Shown here one piece after another: positions 1-64,000 of a DNA stretch of 64,000 bases. Position numbers and translations under genes: made by a program. Under the pieces are notes generated by a model. The model did no database searches. It was not told where the DNA came from and worked only from the letters and a program-made list of their open reading frames with translations. Source of the DNA: Lutibacter sp. A64. Lineage in GTDB: Bacteria > Bacteroidota > Bacteroidia > Flavobacteriales > Flavobacteriaceae. The stretch's first letter is position 1; each line of letters begins with the position of its first letter. The stretch spans positions 2,374,001-2,438,000 of the forward strand of contig NZ_CP092487.1 in assembly GCF_022429565.1 (NCBI RefSeq), given 5' to 3'.

Positions 1-538
1 TTTTAGTAGTATCTAAAACTGGATTATACCCAACAACAGCATTAGGAATTGAACTAACAGACAAGTTCTCATTAGCATTTTCAAAACCATCTATTAATGC
101 AGTGGTTAATGCAACATGTCCTCCAGCAGAACCTCCACTGGCAACAATTTTATTTGGATCTATGTTTAATTTTTTTGCATTTTCGCGAACCCAACGAATA
201 GCAGATTTTCCGTCTTCAACGCACTCAAATGGAGAAGTACCATGGGTATTTTTCACCCTATATTCTGCTGAAATTGCTAAAATCCCTCTCGATGCAAAAT
301 ATCTACTTTGCTGATAAAATTGTTGTGGGGTACCACCTGTCCAACCACCTCCAAAAAAGAATACAATGGCAGCAGTTGGTTTTTTAGATAACTTAGGTTT
401 AAATACATGCAGGTATAAACTATCCCCGTGTACCTCTTTATATAAAATTTTACTATCAGGAATAAAGTTTTGAGCATCAACACTAAGAATGGTGCAAACC
501 AAAATTAAAAAGACTACAATTATATTTTTTGATCTCAT
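1..538 (-). CDS. Alpha/beta-hydrolase (esterase/lipase-like), 3' end outside window
   Basis: The reading frame starts at an ATG at 536-538 and stays open to the left window edge, giving about 179 residues. A signal peptide (MRSKNIIVVFLILVCTILS) is followed by a secreted alpha/beta-hydrolase N-terminal half: an oxyanion-hole-type FFFGGGW segment near residue 60 and a nucleophile elbow GGSAGG near residue 140. The catalytic Asp and His would lie beyond the window. The family covers carboxylesterases, acetyl-xylan-type esterases and BD-FAE-like enzymes. As the distal gene of the minus-strand PUL arm it probably removes acyl groups from the algal glycan or its oligosaccharides. The family call is firm; the substrate is inferred from context only. 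Confidence 0.8.
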   Translation of the reverse strand, partial: MRSKNIIVVFLILVCTILSVDAQNFIPDSKILYKEVHGDSLYLHVFKPKLSKKPTAAIVFFFGGGWTGGTPQQFYQQSRYFASRGILAISAEYRVKNTHGTSPFECVEDGKSAIRWVRENAKKLNIDPNKIVASGGSAGGHVALTTALIDGFENANENLSVSSIPNAVVGYNPVLDTTK

Positions 539-615
539 TTTATTTATTATTATTTTTTAATTGATTTTTTTTATCATAAATACACAGACTATTTCAACTA
601 CAGAAGCTTTAGAGT

Positions 616-2196
616 CTATGGTTTAAAAGTGTCTGTTCTAAATGGATAAGCGGGTAAATCAACTTCATTTACCAAGTTTACATTTGGCTTCCCTGTAAAA
701 GCATAACGAACAAATAAAGGTTTTTTTAAATCTAAAGACGTTAACACTACTTTTTTCCCTTTTATTTTCGCTTTTGCAGAAAACCATTTCCCTGATGCAT
801 CTGACAACCAAAAACTTGTAGGAGCTTTACCATCTGTTGTTTTTAAGTGTTTAACATCATTAAAATAAACAACTATAGAATTAGCTTTTACTTTTACCTT
901 TTTTAATGTTGGCCCCATAGCATCTACTTTTTTATTGAATACATTATGTAAGGCAAAAAGAGCTAAACGTTTACCAACTGGTAATTTATCTTTTGGATGA
1001 ATATTTTTTTCATCACCCAAATCAATAGTATTTATTACAGATGTATTTGGTAATTCTATTGCTTTTAATTGAGATTCACGCATCCAAGCCCAAGAATGCG
1101 CATCTGGACTTTCTGGATTGATATCTTTTTCTGAATCCAACACCTTTCCAAATCCAGGAAGCATTACCACAAGAACATGCAACTCATCATTATTCCAAGC
1201 TTTTCGATAGCGTTGTATCCAACTTTTAAGCACATCTCCATACTTTAATATTCCTGAATTTCTAGAAAACCATGGTTCTTTAACCATGCCATACATAGAT
1301 TGTGCATTGCGTTCTCCTTGATACCAAACCAAGCCTCTGCAAGCATAAGGAATTAACGGGTGCATCATTGCATTATATAAAATATTTGATTGTCTACGTA
1401 AAAAAATATCATCTGCATTTTTCCAAGGTCTTGGGCCTTCTAAGATAGCGTTTATTTTATTTTTAGTTTTACTATCAGCATCAAATTCATCCATCATTAT
1501 TTTAAAATGAGGCACTGTTTCCACCATATCTCTGGGCATCCAAGCCTCTAAAGAAGAACTACCCCAAGAAGTTAAAATAATACCCACAGGAACATTGGCA
1601 GATTTCTCTAAAAAATAAGCAAATGAAAATGCAACAGCACTATTTGGATGAATTACTTCCCACTCACCTTCACAAGTATCTTGAGGCTCTAGTGAAACCA
1701 TTTGTTTAACTTTAAAACTTCTAATATTTTTTGCCGAAGGCACTAACTTTTTAACTTCTGGAGCACCATTTACAGAAAATTGCATATTAGATTGACCTGA
1801 ACAAATCCAAACCTCACCTACTAAAACATCTGAAATTTTAATTATCTTTTCATTTTGTGAAGAGGATACTACCATAGTTTTAGGCTCAAAATTTGCCTTT
1901 AAAACACCCAAATTTACGCGCCATTTACCATTAGCATCTGTAACCGTTTGTTCTTCTAAATCACCTAGTTGAACCTTAACAACTGCTCCTTTTTCTGCTG
2001 TTCCCCATACTGGAATTGAAACACCTTGTTGCAACACCATATGATCTTTAAAAAGAGAACCCAATTGAAATCCAGTTTTAGAAGTTTGCGATTTTACTGT
2101 ACTGGTTTGTGCAAAACTAGCAACTCCATTAAATAATATAAATAGTAATGCTAAGTAATAAATAGCAGAATTCTTATATGTAAATTCTTTTTTCAT
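616..2196 (-). CDS. Sialate O-acetylesterase-type (SASA) carbohydrate esterase
   Basis: This is a 526-residue secreted protein with an N-terminal signal peptide ending near ASFAQ. Residues 45-130 resemble the beta-sandwich lead-in of SASA proteins (LFKDHMVLQQG, then GEVWICSGQSNM). The SGNH nucleophile motif GQSNM places Ser at about 136. A middle block with WYQGE (GLVWYQGERNA) and a C-terminal NIHPKDKLPVGKRLAL supply the other conserved oxyanion and catalytic His positions. Family members deacetylate sugars; many PUL copies act on acetylated plant or algal glycans, not on sialic acid. It lies 63 bp downstream of the next hydrolase gene in the same operon. A second, diverged SASA enzyme sits at 11,405-12,811, so two different acetyl positions may be handled. 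Confidence 0.88.
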   Translation of the reverse strand: MKKEFTYKNSAIYYLALLFILFNGVASFAQTSTVKSQTSKTGFQLGSLFKDHMVLQQGVSIPVWGTAEKGAVVKVQLGDLEEQTVTDANGKWRVNLGVLKANFEPKTMVVSSSQNEKIIKISDVLVGEVWICSGQSNMQFSVNGAPEVKKLVPSAKNIRSFKVKQMVSLEPQDTCEGEWEVIHPNSAVAFSFAYFLEKSANVPVGIILTSWGSSSLEAWMPRDMVETVPHFKIMMDEFDADSKTKNKINAILEGPRPWKNADDIFLRRQSNILYNAMMHPLIPYACRGLVWYQGERNAQSMYGMVKEPWFSRNSGILKYGDVLKSWIQRYRKAWNNDELHVLVVMLPGFGKVLDSEKDINPESPDAHSWAWMRESQLKAIELPNTSVINTIDLGDEKNIHPKDKLPVGKRLALFALHNVFNKKVDAMGPTLKKVKVKANSIVVYFNDVKHLKTTDGKAPTSFWLSDASGKWFSAKAKIKGKKVVLTSLDLKKPLFVRYAFTGKPNVNLVNEVDLPAYPFRTDTFKP

Positions 2197-2259
2197 TTCT
2201 TTTAATTATTTAAACTTATCTTTTATTTTGATTCACTTTTTTAAAACAACACTTAAAAA

Positions 2260-3711
2260 TTATTTTATTTTAACAGAAATTACATTAAATGAAACCGGTG
2301 CTAATTCTGCCTTCAAAATATTGTTATTTATATCATTATAAATCATCTCTGAGTACACTGGAAACTTATCCTCTGGATTATTCCCGGTAAAAGTTTTTAT
2401 TGTATAATTTGATTGTAACTTAAATTTTGAAGTTTCCATATTTACAATTTCTGCAGTATCATTTTTATTGATTAAAAAAATATTTAAATTTTCATTTAAT
2501 TCATCAATACAAGCATATGCTCTAATAAAACCATTTACTCGAGGTACCTGTACAAAATAATCTAAAAGATTATCGTTAATAATCTTAATAACTTCTCCTC
2601 TTGGCTCTCGATTATTATCAAGATCAAGGATGTTATAAGGGGCATTCTCGTCTGGCCCACCCCATGGTCCATGCGTATTCCAAATATAAGTAGCTTTTAC
2701 ATCCTCAAAACTACAAGCATTTAATAGCATTTCACCATATGCTAACGAACGAAATAAATCATCGCTATCAGATTTATCTTTCCAAGGGCGAGAATTCATT
2801 TCGGTAACGTGAATTTCTGTATCGGGAATGGATGAATTATTTACAGCATTTTGACACTTTTCCACATTATTTATTAAGTTATCATTTGCATTTTTCCATC
2901 CTTCATAATCTTCATTTCTCCAATCGTATTTATACAAATAGTTGTGAACACAAATAAAATCTATATTATCAGGGTCATGAGCTAATAATGCTGCATGCCA
3001 ATTACTAAGCAAACCAGGACCAATCCAAATTGTAGGGTCTACCTCTTTCATTGCAGTAGCAAAATCTGTATAAAGCGCTTTATATTCTTCTTGCGAAATC
3101 AAATCTGAATGATGGTCTACTTCATTACCCAAGGCCCAGCGTTTCACCTTATAACCTTTAGTTAAATTAGCATACCGTACCCATTCTATAGCAGTTTCTT
3201 TTAATTGTTGATAGGTTGGTCCATTTTTATATTTATAAGAAAGAATATTAACTACTACCATTGGTTCAGCACCCACATTATTACAAATAGAAATGTATTC
3301 GTCAAAATCCATATCTTTTATAAATTCACCCGTTGATTGATTTACAGCCCAATCCCAAGAAGCTGGAGCTTGTGAAGTGGTCGCAATTTTTGGAGTAAGT
3401 GTATTTCCCCAGTCATTATCTGCATCCCATAAATAATTATCAGCCAAATGGCCATAAGGAAAACGAATGTATTTTACACCCATTTCTTTCATAGCACTGG
3501 TAAAAGATGTTTTTCTTGGACGTTCAATATCTGAATCTAATAACCAACAGGAAACAACACCTCCCGGATTTTTTGAAACCGGATGTGTTTTTATTGAAGT
3601 ATCTACTGTAATTATTTCTACATTCTGCTCTAATACCTCTTCTTTTGCTTTAACTTGCGAACAACTCACTAATATCAATACAAGCAAAACTAATAATACG
3701 TGTATCCTCAT
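2260..3711 (-). CDS. Clan GH-A-like glycoside hydrolase lipoprotein
   Basis: The start is placed at the ATG at 3709-3711 because it leads directly into a lipoprotein signal (LVLILVSCSQ); an in-frame ATG 30 bp upstream would add a charged extension. The protein is about 483 residues. A TIM-barrel-like pattern is visible: RFPYGHLADNYLWD near residue 90, the acid/base-type WALGNEVDHH (Glu near 196) and the nucleophile-type HVTEMNSRPW (Glu near 304). A C-terminal beta-rich part follows. This resembles GH39/GH51/GH79/GH86-type clan A enzymes, but I cannot fix the family. It probably acts at the cell surface or in the periplasm on PUL substrate chains. The gene pair 2,260 and 3,810 is co-oriented in the sulfatase operon. 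Confidence 0.75.
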   Translation of the reverse strand: MRIHVLLVLLVLILVSCSQVKAKEEVLEQNVEIITVDTSIKTHPVSKNPGGVVSCWLLDSDIERPRKTSFTSAMKEMGVKYIRFPYGHLADNYLWDADNDWGNTLTPKIATTSQAPASWDWAVNQSTGEFIKDMDFDEYISICNNVGAEPMVVVNILSYKYKNGPTYQQLKETAIEWVRYANLTKGYKVKRWALGNEVDHHSDLISQEEYKALYTDFATAMKEVDPTIWIGPGLLSNWHAALLAHDPDNIDFICVHNYLYKYDWRNEDYEGWKNANDNLINNVEKCQNAVNNSSIPDTEIHVTEMNSRPWKDKSDSDDLFRSLAYGEMLLNACSFEDVKATYIWNTHGPWGGPDENAPYNILDLDNNREPRGEVIKIINDNLLDYFVQVPRVNGFIRAYACIDELNENLNIFLINKNDTAEIVNMETSKFKLQSNYTIKTFTGNNPEDKFPVYSEMIYNDINNNILKAELAPVSFNVISVKIK

Positions 3712-3809
3712 TAAATGTAATCTCTTTAATATTGTTCCCATTTTAGCTATTTTTACAAACTTTAAATTAGTAGCATCAACATTTCCTATAACAATTTACC
3801 AAATTGAAT

Positions 3810-4862
3810 TTATTCGAAAGTAATTTTAAAAACGTGTGAACTACTACCATAACCTGGTTTCACTTGTACACCAGTTGCTAAGTATAAATAAGCAGGTTTA
3901 TCATCTATAAAAAGTATTTGAGCTCTCTCAAGATGTCCATCTTTTTTCCCTCTGTATGAAATAGCATTTTTTAAATGTTCTTCACCAACATAATGTTGTA
4001 AATCTTCATAAGCACGTACTGTTTTTTCAGCAGGAAAAGTAAAACCATCTCCAGATTTCCACAGCAAACCTCCTCCTCTATTTCCTAGAGTTCCTCTAAA
4101 ATCGCGACTCATAAGATAAACCGAATCTTTCATTGTAAAAGCATAAGCGTCTTCAAGTGGCATTTTTTCTTCTGTAACTCTTGTAGGAGTGTGTACATAA
4201 GGACCTTCAACATTATCAGCAACAACAACACCATAAGAAAACACATATCCTTTAGGTTCTTTTCTTACAACAGATTTATGATATAAAAAATACTTCCCTT
4301 TATATTTTATTAATGACGGATTTGAAACTCCTAACCTTGCTGTATAATTCCAAACAGTAGAATCTTTTGTTTGACGTAAAATTGTACCATCAGCTTCTCC
4401 ACCTTTTGCAGGTCTCCAAGTATCATTCAAATCGTCCGCAACATACATAACAATACGCTGTGTTTTTAAATCATTGTTTTCGTTTACAATAAAACAAAGT
4501 TGATATTGACCGTCAATATTACTTATAGTTGGATTGTGAGGTGAATTAAACAAACCATCTTTGTCTTCAACTGCTACACCTAAATACTTAAAAGGGCCTT
4601 CTGGGCTATCACCTACATAATGACCAATTTCACAATCTTTAAACCAACCACTAAAATTTCCAGGTTGTGTTTTTGTAGACCATTGCGCTGCAAATAAATG
4701 TATTTTACCATCCTTATCCTGTACTGGTGAAGACCCCCATACATGCATTCCTTTATTTTCTGCTGCCCTTCCTACATAATCTATTTTCATAGTCTGAGGT
4801 TCTTTATTGCAACCCTGAAAAATAAATAGTAGTGTAAATATTATTATTTGTTGTAATCTCAT
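3810..4862 (-). CDS. GH43/GH117-like five-bladed beta-propeller glycosidase lipoprotein
   Basis: This 350-residue protein has a lipobox (FIFQGCNKE, Cys near 18). The repeating pattern of short beta strands with GPF/GPY turns (SPEGPFKYLG, VEGPYVHTP) and the opening HVWGSSPVQDKDGKIHLF are typical of GH43- and GH117-like propellers, where an early Asp and later Glu residues act in catalysis. GH117 members release 3,6-anhydro-L-galactose from agar oligosaccharides and GH43 members cleave arabinosides or galactosides. The exact family and linkage cannot be read from the sequence by eye. A truncated cousin of the same fold is left at 7,494-7,740. It is likely an exo-acting enzyme that works after desulfation. 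Confidence 0.7.
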   Translation of the reverse strand: MRLQQIIIFTLLFIFQGCNKEPQTMKIDYVGRAAENKGMHVWGSSPVQDKDGKIHLFAAQWSTKTQPGNFSGWFKDCEIGHYVGDSPEGPFKYLGVAVEDKDGLFNSPHNPTISNIDGQYQLCFIVNENNDLKTQRIVMYVADDLNDTWRPAKGGEADGTILRQTKDSTVWNYTARLGVSNPSLIKYKGKYFLYHKSVVRKEPKGYVFSYGVVVADNVEGPYVHTPTRVTEEKMPLEDAYAFTMKDSVYLMSRDFRGTLGNRGGGLLWKSGDGFTFPAEKTVRAYEDLQHYVGEEHLKNAISYRGKKDGHLERAQILFIDDKPAYLYLATGVQVKPGYGSSSHVFKITFE

Positions 4863-4912
4863 TCGTATTATATTTTAAGTTTATTTCTAATTAATTTTAT
4901 AACTTATTTCTT

Positions 4913-7471
4913 TTATTTATATATAAACCATGCAGTTGCATTACAATCTTTACTAGATTTTAATTGCGCCCAATGCGCACTAAATCCTTCAGGAAATTTA
5001 TAGGTTATTTTTTCTCCTGCTTTTAACTGAAATGTTTTAAATAAAACAGGCTCTTTTGAATAATGATTTATATGGATATATAATTCAAAATCTGTAGCAA
5101 CATCCGATTCTAAAATCACTGTTTTTTCATCATAGCCAGTCATTAAATACATATCTGATAATTGGTTGGCTTTTACTTGTGTATTTTTCCAAGGACCACC
5201 TTCTCCAACTGGCTTACCCAAACTCCATAAATCGTCTATACCACCAAACCAAAGTGCCACATTACCATCATCAGATTTATAGACATGTTCTGATGGTTTT
5301 GCATTCATTTTTACACCACTTAAAACCAACAGACCATTCCAAGTATTAAATTCGGTAATTTGTTTATTATGTGTTGCAACAGGGCGCATCATTTTATACA
5401 AAGGCTCTTTACCTACTTTATAAATTGGCAATTCATAAAATGTTCCAGAAATATTTGCTAACTCACGTTCAGATTCTACTTCTCTGGTAACTCGTGTTGC
5501 TTTTGCAGAAAATTTTTTTGAATAATTAGCATTTCCTTTTGGCAATCTTAATTGATACTCTTTAGCATGTAGTATTATAGATGCAGCATCTTCTGTCCAA
5601 ACCTCTTTTTCATTTTCTGTTGCTTTTAAAGATATGTTTGAGTTTTCAGTATAGAATTCAACTTCTTCTCCAATTTTTTTATTTTTTAAAGCCATTACAG
5701 ATGAACTATCTTTTATACCTTCTACAAATTTAAAATCGTATTTTAAAAACTCGTAAGACTGCATAGTTTTAAAGATGTTATTTTCAATTTCACCTGCATA
5801 AACACTTAAATTATAATTAATTTTATTACTATACAGTTTAGTATGAGATACTTTACCAGTCTCGTTAATATCAGCTAGACTTTTAAATAGTTCAGCTCCG
5901 TTAACACTGTTTTTTAAATTTTGGTCAGTAAAATGGAATGCAGCTGTTAACTTACTTGTTTTATCTGTAACCAATCGTACCCATTCGGCTTTTAAATCAT
6001 TCTTAAAAATATAATAATTATAGCCTTCTTTTTCCAAGGCTGTGGTTTGTAGTTCTTTCCAATCTCCTGTTCCTTTTTCATCAATTTGAATAGTAATAGT
6101 AACTGGAATTTCACCTAAATTATTTAAATGTAAAATTCTATTATCAAAACCAGCTATTAAAAAAGGAAGCGATGGTGTTTTAGCAACCACCTCATCATTT
6201 AACCAAATAGCTCCATAAGCAGATTTTGGCCCCCAATTTGTGAGTTCTTCGCGTGTACCAAACCAAAGATTAGACTGTGGTTGACCTGCATAAGGATTTC
6301 CTTGTATACTTGTTTCATCTGTAGCTAAAACAACCATATTATTCCAGCTTAAAAAATCTGGGATATAACGTAAATGCGATCCCATAGGTTTAATACCAGC
6401 TGTATTATTATGAGAAAACGTTTCAGGAAAATCATAAAACATACCATGCATATCCATCATCATTTTTCCGTTACCAATTTCTCTAATTCTTGGCCATTCC
6501 GTAAACCAACCATGAGAGGGATCGTTATTATAGGCTGCTTTGGGTAATAAAAATGTTTTCCACTTACCTTTCTCTAAAACTTTTAATCGTATTGATCTTT
6601 TATCCCAACCCATAGACCAAAGAGGAGATTGCTCATTTGGCACTGCATTAATTCCATTTTTTGTTGTAACATCTGTAAACTGTCTTCTTTCAATAACTTT
6701 AAAATTTTCACCGTCAAATTCAGCTAAAATCCCTTTATCTTCTTCACTTTTTTGATTTTCTAAAGTTATTTTCCAATTTTTACTACTTTCATGCCCATGT
6801 TCACCATTATTTGCTAATACCAATTTATTTTGACTTGTATAAGCGCCTTTTCCATGCCAACCAGGTAATGGATTATGATACAATTTTTTAACTTTTAAAG
6901 TATGTACATTTACTTCATACAACATGCCTTCCATATCGTAATAATACACAAGATTTTCTGGATCTTTTAAGTGACGTGCAATAGCTGTTAAACGACCTTT
7001 CATTTCTTTATTAGGAATCACGCGTACTTCTCCAGAACTACTAATTACATAAGGACCAATAAGTAATTGGTTAGATTCTTTATGAATCATTCTAGCAGCT
7101 GGAGTACCTCCAATACTTCCCTGAAACACTTGCATATTTTTATCTTTATCTATAATATACAATTTATGTTCACTTCCTTTTGGTTCGTGTGCAGCATAAT
7201 TAATCATATATAATTTTTCGTTCCATACTGCTAAAGCTCCAATACCACATTCGTTACCAAAACTATAGGTTCCATTTTCTCTAGCATGTGCATACGTAGT
7301 TAAATGCGGATAAATACCACTTATTTGTCTTGTTCCTGAAACCGAAATAATTTCTCCCTTTTCAGTTTTAACAGTGGTTGCTTGATCAATGCTCTTTTCT
7401 TCTGAAGATGTACAACTCCAAAAAAATACTATTAATACTATCGATATTACTTTTAAAAAACTATTTACCAT
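4913..7471 (-). CDS. Large surface/periplasmic lipoprotein with internal duplication, function unknown
   Basis: This 852-residue protein has a clear lipobox (VFFWSCTSS, Cys near 20). Residues 50-360 look like a beta-propeller, with repeated strand motifs such as LYMINYAAHEPKG and YYYDMEGMLYEV. Two later segments, about 360-512 and 697-852, resemble each other: WNNMVVLATD versus WNGLLVLSG, LWFGTREELTNWG versus LWFGGIDDLWSLG, FLIAGFDNR versus YLMTGYDEK, and matching endings. No catalytic signature is evident and I do not recognise the family. Its location among sulfatases and hydrolases suggests a glycan-binding role or a new enzyme class in this PUL. It is not a known SusE/F protein by any motif I can see. 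Confidence 0.55.
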   Translation of the reverse strand: MVNSFLKVISIVLIVFFWSCTSSEEKSIDQATTVKTEKGEIISVSGTRQISGIYPHLTTYAHARENGTYSFGNECGIGALAVWNEKLYMINYAAHEPKGSEHKLYIIDKDKNMQVFQGSIGGTPAARMIHKESNQLLIGPYVISSSGEVRVIPNKEMKGRLTAIARHLKDPENLVYYYDMEGMLYEVNVHTLKVKKLYHNPLPGWHGKGAYTSQNKLVLANNGEHGHESSKNWKITLENQKSEEDKGILAEFDGENFKVIERRQFTDVTTKNGINAVPNEQSPLWSMGWDKRSIRLKVLEKGKWKTFLLPKAAYNNDPSHGWFTEWPRIREIGNGKMMMDMHGMFYDFPETFSHNNTAGIKPMGSHLRYIPDFLSWNNMVVLATDETSIQGNPYAGQPQSNLWFGTREELTNWGPKSAYGAIWLNDEVVAKTPSLPFLIAGFDNRILHLNNLGEIPVTITIQIDEKGTGDWKELQTTALEKEGYNYYIFKNDLKAEWVRLVTDKTSKLTAAFHFTDQNLKNSVNGAELFKSLADINETGKVSHTKLYSNKINYNLSVYAGEIENNIFKTMQSYEFLKYDFKFVEGIKDSSSVMALKNKKIGEEVEFYTENSNISLKATENEKEVWTEDAASIILHAKEYQLRLPKGNANYSKKFSAKATRVTREVESERELANISGTFYELPIYKVGKEPLYKMMRPVATHNKQITEFNTWNGLLVLSGVKMNAKPSEHVYKSDDGNVALWFGGIDDLWSLGKPVGEGGPWKNTQVKANQLSDMYLMTGYDEKTVILESDVATDFELYIHINHYSKEPVLFKTFQLKAGEKITYKFPEGFSAHWAQLKSSKDCNATAWFIYK

Positions 7472-7493
7472 TGAAATTAATTATTTAATACGC

Positions 7494-7740
7494 TTATTGT
7501 TTTGTTTTATTTACTTCTTTTAAATCAAACCTTTCGAGATATTCTATACCATTCTTTTTTACTCTTTGGACGCCCCACTCTATAAGTTTACCTTTATTGC
7601 TATTGGTAAACGCTTCTGGTCCTTCTTTACCAATCATTGTTGCAACTCCTTTTCCTTGTGGCCAAACAAGTACTTCATGCCCACCTTTTACAACAGGATT
7701 GTTTGTATATTTTATATATGGTCCTTCAGGACTATTGGCT
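7494..7740 (-). pseudogene. 3' remnant of a GH43/GH117-like propeller gene
   Basis: About 80 codons are open on the minus strand, ending at a TAA at 7494-7496. The peptide begins ANSPEGPYIKYTNNPVVKGG and continues GHEVLVWPQGKGVATMIG and KLIEWGVQRV. The SPEGPY blade turn resembles the intact enzyme at 3,810-4,862. There is no start codon: two codons upstream, at 7743-7745, the frame hits a stop, and a different reading frame (a beta-helix gene) takes over. This is therefore the C-terminal end of a deleted glycosidase gene. It cannot make a propeller by itself. Confidence 0.75.
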
Positions 7741-8145
7741 ATTTATAAATAATTGATTAAATTTTAAAGCATCATTTACAGTAGTAATCATTATGTTTTC
7801 TGTAAAAGGCTCCCATTTAGTATCAATAATTTTAGAACCCTTGATAGTTACTTTATCTACACCTTCACCTATAATTGAAATATTATTTAATTCTGGTATT
7901 ATAAGTAGCGTTTCAGTTAAATGATAATCGCCCTCTAAAAGATGTACTCTAATATTCTGGTGCTCACTTCTTTTAATTAATTGAGCATTATTTAATGCTT
8001 TTTCTATAGTTTTAAAAGGGTTATTTTTCGTTCCATTATTCATATTATTTCCTTTCAGACTAACATAAATATCAATTTTCTCGTTTTGACAGCTGTAACA
8101 AACAATAACAAATAAAAATATTAAGAGAACACCTACTTTTTTCAT
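7732..8145 (-). pseudogene. 5' remnant of a right-handed beta-helix PUL protein
   Basis: The open frame gives 137 residues with a lipoprotein signal (LFVIVCYSCQNE) and then the typical beginning of a right-handed parallel beta-helix protein: DIYVSLKGNNMNNGTKNNPF, FKTIEKALNNA, ISIIGEGVDKVTI. Such proteins (polysaccharide lyase-, GH28-, GH110- or GH120-type folds) normally run to several hundred residues. Here the frame stops a few codons after FNQLFIN, exactly where the propeller remnant begins in another frame. The gene was evidently cut by a deletion that also removed the front of its downstream neighbour. It could still be translated as a short lipoprotein, but enzymatic function is unlikely. 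Confidence 0.75.
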
Positions 8146-8188
8146 TTTGACTTATTTAAAACCTAGCAATATTTCAGTTACAATACTC

Positions 8189-9619
8189 CTACTCTTTCGA
8201 CAATACTTCTTTCATTTTTACTGGGTTTGAATACAATACAGGTTTATTTTGCATTAATCTTTTATGAATATGAGAAGTTACATCCATCCAACTACGATCT
8301 TCAACCCATAATGGATTCATCATTTTAGATTCCCAGTTTATTAATTCATTTTGCAATAACTCTAATTCTTTAGGATGTGAAATTTCAAGGTTTGTAGTTT
8401 CACCTATATCATCTTTTAAATTATACAATGTAGCTCCATAATTTTGTAGTCTAACCATTTTATAATCTCCTACTCTAGCCCCAGCTTCTTCTAATTTTCT
8501 CCAGAACAATTTACTATGTGGATTTCCTTTTTGTTCACCTTGCAAATAAGGTAATAAGTTAACGCCGTCTAAAACTAAATCATCTTCTTTTTTAATATTT
8601 GCTGCTGCTAAAGAAGTGGTAAAAATATCTAGTGATGAAGACAAACCGTTAAACTTTTGACCTCCTTTAATAACTTTTGGCCAGCTAACTATAAAAGGTA
8701 CGCGGTGTCCACCTTCAAATTTATTTCCTTTCCATCCTTTTAACACACCTCCACTTGAAGTATTATTAGCTGCACCTCCATTGTCACTTAAAAAGTAAAC
8801 TAATGTGTTTTCTTCCAGATTTAAATCTTTTAATTTTTGTTGAAGTTTTCCAATGTTTTCATCCAAAGACCAGGTCATTGCTGCTAACTTTTGTCTTGAA
8901 TGATTTTTGTATTTTTCTAAATGTTCTTCTTTAGCCTCCATTGGTGTATGTACTGCATTATATGCTAAATACATAAAAAATGGTTGATCTTTATTTTCTT
9001 CGATATATTTTACAGATTGATCTCCTAAAACATCAGTCATATACCCATCAAACTCAACACGCTCACCATTATGCTGTAGCATATTATATTTTGAAGGATT
9101 TTCGAGTGGAAAATAAGATCTACTCCCAGTTTCAAAGCCAAAAAACTCATCAAACCCTCTTTGGTTTGGGTGATCGGTTTTGTCTTTTCCTAAATGCCAT
9201 TTACCCAAAGCAATTGTTTTATATCCATTTGCCTTAAATACATCAGCCATTGTTACAACATCGTCTGAAAGTCCTATATCGCCTGACTCTCCATAACCTG
9301 TATTATTAGCCTCAAAACCAAAACGCTGTTGATATTTACCAGTAATTAAACCAGCCCTAGAAGGTGCACAAACCGTAGCACTTACATGCGCATCCGTAAA
9401 AACAACTCCATTTTTAGCCAATTTATCTATATTAGGAGTCTCTAAATCTTCACAGCCCATAAATCCAAAATCTGCATAACCAGCATCATCTAAAAGTATA
9501 ACTATTACGTTTGGTTGCTCTAATTTATTTTCAGGACTAACTTCTTTATTCTTTTTACAAGAAAGCATTATAAAAAAGGTTAATATTAACAAACTAAAAA
9601 CCTTAATATTGCTTTTCAT
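8189..9619 (-). CDS. S1-family (Cys-type) sulfatase lipoprotein A
   Basis: The start is set at the ATG at 9617-9619, which begins a lipoprotein signal (FFIMLSCKK, Cys 21); the longer frame would need a TTG start. The protein is about 476 residues. Key type I sulfatase features are visible: metal-binding DD near 44-45 (ILLDDAGYAD), the formylglycine motif CAPSR with Cys near 84, GKWHLG, and the distal SDNGG. The Cys must be converted to formylglycine by a maturase not present in this window. The family hydrolyses sulfate esters of glycans. It is the downstream partner of the next sulfatase (42 bp apart) in the PUL operon. The SulfAtlas subfamily and attacked position are not assignable by eye. 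Confidence 0.92.
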   Translation of the reverse strand: MKSNIKVFSLLILTFFIMLSCKKNKEVSPENKLEQPNVIVILLDDAGYADFGFMGCEDLETPNIDKLAKNGVVFTDAHVSATVCAPSRAGLITGKYQQRFGFEANNTGYGESGDIGLSDDVVTMADVFKANGYKTIALGKWHLGKDKTDHPNQRGFDEFFGFETGSRSYFPLENPSKYNMLQHNGERVEFDGYMTDVLGDQSVKYIEENKDQPFFMYLAYNAVHTPMEAKEEHLEKYKNHSRQKLAAMTWSLDENIGKLQQKLKDLNLEENTLVYFLSDNGGAANNTSSGGVLKGWKGNKFEGGHRVPFIVSWPKVIKGGQKFNGLSSSLDIFTTSLAAANIKKEDDLVLDGVNLLPYLQGEQKGNPHSKLFWRKLEEAGARVGDYKMVRLQNYGATLYNLKDDIGETTNLEISHPKELELLQNELINWESKMMNPLWVEDRSWMDVTSHIHKRLMQNKPVLYSNPVKMKEVLSKE

Positions 9620-9661
9620 TTTCTTGAATATTAAATTATTTATCAAAACTTAATTTTTATA

Positions 9662-11302
9662 TTATTCGCTTTTATTTAATTCACTACCCCACCAATCTTT
9701 ATTAGGCTTCCAATCTGGTGAAAGCATTTTTTTACGTTGTTTTTCTTGTCTAGGTAATGTTACATTTTTTTGTTTTTCTAACCATTTTTCACGAGCTGCT
9801 TTATCCCATTCAGGATCTACCTCAGCATAATGCGTGTCCATAGTTTCTAACCAATCTAAAAGTTGCGTTTTCATTTGGTCTGCAATTTCTGGGTTACTTT
9901 CGGCAAGGTTATTACGCTCTCCTAGGTCAGTTTCTAAATTGTATAATTCAGCCTGAAGGTCTTCCCAATAATAGATAAGTTTCCATTTCCCTTTTCTAAT
10001 AATAGAACTTGGTTCTCCACCTTGATTTCCATAATGAGGATAATGCCAATACAATGGTCTCTCATCAATTTCTTCTCCTAATAAAAGAGGTTTTAAACTT
10101 ACTCCATCTTTATGAGCTTCTGGTTTTAACGGCAAGCCAGACAAGTCTAATAATGTTGGAAATAAATCTACTCCTGAAACAGGAACATTAATACTTGCTC
10201 CATCTTGCTTTATCCAAGGAATATCAATAAAATAAGGAATTCTGATACCTCCTTCCCATTGGTAACCTTTTCCTCCTCTTAAAGTAAGTTGGTTTGTAGA
10301 AAAGTTATCTCCAGAAGTTACACCGCCATTGTCTGAAGTAAAAACAATAATGGTATTTTTATCTAAACCTAAATCTTTTAAAGTTTTCATTACAGTTCCA
10401 ATAGCATCATCTACATGCTCAATTAAACCAGCATATACCGGATTGTCTTGATATTTTCTAGCAGGAAGCACACGTTCCATCTCAAACCCTTCCTCTTGAA
10501 TTCCCATTTTTTCTGCTTTATCTCTATACTTTGTCCATTTTTCTTTAGTAGTTTGTATTCCACTATGAACAGCATAAAAAGAAAGGTATGCAAGAAAATG
10601 ATTATCCTTATTCTCTTTTATAAACTTACTAGTTTCTTGAGCTAATTTCATTGATAAATTCAACCCTTTTTCTTCTGGTAAATTTGGTAAATATGGGTTT
10701 TTAAAAGGTGAAAAATATCCTCCACTTGGACCACCAGCGTTGTATCCTCCAATATTAACATCAAAACCATGGTCTGTGGGTAATGATCTTTGTTCTTTTC
10801 CTCCTAAATGCCATTTACCTGCAAAAAAAGTTGCATATCCTTGTTCTTTAAAAGCTTCTGGTAGTGTAATAGAACTAGAGTCTAAATGATGTTTATATTC
10901 TGGTGGTAATAATTTGGTATAACGTTTACGTTGTTTCCACGATTGCCCACTATTTCTTTTTCCTTCAAATTGAGTAATCCCATGTCTGGCTGGGTATTGA
11001 CCTGTCATTAAACTTGCTCTTGATGGACTACAAACCGTACAAGCTGCATACCCATCTGTAAAAATTGTTCCAGATTCTGCAATTTTATCGATGTTTGGTG
11101 TTTCGTAATACGAACTTCCCATTATACTCAAATCTGCATAGCCTAAATCATCTACCAAAATAAATAAGATATTAGGTTTTTCAGGTATTTTAGTTTCCGA
11201 TACATCAACAGCTTTAGAGTTAGAATTACAAGCCATTAAAGAACTTATTAGTAACAATAAAATTGTTTTTTGAAATATGAAATTAATATTAAGGTATTTC
11301 AT
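9662..11302 (-). CDS. S1-family (Cys-type) sulfatase lipoprotein B
   Basis: This 546-residue lipoprotein (SSLMACNSN, Cys near 25) carries LVDDLGYADLS with metal-binding Asp 51-52 and the formylglycine motif CSPSR with Cys near 91. GKWHLGG and FTSDNGG follow in the usual order. It has an insertion after the active-site helix (about residues 105-135, rich in Lys/Arg) and a GGPSGGYFSPFKNPY segment that set it apart from sulfatase A. A highly charged C-terminus extends past the usual end. These differences suggest another substrate position or linkage from its neighbour. The gene shares the minus-strand PUL operon. Confidence 0.92.
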   Translation of the reverse strand: MKYLNINFIFQKTILLLLISSLMACNSNSKAVDVSETKIPEKPNILFILVDDLGYADLSIMGSSYYETPNIDKIAESGTIFTDGYAACTVCSPSRASLMTGQYPARHGITQFEGKRNSGQSWKQRKRYTKLLPPEYKHHLDSSSITLPEAFKEQGYATFFAGKWHLGGKEQRSLPTDHGFDVNIGGYNAGGPSGGYFSPFKNPYLPNLPEEKGLNLSMKLAQETSKFIKENKDNHFLAYLSFYAVHSGIQTTKEKWTKYRDKAEKMGIQEEGFEMERVLPARKYQDNPVYAGLIEHVDDAIGTVMKTLKDLGLDKNTIIVFTSDNGGVTSGDNFSTNQLTLRGGKGYQWEGGIRIPYFIDIPWIKQDGASINVPVSGVDLFPTLLDLSGLPLKPEAHKDGVSLKPLLLGEEIDERPLYWHYPHYGNQGGEPSSIIRKGKWKLIYYWEDLQAELYNLETDLGERNNLAESNPEIADQMKTQLLDWLETMDTHYAEVDPEWDKAAREKWLEKQKNVTLPRQEKQRKKMLSPDWKPNKDWWGSELNKSE

Positions 11303-11404
11303 TTATTAAAAGTTTAAAATATTGTTTTCTATTTAGTAGACTATTTATCTACAGACTTTATTGCCATTACATAACAACTTACAAATGCATAAATATTTAT
11401 TAAC

Positions 11405-12811
11405 TTACTGAGCATAAAGCACTTCATCCCAATTATCTGTTCTAAAAGGTAATGCTGGTAATCCTTGTTTGTTGTACAATGTTCCGTTGGCATTATTAGC
11501 CCAAATATATCTTGCTGCAACCGGTTTTTTTACTTTAGAAGAACTTAAAATAATTGTATTTCCGTCTTGTTTTACTTGTGCTTTGTGAAACGTTTTATTT
11601 TCTCCAGCAATATAAAATGATGGTATTCCACCCATATTACCTCCTGCTGAATGTAATTTAGAACCTGGTGTTTCAAAATCAATAACTAAAGTTTCACCTT
11701 CAGTTTTATAAGATTTTAAAGAAGGCCCTGCATAGACAATATTACTTTTACCGTATGTTTTATTTAAAGCTATTAAACTTAATCTACGACTAACTTCTTT
11801 TTTTTGAGGTGGATGAATATCATAAATAGCACCAATATCTTGGGTACCTGCTACACCTGTATTTGGTAGTTTTAAAGCTTCTAATTGTGCTTCTACTATT
11901 TGTGGCACAGCAAATTTATCTGAATAATTATAAGGTGCTATTTGTACAAAATAAAAAGGGAAATTACCAATACCCCATTGTGCTCTCCAACTAGATATCA
12001 TATTTGGGAAAAGTATTTTATATTCTTTCCAATTTTTAGCATTAGATTCTCCTTGATACCAAATCGCACCTTTAATTCTGTAATTAATTAAGGGTGAAAT
12101 CATACCGTTATACAGATTGGAAAATTTATTTTGAGCAGCTTTTTCTAAAGTTGTTTTTTCAACACCTTCTTTAGGAGTCCAAGGTTCAACTCTAGTTCCT
12201 CCCCAAGCAGACTGGATTAAACCAACAGGGGTTTTTAATTTATCCGATAACTGTTTTCCATAAAAATAACCAACCGCCGAAAAATTTAAAACTGTTTCTG
12301 GCGTACACTCAACCCATTCACCTTCACAATCTTCCAACGGAGTAGTTGATTTTTTCTTTTGAACCAAGAACATACGTATATTAGAATTATTTGCATTTTG
12401 TGATTCTTCCCAAAAATTCACAATCGGTTTTTGATTGTTACGAAAACCTAATTGTCTTTCCATATTAGATTGCCCAGAACACAACCAAACTTCTCCAAAT
12501 AAAATATTATTTATAGTTAGCTTTGTTGAACCGCTTATTTTTAAACTACCCTTTTTTCCAGCTTTTGGTGTAGAGATTAACAATTGCCATTTCCCAGATT
12601 CATTAGTAGTTGTTTTTACTGATTTTGTCCAAGAAGGATTCACAATTACACTTTGTCCTGGCGTATCCCAACCCCAAATCTTCACATCTGTAGCTTGTTG
12701 TAAAAGCATATTATCCGATAAAATTGATGGTAATTTAGTTTGAGCAATTAACGCTTGAAAACCAATAAATAAAGTGAAAAAAAATACAATTTTAATTACT
12801 AGATGTTTCAT
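11405..12811 (-). CDS. Second SASA-type carbohydrate acetylesterase
   Basis: This 468-residue protein has a type I signal peptide ending near LIAQ. It shows the SASA plan: LPSILSDNMLLQQ, GEVWLCSGQSNM with nucleophile Ser near 115, GAIWYQGESNA, and a late DIHPPQKKEVSRRLSL carrying the catalytic His. It is shorter than the paralogue at 616-2,196 and differs in the middle domain, which argues against recent duplication. The likely role is O-deacetylation of the PUL glycan or its oligosaccharides so that sulfatases and glycosidases can act. It is in the minus-strand operon between two sulfatases. Confidence 0.88.
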   Translation of the reverse strand: MKHLVIKIVFFFTLFIGFQALIAQTKLPSILSDNMLLQQATDVKIWGWDTPGQSVIVNPSWTKSVKTTTNESGKWQLLISTPKAGKKGSLKISGSTKLTINNILFGEVWLCSGQSNMERQLGFRNNQKPIVNFWEESQNANNSNIRMFLVQKKKSTTPLEDCEGEWVECTPETVLNFSAVGYFYGKQLSDKLKTPVGLIQSAWGGTRVEPWTPKEGVEKTTLEKAAQNKFSNLYNGMISPLINYRIKGAIWYQGESNAKNWKEYKILFPNMISSWRAQWGIGNFPFYFVQIAPYNYSDKFAVPQIVEAQLEALKLPNTGVAGTQDIGAIYDIHPPQKKEVSRRLSLIALNKTYGKSNIVYAGPSLKSYKTEGETLVIDFETPGSKLHSAGGNMGGIPSFYIAGENKTFHKAQVKQDGNTIILSSSKVKKPVAARYIWANNANGTLYNKQGLPALPFRTDNWDEVLYAQ

Positions 12812-12960
12812 TTTTATAATACATTTTATTAATATAATTCTAATTTACTAAGGTAATTTATTCTATAGCTAAACGCTATAATTTTAACCTATATATGGAT
12901 TCACAGTAGCTTTTTTTATTAAAACATTATACGATATAATAATTTTTATGGTTCGTTTAA

Positions 12961-14469
12961 TTATAACTCTCTACTATACCCTTGTTTTTTATATAACTCC
13001 AAAAGCTCATCTAATTCTTTAACTACTTCGGGATATTGACTGTACACATTATTTTTCTCTTCTGGATCCTTTTCAATATTATATAAGGTTCCCGGTACTT
13101 CACCATTTTTTGCTTGCATAGATTTTGGTTTTGTAAACCCTCCAGATCCTAAATTTGGAGTGTATTTCCAAGCCCCTTTTCTAATCGAGAACATTCCACT
13201 GAATGAGTGATGAACAACTGCACCTCTTGTAGCTGGATTTTCAGTTGAAGTATAAGCCGACCACAAATTAAAACTGTCTTCAGCTCCTTCTTTAACCATT
13301 GGTTTATTTAAAATCCCTGATAAAGTTGCAAATAAATCCGTAGTACACATTGTTTGATTAGACTCAAAACCTGCAGGAATAACTCCATTCCATTTAGCTA
13401 TATATGGTACTCTGTGTCCACCTTCATAAATATCTGCTTTTTGACCTCTATAAATATAATTAGCACGGTGCGCATACTTTTTCTTATCTGCCGGTTTCCA
13501 ATGAGATCCATTATCTGAAGTTACAATTATTAATGTATTATCCATTTTACCCGCTTTTTCCAAAGCATCAACAACTGCACCAACAGCATCATCTACCATT
13601 GTAACAAAATCTCCATAACGTCCTGCTTCAGATTTCCCAACAGCATCACCTGTTGGCAACCAAGGAGTATGAGGTGCTGTTAAAGGAAAGTACAGAAAAA
13701 AAGGAGTATCAACTTCTTTTTGATCTGCAATAAACGAAACTGATTTTTTAGTAAAATTATCTAACACATTTTCAAACACAAAACTTGGCGCCTTTTCTCC
13801 AGCTCTCCAAAAAATACCACGTCCTTCTTTATTTTGATTTTTACCTTTTGTATATGCCGTAGGTAACTCTACAGCTTTTCCGTTTTCAACATACACGTAA
13901 GGAGGCATATCTAAAGAACCCGATATTACATATGAATAGTCGAATCCTAAATCGCTAGGACTTTTAATTTTTTTATTAAAATCTATATTACTAACTCCAT
14001 TTTTTTCAGTTATGGCTGCTTCACCATCTTTTGGCTGAAAACCTAAACCTAAATGCCATTTTCCAATACAAGCAGTTTTATAACCGTTGCTTTTAAGGTA
14101 AGAAGCAATAGTTGGCCTAGTTTCTTCTATTAAAGGTTCATCATAACCATTTAAAACCCCTTTTTTTAAACGGCTTCTCCAAGCATAACGTCCTGTTAAA
14201 ATTCCATACCTAGTTGGCGTACATACTGAAGAATTTGTATGAACATCTGTAAAATGAACACCTTCTTCAACTATTTTATCCATATGAGGTGTTTGAATTC
14301 CTGATTTTTGATTTAAAGCTGAAAGGTCTCCATAACCCATATCATCCGCTAAAATATAAACGATATTAGGAGTTGCACTTTTAGTTGTTATATTTTCTTT
14401 TTTATTATTTTTATTGACTTCACAAGAAGTGATTAAAACCAATATTAAAAGAAACTTTATTGTTTTCAT
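12961..14469 (-). CDS. S1-family (Cys-type) sulfatase lipoprotein C
   Basis: This 502-residue lipoprotein has a lipobox (VLITSCEVN, Cys near 16), metal-binding ILADDMGYGD (Asp 42-43) and a CTPTR formylglycine motif with Cys near 83. It continues with YGILTGRYAWRSRL, a pattern common to one Bacteroidota sulfatase subgroup, and then GKWHLGLG and VTSDNGS. A 40-residue insertion after GKWHLGLG separates it from sulfatases A and B and makes it resemble sulfatase E at 21,414. It lies 38 bp downstream of the FN3-containing hydrolase gene. The attacked sulfate position is unknown. Confidence 0.92.
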   Translation of the reverse strand: MKTIKFLLILVLITSCEVNKNNKKENITTKSATPNIVYILADDMGYGDLSALNQKSGIQTPHMDKIVEEGVHFTDVHTNSSVCTPTRYGILTGRYAWRSRLKKGVLNGYDEPLIEETRPTIASYLKSNGYKTACIGKWHLGLGFQPKDGEAAITEKNGVSNIDFNKKIKSPSDLGFDYSYVISGSLDMPPYVYVENGKAVELPTAYTKGKNQNKEGRGIFWRAGEKAPSFVFENVLDNFTKKSVSFIADQKEVDTPFFLYFPLTAPHTPWLPTGDAVGKSEAGRYGDFVTMVDDAVGAVVDALEKAGKMDNTLIIVTSDNGSHWKPADKKKYAHRANYIYRGQKADIYEGGHRVPYIAKWNGVIPAGFESNQTMCTTDLFATLSGILNKPMVKEGAEDSFNLWSAYTSTENPATRGAVVHHSFSGMFSIRKGAWKYTPNLGSGGFTKPKSMQAKNGEVPGTLYNIEKDPEEKNNVYSQYPEVVKELDELLELYKKQGYSREL

Positions 14470-14507
14470 TATTCGGTATTTTTTTATGTATTCAAGTGAA
14501 ATAAGAT

Positions 14508-17114
14508 CTAATCTGTTTGAATATTTTTATCTGGCAAATTGCTAAAAAGATCTTTACCATTGGTATTAATAAATGCTTTAATTGAGTATTTAGATTTTTT
14601 TACCAATTCAGAATTTGGAACAAATACCTCAAACGTTTTTGACTTAATTGACAATTTTTTACCTTGCACAATTTGCTCTTCAACAGTTAAATAAGATATA
14701 TTTTCTATTTTAAGACCGTAAGAATACTCACCGTCTAATAAAATATTTTTAAATGCTACTTTAAACAAATAACCATTGTCTTGTTTTTCAATATCGGTTA
14801 TATTTATTAAGTACTTTTCATCTGTTCCAAACAAAGTGGCTGTATTAGGATAAAAATTACTTTCTCCCGCAGATGTTTCAGCTTTAACAGTATAGAAATA
14901 AAGCTTATCTTTTTCAGCTGAAGTATCTTTATAAAAAACACCTTTTATGCCACTTGCTATTTTATGATATTTATGCAGTTCCACTCCTCTATAAATGTTA
15001 TACGTAGTTTCTGGAAGAATTGAATTTTGTTCAATCCATTTTACAGATACAGTTCCATCTTCAGCTCTAATTGCAGATACATTTCTTGGACTTAACGGCA
15101 CTTTTTCAGACAAAACAAGTGTTTCTCCTTTTGAAAACTCTCCAATACCAATACCATTATATGCTGCAACTGAAAACTTGTAAGGTACATTATACTCTAA
15201 ACCGTCTACTCTAAAACCAAATACATTATTGGCTTCTACTAAAGTTTCTTTGTTATTAGTTTGGTTTATATATTTAAGCTTATATCCAGAAGCATTTGGC
15301 ACACTTTTCCAAAAAATAGTGGCTGTATTATTTCTTCTCGATGTTTTAAATATTTCTGGTATAGTTGGAATACTATTTTTTATAACTATTTGATTAGAAA
15401 ATTCACTTGATCCTTGTTTATTTTCTGCATTCATTTTAAAATAATAAATAGCATCCTTTTTTAACTTGTCAATTTCTATTGAATTTACAGAAGGATCTTC
15501 AATCTTAATTTTCTGAATTAAGTTATTAGAATCTTCACCATAAAAAATAGTATAATTTTTTACATTTTCTATTTCTCCCCAAGTTAATTTAATACCTGAA
15601 GCCATTATTTCTCCTTTATAAATTGTTGGATTTGCAGGCTTAGTTACTAATTTAGAACTCCATTTGGCAACAGAAACACTAAATGGTGGAATATTAATTT
15701 TTCCATTATTAAAAACCGCTTTTTGTATTTCGGTATTTTTAACGTTAAGTGAGTCTGCAGTAATGTAATTTACCTCAATTTGTTTATTTAGTTGATTCCC
15801 ATCAATAATTATATCAAAATCTTTTGATTGCACTGTTCTGTTGGTAAACACTAAATAATCGTAGCCATTTATACCGCGATATGCTTGTGTATAAAACCCT
15901 GTTTCAACAGCATTTTTTAGACCAGGAGCTTCAAAACCATTTGTAACAGTTGAGTTAAATATAAAATTTGAATGATTAGTTACATCGTGATAAATTTCAT
16001 ACGCCTTACCTTCTAATGTTTTATTTACACCTGTTGAAATAAGGTCTGTTTGAAGTTTAGTACCATTTTTATAAGCCTCTTCAATTTGATTATTAATATT
16101 TATTTTAGGCCTATACTTACTACTTACCTCATGAGCACCAATATACCAAGAATTTGGGTGTTGTAACTGACGCATAACATATTCTATATTATAAATACTA
16201 GAATAAATACCATTTAATGGTGGATTCCATACGCCAAATTCAGTAATAACCATAGGTACATTATCCCAAGTATAATCTTCAATTTCTTGCATTGCCTCCA
16301 TAGAAGTTGCTTCTAAAAGCTTAGTATTTGCTCTTTTATAAGCGTTCTCTATTGTTTCTTTTTTACCAGTATGTGGAGCGTATGAATGTTTAGAAAACAC
16401 ATTCCAATAAGCACCTTGTTGCTTTTGGTAACTGTTAATTTCTTTCATAAAACCCCAAATACCATCCCAAGTATTATTTAAAGCTAAAAATGCTTCAGGA
16501 AATACTTCTTTAATAGCATCTGCATGTGGTTTCATTTTAGCTGCATAATCGTAGCCATTATTCCACCAATAACGTTCTCTATGAGGGACATAAAAATAAG
16601 GTTCGTTACAAAATTGCCAAATTGCGACTTCAATATTATTGTTTTTACAGAATCTTGCAAGCTCGCGTGTCATTTCTGGAGTTTCAGAAAACCCATTAAT
16701 AGTTACAATTAACTTTCCATTTATTTCACTCAACAAATCATACAAATCTATAATACGATGTGGTCCTTTAATTTCTGTAAATCTATAACCTTTTAAATAT
16801 GACTTAGAATGATCGAACATCATAGCATAATCAATATCGTATTGACCTGTGGCGCTACTAAATGCATCTCCCATAGTTCCAGAAAAATAGCGTAACCACC
16901 CTGGGTTTAACTCATGAACCGCTTTTCTAAAATCTGGATGTAAATAACTCCAACTTTTGTCTGCAATTCTAACATTAAAACCACTAGAACCAATTTTTAT
17001 AGCATGCCCTGTTTTTGTATCAATATTAATTACACCTTCTTTTTCTTGAGAATAAGACAGCTGAAAAAACAAGCAAATAATTACTAAAATATGTTTGTTT
17101 TTAAACACCCTCAT
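14508..17114 (-). CDS. Clan GH-A-like glycosidase with three fibronectin type III domains
   Basis: This 868-residue protein has a cleavable signal peptide (FFQLSYSQEKE) and no lipobox. Residues 30-390 form a probable TIM barrel with acid/base-type WQFCNEPYF (Glu near 170) and nucleophile-type MVITEFGVW (Glu near 290). About 390-490 is a beta domain. Three FN3-like modules follow at about 490-580, 580-670 and 670-770, each with the W...Y pattern (IKLTWGEIENVKNYTIFYG, ATIFWKSVPNASGYKL, VSVKWIEQN). The last 100 residues are another beta-rich segment without an obvious T9SS sorting tail. FN3 spacers suit an enzyme acting on large polymers. The start codon lies 1 bp after the stop of the upstream sulfatase gene, so translation is likely coupled. 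The GH family is unresolved. Confidence 0.75.
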   Translation of the reverse strand: MRVFKNKHILVIICLFFQLSYSQEKEGVINIDTKTGHAIKIGSSGFNVRIADKSWSYLHPDFRKAVHELNPGWLRYFSGTMGDAFSSATGQYDIDYAMMFDHSKSYLKGYRFTEIKGPHRIIDLYDLLSEINGKLIVTINGFSETPEMTRELARFCKNNNIEVAIWQFCNEPYFYVPHRERYWWNNGYDYAAKMKPHADAIKEVFPEAFLALNNTWDGIWGFMKEINSYQKQQGAYWNVFSKHSYAPHTGKKETIENAYKRANTKLLEATSMEAMQEIEDYTWDNVPMVITEFGVWNPPLNGIYSSIYNIEYVMRQLQHPNSWYIGAHEVSSKYRPKININNQIEEAYKNGTKLQTDLISTGVNKTLEGKAYEIYHDVTNHSNFIFNSTVTNGFEAPGLKNAVETGFYTQAYRGINGYDYLVFTNRTVQSKDFDIIIDGNQLNKQIEVNYITADSLNVKNTEIQKAVFNNGKINIPPFSVSVAKWSSKLVTKPANPTIYKGEIMASGIKLTWGEIENVKNYTIFYGEDSNNLIQKIKIEDPSVNSIEIDKLKKDAIYYFKMNAENKQGSSEFSNQIVIKNSIPTIPEIFKTSRRNNTATIFWKSVPNASGYKLKYINQTNNKETLVEANNVFGFRVDGLEYNVPYKFSVAAYNGIGIGEFSKGETLVLSEKVPLSPRNVSAIRAEDGTVSVKWIEQNSILPETTYNIYRGVELHKYHKIASGIKGVFYKDTSAEKDKLYFYTVKAETSAGESNFYPNTATLFGTDEKYLINITDIEKQDNGYLFKVAFKNILLDGEYSYGLKIENISYLTVEEQIVQGKKLSIKSKTFEVFVPNSELVKKSKYSIKAFINTNGKDLFSNLPDKNIQTD

Positions 17115-17115
17115 C

Positions 17116-18603
17116 TTAATCTACATTTAAAAAAGTTGTTTGACTAAATGTAAATACATCTGATGGTGTTCTTGCTTCTTTAATTATAGTTTCCATTTTT
17201 GAAACTATTTCAGGATTTTGAGCTGCTACATTATTTTTCTCACTTGGATCTTTAGATAAATCGTACAATTGAATTGGAGCATTAGGATTTTTAAGCACTT
17301 GATATTTTACAGCTTTCCAATCTCCCATTCTTACAGCCTGACGACCGCCTTTTTCATGAAACTCCCAATATAAATATTCATGTTCTTTTTGCGCTTCAGT
17401 ATTACCTAAGATTTCTGGTAAAAATGAAATTCCATCTATATTATTTGGTTTGTCTACACCTATAATATCAGAAAATGTTGGAAAAACATCCCAAAAAGCA
17501 GAAATATGGTTAGATGTACTATTCTCTTTAACTTTCCCTGGCCACTTAACAATCATTGGCACTCTAATTCCCCCTTCATATAAATCTCTTTTCGTTCCTT
17601 TAAAAACACCATTACTATTAAAATAATTTGGATCTGCACCACCTTCTTTATGTGGACCATTGTCTGATGTAAAAATAATAATTGTATTATCAGCTATTCC
17701 AAGTTCTTCAACTTTAGTCATTATTTCACCAACTTGTTGATCTAATAAATCAATCATAGCCGCAAAAGCAGCATGAGATTCATTTTGAGACTGGTATGCT
17801 CCATTTCTTAATTCTGCAGGAGTACTATTATCTGTAAACACTTTTTCTGGTAAAAATTTACCTCTGTACTTAGCCATAAGTTCTTCTGGGGCTGCTAATT
17901 CAGCATGTGGAATAATAGATGCTACATATGCAAAAAATGGTTTATCCTTATTATCTTCTATAAATTGGATGGTTTTTTCGTGAATTACACTTGGTGCATA
18001 AATTTTATTTGCAAAGTTTTCGTTACCTTCTAAAACAATAGAATCTCTATTTGACCATAAATGATCTGGATAATACTTATGCCCTAATCGTTGACAATTA
18101 TACCCGAAAAAAGTATCAAACCCTTGATTTACAGGATCTCCTTCTGAACCAGGAAAACCTAATCCCCATTTACCAAAAGCACCTGTTGTATAACCTGCTT
18201 TTTTCATAACTTCAGCTAAAGTATATGTATCATCCGGTATTGGATATTGTCCTTCTGGTTGAATTTCTTTATTACCTCTAACAACCGTATGACCAGTGTG
18301 CATACCAGTTAAAAGAGCAGAACGCGATGGTGCACAAACAGTACTTCCTGAATAATGCTGTGTAAACATCATTCCTTTAGAAGCTAGTTTATCTATATTT
18401 GGTGTAGAAAATTTTTCTTGGCCATAACAGCTTAAATCTCCATAACCAAGATCATCTGCAAGGATATAAATTATGTTTGGTTTACTTGTACTTCCTTCAA
18501 CATTGGAAGCTACAGAATCTTGTGTCTTATTGTTAGACGAATTACATGACATTAACACTATTGAAAACAATAGAATTAAAATGGAAGTTGAAATTTTAGT
18601 CAT
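17116..18603 (-). CDS. S1-family (Cys-type) sulfatase lipoprotein D
   Basis: This 495-residue lipoprotein (SIVLMSCNS, Cys near 20) has ILADDLGYGDLSCYG with metal-binding Asp near 50-51 and the CAPSR formylglycine motif with Cys near 90. It continues ALLTGMHTGHTVVRGN, GKWGLGFPG (Trp-Gly in place of the usual Trp-His) and FTSDNGP. The GKWGLG variant and the TGHTVVRGNKE segment mark a subgroup different from the other four sulfatases here. It is the first intact gene after an approximately 465-bp gap holding a gene relic, and is translationally tight with the FN3 hydrolase downstream. Confidence 0.92.
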   Translation of the reverse strand: MTKISTSILILLFSIVLMSCNSSNNKTQDSVASNVEGSTSKPNIIYILADDLGYGDLSCYGQEKFSTPNIDKLASKGMMFTQHYSGSTVCAPSRSALLTGMHTGHTVVRGNKEIQPEGQYPIPDDTYTLAEVMKKAGYTTGAFGKWGLGFPGSEGDPVNQGFDTFFGYNCQRLGHKYYPDHLWSNRDSIVLEGNENFANKIYAPSVIHEKTIQFIEDNKDKPFFAYVASIIPHAELAAPEELMAKYRGKFLPEKVFTDNSTPAELRNGAYQSQNESHAAFAAMIDLLDQQVGEIMTKVEELGIADNTIIIFTSDNGPHKEGGADPNYFNSNGVFKGTKRDLYEGGIRVPMIVKWPGKVKENSTSNHISAFWDVFPTFSDIIGVDKPNNIDGISFLPEILGNTEAQKEHEYLYWEFHEKGGRQAVRMGDWKAVKYQVLKNPNAPIQLYDLSKDPSEKNNVAAQNPEIVSKMETIIKEARTPSDVFTFSQTTFLNVD

Positions 18604-18686
18604 TTTAAATTATGTAAATTGTGGAATTAAATTTTAAATCCGTTAATTATTTATTTGTTTTTACACACCTACTTTAGAAATACTTT

Positions 18687-18694
18687 CAAAGGTA
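18687..18694 (-). promoter_or_regulatory. Possible internal Bacteroidota promoter (-7 element)
   Basis: Read on the minus strand this is TACCTTTG, a match to the Bacteroidota TAnnTTTG -7 consensus, 83 bp upstream of the sulfatase D start. I see no good TTTG -33 box at the usual spacing. The rest of 18,604-18,835 holds no recognisable gene. It may allow extra transcription of the distal half of the PUL arm, but a chance match in AT-rich DNA is possible. Confidence 0.3.
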
Positions 18695-18835
18695 TTAACT
18701 TCCTTTGTTTTGTAATTCTCATTTGAGACCCACAAATGTTGCACATTTACATAATAGCTTTAAAAGACTCTAATTATCCAATGTAATTAGCGCCTTAAAG
18801 ACAAAAAAACTACGTTAAAATCAAAAAAAAGATGA

Positions 18836-19060
18836 CTATAAATTAACAATTGTACACTCCATATTACTAGTAGATTTTACCAGTTTACCATACCATAATC
18901 CATCCGACATTTTAGTAAATTCAAAATTATCTGATGATGGAACTTTTGTTTTGGACCAACCAGTTTTAATAGGACTTAATAAAATATACGTTCATTTTGT
19001 TATTCCAATTAAATAATCATTAACTAAAAAGTAAACGTATTTTAGCTCAGTAAACCTAAC
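18836..19060 (-). pseudogene. Decayed C-terminal tail of an unidentified gene
   Basis: On the minus strand a coding-like frame reads FTELKYVYFLVNDYLIGITK, meets an in-frame TGA, then continues TYILLSPIKTGWSKTKVPSS, FEFTKMSDGLWYGKLVKST and ends MECTIVNL at a TAG (18836-18838). Balanced, protein-like composition on both sides of a single internal stop suggests a recently decayed gene end. I cannot name the family. It lies directly downstream of the GH95 gene, within the operon, and marks a lost PUL enzyme. Confidence 0.5.
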
Positions 19061-19069
19061 TATCGATAA

Positions 19070-21379
19070 TTAAAGCTTTAATAACTGATTGTTAAACTTT
19101 AATACTTCACCTACTTTTGTATCAAAACTTTTTAGAGTTTTTCCATAACGAACTTGTAAGTTATTTCCCAGTTTAGAGCGTACAACAAGCGATTGAAGTT
19201 TTCCTTCTTTCCATTCTATATCTACTTCAAAGCCTTTACGAGCCACAATACCTTTTATTGAACCATTTGCCCATTCTTTTGGTAAAGCAGGCAATACAAA
19301 TATTTCTCCTTCATGGCTTTGCATTAACATTTCTGTGACACCAGAAACCAACCCAAAATTACCATCAATTTGAAATGGAGGATGTTTATCTAATAGGTTG
19401 GGTAATGTAGATTTTTGTTGCAATGCTACAATATTTTCATGGGCTTTTTGAGGCTCTAATAAACGCGCCCAAAAGTTTATAATCCAAGCTCGACTCCAGC
19501 CTGTATGACCACCTCCGTTAGCCAATCGATGTTCTATGGTTTTTTTTGCAGCTTCAAATAACTCAGGTGTTTTTGTTTTTGAAATTTGATTAGAAGGATG
19601 CAAAGCATATAAATGAGATATATGTCTATGCCCTTCATTTTCTTCTTTAAACTCTTCAACCCACTCCATTAAACGTCCATCACTTCCTATTTTAAGTGGC
19701 GGCATTTGCTGCATTTTACTTTGTAGAGTATTTTTAAAATCAATGTCGATACCCAAAATATCTGCAGCTGAAATACAATTTTGAAACAATTCAAAAATTA
19801 TTTCTCTATCCATTGTAGATCCCATACTAATGGTTGCCATTTCTCCATTTTTATCTAAAAAACTATTTTCGGGTGATACAGAAGGCCCTGAAAGTAACTG
19901 CCCTGTTTTAGGGTCAATTACCATAAAATCTACAAAAAACTGCGCAGCTTCTTTCATTACAGGATATGCATAATTTTTTAGGTACTCTTTATCTTCTGTA
20001 TATTCAAAATGTGTATACAAATGTTGGCAACACCAAGCTGCACCCATAGGCCACATACCATATCTTGCCCTTCCAAAACCAAAAGTATTGTGCCAAATAT
20101 CACTCGTATGGTGTGCCACAAAACCGCTACAACCATAAGTTTCTTTTGCTGTAATTCGCCCCATTTCACGAAGGTTACCGATATATTCTAAAAACGGTTC
20201 ATGGCATTCAGATAAATTTGTCATTTCTGACATCCAATAATTCATTTGAACATTGATATTGATATGATAATCGGAATTCCAAGGAGGTGTTAAACCATTA
20301 ACCCATATTCCTTGTAAATTGGCAGGTAATGTTCCTGGTCTAGAACTACTAATTAATAAATACCTTCCAAACTGATATTGAAGCTGTGTAAGGTAATTAT
20401 CGAAGCCTCCATTTTTTACTTTTTTAAGACGTTGATTTGTAGGTAAATCTAAACCATCATTATCTGAAATATGAAAATCTACTCGTTTAAACAAAGAGCG
20501 ATAATCAGCAATATGTTTTTCCTTTAATTCATTGTAATTTAAAGACAATGCGTGGTCTAAATTCTGCTGACACAAGGTCTTCGGGCTATCAGTACGATAA
20601 TCGCTAACTGCAGTTACACGGATAATTACCTCATCCGCTTCTGATATCACTAATTTTCCATCTTTAACTTCTAATTTTCCTCCTTTTGTTTCAAAATGAA
20701 TAATAGCATAAAACTTAACACCTATTCCGTCCCCTACATGCTCAGAAAATTTTATAACATTCTCAGCCAATTCAATTTTAGTATTTTCAGTACGTTTAAC
20801 ACCTGCAGAAAAACTAACAGAACTATCTTTATCTGCTGAGTATTTAAAAACCATCACTTTATCGGGAAAACTAGAAAAATATTCATTCTTATAAGTAATC
20901 CCATTTTTTTGAAATGAAGTTGTTACAATAGAATGGTTTAGATCTAATTCACGTTTATAATTCAAAAGGCTATCTAAATCAGAATTTTCAATAAATAAAT
21001 TCCCCAACATCTGATTTGCATTGGTTCCTGAAGGTAAACGCTTTGCTAATAATTTTTCGGCAACTACCTTTTCAGCTTCAACATATTCACCATCAAACAA
21101 TAATTGGCGAATCTCACCTAAAGCCTTATTCCCATCCTTTTTATCATTATACCATTTTTTCCCACTCCAAATAGTTTCTTCATTAAGGCAAATTATTTCT
21201 TTTGTTGGAGTTCCATAAATCATACTTCCTAAGCTACCATTACCAATAGGCAAACCTTCATCCCATTTTGTTGTAGGCTGATTAAACCAAATTTTTAAGG
21301 GTGTTTCTTGCTCTATTTCAGCTGTTTTAGAACAACCAAAAATTATAAAAATCAGCAATATTGGAAGTATGTTTTTCAT
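19070..21379 (-). CDS. GH95 alpha-L-fucosidase / alpha-L-galactosidase lipoprotein
   Basis: This 769-residue lipoprotein (IFIIFGCSK, Cys near 16) shows the full GH95 order: KIWFNQPTTKWDEGLPIGNG near the N-terminus, NEETIWSG, LLISSSRPGTLPANLQGIW, then NININVQMNYW-like DYHININVQMNYW containing the Asn residues that assist the water, PSVSPENSF with the probable acid Glu, and PPFQIDGNFG with the base Asp. GH95 enzymes are inverting alpha-1,2-L-fucosidases or alpha-L-galactosidases. The full length (about 770 residues) matches the family. It is the second gene of the minus PUL arm and points to L-fucose or L-galactose as a side-chain sugar. Confidence 0.92.
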   Translation of the reverse strand: MKNILPILLIFIIFGCSKTAEIEQETPLKIWFNQPTTKWDEGLPIGNGSLGSMIYGTPTKEIICLNEETIWSGKKWYNDKKDGNKALGEIRQLLFDGEYVEAEKVVAEKLLAKRLPSGTNANQMLGNLFIENSDLDSLLNYKRELDLNHSIVTTSFQKNGITYKNEYFSSFPDKVMVFKYSADKDSSVSFSAGVKRTENTKIELAENVIKFSEHVGDGIGVKFYAIIHFETKGGKLEVKDGKLVISEADEVIIRVTAVSDYRTDSPKTLCQQNLDHALSLNYNELKEKHIADYRSLFKRVDFHISDNDGLDLPTNQRLKKVKNGGFDNYLTQLQYQFGRYLLISSSRPGTLPANLQGIWVNGLTPPWNSDYHININVQMNYWMSEMTNLSECHEPFLEYIGNLREMGRITAKETYGCSGFVAHHTSDIWHNTFGFGRARYGMWPMGAAWCCQHLYTHFEYTEDKEYLKNYAYPVMKEAAQFFVDFMVIDPKTGQLLSGPSVSPENSFLDKNGEMATISMGSTMDREIIFELFQNCISAADILGIDIDFKNTLQSKMQQMPPLKIGSDGRLMEWVEEFKEENEGHRHISHLYALHPSNQISKTKTPELFEAAKKTIEHRLANGGGHTGWSRAWIINFWARLLEPQKAHENIVALQQKSTLPNLLDKHPPFQIDGNFGLVSGVTEMLMQSHEGEIFVLPALPKEWANGSIKGIVARKGFEVDIEWKEGKLQSLVVRSKLGNNLQVRYGKTLKSFDTKVGEVLKFNNQLLKL

Positions 21380-21413
21380 AATTTTAAAATAAATGGAAAT
21401 ATATTCGGCTATT

Positions 21414-22934
21414 TTATTGTTTCAAGTTTTCAAATATTTGAATCAATTCTTTTAACTTTTCAGGATTTTCTTTTGCCAAATTATTTTGTTGACCTATATC
21501 ATTTTTAAGATTATAGAGTTTATATTCTAATGAATAACCTGTTTCTGTACCAACTTTTTTATTAATACTTTGCCCTTTATATGGTGGTATCATAATCCAA
21601 TCTCCACTTCTTAAAGCTGTATTAGATTTTGCTTCAATAATTAAATGATCACGACCTTTATCTGAAACCCCCATTAATGTATTTAAGAAGTTTTTACTAT
21701 CAGTTGATTTTTCATTTACCCCAACAAGATCTGCTAATGAAGCCAATAAATCCATTTGACAAATTATAGCATCTGACACGCCCGGATTAATTTCACCTTT
21801 CCAATAAGTTATAAAAGGTACACGTGTTCCTGCTTCAAAAAGGCTGTATTTACCTCCGCGTAAACCTCCTTTAGGATCGTGATTACCTAATTTTTCAACG
21901 GCATCATCAAAATAACCATCATTTAAAACAGGACCATTATCGCTAGAAAATACAATAAGAGTATTCTCTAAAATTCCTTCATCTTCAAGGGTTTTTATAA
22001 ATTCTCCTATACACCAATCTGCCTCTAAAATAACATCGCCTCTTGGCCCCATTCCTGATTTACCAACAAATCTTGGATGCGGAGTTCTTGGAACATGTGG
22101 CTGTTGCATTGCATAATAAAGAAAAAATGGTTTTTCTTTATGTGTTTTTATATAATCTTGTGCTTTACTTAAAAAATGATCTGCCATATCAACATCACTC
22201 CATTTTGCTGCTTCCCCACCTTTCATATATCCAATTCTTGGAATACCATTTACAATGCTATTATTATGACCATGGTGCCATTTCATTGTTAGCATTTCTG
22301 GATTTGATTTTGCTGTTGGTTCTCCTTCAAAATTCTTTTTATAATTAACCTCAATAGGATCACTTTTATCTAAATTTACCACATTCCCATTTTCAATATA
22401 AACTGTAGGTACTCGATCTTGAGTGGCGGCTAAGATGTATGCTTCATCAAAACCCACTTCATTAGGCCCTGGTTTAATAGTCTCATTCCAATTTACAAAT
22501 CCCGATCCTAAACCTAAATGCCACTTTCCAATAATAGCAGTTTGATAACCTGCTTTTGATAGCATTTTAGGTAAAGTTTGTTGCTTTGTGTCTATTAACA
22601 AAGGAGCATCTCCTGGTAATATTTTAGCATCTTTATTTCTCCAAGGATACATTCCAGTTAATAAAGCATAACGACTAGGTGTGCAAGTTGCAGAAGTAGC
22701 ATAACCATTGGTAAATTTTACACCTCCCAATGCTAAATTATCGATATTTGGAGTTTTTATAGCTGTTGCTCCATAACAACTTAAATCCCCATATCCTAAA
22801 TCATCAAGGTAAATAACTACAACATTAGGTTTAATTGTATCTTTATCTATAACCGTGGATGTATTGTTTTTACAACTTAAGTTTACGAGTAATATAAATG
22901 CACCTAAGAAGCTTTTGTATAATTTTAAATTCAT
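21414..22934 (-). CDS. S1-family (Cys-type) sulfatase lipoprotein E, first gene of the minus PUL arm
   Basis: This 506-residue lipoprotein (LLVNLSCKN, Cys near 21) has VIYLDDLGYGDLSCYG with metal-binding Asp 44-45 and CTPSR with formylglycine Cys near 84. YALLTGMYPWRNKDA and GKWHLGLGSG follow, then a long insertion with TQDRVPTVYIENG, and FSSDNGP. Sequence features link it to sulfatase C more than to A, B or D. It is the promoter-proximal gene of the minus arm, 58 bp downstream of a TAnnTTTG element and 87 bp from the shared operator copy. GH95 follows after 34 bp, so desulfation and fucosidase steps are made together. Confidence 0.92.
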   Translation of the reverse strand: MNLKLYKSFLGAFILLVNLSCKNNTSTVIDKDTIKPNVVVIYLDDLGYGDLSCYGATAIKTPNIDNLALGGVKFTNGYATSATCTPSRYALLTGMYPWRNKDAKILPGDAPLLIDTKQQTLPKMLSKAGYQTAIIGKWHLGLGSGFVNWNETIKPGPNEVGFDEAYILAATQDRVPTVYIENGNVVNLDKSDPIEVNYKKNFEGEPTAKSNPEMLTMKWHHGHNNSIVNGIPRIGYMKGGEAAKWSDVDMADHFLSKAQDYIKTHKEKPFFLYYAMQQPHVPRTPHPRFVGKSGMGPRGDVILEADWCIGEFIKTLEDEGILENTLIVFSSDNGPVLNDGYFDDAVEKLGNHDPKGGLRGGKYSLFEAGTRVPFITYWKGEINPGVSDAIICQMDLLASLADLVGVNEKSTDSKNFLNTLMGVSDKGRDHLIIEAKSNTALRSGDWIMIPPYKGQSINKKVGTETGYSLEYKLYNLKNDIGQQNNLAKENPEKLKELIQIFENLKQ

Positions 22935-22991
22935 TATTCTATTGCTTTAAATTTTATTCAACTTTAAAAACACTTTTAAAAAATTATTTCA

Positions 22992-23047
22992 CAAATTTAA
23001 AATTTTTATACCAAAAAAACTTCTCAATTATGGGGGGTAAATGTTAC
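22992..23047 (-). promoter_or_regulatory. Operator and promoter of the minus PUL arm
   Basis: On the minus strand the 27-bp operator (23047 to 23021, containing TTTACCCCCCATAATTGAG) is followed by a 21-bp spacer and a -7 element TAAATTTG at 22999-22992. No TTTG -33 box is seen, and the operator occupies that upstream zone, which fits activator-dependent transcription. It drives the sulfatase E / GH95 operon. Confidence 0.75.
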
Positions 23048-23416
23048 TTTATTTGAATAAAACAATCTTAAAATCATTTATATCAGGGTTTTAACATTTT
23101 TTAATACTGTTATTTCTTCACCTTACTAAAAGTTGATTTAATGTTGTACAGATACATAAATCTCCACAACAAACTATAATTATTCACTCAACACCTATTA
23201 AAAACAAAGCCCTAATTACAATGTAAGACCACCGTTTAATAGACTGCTAAACAAGTACTACAAAGTTTAAATTCCTAATAATAAAAAGATTTTATTATTA
23301 TTAAAATTAGCATTAAACAACCCTTATTTGCTTTATAAATTATTTTTCAAAACAATGGTAATATTTTGTTAAAACCCATAAACAACACTATTTTAACAAG
23401 GCTATTTAACATTTCA

Positions 23417-23472
23417 GTAACATTTACCCCCCATAATTGAGAAAATCAAAACATTTAAACATCTTATTTTTG
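23417..23472 (+). promoter_or_regulatory. Operator and promoter of the plus (SusCD) PUL arm
   Basis: The second, perfectly inverted copy of the 27-bp operator (23417-23443) is followed by a 21-bp spacer and the -7 element TATTTTTG at 23465-23472. The layout is base-for-base the same as in the minus-arm promoter, although the 21-bp spacers differ in sequence. The identical spacing argues that a single activator binds beside RNA polymerase at both promoters. Confidence 0.78.
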
Positions 23473-23539
23473 TATAACAATATTCTAGAAGAGAAATTTT
23501 CTAGAGCACATTAAAAATAAACTAAACAAATTTAACATT

Positions 23540-26500
23540 ATGAAATTAAAGATAATTACACTTTTTACATGCTGTTTTAGTCTTATTTCTGTATGGTCCC
23601 AATCCAACGTTTCAGGTACGGTGACTGACGAAACAGGAATGCCACTAATCGGCGTTAATGTTTTAATTAAGGACACTTCAAAAGGTGTCACTACAGATTT
23701 TGACGGTAATTTTCAAATTAGCGTAAATCCAGGCGAAATTTTAAGTTTCTCGTATATTGGTTACAAGGAACAAACAGTATTAATCAACACCCAAAAAACC
23801 TTAACAATTGTAATGGTTGAAAACGCTTCAAAATTAGATGAAGTTGTAATTGTTGGGTATGGTTCACAAAAAAAAGAGAGTGTTTTAGGAGCCATTAGCC
23901 AAGTAAAAGGGGCAGAAATAATAGAATCTGGTGCTTCTAATATTACCAATGCATTAAGTGGACTTTCACCAGGTTTAAATATTGTTCAAACTACTGGTGA
24001 ACCAGGAGACGATGCGGGTGATATTTATATTCGTGGTAACTCAGACCCATTAATATTAGTAGATGGGGTTGAAGTTGTTGGAGGGTTTGCAAATATAGAC
24101 CCTAGAGATGTAGCAAGTGTTAGTACACTTAAAGATGGTGCTGCTACTGCCGTTTACGGTATTAGAGGTGCAAACGGAGTTATTATAATTACTACAAAAA
24201 GAGGTCAAATAGGAAAACCAGTAGTAAATATAACTAGTGAAGTTACTATGAAATTTTACCCAGACAAATATGATTCTTTAGACGCATATGCTGCTGAGAG
24301 TTTACGAAATGTAGGTGTCTATAATGACGCTGCTTTTGATACTGGTTTCTCTACACAAGCTGAATTAGAACACTATAAAAATGGAGATTTACCTTATATC
24401 TATCCAAATACAGATTGGGTTGACTATACAACAAAAGACTTTGCAACAAGTTTTAATCAGTCGGTGTCTGTAAGAGGTGGTACAGATTTTGTTAAATATT
24501 ATGCTTCTGCAGGATATTTACAAGAAGGTGACATTACAAATTCTAAACAATATTACAACTTCGATCCAGAATATAAATTTGAAAGATATTCATTTAGAGG
24601 AAATTTAGACTTTACATTATCTAATACAACTCGTTTAAAAACAAGTGTTAGTAGCCGAATAGAAGATCAAAATAAAGCGCGTGGATCTGCCAGCACCGAT
24701 TTTTTAAGGCTGTTTACAATTGCTCCAGGAGGTAGTGTACCATATTACCCTGAAGAAGCCCTAGAACTTTACCCAGACCCTCTTTACCCTGGATTGGTAG
24801 AAAATAGATTCCCTATAAGTCGTACAATAGGTACTTTTCTTGAAGGATCAACTAATACTATAAAAACAATTTTCTCTATTGATTTTCAGTTAGAACAAGA
24901 CTTAAACTTTATTACTGAAGGTTTAACATTTACGGGTAAATATAACTTTATTAGTAATTACCAAACAAAAAGTGAAATAAAATTTGACTCATCTTTAGAA
25001 ACAAGACTAGATAGATACGATTTACTACCTGATGGTACTTGGGACTCTTTTGAAGGTGCAGATTACGAACGTCCTTACGATTTTAATTTAGGAAGTGAAA
25101 GTATTAATAATACTCAAGAAATAACTTATACAAAAGCACAATTTGATTATAAACGTTCTTTTGATAAACATAGCGTAACAGCATTAGGAGCTTTTAGTCG
25201 TAATAAAAGAATTAACAACACAGATTTCCCTTATTATGAAGAAGTTTGGGTTGGTAGAGCAACTTACAACTATGATACTCGTTATTTTTTCGAAATAAAT
25301 GGTTCATACAACGGTGACGAAACTTTTGCTGAAGGACAACGTTTTAAGTTTTTCCCATCATATTCTGTAGGTATTAATTTAGCTAAAGAAAAATGGGTAG
25401 AAGAAGCCATACCAGCTCTTAACAATTTTAAAATTAGATATTCTAATGGTAAAACTGGAACAAAAAGTGGTTTAGGAACCAACCGTTGGCAATATTTAAG
25501 TTTCTATGATAATATAAGTGGAACTGCATCAATAAGACCAACTTGGAGATATAACTTTGGAGAAGGTGATACAGGACGTTTATCTGTTATTAGAGAAACC
25601 CAACTTGGAAACGAAGAATTAACATGGTCTACAGTTACAAAACAAAATTTAGGTGTTGAATTTGGACTTTTTGACAATGAAATATCTGGAGAAGTTGAGG
25701 TATTTAAAGATAAAAGAGACGGTTTAATTGCCAGACCATCTGCTACCATTCCTGGTTACGCTGGTTTTGTTACCGGACTTCCTTTTGGAAACTTAGGCTC
25801 AACAGAAAGTCATGGTCTTGAAGCTACTTTAACCTACAAAAACAGAACCGAAGGCGGATTTAAATATTCTGCATCTGTTGTTTATGCTTTTTACGAAAAC
25901 AGAGTTCTAAAAAGTGCCTCGGATGGAGCTGGTACACCTGAATATACCAAAATTGAAGGGAAACCAATCGGCGCATCATCATTACTACAAACAGATGGTT
26001 ATTTCCAAAATATTGATGAATTAGTAAACTACCCAGTTTACGCAGGAGATCCAGGTTTAGGAGATTACAGATATATTGATTATAATGCAAATGGAACAGT
26101 AATAGGTACTAATATTGAAGATCAAATTCGATTTGATTTACCAAAATCGCCTAAACACAGTTATAGTGTAAAATTAAATGGATCATATAAAAACTGGTCT
26201 CTAAGCGCCTTAATTAACGGTATTGAAGGTCATAAAGGTCTTGTTAATGGAAGTTTAGCTTACGCGCTTCCTGAAGGTGTTTCTTCAGCGCGTTACGAGC
26301 AATTAGACTATTGGACACCTAGTAATCCAGATGCTGCATATCCAGCTATACATGCAGATGTAAACGACCCTAATTTAGCAGCAGCTACTACAGGTAGAAT
26401 TGTTAGTCTAGACTATATTAAATTACGAAGCGTAAATCTTGGATATAAATTTAATATGGAAAAAAGTAATAGTATTAAATTATTGAAAATTTATATTAGC

Positions 26501-26614
26501 GGTACCAACCTTCTTACCATTTCTGATATGAAATATGCGGATCCTGAAGGAAATTCTCCAGGTGCTTACCCAATACTACAAAGAGTTAACCTAGGTTTAA
26601 ACATGAGCTTTTAA
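23540..26614 (+). CDS. SusC-like TonB-dependent outer-membrane transporter (first pair)
   Basis: This 1,024-residue protein has a signal peptide (CCFSLISVWSQS), then a carboxypeptidase-regulatory-like domain (about 23-100: VSGTVTDETGMPLIGVNVLI), a TonB-box-like DEVVIVGYG near 110, a plug with GNSDPLILVDGVEV and YGIRGANGVIIITTKRG, and a long beta-barrel ending in aromatic NLGLNMSF. SusC proteins import oligosaccharides across the outer membrane together with a SusD lid lipoprotein. The gene is first in the plus arm, 67 bp downstream of the -7 element. The 11-bp gap to the SusD gene confirms the pair. Confidence 0.96.
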   Translation: MKLKIITLFTCCFSLISVWSQSNVSGTVTDETGMPLIGVNVLIKDTSKGVTTDFDGNFQISVNPGEILSFSYIGYKEQTVLINTQKTLTIVMVENASKLDEVVIVGYGSQKKESVLGAISQVKGAEIIESGASNITNALSGLSPGLNIVQTTGEPGDDAGDIYIRGNSDPLILVDGVEVVGGFANIDPRDVASVSTLKDGAATAVYGIRGANGVIIITTKRGQIGKPVVNITSEVTMKFYPDKYDSLDAYAAESLRNVGVYNDAAFDTGFSTQAELEHYKNGDLPYIYPNTDWVDYTTKDFATSFNQSVSVRGGTDFVKYYASAGYLQEGDITNSKQYYNFDPEYKFERYSFRGNLDFTLSNTTRLKTSVSSRIEDQNKARGSASTDFLRLFTIAPGGSVPYYPEEALELYPDPLYPGLVENRFPISRTIGTFLEGSTNTIKTIFSIDFQLEQDLNFITEGLTFTGKYNFISNYQTKSEIKFDSSLETRLDRYDLLPDGTWDSFEGADYERPYDFNLGSESINNTQEITYTKAQFDYKRSFDKHSVTALGAFSRNKRINNTDFPYYEEVWVGRATYNYDTRYFFEINGSYNGDETFAEGQRFKFFPSYSVGINLAKEKWVEEAIPALNNFKIRYSNGKTGTKSGLGTNRWQYLSFYDNISGTASIRPTWRYNFGEGDTGRLSVIRETQLGNEELTWSTVTKQNLGVEFGLFDNEISGEVEVFKDKRDGLIARPSATIPGYAGFVTGLPFGNLGSTESHGLEATLTYKNRTEGGFKYSASVVYAFYENRVLKSASDGAGTPEYTKIEGKPIGASSLLQTDGYFQNIDELVNYPVYAGDPGLGDYRYIDYNANGTVIGTNIEDQIRFDLPKSPKHSYSVKLNGSYKNWSLSALINGIEGHKGLVNGSLAYALPEGVSSARYEQLDYWTPSNPDAAYPAIHADVNDPNLAAATTGRIVSLDYIKLRSVNLGYKFNMEKSNSIKLLKIYISGTNLLTISDMKYADPEGNSPGAYPILQRVNLGLNMSF

Positions 26615-26625
26615 AAATTAAAATT

Positions 26626-28545
26626 ATGAAAAAAACAAAATATACATTTATTTTAATCTTGGCAAGCCTTTTTATTAGCTGTGAAGATTATTTAGACAAT
26701 GAACAATCCTTCGAATCATTAGACCAAACCGATGTATTTAGCGACATTCGTTTGGCTACAAAATATTTAGATGGTGCTTACACCTACTTAATTTCTGAAG
26801 TAAGTGCTAAATCTAGTGCCCCAGATATACTTCCAGGTATGACAATGTCCGGAGAAGGTTACCCTGGCAGAATGGGTAATAGTGTACCTCAAAGATATAT
26901 GTCGTACGCCAATTCAGATTATTTAGGTTTAATGAACCTATCACCTGGAGCTGGAACTGCTACTACACCAAATTTTGTATCTAGATATTTTGAATCTTGG
27001 AAAGGAATTAGAACTGTAAATAGTTTTCTTGAAAATAGTGATAAAATAAGTAATGCTTCCGAAGAAGATGTTAACGGCTTAATTGGCCAAGCGCATTTTT
27101 TAAGAGCCTATTTTTACCACTTAATAACAAAACGTCACGGAGGTCTTGTTTATTTAAAAGAAAACTTAAGTCTTAACGAACCTCTAGAACGAGAAAGAGA
27201 AACTTATGCTAGTAATTTAGCGGATATGTTAGAAGATCTAGATCTTGCTATAAGCTTACTTCCAATAGCATGGGAATCTGAAAACGTAGGACGACCAACA
27301 AGAGGTGCTGCTATGGCTCTAAAATCTAGAATTACATTATTTGCTGCCAGTCCTTTAGTAAATACTTCAAACGACCAACAACCTTGGATAGATGCTGCAA
27401 CTGCTGCTTCAGACCTAATTAATTATGCAAATGAAAATGGTTTATACAACCTTGTAGACGCAAGCAGTGCTAACAGTATAGACGTTGGCCATAATGGTGC
27501 TGATCTTTTTACTCCAGAACCAGAAGCTTTACTACCTTACCGAAATGTATTTGTTGGAGTAGGTAAATCAAAAACATTACCTCAAGAAGTTATTTTTATG
27601 GAGGTGAATGATTTTACTGCTGGTGGTGGTGGAACTTTAGTTCCGCTTCCTAGAACATATTTAACAACAGGGTTTGACATAGCAAAAGGTAACAATAACC
27701 CAATGAATATTGGAGCATTAGCTAATTTTATAGAAAAATTTGAAACAAAAAGTGGTCTTCCAATTGAAGACGACCCTTCATACAACCCTCAAGAACCATT
27801 TATTAATAGAGATCCTAGATTTTATAATGCAATTTTATTTGATGGAGTTCCATGGACAGTTACAACTGCTAATGCAGTAAACAAATCGGGTGCTGCTGAC
27901 TTAGCAATCGTAAATGAAGAAGGTAAACTAGGATTAGACATTCATGACCCTGCAACACCAACTAATAGATTTTGGCAAGTTAAAAATACAACTGGTCTAC
28001 GCATAAGAAAATGGATTCCAAATGGATATTATTTAACATCTGGTTGGAAAGGACATTTAGACTATTATGCAAATAATATACTGTTCAGAATGTCTGAAAT
28101 TTATTTAAACTATGCTGAAGCTGCAAATGAAGCATATGGCCCAGGAGGAACTGCCCCAGGAGCAAGCTTATCTGCCCTTGATGCTGTAAATAAAATAAGA
28201 AACAGAGTAGGAATGCCTAATGTAAATGCTAAATACTCTGGTTCTAAAGATGGTCTAAGAGAACGAATTAGAAATGAACGTGCTATTGAATTATGTTTTG
28301 AAGGTTTTAGATATGATGATATAAGAAGATGGAAAACGGCTCATTTAGAAGAAAACTTAAAAGTTGAATTTTTAGAAATGCGTTGGCAAGGTGGAGAATC
28401 AGAAATTTACCCATCAGGATTTAGTTATGAAAATGTAGAGCGCACAGATTTAAGAAAAACATTTAATGAAAGAAACTATTGGTGGCCAATTCCTAGTTCA
28501 GAAATTGAAGCGGTACCAACATTTAGACAAACAGATGGCTGGTAA
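26626..28545 (+). CDS. SusD-like glycan-binding lipoprotein (first pair)
   Basis: This 639-residue lipoprotein (LASLFISCEDYLD, Cys near 20) has a RagB/SusD layout: TPR-like helices (RAYFYHLITKRHGGLVYL), SLLPIAWESENVGRPTRGAA, and the C-terminal RNERAIELCFEGFRYDDIRR plus WWPIPSSEIEAVP, all family hallmarks. SusD forms the lid over its SusC partner and captures oligosaccharides at the cell surface. It is somewhat longer than the common 500-550 residues because of an insertion in the middle (about 290-460). It is translated 11 bp after susC. Confidence 0.95.
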   Translation: MKKTKYTFILILASLFISCEDYLDNEQSFESLDQTDVFSDIRLATKYLDGAYTYLISEVSAKSSAPDILPGMTMSGEGYPGRMGNSVPQRYMSYANSDYLGLMNLSPGAGTATTPNFVSRYFESWKGIRTVNSFLENSDKISNASEEDVNGLIGQAHFLRAYFYHLITKRHGGLVYLKENLSLNEPLERERETYASNLADMLEDLDLAISLLPIAWESENVGRPTRGAAMALKSRITLFAASPLVNTSNDQQPWIDAATAASDLINYANENGLYNLVDASSANSIDVGHNGADLFTPEPEALLPYRNVFVGVGKSKTLPQEVIFMEVNDFTAGGGGTLVPLPRTYLTTGFDIAKGNNNPMNIGALANFIEKFETKSGLPIEDDPSYNPQEPFINRDPRFYNAILFDGVPWTVTTANAVNKSGAADLAIVNEEGKLGLDIHDPATPTNRFWQVKNTTGLRIRKWIPNGYYLTSGWKGHLDYYANNILFRMSEIYLNYAEAANEAYGPGGTAPGASLSALDAVNKIRNRVGMPNVNAKYSGSKDGLRERIRNERAIELCFEGFRYDDIRRWKTAHLEENLKVEFLEMRWQGGESEIYPSGFSYENVERTDLRKTFNERNYWWPIPSSEIEAVPTFRQTDGW

Positions 28546-28604
28546 TATATCTTTTTTAAAGACTATATCTAAAACATCTAACTTAAAACTATAAAATAAA
28601 ACAA

Positions 28605-31400
28605 ATGAAAATAACCATAAAAAAATTAAAAGGTTTTGTTTTCTGCGTATTTAATGTTCTCGCTATTAATATTGGTGTAGCTCAAAATACTCCATTAAAA
28701 AGTGTAGCAGCACAAGAAGATTCGCAACAAATAACAAATAATGATGAATTTCTAAAAACACCATTTGGAGTTTTTAACATTACGCAAACAACTGGTGCTA
28801 TCTTTAGAATTTCTGGTGATGAATTAAGAAAATCAGGTGGTGATAATTTAATGAACTCATTAAGAGGAAAAGTACCTGGATTAAGAATTATTAGAACTAG
28901 TAACACCCCAGGAAATGGTGGGTATTCATATACCCTAAATGGTGGTACTCCTAACGTATTAATCGATGGTCAACCTAGAGGTTTACAAGTTGATTTAAGA
29001 GATATAGAGGAAGTAATAGTACTTAACGATGCTACTTTTAACTCTTTGTTAGGAAATTTAGGTGATAATGGACTTATTTACGTAATAACAAAAGGTAATA
29101 AACCTAGTAAACCAGTAATTGAAGTTAATTATCAAAATTCTTATAACACACCTTCACACTTGCCTAATTTATTATCGGCTGCAGAGTATGCAACTGTAGT
29201 AAACCAAGCGGCAAATAATGATGGATTAGCTAATATATATAGCCCAGAAGCTATTGAAGCATACAGAAATGGTTCAGACCCAATTAATTTTCCAAATATA
29301 GATTCTCAAGAAACATTTTTAGAAGACTTTACTCCGTCTAATTATTTATCTCTTAACTTATACGGTGGAAAAGAAGAACTTACATACAGTGCTTTTCTAG
29401 GTTATTCAGACTGGAAAGGATTAGAAAAAATTGGAGCAATTGATGGTCGAAACATTACTTTTAGAACTAAAATTAATACAAAAATTAATGATATTTTAAA
29501 AGCTCATGCTAGTGTTTATGGTAGATTTGGACTTAACGACAGACCTGTAATTGGACCTAACGATACATTTAGTTGGATAACAAACACACCAGCAAATGCT
29601 TTCCCTTTAAAGGTTGGAGACTCTGCTTATGTTGTTAATAATCAATATAAAACTAATTTATTATCAGAATTAGAAAATGGAGGAACAAGAACAGATTATA
29701 CTTCTAATATGATTTTTGATTTGGGTATGGATTTCGATTTTGGAAAATTTATTGAAGGCCTTTCCTATAGTACATACATTATGATGAAAACTTATAATGC
29801 ACACTCTTTAGTTACTAATAATACTCCTGCTTTATACACCCTAGAGAACTTTCAAGATATTACAGGGCAAGATTCTTTAGCTTTAAAAGTAAAAACAAAT
29901 AAATATTTAGACCTATCTGTTGGAAGAACAGGAGGTGCAATTCAAAGAGATTTTGCTTATGGAGGTAATTTTAGCTACATCAAAAAATTTGATGAAAGTG
30001 TCTTAAATTTAAATTTAAATCACCTTTTATATTATCAACCAAATACTAATTCTAGTCAAACAGATAAACGTAACATAACATTAAACTTAAATGGTGCGTA
30101 CGCTCTAAAAGATAAATATATTTTATATGCCAATCTAAACTCTAGTAGTAGTTCAAGATTTCTTGATGAAAATAAAACTAAATATTACCCTACTGTTGGT
30201 GCAGCTTGGGTAGCATCAAATGAAGACTTTTTAAAAGATAATGATGTAATAGATTACTTAAAACTTAGAACATCATATGGTATAGTAGGAACCGAATATG
30301 GTTTTGAAACTCTTTTATATTTAGATACTTGGAGTGGTGGTAGAAACAATGGTACTACTTTTCTTGGTACAACAGGAAACCCATCACAAGATGAGCTAGG
30401 ATATAGATTAAGTACAACAGGTAATGAAGCTATTGATTGGGTTGAATACAATCAATTATTTGCTGGTATAGAATTACAACTGCTTAAAAAATTACGATTA
30501 GATTTTAATTACTTTGATATTGAAGTTAACAATCAAGTTGTAAAAGCAAGTCAACTTTATGCAAGTGCCTTAGGAAATGACGTGTATTTACCTCAGCTAA
30601 ACTACAAACAAAGTAGAAATAAAGGCTTTAACTCTAGTGTAACTTTTAACAACAACACAAATGCTTTAAAGTATTATATAAGTGCAAATGTTGGACACTA
30701 TAAATCTATAGGACAAAAAATAGCTGAAGTTCAATATCCAGACCAATACAGATTAAAAGAAGGTAAAGCCCAAGATCTAATTACAGGTTATGTAAGTGAT
30801 GGACTTTTTACAGCAGAAAATATTGGTAATGCACTACCTCAATTTGGAGACGTACAAATTGGAGATATTAAATATGTTGACCTAAACGGTGATAATATAA
30901 TTGATACTAGAGATCAAAAAGCTATTGGTAACAGCACTCCAAGATATAATTATGGTATTAGTGTTGGATTTGAATACCAAAATTTCAATCTAGATATTGC
31001 AGGTATGGGTGTTGCAGGATATGATATTAATTTAAACTCATATTCATACTACAAACATAGCGGTTTAGGCAACTATTATGGAAGTGTAAATAATGATTTA
31101 CCTAATGGAAATGCAAACCCAAGATTAAGTACTTTAACTAGTATTAATAATTACAAAAACTCTGATTATTGGATATTAGATAGAAGCTTTTTTAAAATTG
31201 CAAACTTAGAATTAGGGTATGCAATGCCAGAAACATTAATCTCGAACACTCCATTATCTAACGTAAAAATATTTTTAAGAGGTAGTAATTTGGCAGTATT
31301 TAGTAAAATGAAAGATTTAGATCCAGAAGACCCAAGTGCTGGTTTTTCTGAATACCCTATGATGAAAACTTTCTCTTTAGGTACTACTATTAATTTTTAA
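28605..31400 (+). CDS. Second SusC-like transporter, lacking the usual N-terminal domain
   Basis: This 931-residue SusC-family protein has a signal peptide (LAINIGVAQN), a plug domain (ISGDELRKSGGDNLMNSLRG, GTPNVLIDGQPRG, GDNGLIYVITKG) and a TonB-dependent barrel ending FSLGTTINF. It lacks the carboxypeptidase-regulatory-like module found in the first SusC, and a TonB-box-like DEVVVxGYG string is not seen in its roughly 60-residue N-terminal linker. It follows the first SusD by 59 bp and precedes its own SusD by 20 bp. It likely imports a different oligosaccharide from the same polymer, though TonB coupling must use a diverged box. Confidence 0.92.
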   Translation: MKITIKKLKGFVFCVFNVLAINIGVAQNTPLKSVAAQEDSQQITNNDEFLKTPFGVFNITQTTGAIFRISGDELRKSGGDNLMNSLRGKVPGLRIIRTSNTPGNGGYSYTLNGGTPNVLIDGQPRGLQVDLRDIEEVIVLNDATFNSLLGNLGDNGLIYVITKGNKPSKPVIEVNYQNSYNTPSHLPNLLSAAEYATVVNQAANNDGLANIYSPEAIEAYRNGSDPINFPNIDSQETFLEDFTPSNYLSLNLYGGKEELTYSAFLGYSDWKGLEKIGAIDGRNITFRTKINTKINDILKAHASVYGRFGLNDRPVIGPNDTFSWITNTPANAFPLKVGDSAYVVNNQYKTNLLSELENGGTRTDYTSNMIFDLGMDFDFGKFIEGLSYSTYIMMKTYNAHSLVTNNTPALYTLENFQDITGQDSLALKVKTNKYLDLSVGRTGGAIQRDFAYGGNFSYIKKFDESVLNLNLNHLLYYQPNTNSSQTDKRNITLNLNGAYALKDKYILYANLNSSSSSRFLDENKTKYYPTVGAAWVASNEDFLKDNDVIDYLKLRTSYGIVGTEYGFETLLYLDTWSGGRNNGTTFLGTTGNPSQDELGYRLSTTGNEAIDWVEYNQLFAGIELQLLKKLRLDFNYFDIEVNNQVVKASQLYASALGNDVYLPQLNYKQSRNKGFNSSVTFNNNTNALKYYISANVGHYKSIGQKIAEVQYPDQYRLKEGKAQDLITGYVSDGLFTAENIGNALPQFGDVQIGDIKYVDLNGDNIIDTRDQKAIGNSTPRYNYGISVGFEYQNFNLDIAGMGVAGYDINLNSYSYYKHSGLGNYYGSVNNDLPNGNANPRLSTLTSINNYKNSDYWILDRSFFKIANLELGYAMPETLISNTPLSNVKIFLRGSNLAVFSKMKDLDPEDPSAGFSEYPMMKTFSLGTTINF

Positions 31401-31420
31401 TAAGTTAAAACATAAAAAAA

Positions 31421-33157
31421 ATGAAATTAACTAAAAACATATTAATAATTATTACAATAATGCTTTGCATTACAGGATGTAATGATTTTTTAGAAGATAC
31501 ACTTCAATACACATCAGAAGAAGAAGTTATAACCTCTGGATTACGATCTAGAGGTATTATTGAAGATATTTACACGGATTACTCTTTTAGATATTTTACT
31601 GATTTTTCAGTTGAGTACCTAACAGATAATGGGGTTTTAAATTCTTCAGAAACAAATTATGCAAATAACAATTGGGGAGCAGCTGAAAGTCACCCTTACA
31701 ATTATGTTTGGCAACAATCTTATAATAATATTAGACAAATTTATCAATATATAGATTTGGTTCATGACGCAGGATTACCTTATTTACCATCTGAAGCAAG
31801 CGAACCTTTTAGCGATAAAATTGTTGCTAGATATTATGGAGAAGCACATTTCTTAAAAGCTTGGGCCGAATGGGAATTGTTAAAAATATATGGTGGACCA
31901 TCTGCAGATGGAACTATGCTTGGTTTTCCAATTGTAAATGGAACTTTAGAAAATGAAGAATATGCTACATTAAGTAGAAATACTTATGATGAATGTGTAG
32001 ACCAAATTATGGCAGATTTAGATGTTGCTATTGAAAATCTTCCACTTATATATTCAGGAAGTGAAAATGACAACCCTGGATATAGCGACCTTGAAACAGG
32101 TAGAGCAAGTGGTTTAGCTGCTTATGCTTTAAAAGCTAAAGTAGCCCTATTTGCTGCAAGTCCTGCTTTTAACCCATCAAATGATAACTCTAAATGGGTA
32201 TTAGCAGCGGAATATGCACATGAAGTAATTGAACAAAATGGTGGTTTAAAATCTTTACAACCTTTTAACAATAGTAGAGAAGACAACCCAGACCAAATTT
32301 GGAGAATGCGTAATTCTAGAAATAACAATTCACTAGAAAAACGCTTATATCCTCCAACTTTATACGGACAAGGGGAAGTAAATCCTTCACAAAACTTGGT
32401 AGATGCATTTCCAGATTCAAACGGATACCCTATAAGCAATGCTTCAAGTTTATATGACCCAGCAACACCTTATAGCTCTAGAGATAGTAGATTTTATAAA
32501 TTTATATTTTATAACGGAGACCAATGCTTTCAATCTGAAAATTGTACAAATTACAATGCTTTAGAAATGTTTGAAGGAGGTTTAGATAATTTTGGAGGGT
32601 TTATTCCTAACGAAGGTACAAGAACAGGGTATTATTTAAAGAAATATTTAAACAACCTAAATTTTGACCCATCAGCAGTTAATGCTACAACTACACTACC
32701 AAAAGTGTATGTTCAATTAGGTTTAACAGATATTTACTTAAGTTATGCTGAAGCTGTTTATAATGCATACGGACAAGCAGAAACTGCTCCTCCAGGTTTA
32801 AATTATTCTGCAAAAGAAGTTATCGCTGAGATTAGAAAAAGAGCTGGTTTTACATCAGATCCATATTTAGATGAAGCTGCCGCTGATGCAAATCTTTTTG
32901 AAAATTTAATAAAAAATGAAAGACGTTTAGAATTATGTTTTACAGGTGAAAGATTTCACGATTTAAGAAGATGGAAAGATATTGTAAATATAGAAAACGT
33001 TAATGGTGTTAAAATCACTAAAAACGAAGATGAAACTTTTTCTTATGACAATATACAAGTGGAAGCAAGAGGTTATGGAAATAAAAACTATTATTTACCT
33101 TTACCTTATGATGAACTAATTATAAACACAAATTTGAAACAAAACCAAGGATGGTAA
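31421..33157 (+). CDS. SusD-like glycan-binding lipoprotein (second pair)
   Basis: This 578-residue lipoprotein (IMLCITGCNDFLED, Cys near 20) carries RagB/SusD hallmarks: GEAHFLKAWAEWELLKIYGG, TLSRNTYDECVDQIMADLD, LKAKVALFAASPAFNPSND, and the C-terminal KNERRLELCFTGERFHDLRR and YYLPLPYDELIIN. It partners with the preceding SusC. Little similarity to the first SusD is visible outside these family blocks, so the two pairs are not a recent duplication. The next lipoprotein begins 20 bp after its stop. Confidence 0.95.
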   Translation: MKLTKNILIIITIMLCITGCNDFLEDTLQYTSEEEVITSGLRSRGIIEDIYTDYSFRYFTDFSVEYLTDNGVLNSSETNYANNNWGAAESHPYNYVWQQSYNNIRQIYQYIDLVHDAGLPYLPSEASEPFSDKIVARYYGEAHFLKAWAEWELLKIYGGPSADGTMLGFPIVNGTLENEEYATLSRNTYDECVDQIMADLDVAIENLPLIYSGSENDNPGYSDLETGRASGLAAYALKAKVALFAASPAFNPSNDNSKWVLAAEYAHEVIEQNGGLKSLQPFNNSREDNPDQIWRMRNSRNNNSLEKRLYPPTLYGQGEVNPSQNLVDAFPDSNGYPISNASSLYDPATPYSSRDSRFYKFIFYNGDQCFQSENCTNYNALEMFEGGLDNFGGFIPNEGTRTGYYLKKYLNNLNFDPSAVNATTTLPKVYVQLGLTDIYLSYAEAVYNAYGQAETAPPGLNYSAKEVIAEIRKRAGFTSDPYLDEAAADANLFENLIKNERRLELCFTGERFHDLRRWKDIVNIENVNGVKITKNEDETFSYDNIQVEARGYGNKNYYLPLPYDELIINTNLKQNQGW

Positions 33158-33177
33158 AAAAATTAAACATAAAGATT

Positions 33178-34083
33178 ATGAAAAATAACAAATTAAAATC
33201 TATTTCCAAATTATTGGTATTGGTTATAATTGGACTTAGTATTGTATCGTGTTATGATGATTTTGTTGAAGACGAATTTGAATTTACTTCAGTTTACTTA
33301 CCAAAACCAACAATTGACCGTACTTTTATAATGGGTGAAGGAATGCAAATTGGAGTTGGCGTTGTACTAGGTGGAAGACTTTCTAATTCTGAAAATGTAG
33401 AAGTAACATTTTCGTTAAATGATGCACTTGTAACAGATCAAGGTCGCACTGTTTTACCTTCAAATTATTATAGCCTTGTAGATAGTGAAGGAAACCCTGC
33501 AAATAATAAAATAATTATTCCATCAGGTAAAACTCAAGGGTTTGTTTATGTTAAAGCAGATTCTATTAGCTTTCTTAATGACGCATTATCTCTTGGAAAT
33601 AATTATGCTTTAGGGTTTGAATTAGAAAATGTAGTAAAAGCAGATTCTATTTTAACAGATTACAAAACATCCATGATTACCTTTACCTATATCAATCAAT
33701 TATATGGTAACTACGTTCAAAAAGGACAATTTGTAAAAAATGATGGAACAACACAAGAAACTATTGAATATCCAGGTGAAATTACAGATGCCTTAGAATT
33801 AACTATGGTTTCTCCAAATACTTTGTCTTATGACGGTCTCACGGACTTAAGAGGAGCTGATAAAAAGCTATATATTACTATAGCCGATGACAACTCAATA
33901 AGCATAAGCACAGCAGAAGGTGGTGTTCCTGTTATAGACGACGGTGGGTCATCTTATAATCCAGAAACACGTGAGGTTAAACTAAACTATTCTTTCGAAT
34001 TTAATGGCGTTAGTTATAAAGCTAATGATATTCTTGAATTTAGAAACAGAATTGTAGATGGAGTAAATCAGTACGATTTATAA
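33178..34083 (+). CDS. DUF1735-type surface glycan-binding lipoprotein (SusE-position)
   Basis: The start is placed at the ATG at 33178, which opens the lipoprotein signal (GLSIVSCYDDF); a longer frame would overlap the SusD stop and add basic residues before the signal. The protein is about 301 residues. Residues 35-180 resemble the DUF1735 beta-sandwich found in BT_3987-like surface proteins (VYLPKPTIDRTFIMGEG, VTFSLNDALV, IIPSGKTQGFVYVKAD). The C-terminal half is a beta-rich, probably carbohydrate-binding domain (YGNYVQKGQFV). Such genes often follow susCD and hold glycan at the cell surface. It is the last gene of the plus arm, before a strong terminator. Confidence 0.8.
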   Translation: MKNNKLKSISKLLVLVIIGLSIVSCYDDFVEDEFEFTSVYLPKPTIDRTFIMGEGMQIGVGVVLGGRLSNSENVEVTFSLNDALVTDQGRTVLPSNYYSLVDSEGNPANNKIIIPSGKTQGFVYVKADSISFLNDALSLGNNYALGFELENVVKADSILTDYKTSMITFTYINQLYGNYVQKGQFVKNDGTTQETIEYPGEITDALELTMVSPNTLSYDGLTDLRGADKKLYITIADDNSISISTAEGGVPVIDDGGSSYNPETREVKLNYSFEFNGVSYKANDILEFRNRIVDGVNQYDL

Positions 34084-34105
34084 AATTACAAAACCTAAAA
34101 TACAG

Positions 34106-34142
34106 AAAGCCTCTCATAAACAATATATGAGAGGCTTTTTTA
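34106..34142 (+). terminator. Rho-independent terminator of the SusCD operon
   Basis: A perfect 13-bp stem, AAAGCCTCTCATA (34106-34118) with its complement at 34126-34138, encloses a 7-nt loop and runs into a T tract. It lies 23 bp after the DUF1735 gene stop. Confidence 0.93.
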
Positions 34143-34442
34143 GTTTAATAAAAACAACTTACCTCTACGGAAATCCGTAACATTAAAATATTTAATTATT
34201 GTATTTTTCGAGTAATTATATACTCTATAAAAATAGAGAACTTAAATCTTGGTGGATTAATATGTAAATATTCAGACGAACCTAAAAAATAACATAATAC
34301 ACTTTAGAGCAAGAAAAGTCTCTAATTTGAATACTAAATGAATAAAAAACAAATGTTAATAATTGGTAAAAAAAATACTATATCATGTACTAATTAGGTT
34401 ACAATAATTCTAACAAATCTATAAAAAAGAAGAAAATATAGG
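34143..34442. other. Intergenic, no gene seen
   Basis: This 300-bp AT-rich stretch separates the PUL from the ion channel operon. I see no coding frame, no strong TAnnTTTG/TTTG promoter pair and no copy of the tRNA-derived direct repeat found at 38,052. It should contain the promoter of the channel-nuclease operon and possibly the ancient left border of the accessory region. Confidence 0.5.
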
Positions 34443-35222
34443 ATGACAACAAAACTGTTTCTAAACGATAAATTTATACTTCTATTAATTCTTATAAATG
34501 CCGTAACAATATTTCTAAGTGGGTTTGAAATGTCTTTAGACAATAGGTTTACACTAACCTTAACAGATAATCTAATAACAGTTCTTTTCATTACCGAGTT
34601 AATCGTAAAATTTAAAGAATTTGGAATAAAAGGTTATTTTAATTCTAATTGGAGAAAATTTGATTTTATTTTAATTGCATTATCAATTCCTTCATTAATT
34701 GCCTTTATTGGAAATTTAGAAATTACAAATTTAAGTTTCTTACTTGTATTTAGAGTTATGAGAATTTTTAAATCATTTAGATTTTTAAAATTTATCCCAG
34801 GAATAGAACATTTAATAAAAGGTATTAACAGAGCTTTAAAAGCATCTATTTTCGTTTTTATTGGATTTATAATTTACATATTCATAATTAGCATCTTATC
34901 CTTCTATCTTTTTAAAGGAGTTTCACCTGAACATTTTGGAAACCCGTTAAATTCTCTTTATACTACGTTCAAAATTTTTACAGTTGAAGGGTGGTACGAA
35001 ATTCCAGACTTAATAACCCATAACTTAACACCTACAACATCCTTTTTTACATATTTGTATTTTATTTTTGTTGTAATCTCGGGAGGTATCTTTGGTTTAT
35101 CTCTTGTTAATTCAATTTTTGTAGATGCTATGGTTAGTGATAATAACGATACACTTGAAATTAAAATTGATTTATTAGAAAAAAAAATTGATAATTTACT
35201 TTATAAAAACAAAAGACTATGA
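34443..35222 (+). CDS. Voltage-gated-type single-domain ion channel
   Basis: This 259-residue Ion_trans-family protein shows six membrane segments. S4 carries regularly spaced charges, FRVMRIFKSFRFLKF (R104, R107, K110, R113, K116). The pore helix and selectivity filter read FKIFTVEGWYEI (T180 to W184), similar to the TLESW filter of bacterial NaV channels but with Gly for Ser. S6 is YFIFVVISGGIFGLSLVN, followed by a short C-terminal coiled coil (LEIKIDLLEKKIDNLLYKN) that would assemble a tetramer. Related channels are common in Flavobacteriia. The unusual aspect is the next gene: its ATG overlaps this stop (ATGA), so the two products are probably made in a fixed ratio. Confidence 0.88.
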   Translation: MTTKLFLNDKFILLLILINAVTIFLSGFEMSLDNRFTLTLTDNLITVLFITELIVKFKEFGIKGYFNSNWRKFDFILIALSIPSLIAFIGNLEITNLSFLLVFRVMRIFKSFRFLKFIPGIEHLIKGINRALKASIFVFIGFIIYIFIISILSFYLFKGVSPEHFGNPLNSLYTTFKIFTVEGWYEIPDLITHNLTPTTSFFTYLYFIFVVISGGIFGLSLVNSIFVDAMVSDNNDTLEIKIDLLEKKIDNLLYKNKRL

Positions 35223-37072
35223 AATTAGAAAAAATATTAGATAATGTAAACTCACTTGAAAAGAACTCATTCCTAAAAATCATTGATAATATAATTTCAA
35301 ATCATCCGAGTAATTACAAAGAAATTGATAAAATACTATCAGACAATAACAATAACTTAAAAACTATTGATAATATAAATATTGCTAAAGTATTTAACCT
35401 AATTACTAATGAATTTACAGAAGTAATAAAACAAGAATTTGTGAATACAACTTCTCAACTTGATATTCTAATCGATATTATTATCAGAGATGGACATAAT
35501 CTTATTAAAGAAGATTGGTTTACAAATCTCTACGAAAAAGAAATTAAAGGCATTAAAAAGAAAACAACTGAATTAATTAAAAAACTTAATAATGATAAAT
35601 CAGATATTGACATTCAAAGAAAACGTGATTATTTAGTTTATAAAGCCTGTGTAAATACAGCATATTTTAATGATAATGTTTGTAATAGAGATACAAAAAT
35701 AACAAATGATGAATTATCTATTTTATTAACTTTATCAAATGAACTTGAGCTATCACAAGAAGAAATTAAGTTAATAAATTACATTGTTATCCCTCCTACT
35801 AAATTACAAATTGAGCAAGTTATCAGCGACTTAAAATCGGTAGGTTTAATTTTTTACTCCAAAAAAAATAGACAAGTTTATGTCGCTGACGAAATTGTTA
35901 GGGTTTTAAGAAAAATTCGTAAAAAACAAGTTGCAGACAAATTTTATCGCAGATTTTTAAAACAATTAAGAGAGCCTCAAATTAATCTTGTCTGTAGAAA
36001 TCACAACATAGATATTAAATTACCTCTTAATGAAAAAATTAAAAATATTATCAACGAAGGTATTTCATTTTCAAAATTACTCTCAAATGAGCTTCATAAA
36101 GAAGGAACTTCATTAACTGATAAGAAAAAATTTGTCAATGAAGTTTGGAGTAAAGGATTTGAAATCTCAGGTAATTTAAAAGGGACTACTATAGATGAAA
36201 AAATAAGTAATTTAATTGCATACTTCGATGAAATTGAAAAAGATGAAAAAGTTGGAATTTCAATAGACGGGTATAGCCAATTACTTTCTGATCTAAACGA
36301 GACTTTCCCTAGTCTTAATAAGATTATTCGAGCAGAATTTGAAATGCAAGATGAATTTGTATTAAAAAGTGAATATTTATTAGATTTCAATATTAAACCT
36401 AGAGATATACTCGATATAATAGAGAAAAAAGAACTTCTTGTTTTTTGTGAAAAATACAACTTAAAAAAACGAGGAAATCCTATTTTAAACATCCTCGATG
36501 GTTATAAAGATGCAGATAATTTATTTATCGAAAATTATGAAAATATAGGGTTTAGAAACTTAAACGCATTAAAAGATAACGGAATAAGCTTAAAAGAAGC
36601 AGAATTAGGAATAAAATTCGAAGACATTACAAAAACAATATTTGAAAAACTTGGATTTAATGTTGATGAAGATTTAAAAAAGAAACTTAATACTAAAAAG
36701 AATAAAATTGACCTTGTTTTAAATTTAGGAGACAATGGATTAATAATTATTGAGTGTAAAACTGTTAAGGAAAGCGGTTACAATAAATTTAGTTCAGTGA
36801 CACGACAAATGAAATCATACATTGATTTAGCAACTGGAAACGGACATAATGTTGTGAAATCATTATTAGTTGCACCAGATTTCAGTGATGAGTTTGTAAA
36901 CGATTGTGATGTTGATTTTGAGTTAAATTTATCATTAATAACAGCTTCTTCTCTATTAAGAATACTTGAAGCTTTTAAAAATTCAAAGCATAAACAATTT
37001 CCATATCAACTTTTAATGAAAGATGTTTTAATTAAGGAAGATAGAATAATTAAAGCTATAAATAAAAGGTAG
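35219..37072 (+). CDS. PD-(D/E)XK nuclease-like protein coupled to the ion channel
   Basis: This 617-residue protein starts inside the channel stop codon. Residues 1-190 are helical and charged. About 195-240 resembles a winged helix (PPTKLQIEQVISDLKSVGLI). About 395-430 has a SAP-like look (KKELLVFCEKYNLKKRGN). The last 160 residues form a restriction-endonuclease-like fold: FEDITKTIFEKLGF (Glu 468), KIDLVLN (Asp 498), IIIECKTV (Glu 512, Lys 514) and TRQMKSYI. That E-D-ExK-Q series is the Mrr/RecB-type core, and all residues are present, so activity is plausible. No ATPase or methylase partner is nearby. I do not recognise a named family for the whole protein. A defence or stress role is inference. 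Confidence 0.7.
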   Translation: MKLEKILDNVNSLEKNSFLKIIDNIISNHPSNYKEIDKILSDNNNNLKTIDNINIAKVFNLITNEFTEVIKQEFVNTTSQLDILIDIIIRDGHNLIKEDWFTNLYEKEIKGIKKKTTELIKKLNNDKSDIDIQRKRDYLVYKACVNTAYFNDNVCNRDTKITNDELSILLTLSNELELSQEEIKLINYIVIPPTKLQIEQVISDLKSVGLIFYSKKNRQVYVADEIVRVLRKIRKKQVADKFYRRFLKQLREPQINLVCRNHNIDIKLPLNEKIKNIINEGISFSKLLSNELHKEGTSLTDKKKFVNEVWSKGFEISGNLKGTTIDEKISNLIAYFDEIEKDEKVGISIDGYSQLLSDLNETFPSLNKIIRAEFEMQDEFVLKSEYLLDFNIKPRDILDIIEKKELLVFCEKYNLKKRGNPILNILDGYKDADNLFIENYENIGFRNLNALKDNGISLKEAELGIKFEDITKTIFEKLGFNVDEDLKKKLNTKKNKIDLVLNLGDNGLIIIECKTVKESGYNKFSSVTRQMKSYIDLATGNGHNVVKSLLVAPDFSDEFVNDCDVDFELNLSLITASSLLRILEAFKNSKHKQFPYQLLMKDVLIKEDRIIKAINKR

Positions 37073-37476
37073 TTGGTGAGAAAAAATTCTAAAACAATTG
37101 ACTCTATCAATTTTAATTGGCTTCTTGATAATATAATTACAGTCAATTAAAAAGAACTTAAATAAAACACAAACTAAAAGTAAAAAATCTTAAGCACTAT
37201 TTTAATTGATGCGATAATATTTAAATAAAGTAGTATTATAAAATAGACACTTCCGAGCAACATCTATTATAATCTGCAACAAAACATCGAAAATGTTTGC
37301 GCTTTTATTATAAACAAAGAAAATGCTTCAATTTTTAATTAAATAGAAAAAATTTGGTTAAAATTAAGTTGCAGTTTAAAAATTGGAGTTGGGTAAAATA
37401 TTTTACTGTTTAAAATCAGTTTTCAAAACTACAAAACATTATAAAAAACGTGTTTTTGGTAATTATACGGAAGAAT
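37073..37476. other. Intergenic, no gene seen
   Basis: This is 404 bp of very AT-rich DNA between the nuclease-like gene and a transposase remnant. I see no frame with protein-like content and no clean terminator after the nuclease gene. It may include decayed IS sequence. Confidence 0.45.
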
Positions 37477-37824
37477 TCACCTAATAAAAGCACATTTATT
37501 AAATGCTTTATTAGTCGTAACTCTGTTAATTTTGGCTTCAATAATTTGATTTTTAAAGTAATCTTTATCAGGAATTTTACCTTGAATAACTTCTATAGTT
37601 GTTAATCCATATAAATCAGTAGGATATCTTTGATAATTATAATAATGAACAAAATTTTGTAAGCTCCCGAGATGATTTTTAATTGTTCTCGACACTTCAC
37701 CTCTTAAAAATTCTGTTTTATAAATGCTATGAGTACTTTCAGCCATGCTGTTAGATAATGGGAAATCATTGGTTCGTGCAGTAATCTTAAAAACAATAGG
37801 TGGCGCATTAAATTGATGTACCCC
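37477..37824 (-). pseudogene. C-terminal remnant of a DDE (rve-type) transposase
   Basis: The minus-strand frame is open from 37824 (after a stop) to 37477, about 115 residues without a proper start. TARTNDFPLSNSMAESTHS matches the region around the third catalytic acid (Glu in SMAES) of rve-type transposases. YYNYQRYPTDLYGLTTIEVI is the usual tail. The first two catalytic Asp residues are missing. It is unrelated to the intact IS3-family element at 42.2-43.4 kb. It marks past IS activity beside the channel-nuclease operon. Confidence 0.7.
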
Positions 37825-37982
37825 TTAACTAGTTAAATAGTGAGTTAAATACAGCTATATATAAGTATTTAAAAACAGAAACAGTACCATCGGCTAAAGT
37901 TATAACTGCGATTTCAATGATGCTATTTTTTAAAGCAACTCTCCTTACAAGGAAGTAGGGTTGTGATTTACACAAATTTATT

Positions 37983-38006
37983 ATTCTGTACCTATTCTGT
38001 ACCCAT
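37983..38006. repeat. Paired 11-bp direct repeat, possible recombinase arm site (outer copy)
   Basis: Two tandem 11-mers, ATTCTGTACCT and ATTCTGTACCC, form part of a 24-bp block that recurs exactly at 43539-43562. In both places the block lies 45 bp from the tRNA-derived direct repeat, on its 3' side. This pairing suggests integrase or excisionase binding sites. Confidence 0.55.
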
Positions 38007-38011
38007 TGAAA

Positions 38012-38039
38012 CAAAAAAAGCTTCTGATTTCTCAGAAGC
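38012..38039 (-). terminator. Terminator beyond the outer tRNA-end repeat
   Basis: An 8-bp perfect stem GCTTCTGA / TCAGAAGC with a 4-nt loop is followed on the minus strand by seven Ts. It lies just past the partial tRNA end, the same place a terminator occupies after the intact tRNA gene. Confidence 0.8.
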
Positions 38040-38051
38040 CTAGTGTTTACT

Positions 38052-38075
38052 AGTAGCGGGGACTGGACTCGAACC
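38052..38075. repeat. Attachment-site direct repeat (distal copy; tRNA-fMet 3' end)
   Basis: This 24-bp sequence, which includes GCGGGGACTGGACTCGAACC, is identical to 43607-43630, the 3' end of the intact initiator tRNA gene. The match stops exactly at both ends. It marks the far border of an integrated element. Confidence 0.9.
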
Positions 38076-38162
38076 TAAACTTTTAGGTTATTCTATATCA
38101 ACACTTTACACTATCTCAAATTTGTAGGTATGCCTAAAAGTATGCCTTCAAGTAAACCTATA

Positions 38163-38513
38163 CTAAAAGAATATGTTAAATGAACCTTGTATTAAACCTA
38201 TATTCCCATAGGCTATAAACACTTTATCTCCTTTAATTTTACAAAAAATATCATAGTTAGTTTTTAAGTCTAGTTTTACTTTTTTATAAAATTGTTTATC
38301 TCTATTTTTAAAAACAAACAGCACACATTCAAGTATGTCTAGATTAAAAATAAGTTCAGTTTCATCTGGTAAATAATTCAGAAAAAACTTAAACTCATTT
38401 CCTATGTATTTATAGCTGTCATACCCATTAATTCTATCTGGTAGTATCTCCAATTCAAACTCCCAATTTTCATACTGCTCTCCTATTTGGAAAGGTAGTT
38501 TTGTATTTTCCAT
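38163..38513 (-). CDS. Hypothetical cytosolic protein
   Basis: The start is placed at the ATG at 38511-38513 (MENTKLPFQIGEQYENWEF). An in-frame longer version from 38543 would start inside the terminator stem of the upstream gene and is unlikely. The protein is about 116 residues, mixed alpha/beta, acidic in the first half (FELEILPDRINGYDSYKYIG), with no signal peptide or membrane segment. I do not recognise it. Small acidic proteins in such elements can be immunity proteins or phage-type cargo, but nothing proves that here. Confidence 0.6.
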   Translation of the reverse strand: MENTKLPFQIGEQYENWEFELEILPDRINGYDSYKYIGNEFKFFLNYLPDETELIFNLDILECVLFVFKNRDKQFYKKVKLDLKTNYDIFCKIKGDKVFIAYGNIGLIQGSFNIFF

Positions 38514-38532
38514 ATCATTGGGTTTTAAGTAT

Positions 38533-38559
38533 AAAAAAACCACCTGTATTGAAGTGGTT
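38533..38559 (-). terminator. Terminator after the 38,558 gene
   Basis: On the minus strand AACCAC pairs with GTGGTT across a 10-nt loop and runs into seven Ts. The stem overlaps the stop codon of the upstream gene. It also rules out the longer start for the next gene. Confidence 0.75.
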
Positions 38560-39073
38560 AGTTATAATATTCATTGTACTCTAATGAATAATAATTTGTT
38601 TTAAAAACCTCTATAAATTTATGTAGGTTTTCACATTCTGATTTATCTATCCTTATGTCTATTTTTTTATAAGGTTCTTTCTGTGTTGTTACTTGTATTG
38701 TACCATCAAAGTACAGATGTTTTCCCAGCTGTTCATTAGCTTTTACCCACTCAAATACAGCCTTTTTATTGTGTTTAATGCCCTCATAAGGAATTAAAAC
38801 TTCTTCATACATTTCATCATCAAGCATTAATTTTAAAACCCTATCAAGCTTAAAATACAGCTCTATAAAAATACAGTCTTCCACTCTAGTTGGACAAGCA
38901 CAAGGAAAGGGCTCCTCTCCTGTCATTAAGAATCTTTTCCACTTTCTACATTCAGTTAAACCAATAGCTTTCCTATAGTCATCTTCATACTTTATTAACC
39001 ACCAATGTATGTGGTTAATATTGAGTGTGGAATCTAAATTAAGAAGTTCTTGTATGTAAGATATGTATGGCAT
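38558..39073 (-). CDS. Hypothetical protein with a Cys cluster
   Basis: This 171-residue soluble protein is not recognised. It has a Cys group, CRKWKRF, FPCACPTRVEDC, within about 30 residues, which could bind a metal. The N-terminus (MPYISYIQELLNLDSTLNIN) is helical; the C-terminal half looks like alternating strands and helices (KHLYFDGTIQVTTQKEPYKK). It has no signal peptide. It ends at a terminator, so it may be the last gene of the operon that begins at 40,880. Confidence 0.65.
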   Translation of the reverse strand: MPYISYIQELLNLDSTLNINHIHWWLIKYEDDYRKAIGLTECRKWKRFLMTGEEPFPCACPTRVEDCIFIELYFKLDRVLKLMLDDEMYEEVLIPYEGIKHNKKAVFEWVKANEQLGKHLYFDGTIQVTTQKEPYKKIDIRIDKSECENLHKFIEVFKTNYYSLEYNEYYN

Positions 39074-39097
39074 TAGAAATCTAACAGAATTATTATT

Positions 39098-39457
39098 CTA
39101 AGTAACAGGTTTAATAGCTCCTTTTATCATTCTTATTAAAAATGAGACAATTGTGAAAAGACCAAAAAGTAATAGCACATTTAAAAAACCATAATCCCTT
39201 TCATAAACAATCCAAATAAAATGAATAATTAGACTAATTATACTACCCAATTTACTTAGTAAAAGACTCAATATTACACCTACAATAATAATAGAAACTT
39301 GCAAGACTACATATACTTTAAAAAAATCTTCTATACTGCTAATATCATTAACAATCCACGAGTTTTTTTCACTTAACAAACCAACTTCTGAACAACTAGT
39401 TAACAAAAGAAGAGGTATTATTGCTAAGGTTTTTGGTAATTTAAAAAGTTTAATCAT
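39098..39457 (-). CDS. Small membrane lipoprotein-like protein
   Basis: This 119-residue protein begins with a lipoprotein-type signal (IPLLLLTSCSEVG) and then has two or three hydrophobic segments (VVLQVSIIIVGVILSLLLS, IISLIIHFIWIVYE, LLLFGLFTIVSFLIRMI). The combination of lipobox and transmembrane helices resembles element-encoded envelope proteins of Bacteroidota. There is no recognised domain. It sits between the Cys-cluster gene and the SSB-like gene, in the same direction. Confidence 0.65.
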   Translation of the reverse strand: MIKLFKLPKTLAIIPLLLLTSCSEVGLLSEKNSWIVNDISSIEDFFKVYVVLQVSIIIVGVILSLLLSKLGSIISLIIHFIWIVYERDYGFLNVLLLFGLFTIVSFLIRMIKGAIKPVT

Positions 39458-39492
39458 AATTATTTTTATAAGTTTAATGTTTTATTTTTATA

Positions 39493-39846
39493 CTAAAAAG
39501 GTAAATCATCTGGTTCATTTTCAATAAAAGTATTTCCTACTTCAATAGGTTCTACAATATCTTCACCTATTTTTTCAATAGCCCATCCTTGAATTGAATT
39601 AAAGTATTTAGCTTCACCTTCAGGATTAACCCACTCTCTACCTTTAAGGTTTATGGATATTTTTATTTCTTGACCTACTTCATATGCATCTAACAAATCA
39701 CACTTATCCTGTATGAATTCTATTAGTAGTAATTGTGCGTACTGCTCATTAGTAATAACAACTAGTTCTCTTTTTCTAAAACCATTTGCTCCAAATGTTT
39801 TAGTATCATCTATTTTTTTTATTGTTCCTATTATTTGTTTTTCCAT
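39493..39846 (-). CDS. DUF3127-type OB-fold, SSB-like protein
   Basis: This 117-residue protein matches the DUF3127 pattern: FGANGFRKRELVVITNEQYA, IEFIQDKCDLLDAYEVGQEI, LKGREWVNPEGEAKYFNSIQ, GWAIEKIG. The fold is related to OB-fold single-strand DNA-binding proteins and is common in Bacteroidota phages and mobile elements. The C-terminus ends ENEPDDLPF, which mimics the acidic tip by which bacterial SSB recruits partner enzymes. It probably binds single-stranded DNA during replication or transfer of the element. Confidence 0.8.
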   Translation of the reverse strand: MEKQIIGTIKKIDDTKTFGANGFRKRELVVITNEQYAQLLLIEFIQDKCDLLDAYEVGQEIKISINLKGREWVNPEGEAKYFNSIQGWAIEKIGEDIVEPIEVGNTFIENEPDDLPF

Positions 39847-39861
39847 AGTTTTAAAATTTAA

Positions 39862-40458
39862 TTACTCACACCATTCCATATCTTTTAGATAAACAATAAA
39901 TTCTCTGCCTCTATCATCTATAAAAGATGCTATTCCATCATCTAAATATGCATATTCTTTATAATGTTTCTCATTAAGTTTACCTCCATTATCCCAATAA
40001 ATATCTGTAACTCTATTATCTTTTACATTTACTTTCAATGTGTATGTAGAGTGTTTCTCTGTATCTGGGTTGTAATATTCTACTGTAGCACAATTTTCTC
40101 CATTTGAATAACCACTTGAAAAAATATAGTATAGAAAAAGTAAGGTAGTAGTAATATTTAAAGCTAAAGGTATTAAACCACTATTTTTTCTTTGTAAGTT
40201 AATAATAATATTAGGAATCACATTAACAATAAAAATGACACCTAATACAAAGTAGAGTATTGCTAAATACCATTTAACCTCATTAAACAAAACTATTAAT
40301 GGTATTAATACTCCACATATAAAACTCCAAATTGTAAAAAATAAAGTATTATAAGCTTCAATATTATCAAATTCTCTTTCAGCCCTAACCATTGAACTCC
40401 TGTAAGTTCCAACTGCTAAAAAACCTACTATAATTATTACTAAACTAAAAATGTTCAT
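39862..40458 (-). CDS. Hypothetical membrane protein with C-terminal soluble domain
   Basis: This 198-residue protein has about four transmembrane helices in the first 130 residues (FSLVIIIVGFLAVG, FFTIWSFICGVLIPLIVLF, LAILYFVLGVIFIVNVIP, LALNITTTLLFLYYIF). A beta-rich extracytoplasmic tail follows (ENCATVEYYNPDTEKHSTYT, NRVTDIYWDNGGKL, FIVYLKDMEWCE). The family is unknown. It lies 15 bp upstream of the SSB-like gene in the element operon. Confidence 0.65.
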   Translation of the reverse strand: MNIFSLVIIIVGFLAVGTYRSSMVRAEREFDNIEAYNTLFFTIWSFICGVLIPLIVLFNEVKWYLAILYFVLGVIFIVNVIPNIIINLQRKNSGLIPLALNITTTLLFLYYIFSSGYSNGENCATVEYYNPDTEKHSTYTLKVNVKDNRVTDIYWDNGGKLNEKHYKEYAYLDDGIASFIDDRGREFIVYLKDMEWCE

Positions 40459-40490
40459 ATCTTATGAATTAATTATTAAACTTGTTTACT

Positions 40491-40880
40491 TTAAAAAGCC
40501 TTAGAAATAAAATCCTTAGCCATTTTTAATTGTTGCTCTTCTGATATTTTAGCAGGAATATTTATATATTTCTCTGAAAATGTATCTGTCCCCCCTAAAA
40601 GGAATGTATCATTAAAATTCAGATAAACTGAAGTTTTTCTATAAAAGATTTCAATATAATAATATAGCTCTGGAGAGTTATTTCTTACTAAAATATAATG
40701 TCTATTTGATTTTTTTAATAACCTAAATTCAGTATTCTTAAATAGTTGAATCCCCAATTCATCAACAAGAACCTTAAATTTAGTCCCAAATGGATTTTCT
40801 ATTAAATAGTTGTTTTCAACAATTCTCTCAACTATAATGTAAACCACTATAAGTAAGATTATAATTATTATCAATTCCAT
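40491..40880 (-). CDS. Hypothetical single-span membrane protein
   Basis: This 129-residue protein has one N-terminal hydrophobic helix (MELIIIIILLIVVYIIVERI) and a soluble C-terminal domain (FRLLKKSNRHYILVRNNSPE, ETFSEKYINIP-like GTDTFSEKYINIPAKISEE). No family is recognised. It is the first gene of the element's minus-strand operon and lies divergently from the XRE regulator, with two inverted repeats between them. Confidence 0.65.
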   Translation of the reverse strand: MELIIIIILLIVVYIIVERIVENNYLIENPFGTKFKVLVDELGIQLFKNTEFRLLKKSNRHYILVRNNSPELYYYIEIFYRKTSVYLNFNDTFLLGGTDTFSEKYINIPAKISEEQQLKMAKDFISKAF

Positions 40881-40907
40881 AGTTTTTTGTATTTTAAAAT
40901 TTATAAA

Positions 40908-40925
40908 AATGCCTTAAATGGCATT
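40908..40925. promoter_or_regulatory. Candidate operator 1 between divergent element genes
   Basis: AATGCC and GGCATT form a perfect 6-bp inverted repeat around a 6-bp spacer. It is 27 bp upstream of the 40,880 operon and 50 bp upstream of the XRE gene, a normal place for a phage-like repressor site. Confidence 0.5.
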
Positions 40926-40952
40926 AACCCCTTCAAAGTTAAACACTTCTTT

Positions 40953-40986
40953 TGACTTTTCATATATGTAAAGTTTGGAAAAGTCA
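40953..40986. promoter_or_regulatory. Candidate operator 2 overlapping the XRE start codon
   Basis: TGACTTTTC (40953-40961) and GAAAAGTCA (40978-40986) are a perfect 9-bp inverted repeat with a 16-bp spacer. The right arm covers the first codons of the XRE gene. It could be a repressor site, or an RNA hairpin that hides the start. Confidence 0.5.
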
Positions 40987-41208
40987 GAATTATTAAAACT
41001 TATTGGTAAAAGGATACAAGAAATTAGATTAAGTAAAGGCTTATCTCAAGTAGACCTAGTTGGTAAAGTTGAAGGTAAGATAGATACTACTAATATTTCT
41101 AGAATAGAATCTGGCAGAACCAATCCAACACTTTTTACTCTCTACAGAATCAGCCAAGCTCTTGAAGTTTCACTTTCTGAAATTGTTGATACAGAAACTA
41201 CAATTTAG
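40975..41208 (+). CDS. XRE-family helix-turn-helix regulator
   Basis: This 77-residue protein consists of a single HTH_3 domain: IGKRIQEIRLSKGLSQVDLV, then ISRIESGRTNPTLFTLYRIS and ALEVSLSEIVD. The start is a TTG; the nearest upstream ATG is followed at once by a stop, so no ATG alternative exists. Small XRE proteins of mobile elements usually repress the divergent operon and their own gene. Two inverted repeats in the 94-bp divergent region, one over its own start, support autoregulation. Confidence 0.85.
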   Translation: MEKSELLKLIGKRIQEIRLSKGLSQVDLVGKVEGKIDTTNISRIESGRTNPTLFTLYRISQALEVSLSEIVDTETTI

Positions 41209-41461
41209 CTATTAGTCAATTCTGATGTATAAGCCCCTTAAACCTATTTCTATAGAATATCTACTGTATCTATAAAAACCAACTACTTATTTACTTATGT
41301 GATTAACACAATTTGGCTATAATATAATATCACAGATATTTTTTACTTCTAGAAAATAAATAAGTAAAGGTTAATAGTGTCACCTTTGCACTTACATAAA
41401 CTTAAAAAAACCTTACACTTTGGTACACATACTATATAGCAGTAAAACCAAGTTGTAAGGT

Positions 41462-41896
41462 CTATATAAGTCCATTATCATTCATACTGTAGAAACTATC
41501 CTTTGAAATGATTAGATGGTCTAGTAAAGATAAATCTAGTGTCTTACAAGCTTCTTTTAGCTTACTTGTAATAGACATATCTGATGTACTAGCTGTTAAA
41601 TTCCCACTAGGGTGATTATGTACTATTATAATGCTTGATGCATTACACTTTAAAGCAACACTTAGTACAATCTTAACATCTAAAATACTACCTGATACTC
41701 CACCTTTTGAAAGGTTATAAATACCTAGAACCATATTAGCTCTGTTCAACAAGAGTACTTTTATTTCCTCTTGAAATTCAATTATATCCTTATCCCAATG
41801 TTCAAGAACAACCTCATAAGCAGTTTCACTACTTACAATTTTAACTTGCTCTGAATTATTACTGGAATAGGAAACTTTAATTTCTGAAACTCTCAT
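41462..41896 (-). CDS. RadC-like JAB/MPN-domain protein
   Basis: The start is placed at the ATG at 41894-41896 (MRVSEIKVSYSSN); the longer frame from 41950 reads through an inverted repeat. The protein is about 144 residues. The JAMM metal site is complete: upstream Glu in EEIKVLLL (near 44), then HNHPSGN (His 93, His 95) and STSDMSI (Asp near 106). The N-terminal helix-hairpin-helix of chromosomal RadC is missing, as usual in RadC homologues carried by mobile elements and anti-restriction clusters. The biochemical role of these short forms is not settled. Confidence 0.85.
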   Translation of the reverse strand: MRVSEIKVSYSSNNSEQVKIVSSETAYEVVLEHWDKDIIEFQEEIKVLLLNRANMVLGIYNLSKGGVSGSILDVKIVLSVALKCNASSIIIVHNHPSGNLTASTSDMSITSKLKEACKTLDLSLLDHLIISKDSFYSMNDNGLI

Positions 41897-41905
41897 AATA
41901 AAAAT

Positions 41906-41964
41906 AAATCCTTCCTGTTTTGTTCCACCACCTATACAGTGACTAAACAATTCTGGAAGGATTT
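41906..41964 (-). promoter_or_regulatory. Leader hairpin upstream of the RadC-like gene
   Basis: AAATCCTTCC and GGAAGGATTT form a 10-bp perfect stem with a 39-nt loop. On the minus strand it is followed by a T-rich run and then by the RadC-like start 9 bp away. It could terminate or attenuate transcription from the broken upstream gene. Confidence 0.4.
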
Positions 41965-41971
41965 TAAACTT

Positions 41972-42190
41972 TTAGATAGACATTTCATTTTCTAATACCC
42001 CATTTTCAAAAAACTTATGTTCTGAACCTAAAAGCTGTTGAATTGCTGATTCCTGTTTACTAGGAGTTGCAACTTCATTAGGATTGTAAGCATACCTATG
42101 TGACAGTATAATTACTTCTCCTGTTTCTTTTACAGTGTACTCATAAGGTTCACTTTCTACACGTGATATTCCTACAAAAAAGATTACATT
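41972..42190 (-). pseudogene. 3' part of a gene interrupted by the IS3-family insertion
   Basis: A 72-codon frame, open from the IS border to a TAA at 41972-41974, reads NVIFFVGISRVESEPYEYTV, KETGEVIILSHRYAYNPNEV and ends GVLENEMSI. It has no start codon because the IS lies directly upstream. I could not find a matching 5' half beyond the IS, so part of the gene is probably deleted. The family is not recognised. Confidence 0.6.
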
Positions 42191-42191
42191 T

Positions 42192-43025
42192 TTAAGCGGC
42201 TCGTTTAGTTTTGATATTTTTTAATATTATTTCCATTTCTAGAGGAGTTAAATAGTCTAAAGACTGATGTATTCTTTTAGTATTATACCAATGAATATAA
42301 CTATCTATTTGACTATATGCCTGGATAAAGGTTTTGAATGATCTTCTGTAAATTAATTCGCATTTAATTGTTTTAAAAAATGATTCAGCTACTGCATTAT
42401 CCCAACAATTACCTTTTCTACTCATACTTTGATTTATCTTTTTATTATGCCTAAAAATAGCAGTCATTTTACCTGACGCATATTGAACCCCTCTATCAGA
42501 ATGAAAAATAAAATCATCTGAAATGGGTCTGTTTTTTCTAGCTCTTGCCCAGGCTTTATAAACTGTATTTTCTACAGTCATATCATTGCTTAAAGACCAT
42601 CCAACAATCTTTCTATCAGCTAAATCTATCATAGTAGTTAAATAAATCCATTTGTCTTTACATCGAATGTAGGTAATATCAGAAACCCAAACCTTACCAA
42701 GTTCTTTTATGTTGAAATTCCTATTCAATATATTAGGACTGATGTTATAATTATGATTAGAATTCGTTGTAACTACATATTTTCTTTTAGATTGGCTTCT
42801 AATTCCCATTTGCTGCATAAGTCTTGAAATATACGATGGATGATAATGATATCCCGCTCTAGCTAAGGTTTTAGTGATTTTATAACTACCATATACTTTA
42901 CGATTTGTTTTCCATATTTGATAAATTTTCGCTTTAAGTATTCTTGTTTTAGAGACTCTGATAATACTACTATTTCTTAGCCATTGATAATAAGAATTTC
43001 TACTAATTTTTAAAAGTTTACACAT
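42192..43025 (-). CDS. IS3-family transposase OrfB (DDE domain)
   Basis: This 277-residue reading frame encodes an HTH_21-like part (KVYGSYKITKTLARAGYHYH) and an rve catalytic core with all three acids: VWVSDITYI, FIFHSDRGVQY and NAVAESFFKTIK. The tail YNTKRIHQSLDYLTPLEME is typical. The frame actually extends upstream of its first ATG (KYRFINKHSTNYPVEKMCKL), joining the OrfA frame after a -1 slip. The active protein is therefore most likely the OrfAB fusion. It appears intact. Confidence 0.92.
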   Translation of the reverse strand: MCKLLKISRNSYYQWLRNSSIIRVSKTRILKAKIYQIWKTNRKVYGSYKITKTLARAGYHYHPSYISRLMQQMGIRSQSKRKYVVTTNSNHNYNISPNILNRNFNIKELGKVWVSDITYIRCKDKWIYLTTMIDLADRKIVGWSLSNDMTVENTVYKAWARARKNRPISDDFIFHSDRGVQYASGKMTAIFRHNKKINQSMSRKGNCWDNAVAESFFKTIKCELIYRRSFKTFIQAYSQIDSYIHWYNTKRIHQSLDYLTPLEMEIILKNIKTKRAA

Positions 43026-43072
43026 CTTCTCAACAGGATAGTTGGTACTGTGTTTATTTATAAACCTGTACT

Positions 43073-43366
43073 TTACCTGTCGTTCTTGGAGAAGATGCTC
43101 ACCGCCTTTTTTAAGATATCCCTCTCCATCTCAGCATCTCTAAGACGCCTTTTCAATTCTCGAATCTCTTTTTCTTCTGGTGTTAAGCTCGGAGTTCCTG
43201 AACCTGTAAAAGATTCTCGGTTTGATAAATAGGATCTTTTCCAACTGCGTATACTTGCAGAATGGACACCATATTCTTTCCCCAAATCTTCTGCACTCTG
43301 ACCTGAGAGCATTAATTCTACTAACATAATCTTAAATTCCTTGTCGTACCTTTTTGTTTTACTCAT
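43073..43366 (-). CDS. IS3-family OrfA (HTH_Tnp_1)
   Basis: This 97-residue protein has a helix-turn-helix (FKIMLVELMLSGQSAEDLGK, EYGVHSASIRSWKRSYL) and a C-terminal leucine-zipper-like helix (EEKEIRELKRRLRDAEMERD). It binds the IS ends and dimerises. The gene ends 47 bp before the first ATG of orfB, and carries a slippery heptamer near its end, so a fraction of ribosomes should produce OrfAB. Confidence 0.92.
   Translation of the reverse strand: MSKTKRYDKEFKIMLVELMLSGQSAEDLGKEYGVHSASIRSWKRSYLSNRESFTGSGTPSLTPEEKEIRELKRRLRDAEMERDILKKAVSIFSKNDR
43106..43112 (-). other. Programmed -1 frameshift site A AAA AAG
   Basis: The minus strand reads TTA AAA AAG in the OrfA frame. After a one-base slip back the frame stays open (GGC GGT GAG CAT) through to the orfB ATG. 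A AAA AAG is the classical slippery site in IS3-family elements. Confidence 0.85.
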
Positions 43367-43538
43367 AATTCAAATATATTAATTTATGAGCCGTTTTAAC
43401 TGTAACTATAAATGTAGGTATTCCAAAATTAAATTTGCAACCTATCAAAATATAGTATCCAAACTGAAAATTCATAGAGGTTAAGCACAAATAGATAGAA
43501 TTAACATCAAGTTTTAAGGCTAACACGAAAATAGTTAA

Positions 43539-43562
43539 ATTCTGTACCTATTCTGTACCCAT
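43539..43562. repeat. Paired 11-bp direct repeat, possible recombinase arm site (inner copy)
   Basis: This block is identical over 24 bp to 37983-38006 and contains the same two 11-mers ATTCTGTACC(T/C). It is 44 bp from the attachment repeat at 43607. The flanking sequences of the two copies differ, so the block itself is what has been conserved. Confidence 0.55.
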
Positions 43563-43566
43563 AATT

Positions 43567-43597
43567 AAAAAAGCAGCTATATTTTCATATAACTGCT
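43567..43597 (-). terminator. Terminator of tRNA-fMet
   Basis: AGCAG-C-TATAT pairs with ATATA-A-CTGCT around TTTC, followed on the minus strand by six Ts. It starts 12 bp after the tRNA 3' end. Confidence 0.8.
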
Positions 43598-43608
43598 TGA
43601 TAATCAAG

Positions 43609-43681
<73 letters not shown>

Positions 43682-43691
43682 ATTTGGACTG

Positions 43692-43721
43692 CAAAGATAC
43701 ATCTTTTTTTAAAAAAACAAA
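43692..43721 (-). promoter_or_regulatory. Promoter of tRNA-fMet
   Basis: On the minus strand TTTG (43721-43718) is followed after 18 bp by TATCTTTG (43699-43692), a full Bacteroidota TTTG / TAnnTTTG promoter. The -7 element ends 10 bp before the tRNA. Confidence 0.85.
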
Positions 43722-43752
43722 CACATTTTATAATTAAAAACTAATTTAGTTT

Positions 43753-43760
43753 TACCTTTG
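43753..43760 (+). promoter_or_regulatory. Promoter -7 element of era
   Basis: TACCTTTG matches TAnnTTTG and ends 17 bp before the era ATG. A TTTTA near 43726-43730 may serve as a weak -33 box. The short leader leaves almost no 5' untranslated region. Confidence 0.6.
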
Positions 43761-43777
43761 CAACTTAAACACTGAAA

Positions 43778-44659
43778 ATGAAGCATAAAGCCGGTTTTGT
43801 AAATATTATAGGAAATCCAAATGTTGGAAAATCAACGTTAATGAATGCACTTGTGGGTGAAAAACTATCTATAATCACCTCAAAAGCACAAACAACTAGA
43901 CATAGAATACTTGGAATTGTTAATGGTGACGATTTTCAAATCCTTTTTTCTGATACGCCAGGAATTATAAAACCAGCTTACGAATTACAAGAATCTATGA
44001 TGGATTTTGTAAAATCTGCCTTTGAAGATGCCGATGTTTTAATTTATATGGTTGAAATTGGTGAAAAAGAATTGAAAGATGAAGCTTTTTTTAACAAAAT
44101 AACAAACTCTAAAATACCTGTACTTTTATTAATCAATAAAATAGATACTTCTTCACAAGAACAAGTTGAAGAAAAATTATTATACTGGAAAGAAAAAGTA
44201 CCAAATGCAGAAGTAACTTTAATTTCTGCTTTAGAAAAATTTAATGTAGAAGGCGTATTTAACAGAATTGTTGAATTATTACCTGAATCTCCTGCTTTTT
44301 ACCCAAAAGATCAATTAACAGATAAGCCCGAACGCTTTTTTATCAACGAAGCTATTCGCGAAAAAATATTACTACACTATAAAAAAGAAATTCCGTATGC
44401 TGTTGAAGTAGAAACCGAAGAGTTTTTTGAAAGTGATAAAATTATTAAAATACGTTCTGTAATTATGGTAGAACGCGAAACGCAAAAAGGAATTATTATT
44501 GGCCATAAAGGCTCTGCTTTAAAACGTGTTGGAACTGAAGCTAGAAAAGATTTAGAGCAATTTTTTGGAAAGAAAATCCATCTAGAATTATATGTAAAAG
44601 TTAATAAAAACTGGAGAAGCGATAAACGACAATTAAAACGCTTTGGGTATAATGAGTAG
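43778..44659 (+). CDS. era: GTPase Era
   Basis: This 293-residue protein has the Era GTPase domain with P-loop GNPNVGKST (about 12-20), switch DTPG, and NKID, followed by the KH RNA-binding domain (IIIGHKGSALKRVGTEARKD). Era binds the 3' end of 16S rRNA and assists 30S maturation. Length and domain order are standard. The gene is divergent from tRNA-fMet and sits 2.6 kb from der, another ribosome-assembly GTPase gene. Confidence 0.97.
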   Translation: MKHKAGFVNIIGNPNVGKSTLMNALVGEKLSIITSKAQTTRHRILGIVNGDDFQILFSDTPGIIKPAYELQESMMDFVKSAFEDADVLIYMVEIGEKELKDEAFFNKITNSKIPVLLLINKIDTSSQEQVEEKLLYWKEKVPNAEVTLISALEKFNVEGVFNRIVELLPESPAFYPKDQLTDKPERFFINEAIREKILLHYKKEIPYAVEVETEEFFESDKIIKIRSVIMVERETQKGIIIGHKGSALKRVGTEARKDLEQFFGKKIHLELYVKVNKNWRSDKRQLKRFGYNE

Positions 44660-44734
44660 AAAAAACTTATTTTAATCTTACCTTTTAAGTTTAAATTGGC
44701 TAAAATTTTATTTCAAAACAATGCTTAGGCTTCT

Positions 44735-45622
44735 ATGGAGACAATTGCAATAAACTTTTTTAAGTTCTTAAAAAATCCAAAAGAAAAATTCAACGAAACA
44801 CTTTATCTAAAAGAAAAATGGAACCTCTTATTTTCTATATTATTGTTAGATTTTATATTGGTAATTATTGCTTCTGGAATAACAAGTCTTATAGATTTAC
44901 ATTTGTTTGAATTAAAATCTGATCCACTTGAAGACCTCTTTTCTAATAAAGCAGCATTTTATATTATAATTATAGCTGCTTTAATTGTGCCGTTAATTGA
45001 AGAATTCATATTTCGCTTATTTTTAAACTACAAACGCAATTTTGTATTTCAATTTTTTGACGCATTTACAAATAATAAAGCAAAATTATTTTGGGATAAA
45101 CATTTTAAAAAAATATTCTACTTAGCTGCAATATTATTTGCCTTAACGCATCTTACTAATTATAGTAACACCAATACACTCTTTTATATTTTAGCTCCAT
45201 TAATTATTTTACCTCAACTTATTGGCGGTTTAACATTAGGTTATATTAGACTTAAACTTGGTTTTTTTTGGGGAGTTTTAATGCACGGGCTCTACAATTT
45301 AATTCTTTTTTCTGTTGCTATATTATTTTTAAATATAACATCACTTACAAAAACAACCACTGTAGATTATTCACTTGAAATAACTAAATTAGAACTAGGC
45401 TTAAACAAGCCCGTAGCATTAGAAACCTATAAAACAGGTGCTAAAATAGACTCTATTATTGTAAATAATTCAACAGTTAAAGAAGTTGCCACAGTATTAA
45501 ACGCCACAGATACAACATTGCTTAAAAATTCAAATAGAATAAATATTCGCTTTATTAATAAAACAGACATTAATAATGTAGAAACCCTTATTTTAAATGA
45601 ATTAAAAAAACATTTCAAATAA
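44735..45622 (+). CDS. CPBP-family intramembrane metalloprotease
   Basis: This 295-residue membrane protein shows the three CPBP (Abi) motifs: EEFIFRLFLNY, FALTHLTNYS and VLMHGLYNLILF, with the Glu-Glu, His and His residues that hold zinc. Several transmembrane helices surround them. A soluble beta-rich C-terminus of about 80 residues follows the last membrane span. CPBP proteins include type II CAAX prenyl proteases and bacteriocin-immunity proteins; the substrate here is unknown. It is 75 bp downstream of era. Confidence 0.85.
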   Translation: METIAINFFKFLKNPKEKFNETLYLKEKWNLLFSILLLDFILVIIASGITSLIDLHLFELKSDPLEDLFSNKAAFYIIIIAALIVPLIEEFIFRLFLNYKRNFVFQFFDAFTNNKAKLFWDKHFKKIFYLAAILFALTHLTNYSNTNTLFYILAPLIILPQLIGGLTLGYIRLKLGFFWGVLMHGLYNLILFSVAILFLNITSLTKTTTVDYSLEITKLELGLNKPVALETYKTGAKIDSIIVNNSTVKEVATVLNATDTTLLKNSNRINIRFINKTDINNVETLILNELKKHFK

Positions 45623-45667
45623 TCTTTATATTTCTAATTTATTAAAAAGTTAATTTGTTTTAGAGTA

Positions 45668-45710
45668 GACTTTGAGACTTTACAACTTTGTGATTTTGCA
45701 ACTTTACAAC
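45668..45710. repeat. Degenerate 8-9-bp tandem array (ACTTTRYR units)
   Basis: Five imperfect units (GACTTTGA, GACTTTACA, ACTTTGTG, ATTTTGCA, ACTTTACA) fill the gap between two convergent genes and touch the stop codon of the minus-strand gene. It may act as a spacer or a bidirectional 3' end. Confidence 0.6.
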
Positions 45711-46216
45711 TAATCACTCTCTAAGGTGCTCATCATAAACTTGTACAATTCATCCATTTGTTTATGTCCTTTTCTCCTTCCAATTCTTCCTAAAACATAC
45801 ATTACAACCCATAAAACAGGTAATGCAAGTACTATTATTAATGCAATAATATAATCTTCTTTTAAAGTCCATTGAACATACGTCATTATAGAAAAACCAA
45901 TAAAAGCAACTGCCATAGCAAAATGAAAAAACATAAAAAAGGTCCAAAGTTGTGGTTTTGGACCAAATAAACCTTTTACAATAGTCTTTTCTGAATCGTC
46001 TTTTTCAATTTCAATATTTAATTGTGGCGACCAAAAATGATTTTCGTTAATAGGCACATCAATTATTATATGTCCATCAACAATTTTACTACAATATTTA
46101 CAGTCTTTATCATTTAATCGCTTCTTAAATCTTGAAATTAAAACATCCTGACTTTCAGTAAAATTCATTTTAAATCTAGGGCGTAAATGAATCTCGCTAT
46201 TTATTTGTACTTCCAT
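45710..46216 (-). CDS. Conserved-looking membrane protein, unknown function
   Basis: This 168-residue protein has a soluble N-terminal domain with a CKYCSK pair (about residues 38-43), beta strands HIIIDVPINENHFWSPQL, and two transmembrane helices (TFFMFFHFAMAVAFIGFSI, IIALIIVLALPVLWVVMYVL), then a basic tail (RIGRRKGHKQMDEL). I do not recognise the family. It lies between the CPBP gene and der, on the opposite strand to both. Confidence 0.65.
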   Translation of the reverse strand: MEVQINSEIHLRPRFKMNFTESQDVLISRFKKRLNDKDCKYCSKIVDGHIIIDVPINENHFWSPQLNIEIEKDDSEKTIVKGLFGPKPQLWTFFMFFHFAMAVAFIGFSIMTYVQWTLKEDYIIALIIVLALPVLWVVMYVLGRIGRRKGHKQMDELYKFMMSTLESD

Positions 46217-46308
46217 ATGTTTGGTTGGTTGAGATTTGAAATATAGTAAAATTAATTAAATGTCTAATTTTGAATTCATAATACTTTAAATTTCAAATTT
46301 AAATTGCT

Positions 46309-46316
46309 TAGTTTTG
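46309..46316 (+). promoter_or_regulatory. Promoter -7 element of der
   Basis: TAGTTTTG matches TAnnTTTG and lies 23 bp before the ATG at 46340. Because it sits downstream of the first possible in-frame start (46304), it supports 46340 as the true start. Confidence 0.6.
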
Positions 46317-46339
46317 CAAAAAATTTCAATACGAATTTT

Positions 46340-47641
46340 ATGAGCAATATTGTAGCCATTGTAGGAAGACCTAATGTTGGAAAATCAACTTTATTTAATC
46401 GTTTAGTACAACGTAGAGAAGCTATTGTAGATTCTGTAAGTGGTGTAACACGTGATAGACATTACGGAAAAAGCGACTGGAACGGAAAAGAATTTTCTGT
46501 AATTGATACCGGTGGTTATGCTGTGGGTTCTGATGATATTTTTGAAGAAGAAATTAGAAAACAAGTACAACTAGCTATTGAAGAAGCTGACATAATTGTT
46601 TTTGTTGTTGACGTAGAACAAGGAATTACCCCAATGGATAGTGAGGTTGCCAAAATTTTACGCAAAGTAAAAAAACCAATATTAATGGCTGTTAACAAAG
46701 TTGATAATGCCATGAGAGAAACCGATGCTTTTGAATTTTACAACCTTGGTTTAGGAGATTATTTTACAATTTCTTCTATAAACGGAAGTGGTACTGGTGA
46801 ACTATTAGATGCTTTGGCTGAAAAACTAGAAGACGCTCCTGAAGATGAAGAAGAATTGCCAAGATTTGCCGTTGTAGGCCGTCCAAATGCAGGAAAATCA
46901 TCATTTATAAACGCGTTAATTGGGCAAGATAGATTTGTAGTTACAGACATTGCTGGTACTACAAGAGATTCTATAGACACAAAATACAACCGTTTTGGTT
47001 TCGATTTTAACTTAGTTGATACTGCTGGAATTAGAAAAAAATCTAAAGTAAAAGAAGATTTAGAGTTTTATACGGTAATGAGAGCCGTTAGAGCCATAGA
47101 ACATTGCGATGTTGCAATTTTAGTTTTAGATGCAACACGTGGTTTTGAAGGACAAGATGAAAATATTTTTTGGCTAGCTGAAAAAAATAAAAAAGGAATT
47201 ATAATTTTAGTAAACAAATGGGATCTTATTGAAAAAGAAACCAACACAATGCGCGATTTTGAAGCGCAAGTAAGAAAAGAAATTGCTCCGTTTACAGATG
47301 TTCCAATTATATTTATTAGCACCTTAACAAAACAACGTATTTTTAAAGCTATTGAATCTGCTGTTGAAGTTTTTGAGAATAGAAAAAAACGAATTCCTAC
47401 TAGTAAACTTAACGATACTATGTTAGAAATTGTAAAACAATATTCGCCACCAGCTTATAAAGGTAAGTTTGTAAAAATTAAGTATTGTATGCAATTACCT
47501 ACACCAACACCACAATTTGTGTTTTTCTGTAATTTACCACAATACATTAGAGAACCTTACAAACGTTTTATTGAAAATAAATTACGCGAATTATACGATT
47601 TTAAAGGTGTGCCAATTATAATTTATTTTAGACAGAAGTAA
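46340..47641 (+). CDS. der: GTPase Der (EngA)
   Basis: The start is set at the ATG at 46340 ([17 protein letters not shown]), the standard Der N-terminus; an upstream in-frame start at 46304 would precede the promoter -7 element. The 433-residue protein has two consecutive GTPase domains (GRPNVGKST near 9 and GRPNAGKSS near 180), each with DTGG/DTAG and NKVD/NKWD, and a KH-like C-terminal domain. Der is needed for 50S ribosomal subunit assembly. Confidence 0.97.
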
Positions 47642-47702
47642 CAATTGTTTAAGTGTTAAATTATTGGTAGAAAATGCCAACAGAGGCTGTATTACTTATA
47701 AA

Positions 47703-48422
47703 TTAGCCTCCAATTCTTTTTATAAAATCGTCTTTATAATTATTACCAATTGGTATTCTAACCTCGTCAATTAAAATTCTATTTCGTTGTACAGAATGTA
47801 TATATTTTAATGAAACTATATATGATCTATGTACTCTAACAAATAAATTTACAGGTAATTTTTCTTCAATTTTTTTAAAACTACTTAAGGTTAAAATTGG
47901 CTTATGTGAATTAGAATAAATTTTAATATAATCTTTTAAACCTTCAATATATTTTATATCATCTAAGTTTAGTTTTATATTTTCATAATCGGCTTTTACA
48001 AAAATAAAATTACTCGGCTCTACTAAAGTTGTTGTTTGAGGCACTACTACTCTTTCTTCCTTGCTCTTCATTAAAAACACCTCTTGAGCTCTATTTACCG
48101 CTGTTAAAAACCTGTGGAATGGAATTGGTTTTACTAAATAATCTACCGCATTTAAATTAAAACCTTCAATAGCATAATGCGAATATGCAGTTGTAAAAAT
48201 AAATAACGGCTTTACATCTAAGGCTTTTATAAATTCTATTCCAGAAAAATCGGGCATTTCAATATCAGTAAAAATTAAATCTATATTATTACCTTTAACT
48301 ATTGAAATTGCTTCAATACCATTAGAACAAGTAGCAGCTAACTTTAAAAAAGGAACTTTTGATACAAAATCTTCTAACAATTCTACCGCTAAGGGTTCAT
48401 CATCTATAATTAAACAATTCAT
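47703..48422 (-). CDS. LytTR-family response regulator
   Basis: This 239-residue protein has a receiver domain (LIIDDEPLAVELLED; phospho-acceptor Asp near 53 in LIFTDIEMPDFSG; TTAYSHYAIEGF; VDYLVKPI) and a LytTR DNA-binding domain (IFVKADYENIKLNL, FVRVHRSYIVSLKYIHSVQR). Its start overlaps the stop of the kinase gene by one base. It forms a classic LytS/LytR-like pair for envelope or signalling control in Bacteroidota; target genes are unknown. Confidence 0.94.
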   Translation of the reverse strand: MNCLIIDDEPLAVELLEDFVSKVPFLKLAATCSNGIEAISIVKGNNIDLIFTDIEMPDFSGIEFIKALDVKPLFIFTTAYSHYAIEGFNLNAVDYLVKPIPFHRFLTAVNRAQEVFLMKSKEERVVVPQTTTLVEPSNFIFVKADYENIKLNLDDIKYIEGLKDYIKIYSNSHKPILTLSSFKKIEEKLPVNLFVRVHRSYIVSLKYIHSVQRNRILIDEVRIPIGNNYKDDFIKRIGG

Positions 48423-49477
48423 TATCTTTTTAAATTTAGTACTAATTCTACACTATATATTTTTTCTGAAGCTGTAATTTTTAAAGAATGTGTTTTAGGA
48501 TATAATAAGTTTAGCCTACTTTTAATGTTTTGTAATCCAATACCAGAATTATCTTTATTTTTTTCGTTTACAGAAATATAATTTTTACTACTTAACGTTA
48601 ACTCTTGCCCTTCAATAGAAATTTGAATATTTATATTAGTTTTACCTGTATAATCTGTTCCATATTTAAAAGCATTTTCAATAAATGAAATTAGCAATAA
48701 TGGCTCTATATAATGGTCTAAATTACCTCTAGCATTAAAACGAACACCGCTAGAGTCTTTTAATCGAAGATTTTGAAGTGCTATGTAATTTTTTATATAT
48801 TCTACCTCTTTTTTTAAAGATACATATTCTTTATCCGTTTCATATAACATATACCGCATTAATTCAGATAATGTTATAATTGCGTCTGTAGTAAAATCTG
48901 ATTTTTTATTAGCTAATGAATAAATACTGTTTAATGAATTAAACAAAAAATGAGGGTTTATTTGAGCTTTTAAAAAAGAAAGTTCTGTATTTATTTTTTG
49001 AGTTTCTATTAAGGCTTTCTGTTTTTCATTTTTATACCATTCTGAAACCAATTTCATACTTGCTCCTACGGCAAATAAAAGCACTCCATATAAAATTTGA
49101 ACACCCATAAAAATATTTCTATTAGGTCTTAAAGGTCGTTTATCTAGTGATCTAAAATCCATTTGATTAGCAACCATTTCTGGATTTATATCTCTTGGAG
49201 GAAGTAATACATCTTTTAAATAACTTAGCAGAAAAATAAATGAAATTGATACAACTACGTATAACAGAATTTTTTTATTCAGCAATAGTCTTGGTACTAG
49301 TATGCTATAATTTAAATAGAATATTAAAATATCTAATAATGTTCTCACATAAAATTGATATTCTAAAGGAAAGGCTTGAAATCTATTATAAAAAGCCAAC
49401 ATACTTATTAAAACAACAAGCATCCAGCATAGTGTGTGGATAATAATTGGGTTTATATTTTTAAAATAAATTTTCAA
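48422..49477 (-). CDS. LytS-like sensor histidine kinase
   Basis: This 351-residue protein has four N-terminal transmembrane helices without a recognised ligand domain and a His_kinase (PF06580) module: AQINPHFLFNSLNSIYSL with phosphorylated His near 176, then ENAFKYG and SGIGLQNIKSRLNLLYP for ATP binding. It phosphorylates the LytTR regulator encoded directly downstream. The signal is unknown. The PUL does not seem linked, being 25 kb away. Confidence 0.93.
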   Translation of the reverse strand: MKIYFKNINPIIIHTLCWMLVVLISMLAFYNRFQAFPLEYQFYVRTLLDILIFYLNYSILVPRLLLNKKILLYVVVSISFIFLLSYLKDVLLPPRDINPEMVANQMDFRSLDKRPLRPNRNIFMGVQILYGVLLFAVGASMKLVSEWYKNEKQKALIETQKINTELSFLKAQINPHFLFNSLNSIYSLANKKSDFTTDAIITLSELMRYMLYETDKEYVSLKKEVEYIKNYIALQNLRLKDSSGVRFNARGNLDHYIEPLLLISFIENAFKYGTDYTGKTNINIQISIEGQELTLSSKNYISVNEKNKDNSGIGLQNIKSRLNLLYPKTHSLKITASEKIYSVELVLNLKR

Positions 49478-49789
49478 TAGAATTATTTAAGTTTAAGGTA
49501 CAAATTTAATTTTAATAGTAGCTTTAATCGTTTTTTTAATTGTAATAAGATGTTAAAAATTTAAAACTTGTTTTTAATAAAAATAAAGAAGCTATCTAAA
49601 AAATGAGAAAACATCTATTTAAACTCGCTTACTCGCCTATTTTATATTTTACAATATGAAATAGAAATCTGCGCTTTCAAATTCTCAAAACTAATTAATC
49701 ACTAGTTTTATGAGATGCTAAAACAAGTTCAGCATAACGATTTTCAATATTTTTTAGACAGCTCTTCTTCCTAAAATCAACCCTATGTT
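49478..49789. repeat. Intergenic with a REP-like palindromic element
   Basis: The 312-bp gap holds no gene. At 49711-49739 lies an imperfect palindrome: GATGCTAAAAC, AA, GTTCAGCAT, then AACG. It resembles short extragenic palindromes with GAACTTGTTTCAG-type cores that I remember as common in Flavobacteriaceae. The rest is AT-rich, without other structure that I can identify. Confidence 0.5.
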
Positions 49790-50776
49790 TTAATCGTCTT
49801 CGTCAACTTCTTCTAAAGGTCTGTATTCCCAATTGTCATCAAAATAATAACTACCACTTCTTCCCATTAATACAAACGCTTTGTCTGAAAAGCTAAACGA
49901 AACAGCATCTTGTCTAGCAGTTCCTTCAAAATCTGGATCTTCATCCCAAGTATCTGTTGCTGGATCATATACCCATAAATTTTTAGAAATACCTGAAGAT
50001 TCACCAGTTGCAATATATCCTAAACCATCTAATGTAAATGAAACCCCACTTGAAAGCAACACACTATAATCTGAATCATCATCATCTAAATCTGTTAATC
50101 TTGTCCAAGTTTTAGAAGAACCATCAAACATATAAAAGTCGTTTTCATAAGCTCCATTTCTTAAACCTGAAGCTAAGTAAGCATTGTCGTTAATAACAAA
50201 AACCAATGCATCTTTTCTTTTATCACCACCAAAACCAACAGCTTGTGCCCAGCTATCAGTAGCATCATCATATTCATAAAAATCTTTTAACTCACTTCCG
50301 TCGTATCCAGTACCAATATAACCTTTGTTACCTACAGAAAACCCAACAGCACCATATCTAGCTGTACCAATAAAATCTGCTTTTTGCTCCCAAGTATCTG
50401 TAGATGGGTCGTAACACCAAAAATCATTTAGTTTATCCTCTCCATCGTAACCAGTACCTATATAACCTTTTCCATTTAATTCAAAACCAACGGCTCCACT
50501 TCTTGCAACACCAGGAAAATCAGCTAATCTCACCCAATAATCTCCATTTTTATTATATTCCCAAAGATCACTTAAATAATCATCTCCATCATATCCTGTT
50601 ACTATATATCCTTTATCACCTATTACAAATGAAACAGAATTACCTCTTGCGTCTCCATCAAATGATGAACTTTCAACCCAGTTACCATACTCTGTATCAT
50701 CGTCTGATGAACAAGAAATACTTATTACGGCAATTAAAATTGTTAAACATTTTAAATACATTTTTTTTGAAATCAT
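49790..50776 (-). CDS. Kelch-repeat lipoprotein
   Basis: The start at 50776 (MISKKMYLKC) comes after the upstream stop; a longer frame would overlap it. The protein is about 328 residues with lipobox (AVISISCSS). Six Kelch-like blades repeat every 45-50 residues: GDKGYIVTGYDGD, NGKGYIGTGYDGE, GNKGYIGTGYDGS, NDNAYLASGLRNG, DGLGYIATGES and SDKAFVLMGRSGS, each followed by W-x-Y-D-T-W-like turns. It ends with an acidic tail (EEVDEDD). Kelch propellers mediate binding. It pairs with the barrel gene upstream (10-bp gap), suggesting a surface complex. Confidence 0.85.
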   Translation of the reverse strand: MISKKMYLKCLTILIAVISISCSSDDDTEYGNWVESSSFDGDARGNSVSFVIGDKGYIVTGYDGDDYLSDLWEYNKNGDYWVRLADFPGVARSGAVGFELNGKGYIGTGYDGEDKLNDFWCYDPSTDTWEQKADFIGTARYGAVGFSVGNKGYIGTGYDGSELKDFYEYDDATDSWAQAVGFGGDKRKDALVFVINDNAYLASGLRNGAYENDFYMFDGSSKTWTRLTDLDDDDSDYSVLLSSGVSFTLDGLGYIATGESSGISKNLWVYDPATDTWDEDPDFEGTARQDAVSFSFSDKAFVLMGRSGSYYFDDNWEYRPLEEVDEDD

Positions 50777-50786
50777 AATCTTCTTT

Positions 50787-51665
50787 TTAACTTTTATCAT
50801 TTAATAAATTGAATTTTAAACTAACGCCTGCGCTAAAATTATTTTTAGTTTTAAATTCATACACACTATTCAAATTTTTATCTAATAATTTATAATCGGA
50901 TTTTAATTGATATCCTGCATCAACTTCTATTTTCCAATTACCATCTATACTATGACTGTATTTTAGGCCTGAAATAATAGACTGAAATTGTGCTTTTTCA
51001 ACCTCATCATCTATATTCACCACTATTTCATTTGTTATATTTGAGTAAAATCCTTTTGGTTTTGCATACAAACTAAATTGATTTCTTGTATTTACTTTAT
51101 ACAAAAATTCTGTAATTGGAAAACCTACACTATAAGTTAATTTTTGGTTTATAGCTCCTGCAATACTTACAACCGGTATTGGCGTACTAAATCCGTAAGA
51201 TGAATTTCTAATAACTCCAAATTTAAGTTTGTTATTAGTAAACATTTTAGAAAAAATAACAGCTCCATTAAATACAACATCATCAAAAGAAATATTAGAT
51301 TCAAAATTTGATGAAATTGAAGGAGAAGCACTAATTAAATATCCCCAACCATTTAAAATTTCTTTCTTAAATTGTAATGCATATGCAACAGATTTAAAAC
51401 TTTCAATACCTAAAAGGCTTTCATTTAAAATTTCATCAGAGTTGTAATCAATTTTATAATTAGAATATGCCAAACTGTTTGTTAAAACACCTTCTTTAAA
51501 ATCTATTGAATAGTTAAAAGTAATATTAGTATCCTGAAAACCAACAGAATTGGAGCTACTAGGAACGTAATTAAATTCTGTTACAAACAGATTATCTGTT
51601 TGAGCTACAATTAAATTTGTACCTAATATTAAAACAATTAACAATACTCTTAAAACCATTATCAT
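50787..51665 (-). CDS. Outer-membrane beta-barrel-like protein (DUF6268-type)
   Basis: This 292-residue protein has a signal peptide (ILGTNLIVAQT) and alternating amphipathic strands (NITFNYSIDFKEGVLTNSLA, LKFGVIRNSSYGF, FSAGVSLKFNLL) typical of small outer-membrane barrels. It resembles DUF6268 proteins, although I would not rely on that name. It is co-transcribed with the Kelch lipoprotein; the two may act together at the outer membrane. Confidence 0.65.
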   Translation of the reverse strand: MIMVLRVLLIVLILGTNLIVAQTDNLFVTEFNYVPSSSNSVGFQDTNITFNYSIDFKEGVLTNSLAYSNYKIDYNSDEILNESLLGIESFKSVAYALQFKKEILNGWGYLISASPSISSNFESNISFDDVVFNGAVIFSKMFTNNKLKFGVIRNSSYGFSTPIPVVSIAGAINQKLTYSVGFPITEFLYKVNTRNQFSLYAKPKGFYSNITNEIVVNIDDEVEKAQFQSIISGLKYSHSIDGNWKIEVDAGYQLKSDYKLLDKNLNSVYEFKTKNNFSAGVSLKFNLLNDKS

Positions 51666-51896
51666 TTATAATTATTTTTCAAAAGTATTTAGTTATTATT
51701 TGTATAGATACCTAAAATATACTAACAAGCATTTTTTATCTACCTAAAGCCTCTTATAATCTATGAAGCTTAATATATGCTGATTATTAGCTGTTTAACA
51801 TTTTATTAACTTTTTTATCGATACAATTCAAGTACTCATCTATTTTACAGTGGTAAAACAAATGGGTTAAAATACCTTTACACAAAAAATAGAATA

Positions 51897-53198
51897 ATGA
51901 GAAACTATTTATTGATACTTTTTCTAAGTTTTACTGCATTTATCGCTTGTGAAAGTGATGCAGATACGTATACCGTAGGAGAAGATTTTTTAGATGTAGA
52001 TACCAATGTTATTGTAACAGACACAATATCAATTGAAACATCAACCATACAATTAGATTCTGTAAATACAACAAACCCTACCCGCTTACTAATTGGTGCT
52101 TTGCAAGATCAAGATTTTGGTAATTTAAAAAGTAAAAGCTTCTTTAACTTACTCACATCTACGTATGATATTGACAATGATGCTACTTTCGATTCTATTG
52201 GTATAATTTTATATTACGACACCTATTATTACGGAGATACCACTACAGTACAAACGTTTAAAGTTTACGAAATAACAGAGAATTTTGAATCGTATAATGA
52301 AGATGATGCTAATTTTTACAATACTTCAACCTTAGAATATAGTGATACAACTTTAGGAGAACTCACTTTTATACCATACCCAAATAAAAAGGATTCTATT
52401 TACATACCTATAAACCATGATTTTGGAAATGATTTGTTTGAAAAACTTCAAGATAACGATATTAATAATTCTGATGATTTATATCAAATTTTTAAAGGTT
52501 TAACAATTGCACCAGACGAAAATAGTAATGCCGTACTTGGTTTTAGCCAATCTTCTGCCGTAATGAGAATGTATTACACCATAAAAAGTGAAGATGATGA
52601 AGACAATGATTATTACAACGATTTTACCATACAAAGTTATACTCAAAGTTTTAACCAAACAACAAGCGATAAATCTAATACGGTATTAAATTCTATTGAA
52701 TCCTATACAGATATTTTAAGCACCAAAAACACAGGTAATCTAGCATATATTCAATCTGGAACATCACTTAATATGCGGGTAGAATTCCCTTCAATCAGAA
52801 ATTTAAACGCATTAGAACAAAACAGTACTGCTATTAATGCTTCATTAAAATTTTATCCTACATTAGAAAGCTATGATACTAATTATACTGGAGCAGATTC
52901 GCTTGCCGTATATGTAATTGACAAAAAAAATAGAGTTATAAGCCAATTATCAAACTTAAGCGGAAGCTCTGTTTACGCAACATTAAACACCCAAAATGAT
53001 GAGTTTGATTCTAAAAATTATTACACAGCCGATTTAACATATTTTATAGAACAAGTTTTAACCAGTAGTTATAATTTAGATTACGCTTTATTATTTCAAC
53101 TTCCTAATAACAATAATGGTGTTAATAAAATAAATATTTATGATGCTGATAGTTCGGAACACAGTATGAAACTTTCAGTTACTTATTTACTCTATTAA
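51897..53198 (+). CDS. DUF4270-type lipoprotein
   Basis: This 433-residue lipoprotein (FTAFIACESDADT, Cys near 18) opens with the family pattern VGEDFLDVDTNVIVTDT and repeats beta-rich domains (TRLLIGALQDQDFGNLKSKS, FDSIGIILYYDTYYYGDTT). DUF4270 proteins are widespread in Flavobacteriia and Cytophagia, probably surface-exposed. A second half (about 250-430) has similar strand patterns and ends MKLSVTYLLY. Function is unknown. It is followed by a barrel gene, an arrangement that suggests cooperation at the outer membrane. Confidence 0.8.
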   Translation: MRNYLLILFLSFTAFIACESDADTYTVGEDFLDVDTNVIVTDTISIETSTIQLDSVNTTNPTRLLIGALQDQDFGNLKSKSFFNLLTSTYDIDNDATFDSIGIILYYDTYYYGDTTTVQTFKVYEITENFESYNEDDANFYNTSTLEYSDTTLGELTFIPYPNKKDSIYIPINHDFGNDLFEKLQDNDINNSDDLYQIFKGLTIAPDENSNAVLGFSQSSAVMRMYYTIKSEDDEDNDYYNDFTIQSYTQSFNQTTSDKSNTVLNSIESYTDILSTKNTGNLAYIQSGTSLNMRVEFPSIRNLNALEQNSTAINASLKFYPTLESYDTNYTGADSLAVYVIDKKNRVISQLSNLSGSSVYATLNTQNDEFDSKNYYTADLTYFIEQVLTSSYNLDYALLFQLPNNNNGVNKINIYDADSSEHSMKLSVTYLLY

Positions 53199-53309
53199 TT
53201 TTAAAATTTAAATCTATAAAACCAGCATACTAAAAGTTACAAACAACTAACAATATGCCCGTTATTAACAGCTTAGAAATAAGATCTTAAAAAAACATAA
53301 TACAAACAC

Positions 53310-54566
53310 ATGAAAAAAATACTATTTTCATTTCTAATAGTTACCTATACATCCGTTTTTGTTGCAAAAGCACAAAGCGATTTTAGTTCTCCCTATTCAT
53401 TATTTGGTTTAGGTGTAGAAAACTCGAACTATTTTGGAGGTTTTTCAGCCCTTGGAAATACAGGTATTGCAAGTAAAAATCTTTTTTCAATTAACAAAGC
53501 AAATCCGGCATCTATAACTTCAATAGCTTCAAGTTCATTTTTATATGAATTTGGTTTAAATAGTACTTTTTCTCATAAAGAAACTTTAAATTCTTCACAA
53601 AAAAACACCGATTTTAATGTTTCTCATTTAGCATTTGCTTTTCAAGTAAAAGATTATTGGAAAATGAATTTTGGATTGGTTCCTTATTCTAAAGTTAGTT
53701 ACGACATTGATTTAATTAAACCTGTTGAAGGATCTTCACAATATATAAGCACCTCAATATCTGGTTCTGGAGGAATAAATGAAGTGTTTTGGGGAAACGG
53801 TATAAAACTTAGTAAAAATCTCTCTGTTGGTTTTGAATTATCTGCACTGTTTGGTAATATAAACGAAACTCAATTAATTTATATTGGTTCTTCATACGCA
53901 AATCTAACAAATTCTAAAAATTATTTTGGATTGGGATTAAACACCGGTTTACAATACACTATTAATAATATTTTTGGAACAGAAACAACTTTTGGTGCTA
54001 CGCTTAATATACCAACCTCATTAAGCGGTACAGAAGATGAAACTGGAACCAAATCCTTTTCGGGGTCAGGTGAACTTGATATTTTAAACGAAACAGATAT
54101 TGAGCTCAACGATTATGATTTACCTTTAAAAATCGGCTTTGGTATTTCTTCAATAATCAACAAAAACTTAACAGTAAATGTAGATTATAAAAAAAATTAT
54201 TGGTCAGAAACCTACACTTCAAACAACACGTATAAATATCAAGATCAAGAAATTTATGGAGCTGGAGTTGAATACCAACCTACAAAAAATTTAAATACTT
54301 TTTGGAACAACTTAAAATATAGAGCCGGTGTAAACTATAACTCTGGATATTTAATTTTATCAAAACAAAAAATAGACAATTATGCAGTTTCTTTAGGAGT
54401 TGGAATTCCACTTTCTAAAAGTATTTACACCTCCATGATTAATATTAATTACTCTTACGGAAAAGAAGGAACTATTAACAATCAGCTAATACAAGACAAT
54501 TACCATAAACTATCTTTAAATTTAAGTTTATTAGGAAATTGGTTTCAAAAAAGAAAGATTTTTTAA
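53310..54566 (+). CDS. Outer-membrane beta-barrel protein (FadL/PorV-like architecture)
   Basis: This 418-residue protein has a signal peptide (SVFVAKAQSD) and a start, PYSLFGLGVENSNYFGG and ALGNTGIASKNLFSINKANP, that resembles FadL/PorV-like barrels of Bacteroidota. It continues with 14 or so amphipathic strands (FGLVPYSKVSYDIDLI, FGLGLNTGLQYTINN) and ends KLSLNLSLLGNWF. Such proteins transport hydrophobic compounds or anchor secreted proteins. It lies 111 bp downstream of the DUF4270 gene. Confidence 0.7.
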   Translation: MKKILFSFLIVTYTSVFVAKAQSDFSSPYSLFGLGVENSNYFGGFSALGNTGIASKNLFSINKANPASITSIASSSFLYEFGLNSTFSHKETLNSSQKNTDFNVSHLAFAFQVKDYWKMNFGLVPYSKVSYDIDLIKPVEGSSQYISTSISGSGGINEVFWGNGIKLSKNLSVGFELSALFGNINETQLIYIGSSYANLTNSKNYFGLGLNTGLQYTINNIFGTETTFGATLNIPTSLSGTEDETGTKSFSGSGELDILNETDIELNDYDLPLKIGFGISSIINKNLTVNVDYKKNYWSETYTSNNTYKYQDQEIYGAGVEYQPTKNLNTFWNNLKYRAGVNYNSGYLILSKQKIDNYAVSLGVGIPLSKSIYTSMININYSYGKEGTINNQLIQDNYHKLSLNLSLLGNWFQKRKIF

Positions 54567-54640
54567 TTAAACAAGCGTTATTTAACTTTTAAAATAGCAT
54601 TTACACACTAAAATTTTATATTAATTTTCTTGTTTTTAAA

Positions 54641-54679
54641 AAACTATATGTGCTTTTACTCACATATAGTTTTTTTTTA
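54641..54679 (+). terminator. Rho-independent terminator before cydAB
   Basis: A 13-bp perfect stem AAAACTATATGTG (54641-54653) with its complement at 54662-54674, 8-nt loop, and nine Ts. It separates the barrel gene from cydA. Confidence 0.9.
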
Positions 54680-54731
54680 ATTTGTACTTTCGTGTATACA
54701 ATTTACTAATTTATTTTAAATAGTTCACCAA

Positions 54732-56063
54732 ATGGAAGATATGATTTTCTACGATAGATTGCAGTTTGCATTTACTATCACATTTCACTATATATTTCCA
54801 CAATTAACAATGGGGTTATCTTTAATCATTGTTTTTTTTAAATGGAAATTTTTAAGAACAAAGATTCAAAAATACAACGATGCTGCATTATTTTTTATGA
54901 AAATATTTGCTATTAATTTTACAATGGGAGTTGTTACAGGAATTCCTATGGAGTTTCAATTTGGAACAAATTGGGCTAAATTTTCTGAATTAACAGGTGG
55001 AATTATCGGCCAAACATTAGCAATGGAAGGAATGTTTTCTTTCTTTTTAGAATCTTCATTTCTAGCCTTATTTATTTTTGGTGAAAAATTAATGGGACAA
55101 AAACTGCATTTTTTAACAGGATTTTTAGTGTTTTTAGGTTCTTGGGCAAGCGGTTGGTTTATATTAGCCACTAACGCTTGGATGCAACACCCTGTTGGAT
55201 ATGAAATTTTAGATAATGGTAAATTTGTACTAGAAAATTTTTCAGAATTATTTAGTAATCCTTGGTTAATCCCTGCTTTTTTACACAATCAATTTGCTTC
55301 TGTAGTTACTTCTGCTTTTGTAGTGGCAAGTATTGGAGCCTTTTATATTTTAAGAAATAAAAACTTAGAACACGGAAAATTATTTTTAAAAACCGGAGTT
55401 ATTTTTGGATTAGTATCTAGTTTATTAGTTGCATTTCCAACAGGAGATTGGAATGCTAAAAATGTAGCTAAATACCAACCTGCAGCTTTTGCAGCAATGG
55501 AAGGTATTTTTGAAACCGAAGATGCTGGTGCCGAAATTGTGCTTATAGGACAGCCAAATATGGTTGAAAAAAAATTAGACAATAAAATTGCCGTTCCAAA
55601 TATTTTAAGCTTTTTAACCTATCAAGATTGGAACAAACAAATTGCCGGAATGGACCAATTTAAAAAAGAAGAATTGCCAGATAATATTCCTGCACTATAC
55701 TATTCTTACCATATTATGGTTGGATTAGGTACAATTTTTATAGGTATTATGTTTCTAGCTGCTTTTTTTCTTTGGAAGAAAAAATTACACACAATTAAAC
55801 CGTTGCTTTGGAGTATTATGTTTTTAGTACCGTTTCCTTATATAGCCAATATTACCGGTTGGTATGTTGCAGAATTAGGTAGACAACCATACTTGGTTTA
55901 TGGGCTATTAAAAACTAGTGAAGGTGTTTCTCCTACAGTTTCTTCAGGAAACACCCTGTTTACACTCTTAGGTTTTGTAGGCCTATATATGCTACTTGGA
56001 TTGTTATTTTTAATATTAGTTGGTAAAACTATTCATCAAGGTCCTAAACCTGTAAAACATTAA
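54732..56063 (+). CDS. cydA: Cytochrome bd ubiquinol oxidase subunit I
   Basis: This 443-residue membrane protein has the CydA signature: early His in TITFHYIFPQLTMG, GIPMEFQFGTNW, GSWASGWFILATNAWMQHPV, and ITGWYVAELGRQPYLVYGLL. The last motif has Tyr where most CydA have Trp (GRQPW). The Q-loop is short, as in Bacteroidota and Gram-positive types. The enzyme reduces O2 at low oxygen tension using a quinol. A weak -7 element (TACTTTCG at 54686-54693) lies upstream. cydB follows after 3 bp. Confidence 0.96.
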   Translation: MEDMIFYDRLQFAFTITFHYIFPQLTMGLSLIIVFFKWKFLRTKIQKYNDAALFFMKIFAINFTMGVVTGIPMEFQFGTNWAKFSELTGGIIGQTLAMEGMFSFFLESSFLALFIFGEKLMGQKLHFLTGFLVFLGSWASGWFILATNAWMQHPVGYEILDNGKFVLENFSELFSNPWLIPAFLHNQFASVVTSAFVVASIGAFYILRNKNLEHGKLFLKTGVIFGLVSSLLVAFPTGDWNAKNVAKYQPAAFAAMEGIFETEDAGAEIVLIGQPNMVEKKLDNKIAVPNILSFLTYQDWNKQIAGMDQFKKEELPDNIPALYYSYHIMVGLGTIFIGIMFLAAFFLWKKKLHTIKPLLWSIMFLVPFPYIANITGWYVAELGRQPYLVYGLLKTSEGVSPTVSSGNTLFTLLGFVGLYMLLGLLFLILVGKTIHQGPKPVKH

Positions 56064-56066
56064 ATT

Positions 56067-57140
56067 ATGGAACTATTTTGGTATATTATTATTGCACTTG
56101 TATTAGCTATTTTCTTTGTTTTAGATGGTTATAATTTTGGTACAGGTATTATTCATTTATTCTTTGCAAAAAAAGAAAAAGATAAAAAAGTTGTAGCTAA
56201 AGCTGCCGGACTATTTTGGGATTTTAATGAAGTTTGGCTTGTTGCAGGTGGTGGAATGCTCTTTATGGCTTTTCCAACATTTTATGCATCTGTATTTAGC
56301 GGTTTCTATTTACCACTAATTATTGTGCTTTGGTTAATTGTATTTAGAGCCATTGGGTTAGAGTTTAGAGGTCAGTTTAACAATAAAATGTGGACTTCAA
56401 TATGGGATACTTCATTTGGTATTTCTAGCTTATTATTGGCTTTATTTTTTGGTATTGCCCTTGGAAACATAGTTAGAGGTGTAAATTTAGGAGGTGTTGA
56501 AAATAGTAATTCTTTATATGAAGCACATTACTTTTTCTTACCGTTATGGGACAGTAGTTTTAGTCCACTAACCGAACACCCTGGTGTTATAGATTGGTTT
56601 ACAATAATTATTGGAATTATTGCTGTAGTAACTTTAGCAATTCACGGAGCTACGTGGATTCGCCTAAAAACAAATGCTTCTATTAATGAAAAATTAAAAA
56701 AAGCAATTTTTAATTTAAACATTGCCTTAGCTGTTTTAACCATATTCTCTTTAATTATATGGCAAATTGTTAATCCAAATGCCTTAACTAATTTTATTGA
56801 AAGACCATATTTATTAATTTTTCCAATTTTATATTTAATCGGGTTAATCGGATTGTTTTTTATTAAGAAAATTAAAAAAGATGTTCATAGTTTTATCCTT
56901 TCAACACTATTAATAATTGGAGGAATTACATCATCTTTAGCTTCAATATTCCCTGTAATATTACCTTCTACAAACCCAGTAAACGATTCATTAACAATTT
57001 ACAATACAGCGGCCTCTAATTACGGATTATCTGTTGCATTTAATTGGGCAATTGTGGGTATTATTTTACTTGCAATTTATATTATTATTCAAAGAAGACT
57101 TTTAAAAGGAAAAATTGACAAGATGGATTACGGACATTAA
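56067..57140 (+). CDS. cydB: Cytochrome bd ubiquinol oxidase subunit II
   Basis: This 357-residue membrane protein carries the CydB N-terminus FVLDGYNFGTGIIH, then WDFNEVWLVAGGGMLFMAFP and eight or nine transmembrane helices. It stabilises the haem-bearing CydA subunit. The gene follows cydA by 3 bp and is followed within 10 bp by a small membrane protein gene and a His-rich NifX-like gene, which may be accessory to oxidase assembly or metal balance. Confidence 0.96.
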   Translation: MELFWYIIIALVLAIFFVLDGYNFGTGIIHLFFAKKEKDKKVVAKAAGLFWDFNEVWLVAGGGMLFMAFPTFYASVFSGFYLPLIIVLWLIVFRAIGLEFRGQFNNKMWTSIWDTSFGISSLLLALFFGIALGNIVRGVNLGGVENSNSLYEAHYFFLPLWDSSFSPLTEHPGVIDWFTIIIGIIAVVTLAIHGATWIRLKTNASINEKLKKAIFNLNIALAVLTIFSLIIWQIVNPNALTNFIERPYLLIFPILYLIGLIGLFFIKKIKKDVHSFILSTLLIIGGITSSLASIFPVILPSTNPVNDSLTIYNTAASNYGLSVAFNWAIVGIILLAIYIIIQRRLLKGKIDKMDYGH

Positions 57141-57150
57141 TTTAATAATT

Positions 57151-57453
57151 ATGACTGCAACTTTAATTTCATTAATTAGTATTTTAATAGGTATAATTGG
57201 AGCTAATACAACTGCTATTACTTTTAAAAAACATTCGTTAGGTGTTATTGGAAACACCATTGTAGGAGTATTTGGAAGCATACTTTTTATTAAATCTTTT
57301 GGTCGTTTAGGTTTTGATCCTTTTACAATAGTGCAGTCAGGAAACATTAATTTTAGCCTTCTTTTATTAAATTTATTAGTTTCATTTTTAGGAGGTGCAA
57401 TTGCCTTAATACTAATTAAAAAGTTAAAACTAATTCTAAATAAAAACTCATGA
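57151..57453 (+). CDS. Small membrane protein in the cyd operon
   Basis: The start is placed at the ATG at 57151 (MTATLISLISILIGIIGANT); the longer frame would overlap the end of cydB. The product is 100 residues with three hydrophobic helices, Gly-rich GVIGNTIVGVFGSILFIKSF and LLLLNLLVSFLGGAIALILI. It resembles the GlsB/YeaQ-type small membrane proteins but is not clearly one. Its stop overlaps the start of the next gene (ATGA), so it is translated in line with cydAB. Confidence 0.75.
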   Translation: MTATLISLISILIGIIGANTTAITFKKHSLGVIGNTIVGVFGSILFIKSFGRLGFDPFTIVQSGNINFSLLLLNLLVSFLGGAIALILIKKLKLILNKNS

Positions 57454-57824
57454 AAATAGCAATACCAACAAACGATAGAATCTCTATTGCAAAAAGAACT
57501 GGAAGAGCTTCAGAATTTGCATTTTACACCATTGAAAACAGAGAAATTAAATCTGTTATTTACAAAAAAAACACGCATAGTCACAATAACCACGACAGAA
57601 ATGAAGGACATCATCATGGTGAACACGAAGAACACGACCATAGCGAGCATCATGAACATGGAGAACACAGTCACGACGATCTTTTAGAAATTTTAACTGA
57701 TATAGATCTTATATTAGTTAGAGCCGTTGGAAAATACATGCGTAAAACACTAAAAAAAGGAGATTTCGAGTATAAATTAGTAAAAATTGATCCTATTTCT
57801 GAAATTTTAAAAGACTATTTATAA
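57450..57824 (+). CDS. NifX/NafY-type domain protein with His-rich insertion
   Basis: This 124-residue protein starts MKIAIPTNDRISIAKRTGRA and has the FeMo-cofactor-binding-like (PF02579) layout: FAFYTIENREIKSVIY, then LTDIDLILVRAVGKYMRKTL and KIDPISEILKDY. Between them, at about residues 46-76, lies a His/Glu/Asp-rich stretch with over a dozen His residues (HHHGEHEEHDHSEHHEHGEH). Family members without nitrogenase bind iron clusters or regulate metal proteins. The His stretch suggests a metal chaperone. Overlap with the previous gene places it in the cydAB operon. Confidence 0.8.
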   Translation: MKIAIPTNDRISIAKRTGRASEFAFYTIENREIKSVIYKKNTHSHNNHDRNEGHHHGEHEEHDHSEHHEHGEHSHDDLLEILTDIDLILVRAVGKYMRKTLKKGDFEYKLVKIDPISEILKDYL

Positions 57825-57882
57825 TACACTCTAAAAAATAATATCGAAAAATTAGTTATTTTTATTGTTGAATTTTAAAAAA

Positions 57883-58272
57883 ATGAACATAAAATATAAA
57901 AAAAGACATTTAAAAATTAATCTAATTTTTGGAATTGTTTGGCTAATATTTGGATTACTAAGCATTTTCACTAAAGAAAAGACTTATTGGACAGATTATG
58001 GATATATCGTAATTTCAATCTTATATTTACTTACATATTTTTACCAAAAACAATATAAATATATAACCATTGAAAACGGAATTTTAAAGATAAATGGTGC
58101 TTTTGGAAAAAAAATTAACCTATCTGAAGTAAAACAAATTAAAAAATTTGCTGGAGATTATATTCTAAAAACCAATAAAAAAGAATTGACAATCAATACA
58201 CAAATAATAGACCCAGATTCACTTATAGAATTAAATACTGAATTGGAAAAGTTGAATGTTAAATGGAATTAA
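57883..58272 (+). CDS. Small membrane protein with PH-like C-terminal domain
   Basis: The start is set at the ATG at 57883 (MNIKYKKRHLKINL); an alternative upstream TTG at 57865 is weaker. The product is 129 residues: two transmembrane helices (LIFGIVWLIFGLLSIF, YIVISILYLLTYFY), then a beta-rich domain (KYITIENGILKINGAFGKKI, VKQIKKFAGDYILKTNKK) with the feel of bacterial PH-like modules. The function is unknown. Confidence 0.65.
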   Translation: MNIKYKKRHLKINLIFGIVWLIFGLLSIFTKEKTYWTDYGYIVISILYLLTYFYQKQYKYITIENGILKINGAFGKKINLSEVKQIKKFAGDYILKTNKKELTINTQIIDPDSLIELNTELEKLNVKWN

Positions 58273-58286
58273 AAACTGAGTTAAAA

Positions 58287-59753
58287 TTATAACACATCCA
58301 ATTCAATAGGTTCAATACGTTTTATTCCTTTTCTATTCATAATTACAAGGTACCGTTTAAACTCTATTCCTTTTTCAGTATAAAATTTTTGTATTAGATT
58401 AATATGGTAAATTCTATTGCCAACTCTATTTATAATTTTACCTTTTTTTAATAAAGAATATTCTTTTTTAGGATCATCCATTTGTGTAGTAAATCTATAC
58501 AAATTTATACGTGTAATATCTACTATACTATTTAATCTATTGTCTGAAATTTCTTCACCAAATTTTTTAGGGTAAATAACAATCTTTTTTTTGTACTGAA
58601 TAATTTGCTCTCCTAAAAAATTATAATCAGCATCTATAAATTTATTTTTTAAACGATGTTTTTTAACTTTAGGACCTAATTTATTAAAAGGAACAAATGT
58701 AAAATTCTCTTTAACAATACCAATTAAATTTGTTGCCGAATCTTTAATTTTTATATTAAAATCGTGATAAAACGAACTTGCTTTGCTTACAAATAATAAA
58801 CCAATAGAAGCCTTTATTCTATCTTTAAACATATAACCTACAACCAAAGCAATAAAAAAAGGCAAGGTAAAATTACCATATACTTGTTGGTAATAAAAAG
58901 CAATTGCAGTTGAAAAAACCATAGCTAAACCAGCTGCTAAAGCAAATATAGATTGCTCAAAAAAGGTTCCATCTTTTCTAATATCTCTATTTAAAAACAA
59001 CACACTTTCTATAAACTTTTTTAACTGACTTCTTTTATGAAACAACATTTCATCAAAAAAATCTTCGTTATCGGTTACGTCAAAGTTCTGTGTTTTTCTA
59101 TAGGTTTGTTCTTCTTTTATAAAGCCAATTAACTCTTTTAATAGCTCTTTCTCTACATTTTTAATTTTAAAATTTTCTAACCAGATAATAAGATGATAAT
59201 TTGTAATATTACTTATATATTCATCTCCATATTTTATGGTGTTTTTTAAATCCTCATCAATTTCTAACGCATCAACATTTACCACTAAACTTCTATAAGT
59301 TGCTAATACTTTTTTAAGTTTTTCAAAACATTTAATAATATTATTAATTTCGAGCTTTTTATTTTCCTTTAAAATTAAAGTTTTATTTTTAAGTGTATTA
59401 TTTAAAATAGCACCTAACATTTTAACTCTAGATTCAAATTCTAACTTATTTTTTTTTGAAACTTTTTTACTTGATATTTTTTTTACAATCTTTATTAATT
59501 GATGTAAGGGACCCGATTTTAAATTAAGAATTTCATCTAAAGTATATTCAGATGCATTGTACCTAATATACACTTTTACATCGTTATAAAATTTAGATTT
59601 TGGATATGTTTGAGTATTAATATTTAAACCATTTGGAATAAAAAGATACGTAATAGTACTATAATTGGTTTTCTTTTTTTCTGAAATAATTTCATAAATA
59701 GATTTTATTTCTAAAGAAAAATTATCGTGTATTTTTACATTATCGTATATCAT
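58287..59753 (-). CDS. Conserved-looking two-span membrane protein, unknown function
   Basis: This 488-residue protein is rich in Lys and Asn and begins with a cytosolic domain of about 270 residues without recognised motifs. Two transmembrane helices follow near 275-320 (SIFALAAGLAMVFSTAIAFY, LPFFIALVVGYMFKDRIKAS), then a cytosolic C-terminal domain (FVPFNKLGPKVKKH, SIVDITRINLYRFTTQM). It is 53 bp downstream of the SLC13 permease gene, and with the CYTH genes forms a co-oriented set. I do not know the family. Confidence 0.6.
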   Translation of the reverse strand: MIYDNVKIHDNFSLEIKSIYEIISEKKKTNYSTITYLFIPNGLNINTQTYPKSKFYNDVKVYIRYNASEYTLDEILNLKSGPLHQLIKIVKKISSKKVSKKNKLEFESRVKMLGAILNNTLKNKTLILKENKKLEINNIIKCFEKLKKVLATYRSLVVNVDALEIDEDLKNTIKYGDEYISNITNYHLIIWLENFKIKNVEKELLKELIGFIKEEQTYRKTQNFDVTDNEDFFDEMLFHKRSQLKKFIESVLFLNRDIRKDGTFFEQSIFALAAGLAMVFSTAIAFYYQQVYGNFTLPFFIALVVGYMFKDRIKASIGLLFVSKASSFYHDFNIKIKDSATNLIGIVKENFTFVPFNKLGPKVKKHRLKNKFIDADYNFLGEQIIQYKKKIVIYPKKFGEEISDNRLNSIVDITRINLYRFTTQMDDPKKEYSLLKKGKIINRVGNRIYHINLIQKFYTEKGIEFKRYLVIMNRKGIKRIEPIELDVL

Positions 59754-59806
59754 TTCTGCTTAGTATCTGGCATCTCTAGTATTTGGTAACATTAACCTCC
59801 AAAATA

Positions 59807-61402
59807 CTAAAATAAACCATTTGGAGTAATACCCAACCATTTAAAATAAGTCATAGCCATTAGTATAGACATAACCCAAGCTATTATCTGCATTGTAAAA
59901 CCAAATTTAAATCCATCGGACATACTATAATGATTTGTAGAGTATGATAATAACGCTGGTTTACTATTAAATGGTAATGTATACACATGTTCTATTAACA
60001 TTGCTACCGGAAATGCCAAACTCATAATTGAAAAATTAAAACGTGTTGCAATACCTATAGCTATTGGAATAAAAATCATTGCTCGCATAGTTTTAGACTG
60101 CATAAATAAGGCACTAAAAATCATTGCAGCAGTAAGCACAACATATAAAACCCAAAACGGAGTTTCTGCTCCAAAACCTAAAGCATCAAACGATGCATTT
60201 ACAGAAATTGAAGGAAGATCTGTAACTTTAAAGCCTGCTCCTAAAGTATAAGCACCGGCAGAGAACAATAATAAATGCCAAGGAATATCTACATCATTCC
60301 ATTTTACTATACCAATTTTTGGCATTAAAGCAATAATTGCACCAACAAAAGCTACAGCAGTTGGACTAACACCATGCCATTTATCTGTAACCCATAAGGC
60401 AAGTATACTTACAAAAATTACAATTGATTTAATTTCTGTAAACGAAATTTTACCAAGATCTTTTAAATCCTTTTTAAGGCTTTCCATACCTCCAGGAATA
60501 CTTGGTTTACTTTCTTCTTTTTTTATTGGAAAAATAATTTTAATACCAATTATCCATCCAATTAACATTAAAGCCATTGCTACAGGAAATGATGCCACCA
60601 TCCATTCAGAGAAAAATATATCACTTCCAACGGCACCAGCTATTAACGATGCTGCTAACAAATTAGCTCCAGAACCCGTTAAAAATGAACTTGCTCCCAT
60701 ATTATTTTGAAATAAATTTTGAAGTAAAACATTACGCCCTACATTATTTTTTTTACCGTTTGAAGCTCCATAAATTGCAGCAACTACCATAAATACTGGT
60801 AATAAAATAGCTGTTTTTGCAGTAGTTGCTGAAATAAATAAAGACAATACAACATTAATAACCATAAAACTTAAAATAACAGACGAAGCACTTTTTCCAA
60901 ATTTAATTATAAACCAAAGTGCAAATCTTTTAGCTACTCCGGTTGCTACTAACATACTGGCTAAAACAAACGACATAATGTTTAACCACATTACTTTATG
61001 ACCTAATTGTGCATAGGCCACTTGTTCTGGCAATACTTGTGTTAACACCAAAGCTATTATCAAAATTAACGAGGTTAAATAATTTGGAATTGCTTCTGTA
61101 ATCCATAAAATTAAGGAAGAAACAAAAATTGCTAGCATTGCTTTATTAGAAAAAATAAATTTTTCTAACCCAATGTTTTCTAGATTATTATGTGCACTTT
61201 CACTTAAATTTGAGACATCTAAATTATCTAAGAATGGTATTTTTAAAACAAATAAAATAAGTACAAAAGAAATAATTGCCAATGGCCCACCAATTCGCAT
61301 TAAAAATTGTTCAAATTTAGATTTTTCCCTTTTGGGAAGTTTCTCCATTCGATAATTTTTCATGTCTAGTACGTCAAACCCGTCTTTTAATATTGCACTC
61401 AT
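59807..61402 (-). CDS. SLC13/DASS-family sodium-coupled anion transporter
   Basis: This 531-residue membrane protein has the DASS layout: an N-terminal cytosolic segment (KLPKREKSKFEQFLMRIGG), about eleven helices, the two paired signature regions FLTGSGANLLAASLI and LPFNSKPALLSYSTNHY, and SATTAKTAILLPVFM. The family carries sulfate, phosphate, di- and tricarboxylates. The motif SNT for the carboxylate-type family reads SGAN here and NSKP in the second half, so the anion cannot be predicted with confidence. CYTH-domain genes lie directly upstream. Confidence 0.88.
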   Translation of the reverse strand: MSAILKDGFDVLDMKNYRMEKLPKREKSKFEQFLMRIGGPLAIISFVLILFVLKIPFLDNLDVSNLSESAHNNLENIGLEKFIFSNKAMLAIFVSSLILWITEAIPNYLTSLILIIALVLTQVLPEQVAYAQLGHKVMWLNIMSFVLASMLVATGVAKRFALWFIIKFGKSASSVILSFMVINVVLSLFISATTAKTAILLPVFMVVAAIYGASNGKKNNVGRNVLLQNLFQNNMGASSFLTGSGANLLAASLIAGAVGSDIFFSEWMVASFPVAMALMLIGWIIGIKIIFPIKKEESKPSIPGGMESLKKDLKDLGKISFTEIKSIVIFVSILALWVTDKWHGVSPTAVAFVGAIIALMPKIGIVKWNDVDIPWHLLLFSAGAYTLGAGFKVTDLPSISVNASFDALGFGAETPFWVLYVVLTAAMIFSALFMQSKTMRAMIFIPIAIGIATRFNFSIMSLAFPVAMLIEHVYTLPFNSKPALLSYSTNHYSMSDGFKFGFTMQIIAWVMSILMAMTYFKWLGITPNGLF

Positions 61403-61441
61403 TTAATTTGTTTTTAAATTATACTTTCAATTAATTTTAAG

Positions 61442-61915
61442 CTATTTCCAGTTTTTATATGGGTTTTTCATTAACATAGAATTGTAATATTTTACTTGTC
61501 CTGTTACCTCTTCTCCTAACCAACTTGGTTTAACAAAGTCTTCATCTTCTGAAGAAAGTTCTACCTCAGCAACTGTTAAGCCTTCATTTTCTCCATAAAA
61601 CTCATCAACTTCAAAAGTATGTTCACCAGAGGTTACATTAAAACGTGTTTTATCTATTACACCTGGTTCACTTATTTTTAATAAATCGGTAGCATCTTTT
61701 ACCGAAATTTCTTTTTCCCATTCAAAACGAGAAGCTCCAGATTTATTTCCTATACCTTTAACTGTAATATATCCTCTGTCGCCTTTAATTCTAATACGAA
61801 CCGTACGCTCTGGAACGGTTGATAAAAATCCTTGAACTATTTTAGTTTGATTAAAAGATTCTTGTTTATAATCATCGTTTTTTACTAAAAACTTTCTTTC
61901 TATTTCTTGTGCCAT
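61442..61915 (-). CDS. CYTH-domain protein (triphosphate tunnel metalloenzyme)
   Basis: This 157-residue protein begins MAQEIERKFLV, the ExExK signature of CYTH proteins (Glu 4, Glu 6, Lys 8). TVRIRIKGDRGYITVKG and FEWEKEIS provide the inner-tunnel basic and acidic residues; GLTVAEVELSSEDEDF and PSWLGEEVTG give the C-terminal EVEL motif. The size and order suit bacterial inorganic triphosphatases. It is the middle of a set of co-oriented genes: possible CYTH-like gene, CYTH gene, SLC13 permease, membrane protein. Confidence 0.93.
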   Translation of the reverse strand: MAQEIERKFLVKNDDYKQESFNQTKIVQGFLSTVPERTVRIRIKGDRGYITVKGIGNKSGASRFEWEKEISVKDATDLLKISEPGVIDKTRFNVTSGEHTFEVDEFYGENEGLTVAEVELSSEDEDFVKPSWLGEEVTGQVKYYNSMLMKNPYKNWK

Positions 61916-62019
61916 TTTGTTATCTATTTATTCTTGTTTAACTGTTTAATTGTAAAGCGCTACACTTAATTTTCACCACTTTTATTTTCAAATTTTGAGC
62001 CTTACAATTTTTAACTCAT

Positions 62020-62661
62020 TTAATTTGCAAGCGGCTTATCAATCCAACCAATTACACGTTTTATGGCTTGTAAATAATTAATGTTTTCGGCACCTTCTAA
62101 TTTACAATCCACAATGGTTTTTTTAATATCGTCTAACTCTGTAGATTCAGAATTTATAGTCACAATTTTGGCTCCATTAACCAATACATTTCCTACTTCA
62201 CACAAGGTATTATTTACCATATACCCAAAGCGTTGTTTGTGCACACGTACTCCTTGTAAATCTGGATTTTCAGCAATCATTTCTAAAAATTCTTCTAATG
62301 TATATGTATCTTTTGTAAGTTCAGGCATTGCTATCTGAAATGCAGGAAAAACGTCGTTTTCTAATACTTGTTTAGATATTGGAAATTCACCTTTCATTAA
62401 AGGATTCCATTGCTCTAAACCATCTACGGTTTGCACATAGGTTTTAATATCCATTTTACCATCGCGTATTTTTGTATTATTAATATCGTTGGTTTTAGAT
62501 AGAATATATATTTCTTCTGAAGTTCTTTCCCAAACTTTTTCTGGAATTGGTACTGATAAACGTGCCATATACTTTGCTTGTAAGTCAAAGTTTTGACCAA
62601 ACGTTCTAAACTCGAAACGAGGTTTTGAAATTTCACCTATTTTCATTGCTGGTTTTGTCAT
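62020..62661 (-). CDS. Possible diverged CYTH-like protein
   Basis: This 213-residue protein does not show the ExExK start, but segments such as RFEFRTFGQNF, TKIRDGKMDIKTYVQTVDGL, VRVHKQRFGYMVNNTLCEVG and KIVTINSESTELDDIKKT follow the order of basic and acidic strands seen in CYTH folds. If the assignment is right, it has lost part of the metal site and may be a regulatory or altered enzyme. It lies 104 bp upstream of the true CYTH gene. It could also be an unrelated conserved protein. Confidence 0.5.
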   Translation of the reverse strand: MTKPAMKIGEISKPRFEFRTFGQNFDLQAKYMARLSVPIPEKVWERTSEEIYILSKTNDINNTKIRDGKMDIKTYVQTVDGLEQWNPLMKGEFPISKQVLENDVFPAFQIAMPELTKDTYTLEEFLEMIAENPDLQGVRVHKQRFGYMVNNTLCEVGNVLVNGAKIVTINSESTELDDIKKTIVDCKLEGAENINYLQAIKRVIGWIDKPLAN

Positions 62662-62689
62662 AATTATATTTATTAATTTTTGTCGGAAT

Positions 62690-63442
62690 TTATTTTATTG
62701 GTTTTTTAAACTTGTAGAGTTTCGAATTTGAATCACTTACTATATAGATAAAATCTTTAGTAACCACTATACCTTCGGCATTACTTACATTTATAGCATA
62801 ACTTTCTATCAATGCTCCTTGTAAACTACATTTATTAACCGTTTTACTTTGATCGCTAACGATCCATAATACATTTAAATCTTTATCATGAAAAATACCT
62901 GAATAATCTGATGCAAAATCTAAATTGTACGATTCTATAATTGAAAAATCGCTTCTTAATCGCATTAATAATCCTGGTTCTTTTTCATTAATAACAAATA
63001 AAGTGTTATCGTTTAAGTTATAAGCAATTCCTTCTAAACCACTGTTAGAATCGTTATTACTATAGATAACTTTATTTTTTTTATAAGTTTTGGCAGTTAA
63101 ATCATATTCAACAACTTCTTTGGTTCTTTCTTCTACTAATACTACTTTATTATTAGAAATTACTGAAATACCTTCAACATCATTTCCATCATATTTATAT
63201 TTTTTCAGTACTTCTCCAGTGGTAGATAATTCATAAATATTATTGGTATCATCACTAACAGTATACAAGGTTGAACCGGAAGCGTTAATTGCTAAACCTG
63301 AAGCTTCTACAACAGCAATTTTATCACTTGAAATTAACTCGAGTTTACCGTTGTTATTTTCTACAACATTGCCCTTATCACAAGCTAAAAAAGAGGTCAT
63401 AAAAACTATGGTAAAACTTAATATTTTACTTAAATGTATCAT
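62690..63442 (-). CDS. SdiA-regulated-type beta-propeller lipoprotein
   Basis: The start is chosen at the ATG at 63440-63442, which gives a lipoprotein signal (FMTSFLACDKG); a longer frame would run through a strong hairpin. The 250-residue protein shows propeller repeats: SGLAINASGSTLYTVSDDTN, VEGISVISNNKVVLVEERT, LEGIAYNLNDNTLFVINEKE, YSGIFHDKDLNVLWIVSDQS. The pattern fits the SdiA-regulated (PF06977) family, which has PQQ-/phytase-like folds. Function is unknown. It follows the partial gene at the window edge. Confidence 0.8.
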   Translation of the reverse strand: MIHLSKILSFTIVFMTSFLACDKGNVVENNNGKLELISSDKIAVVEASGLAINASGSTLYTVSDDTNNIYELSTTGEVLKKYKYDGNDVEGISVISNNKVVLVEERTKEVVEYDLTAKTYKKNKVIYSNNDSNSGLEGIAYNLNDNTLFVINEKEPGLLMRLRSDFSIIESYNLDFASDYSGIFHDKDLNVLWIVSDQSKTVNKCSLQGALIESYAINVSNAEGIVVTKDFIYIVSDSNSKLYKFKKPIK

Positions 63443-63451
63443 TTTAAAAGT

Positions 63452-63479
63452 ACTAGCTTGTGCAAAAACACAAGCTAGT
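63452..63479 (-). terminator. Strong hairpin between the last two minus-strand genes
   Basis: ACTAGCTTGTG (63452-63462) pairs perfectly with 63469-63479 over a 6-nt loop. On the minus strand it is followed by ACTTTT, a weak T run, so it can terminate or partly attenuate the upstream gene. Confidence 0.6.
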
Positions 63480-63489
63480 TTTTTAGTTG

Positions 63490-64000
63490 TTATTGAACTG
63501 TGTAAACATTCCACAATGTTGGATCGTCTTTAAAATCATCAGATTCGTCAGTATCTCCTCCACCTGGAGTGTTATCTAAAGACATTGCACCTGTATTTGA
63601 ATAATAATATTCTGCTGTATCTGTAGAAATACGCACATAGAATGACACTTTAGCTCCTGTTTCACTTAAAGATAATTCATCTCCATCTGTAACAACATCT
63701 TTTAAATTAATAGTTACACCGGTTTGTGTAAATGTATCATCATCTTCACCAGATACTTTATTAGCTTTTACATATTCTGGTTCATCACCAACAGCAAAAT
63801 AAACTCTAGCTTCTGTAATTTCTTCTGAACTTGCATATTCTAAAACAAGATTAATATCAGACCCTGGAATTGGGTTTGTTGGAAATGTTAAACTTGTTAA
63901 TGGCCCGTCTGTTGAAGTAATAGTTGTCTCTACAACTTCATCATAATTTACAGCTTCAACTGTATAAGTAGGCCAAGTTGTACCTAAATCGTGATTAAAA
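63490..64000 (-). CDS. Partial gene for a secreted acidic beta-rich protein, 5' end outside window
   Basis: The frame is open from the right window edge to a TAA at 63490-63492, about 169 residues, with no internal Met start needed. The peptide includes TTWPTYTVEAVNYDEVVETT, LTFPTNPIPGSDINLVLEYA, EARVYFAVGDEPEYVKANK, GAKVSFYVRISTDTAEYYYS and ends DPTLWNVYTVQ. It is acidic, rich in Thr, Ser and Asp, with strand-like alternation, as in surface lipoproteins of Bacteroidota. The family is not recognised. A strong hairpin follows. Confidence 0.7.
   Translation of the reverse strand, partial: FNHDLGTTWPTYTVEAVNYDEVVETTITSTDGPLTSLTFPTNPIPGSDINLVLEYASSEEITEARVYFAVGDEPEYVKANKVSGEDDDTFTQTGVTINLKDVVTDGDELSLSETGAKVSFYVRISTDTAEYYYSNTGAMSLDNTPGGGDTDESDDFKDDPTLWNVYTVQ

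Follow-up and report, generated by a model that had tools for sequence, protein, structure and literature searches.

The stretch of DNA analysed here (hereafter the window) comprises 64,000 nucleotides of the Lutibacter sp. A64 genome (G000) and carries a PUL whose import side has two SusC/SusD-like pairs, the opposite side encoding sulfatases, GH95, SASA esterases and GH43-like enzymes (Table 1). The gene order of the import arm is conserved in G421, G420, G002, G323 and G153. The GH95 enzyme and the many sulfatases, together with a gene for fucose isomerase that adjoins the PUL in both G421 and G323, suggest that the substrate may be a sulfated fucose-containing glycan. No regulator gene was found among the PUL proteins scanned, in agreement with an earlier reading of the letters alone (the sequence-only reading), which had noted none in the PUL part of the window.

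Table 1. Operators, promoter boxes and genes of the window PUL.
Feature	Position in window	Strand	Remarks
Operator before susC arm	23417..23443	+	27 bp; conserved upstream of orthologous susC in G421, G420, G002, G323 and Polaribacter vadi
-7 box TATTTTTG	23465..23472	+	Exactly 21 bp past operator; 67 bp ahead of susC ATG
Operator before sulfatase/GH95 arm	23021..23047	-	27 bp; kept in G421 with two base changes
-7 box TAAATTTG	22992..22999	-	Exactly 21 bp past operator; 57 bp ahead of sulfatase ATG
Third operator GCAACATTTGTGGGTCTCAAATGAGAA	18716..18742	-	Centre GGGT instead of CCCC; 0 mismatches to GYAACA-N16-GAGAA-N21-TANNTTTG
-7 box TACCTTTG of third operator	18687..18694	-	21 bp past operator; 83 bp ahead of sulfatase ATG
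SusC-like TonB-dependent receptor, first import-arm gene	23540..26614	+	Pfam CarbopepD_reg_2, Plug
Remaining import arm: SusD-like, second SusC/SusD-like pair, 310-aa protein without Pfam match	26626..34083	+	
Sulfatase, first enzyme-arm gene	21414..22934	-	Pfam Sulfatase
GH95 glycoside hydrolase, enzyme arm	19070..21379	-	Pfam GH95 catalytic domain, E 4.4e-179
Sulfatase behind third operator	17116..18603	-	Best G002 match 76%
More enzyme genes: sulfatases, SASA esterases, GH43-like, fn3 protein	616..17114	-	

A 137-aa frame at 7732-8145 (minus strand) matches part of a 737-aa gene of the near-identical G421 at 94%, and in G421 two further genes stand between the 737-aa gene and its neighbour; G000 seems to have undergone a deletion that left a gene remnant here. 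Immediately to the left of the PUL, the minus strand has an open frame of 10,082 codons (G000:C1 about 2336001-2366222; L164, L163, L005), which reaches the end of the stretch viewed and by eye resembles a repetitive surface-type protein. Integrase-core (rve) transposase genes lie on both sides of the PUL (L005:11635-12183 and window 42192-43025). A fucose catabolism cluster borders the PUL in G421 and was not seen next to it in the G000 flanks retrieved. Fucose isomerase and an AraC regulator are located beside the PUL in G421 (L153:1-10607) and G323 (L258:11013-14627), and the G421 cluster also holds, by eye, aldolase, aldehyde dehydrogenase and kinase genes and an MFS transporter.

Between the two arms of the window PUL, a 27-bp sequence occurs as TTCTCAATTATGGGGGGTAAATGTTAC at 23021-23047 and, after a gap of 369 bp, as its exact reverse complement at 23417-23443. 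Reading outward, each copy is followed by exactly 21 bp and then by a TAnnTTTG box, and the two 21-bp spacers are unrelated in sequence. Coordinates, gap, perfect inversion, 21-bp spacing and differing spacers had all been described by the sequence-only reading, and the sequence and a repeat finder bear them out. That reading had also proposed a genome-wide search, naming many copies unrelated to promoters as the outcome that would speak for a dispersed repeat. Across the whole single-contig genome of 4,028,615 bases, the 27-mer was found at up to three mismatches only in the two window copies, and its reversed control gave 0 matches. For a 19-base core at the same tolerance, the two matches in the window compare with 0.01 expected from 100 shuffles. 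A dispersed repeat is ruled out by this lack of any further copy within three mismatches, and even the degenerate outer-box pattern described below yields just five sites in the genome, three of them within the window PUL. While both copies given by the sequence-only reading stand, it had overlooked the third, diverged operator of Table 1, which is weak by matrix (score 17.8) but matches the outer-box pattern perfectly. The third operator is the same in G421 and nearly the same in G399. The sulfatase behind it has its best G002 match (76%) in the gene directly behind a G002 operator that adjoins the gene of a hybrid two-component system (HTCS), and GGGT-type sites like the third operator adjoin the HTCS gene in both G002 and G383. 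The remaining enzyme genes on the minus strand are probably read from the third operator, operon membership being judged from gene order and strand only.

Orthologues of the window SusC were found in G421 (97%), G420 (60%), G002 (80%), G323 (76%), G153 (61%) and Polaribacter vadi (57%). Upstream of susC in all of these except G153, where no operator was found, a version of the operator is followed exactly 21 bp on by a -7 box, which reads TATTTTTG in G421 as in G000, TAAATTTG in G420, TAGATTTG in G002, TAATTTTG in G323 and TAATATTG in P. vadi. The perfect identity of the two window copies is not kept in G421, whose left copy has AAACCCC for ACCCCCC. The relatives share a degenerate consensus, GYAACAWWT-N3-CCCC-N6-GAGAA, and a strict 24-mer at up to three mismatches, too strict a pattern for these degenerate relatives, was found among 397 family genomes in G000 only. 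The pattern AATTGAGAA with a spacer of 20-22 and TAnnTTTG matched 11 of 38 genus genomes, and only the PUL matches of G000, G421 and G420 were operator-like; a refined fixed-spacing pattern gave 16 matches in five of seven genomes, all within these PULs, and none when reversed.

An alignment of 18 sites (counts on 16, near-duplicates from G421 dropped) delimits a 27-bp block, GYAACA..T..(A)CCCC...TTGAGAA, and outside this block and the box only weak columns occur, the strongest being column 34. As judged from the alignment, the natural bounds of the element are the 27 bp given by the sequence-only reading, since the conserved block ends there. That reading had also placed a run of six C/G in the core, which proved non-essential: the centre varies among relatives, with the C-run replaced by GGGT or GCCTA at some sites, and this rules out a poly-C run as the core. 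A palindromic operator is likewise ruled out, the best axis tried being 38% complementary against 26% in shuffles. The sites match themselves best at an offset of 22 bp (37% identity vs 29% in shuffles; z 4.6 from within-site shuffles, an overstated value as columns are shared). The operator is one asymmetric 27-bp block in which the boxes GYAACA, CCCC and GAGAA lie about 11 bp apart without an evident tandem repeat, and no second strongly conserved block was found within 60 bp upstream of it.

Forty distinct sites were compiled by hand, and 38 of them precede a demonstrable reading frame (one, in G002, called from TTG); the other two are G000:C1:3871625, whose surroundings lie outside the retrieved DNA, and a P. 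vadi site at the end of its locus. By eye, backed for some by Pfam or comparison, the genes behind the 38 sites are 14 SusC-like genes, 12 sulfatases, five GH2-like genes and seven others, so that 31 fall into the first three classes. The gene start lies 26-161 bp past the box at 37 of the 38 sites and 373 bp past it at one (G121). The outer-box pattern GYAACA-N16-GAGAA-N21-TANNTTTG, with up to one mismatch, finds five sites in G000, namely the two perfect copies, the third site with its box (18687-18742), and sites at 3858605 and 3871625. On comparative evidence, the 27-bp element is an operator and not a private repeat.

The sites were gathered partly with fixed-spacing patterns, so their spacing is partly given by construction. 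Evidence with free spacing comes from the first readings of the susC upstream regions, one scan over 20-22 and two over 15-27. The 20-22 scan gave two matches at 22 (L023 and L030; scores 17.4 and 20.3), which we take for chance. In the earlier 15-27 scan, 19 of 27 matches stood at 21 bp and the other eight had their best box elsewhere, and the same scan of 78 control SusC loci returned one match, at spacer 25. Eleven free-spacing matches, eight at other spacings and three at 21 bp (L244, L245, L248), were left out of the 40 sites.

The likely regulator of the operator is an HTCS encoded at G000:C1:3839228-3843277, located 1.44 Mb from the window PUL and beside a second PUL. The sequence-only reading had included the HTCS class among its regulator candidates; it had expected them at the PUL border, which does not hold for this gene. 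The orthologue in G323 combines a Reg_prop propeller and Y_Y_Y sensor, HisKA, HATPase, a receiver and an AraC-type HTH in one protein, and the G000 protein is 59% identical to it over query residues 16-1367 (the domains having been scanned in the G323 protein). Both the phospho-acceptor His and the receiver Asp are kept in the G000 HTCS, within the aligned motifs SHELRTP and DILMP. Identities to the G323 protein are 75% in G002, 65% in P. vadi, 59% in G421 and 51% in G420, where the gene is cut by the contig end. G153, the sole genome with a SusC orthologue in which no operator was found, has no HTCS orthologue either, its best match being 36%. The HTCS gene is linked to the PUL in G323, G002, G420 and P. 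vadi, lying inside the same PUL as the operators in G323 and G420, and to the second PUL in G000.

With E no higher than 1e-230, orthologues turned up in 16 of the 397 family genomes. Together with those of G421 and G399 and the cut one of G420, all from the genus search, and that of P. vadi, they form a set of 20 HTCS-positive genomes; E-value cut-offs define this set and leave out HTCSs of up to 41% identity, and the G399 match contains one stop codon. Compared with the HTH domains of G323 or G000, those of the 19 full-length orthologues show 66-100% identity, while seven other HTCSs reach at most 43%. In a tree rooted by these seven, a root that carries a long-branch warning, 11 members form one clade (support 100/99), and all of them come from operator-carrying genomes. 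Five of the nine outer members have no operator near the HTCS gene; these are G212, G129, G236, G011 and G382, which form another clade, and no site was found in the roughly 40 kb scanned around each gene. A nearby site is lacking in these five of the 20 HTCS-positive genomes even though the HTH domains there share 68-76% identity with that of G323. The outer-box pattern matched 12 of the 20 HTCS-positive and three of 20 HTCS-negative genomes, and its reversed form gave two matches across all 40; the matches in G382 and G235 and four in HTCS-negative genomes are by eye unlike the operator between the fixed bases and were left uncounted.

A held-out test used a matrix built from 23 sites of six other genomes, with the spacer free between 15 and 27, on about 40 kb around the HTCS gene (32 kb in G235) in each of 13 HTCS-positive family genomes, 0.51 Mb in total. 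Four threshold pairs were applied, chosen by the analyst. At thresholds 12 and 3, 13 matches fell at 21 bp vs seven over the 12 other spacings together, and in the 78 control SusC loci (1.66 Mb) none fell at 21 bp and two at other spacings. Twenty column-permuted matrices at thresholds 10 and 3 yielded 0 or 1 matches each, three in total, vs 13 for the real matrix. With the looser thresholds 8 and 4, one control match appeared at 21 bp and the test set again gave 13. The operator was recovered at 21 bp, no more than 20 kb away from the HTCS gene, in eight of the 13 held-out genomes (G162, G169, G383, G121, G229, G207, G348 and G235). Four genomes (G002, G383, G323 and G121) have an operator about 190-240 bp past the HTCS gene start that points away from the gene, as in a divergent promoter. 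A weak operator-like site was also seen 86 bp before the HTCS start in G121 (L235, minus strand, offset 17700; scores 10.0 and 3.0, at the edge of the thresholds), a hint that the gene may regulate itself.

At the second PUL of G000, a GH2-like gene (71-73% identical to the GH2 genes of G002 and G323) and the HTCS gene are divergent, and past the GH2-like gene follow sulfatase-like genes and a susC-like gene, before which the operator at 3858605 stands, 15 kb from the HTCS gene; the site at 3871625 is 28 kb from it. By eye, a diverged operator was observed between the HTCS and GH2 genes (L223:2292-2347), with TATATTCG at 21 bp. In G002 and G323, a single stretch (roughly 93 and 80 kb, respectively) contains the HTCS gene, the matches to the window PUL (most genes at 67-90%) and the match to the second-PUL GH2 gene. 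The same genes form two loci in G000 and G421, with the HTCS gene unlinked to the window PUL. This suggests that one regulon was split, or two joined, without operator loss.

We posit, at a probability of roughly 85%, that the 27-bp element is the operator of this one HTCS, which would act in trans as an activator on the window PUL and on its own PUL. Comparison of genomes bears out the operator itself, its fixed spacing, its position before PUL genes and its co-occurrence with the HTCS clade; it likewise supports the sequence-only reading's proposal of an activator site that abuts the promoter core and coordinates both arms. An invariant spacer and an operator adjoining the promoter core are marks of contact activators, and repression requires no exact spacing. 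Binding of the operator by the HTCS and activation rather than repression are inferences, as are the ligand, operon extents and transcription starts given here. Counted against the proposal are the missing linkage between HTCS gene and window PUL in G000 and G421, the five HTCS-positive genomes without a site nearby, the free-spacing matches with boxes at other distances, the single control match under the looser thresholds, the weak repeat character and the receiver His missing from most orthologues. The periplasmic propeller sensor of the HTCS would respond to an oligosaccharide cleaved from a sulfated glycan that probably contains fucose. The three conserved boxes, about 11 bp apart and hence on one helix face, would suit an AraC-type domain. 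TAnnTTTG spans -12 to -5 in Flavobacterium psychrophilum, as described in PMC9723704, and if the same applies here, the HTCS would occupy its operators at about -60 to -34. The target promoters would have the TAnnTTTG box and a poor -33 element, in keeping with the collected sites, whose spacers hold no conserved -33 element, and RNA polymerase would be recruited by HTCS contact across the fixed 21-bp spacer. Three units of the window (SusCD import; sulfatase and GH95; sulfatase and downstream enzymes) would thereby be switched on in trans, together with the PUL adjoining the HTCS gene.

Other readers of the operator were considered. An AraC-family regulator of the L-fucose catabolism cluster is suggested by its gene (L153:3455-4354), which lies between fucose isomerase/aldolase and transporter genes adjoining the PUL in G421 and has a 74% relative near the fucose isomerase beside the PUL in G323. 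We regard it as very unlikely, as this regulator occurs in only these two of the searched flanks (loci of 5 kb or more from L127 onward), scans of the fucose clusters L153 and L258 returned no operator there, and the held-out operators lie close to HTCS genes. GntR sites are usually palindromes, and the non-palindromic operator argues against a GntR-family regulator with a periplasmic-binding-like domain, whose gene (L132:16657-17703) adjoins the PUL in G002 about 1.4 kb from an operator; with no relative found in the other flanks searched, this reader is extremely improbable. Perfect 27-bp inverted copies bounding an intergenic segment might also be recombinase repeats between which the 369-bp segment is inverted (phase variation), as in the invertible promoters of Bacteroides. 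However, the repeats enclose neither -7 box, and inversion would therefore leave the promoters unchanged; the two copies differ in G421; operators of relatives are single, kilobases apart or, in G323 (73009 and 73264), close together with different sequences; and the constant distance is that from operator to promoter box, not from copy to copy. The chance that flipping explains the pair is close to negligible.

More weight is due to a reading that overlaps the preferred one, in which the same HTCS represses, or both represses and activates, its promoters and occupies the operator without a signal. The His of the S/CHIP-DK motif, its position taken from the alignment, is missing in 17 of the 19 orthologues having the region, where N, S, T, D or A stands instead (the G000 HTCS reads SNIP there), and it is present in all seven other HTCSs aligned. 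The motif is common but not universal in HTCSs. According to PMC11253607, its His is 91% conserved and helps to hold the HTH domain inactive, and substitution of the motif is linked to phosphorylation-independent, constitutive DNA binding, with repression described for BT2391. The absence of this His from most orthologues makes unsignalled binding or repression possible; yet the phospho-acceptor His and Asp are retained and the invariant distance upstream of the promoter core suits activation, and we consider repression unlikely. Activation by the HTCS thus remains our preferred reading, and it would have two unusual traits, control over more than 1 Mb and a receiver that lacks the inhibitory His usual in HTCSs. 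A tentative and rather doubtful extension is that this clade of marine Flavobacteriaceae HTCSs has lost the inhibitory contact between receiver and HTH and sits on its operators without a signal, with one fixed-distance operator running, as a single regulon, PULs contiguous in certain species and over a megabase apart in others.

The proposed regulon resembles the HTCS regulons of Bacteroides thetaiotaomicron described in PMC3878776, in which HTCSs are assigned to PULs and operators stand before several PUL operons and sometimes a distant operon; it shares with them the AraC-type binding domain and about two helical turns between the outer boxes. The motifs reported there are direct repeats at an average distance of 21 bp, whereas the operator found here is an asymmetric block with a weak repeat signal at offset 22, and unlike the regulons reported there, the window PUL lies 1.44 Mb from the HTCS gene. 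SusR-type regulators (PMC3878776) are likewise Bacteroidetes PUL activators with periplasmic sugar sensing, but the SusR operators described are direct repeats whose centres are separated by 67 or 77 bp; here the linked regulator is an HTCS, and a strongly conserved second block is missing from the 60 bp upstream, the span compared. The TAnnTTTG -7 box of Flavobacteriaceae (PMC9723704) is present at all three window promoters. What differs here is the operator upstream of it, always 21 bp away, and a spacer with no conserved -33 element. Among the matches listed for the literature on flavobacterial or fucoidan PUL regulators or motifs, no title or abstract mentioned an operator of this kind for fucose-sulfate PULs of marine origin.

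Sequence alone here ties a PUL in which no regulator gene was found to a probable distant sensor. The operator is searchable as GYAACA-N16-GAGAA-N21-TAnnTTTG and predicts which promoters should respond together, so that orphan PULs of algal-glycan degraders may become assignable to their sensors. If the doubtful reading of an inhibition-free clade were true, rearrangement could separate regulator and target without rewiring.
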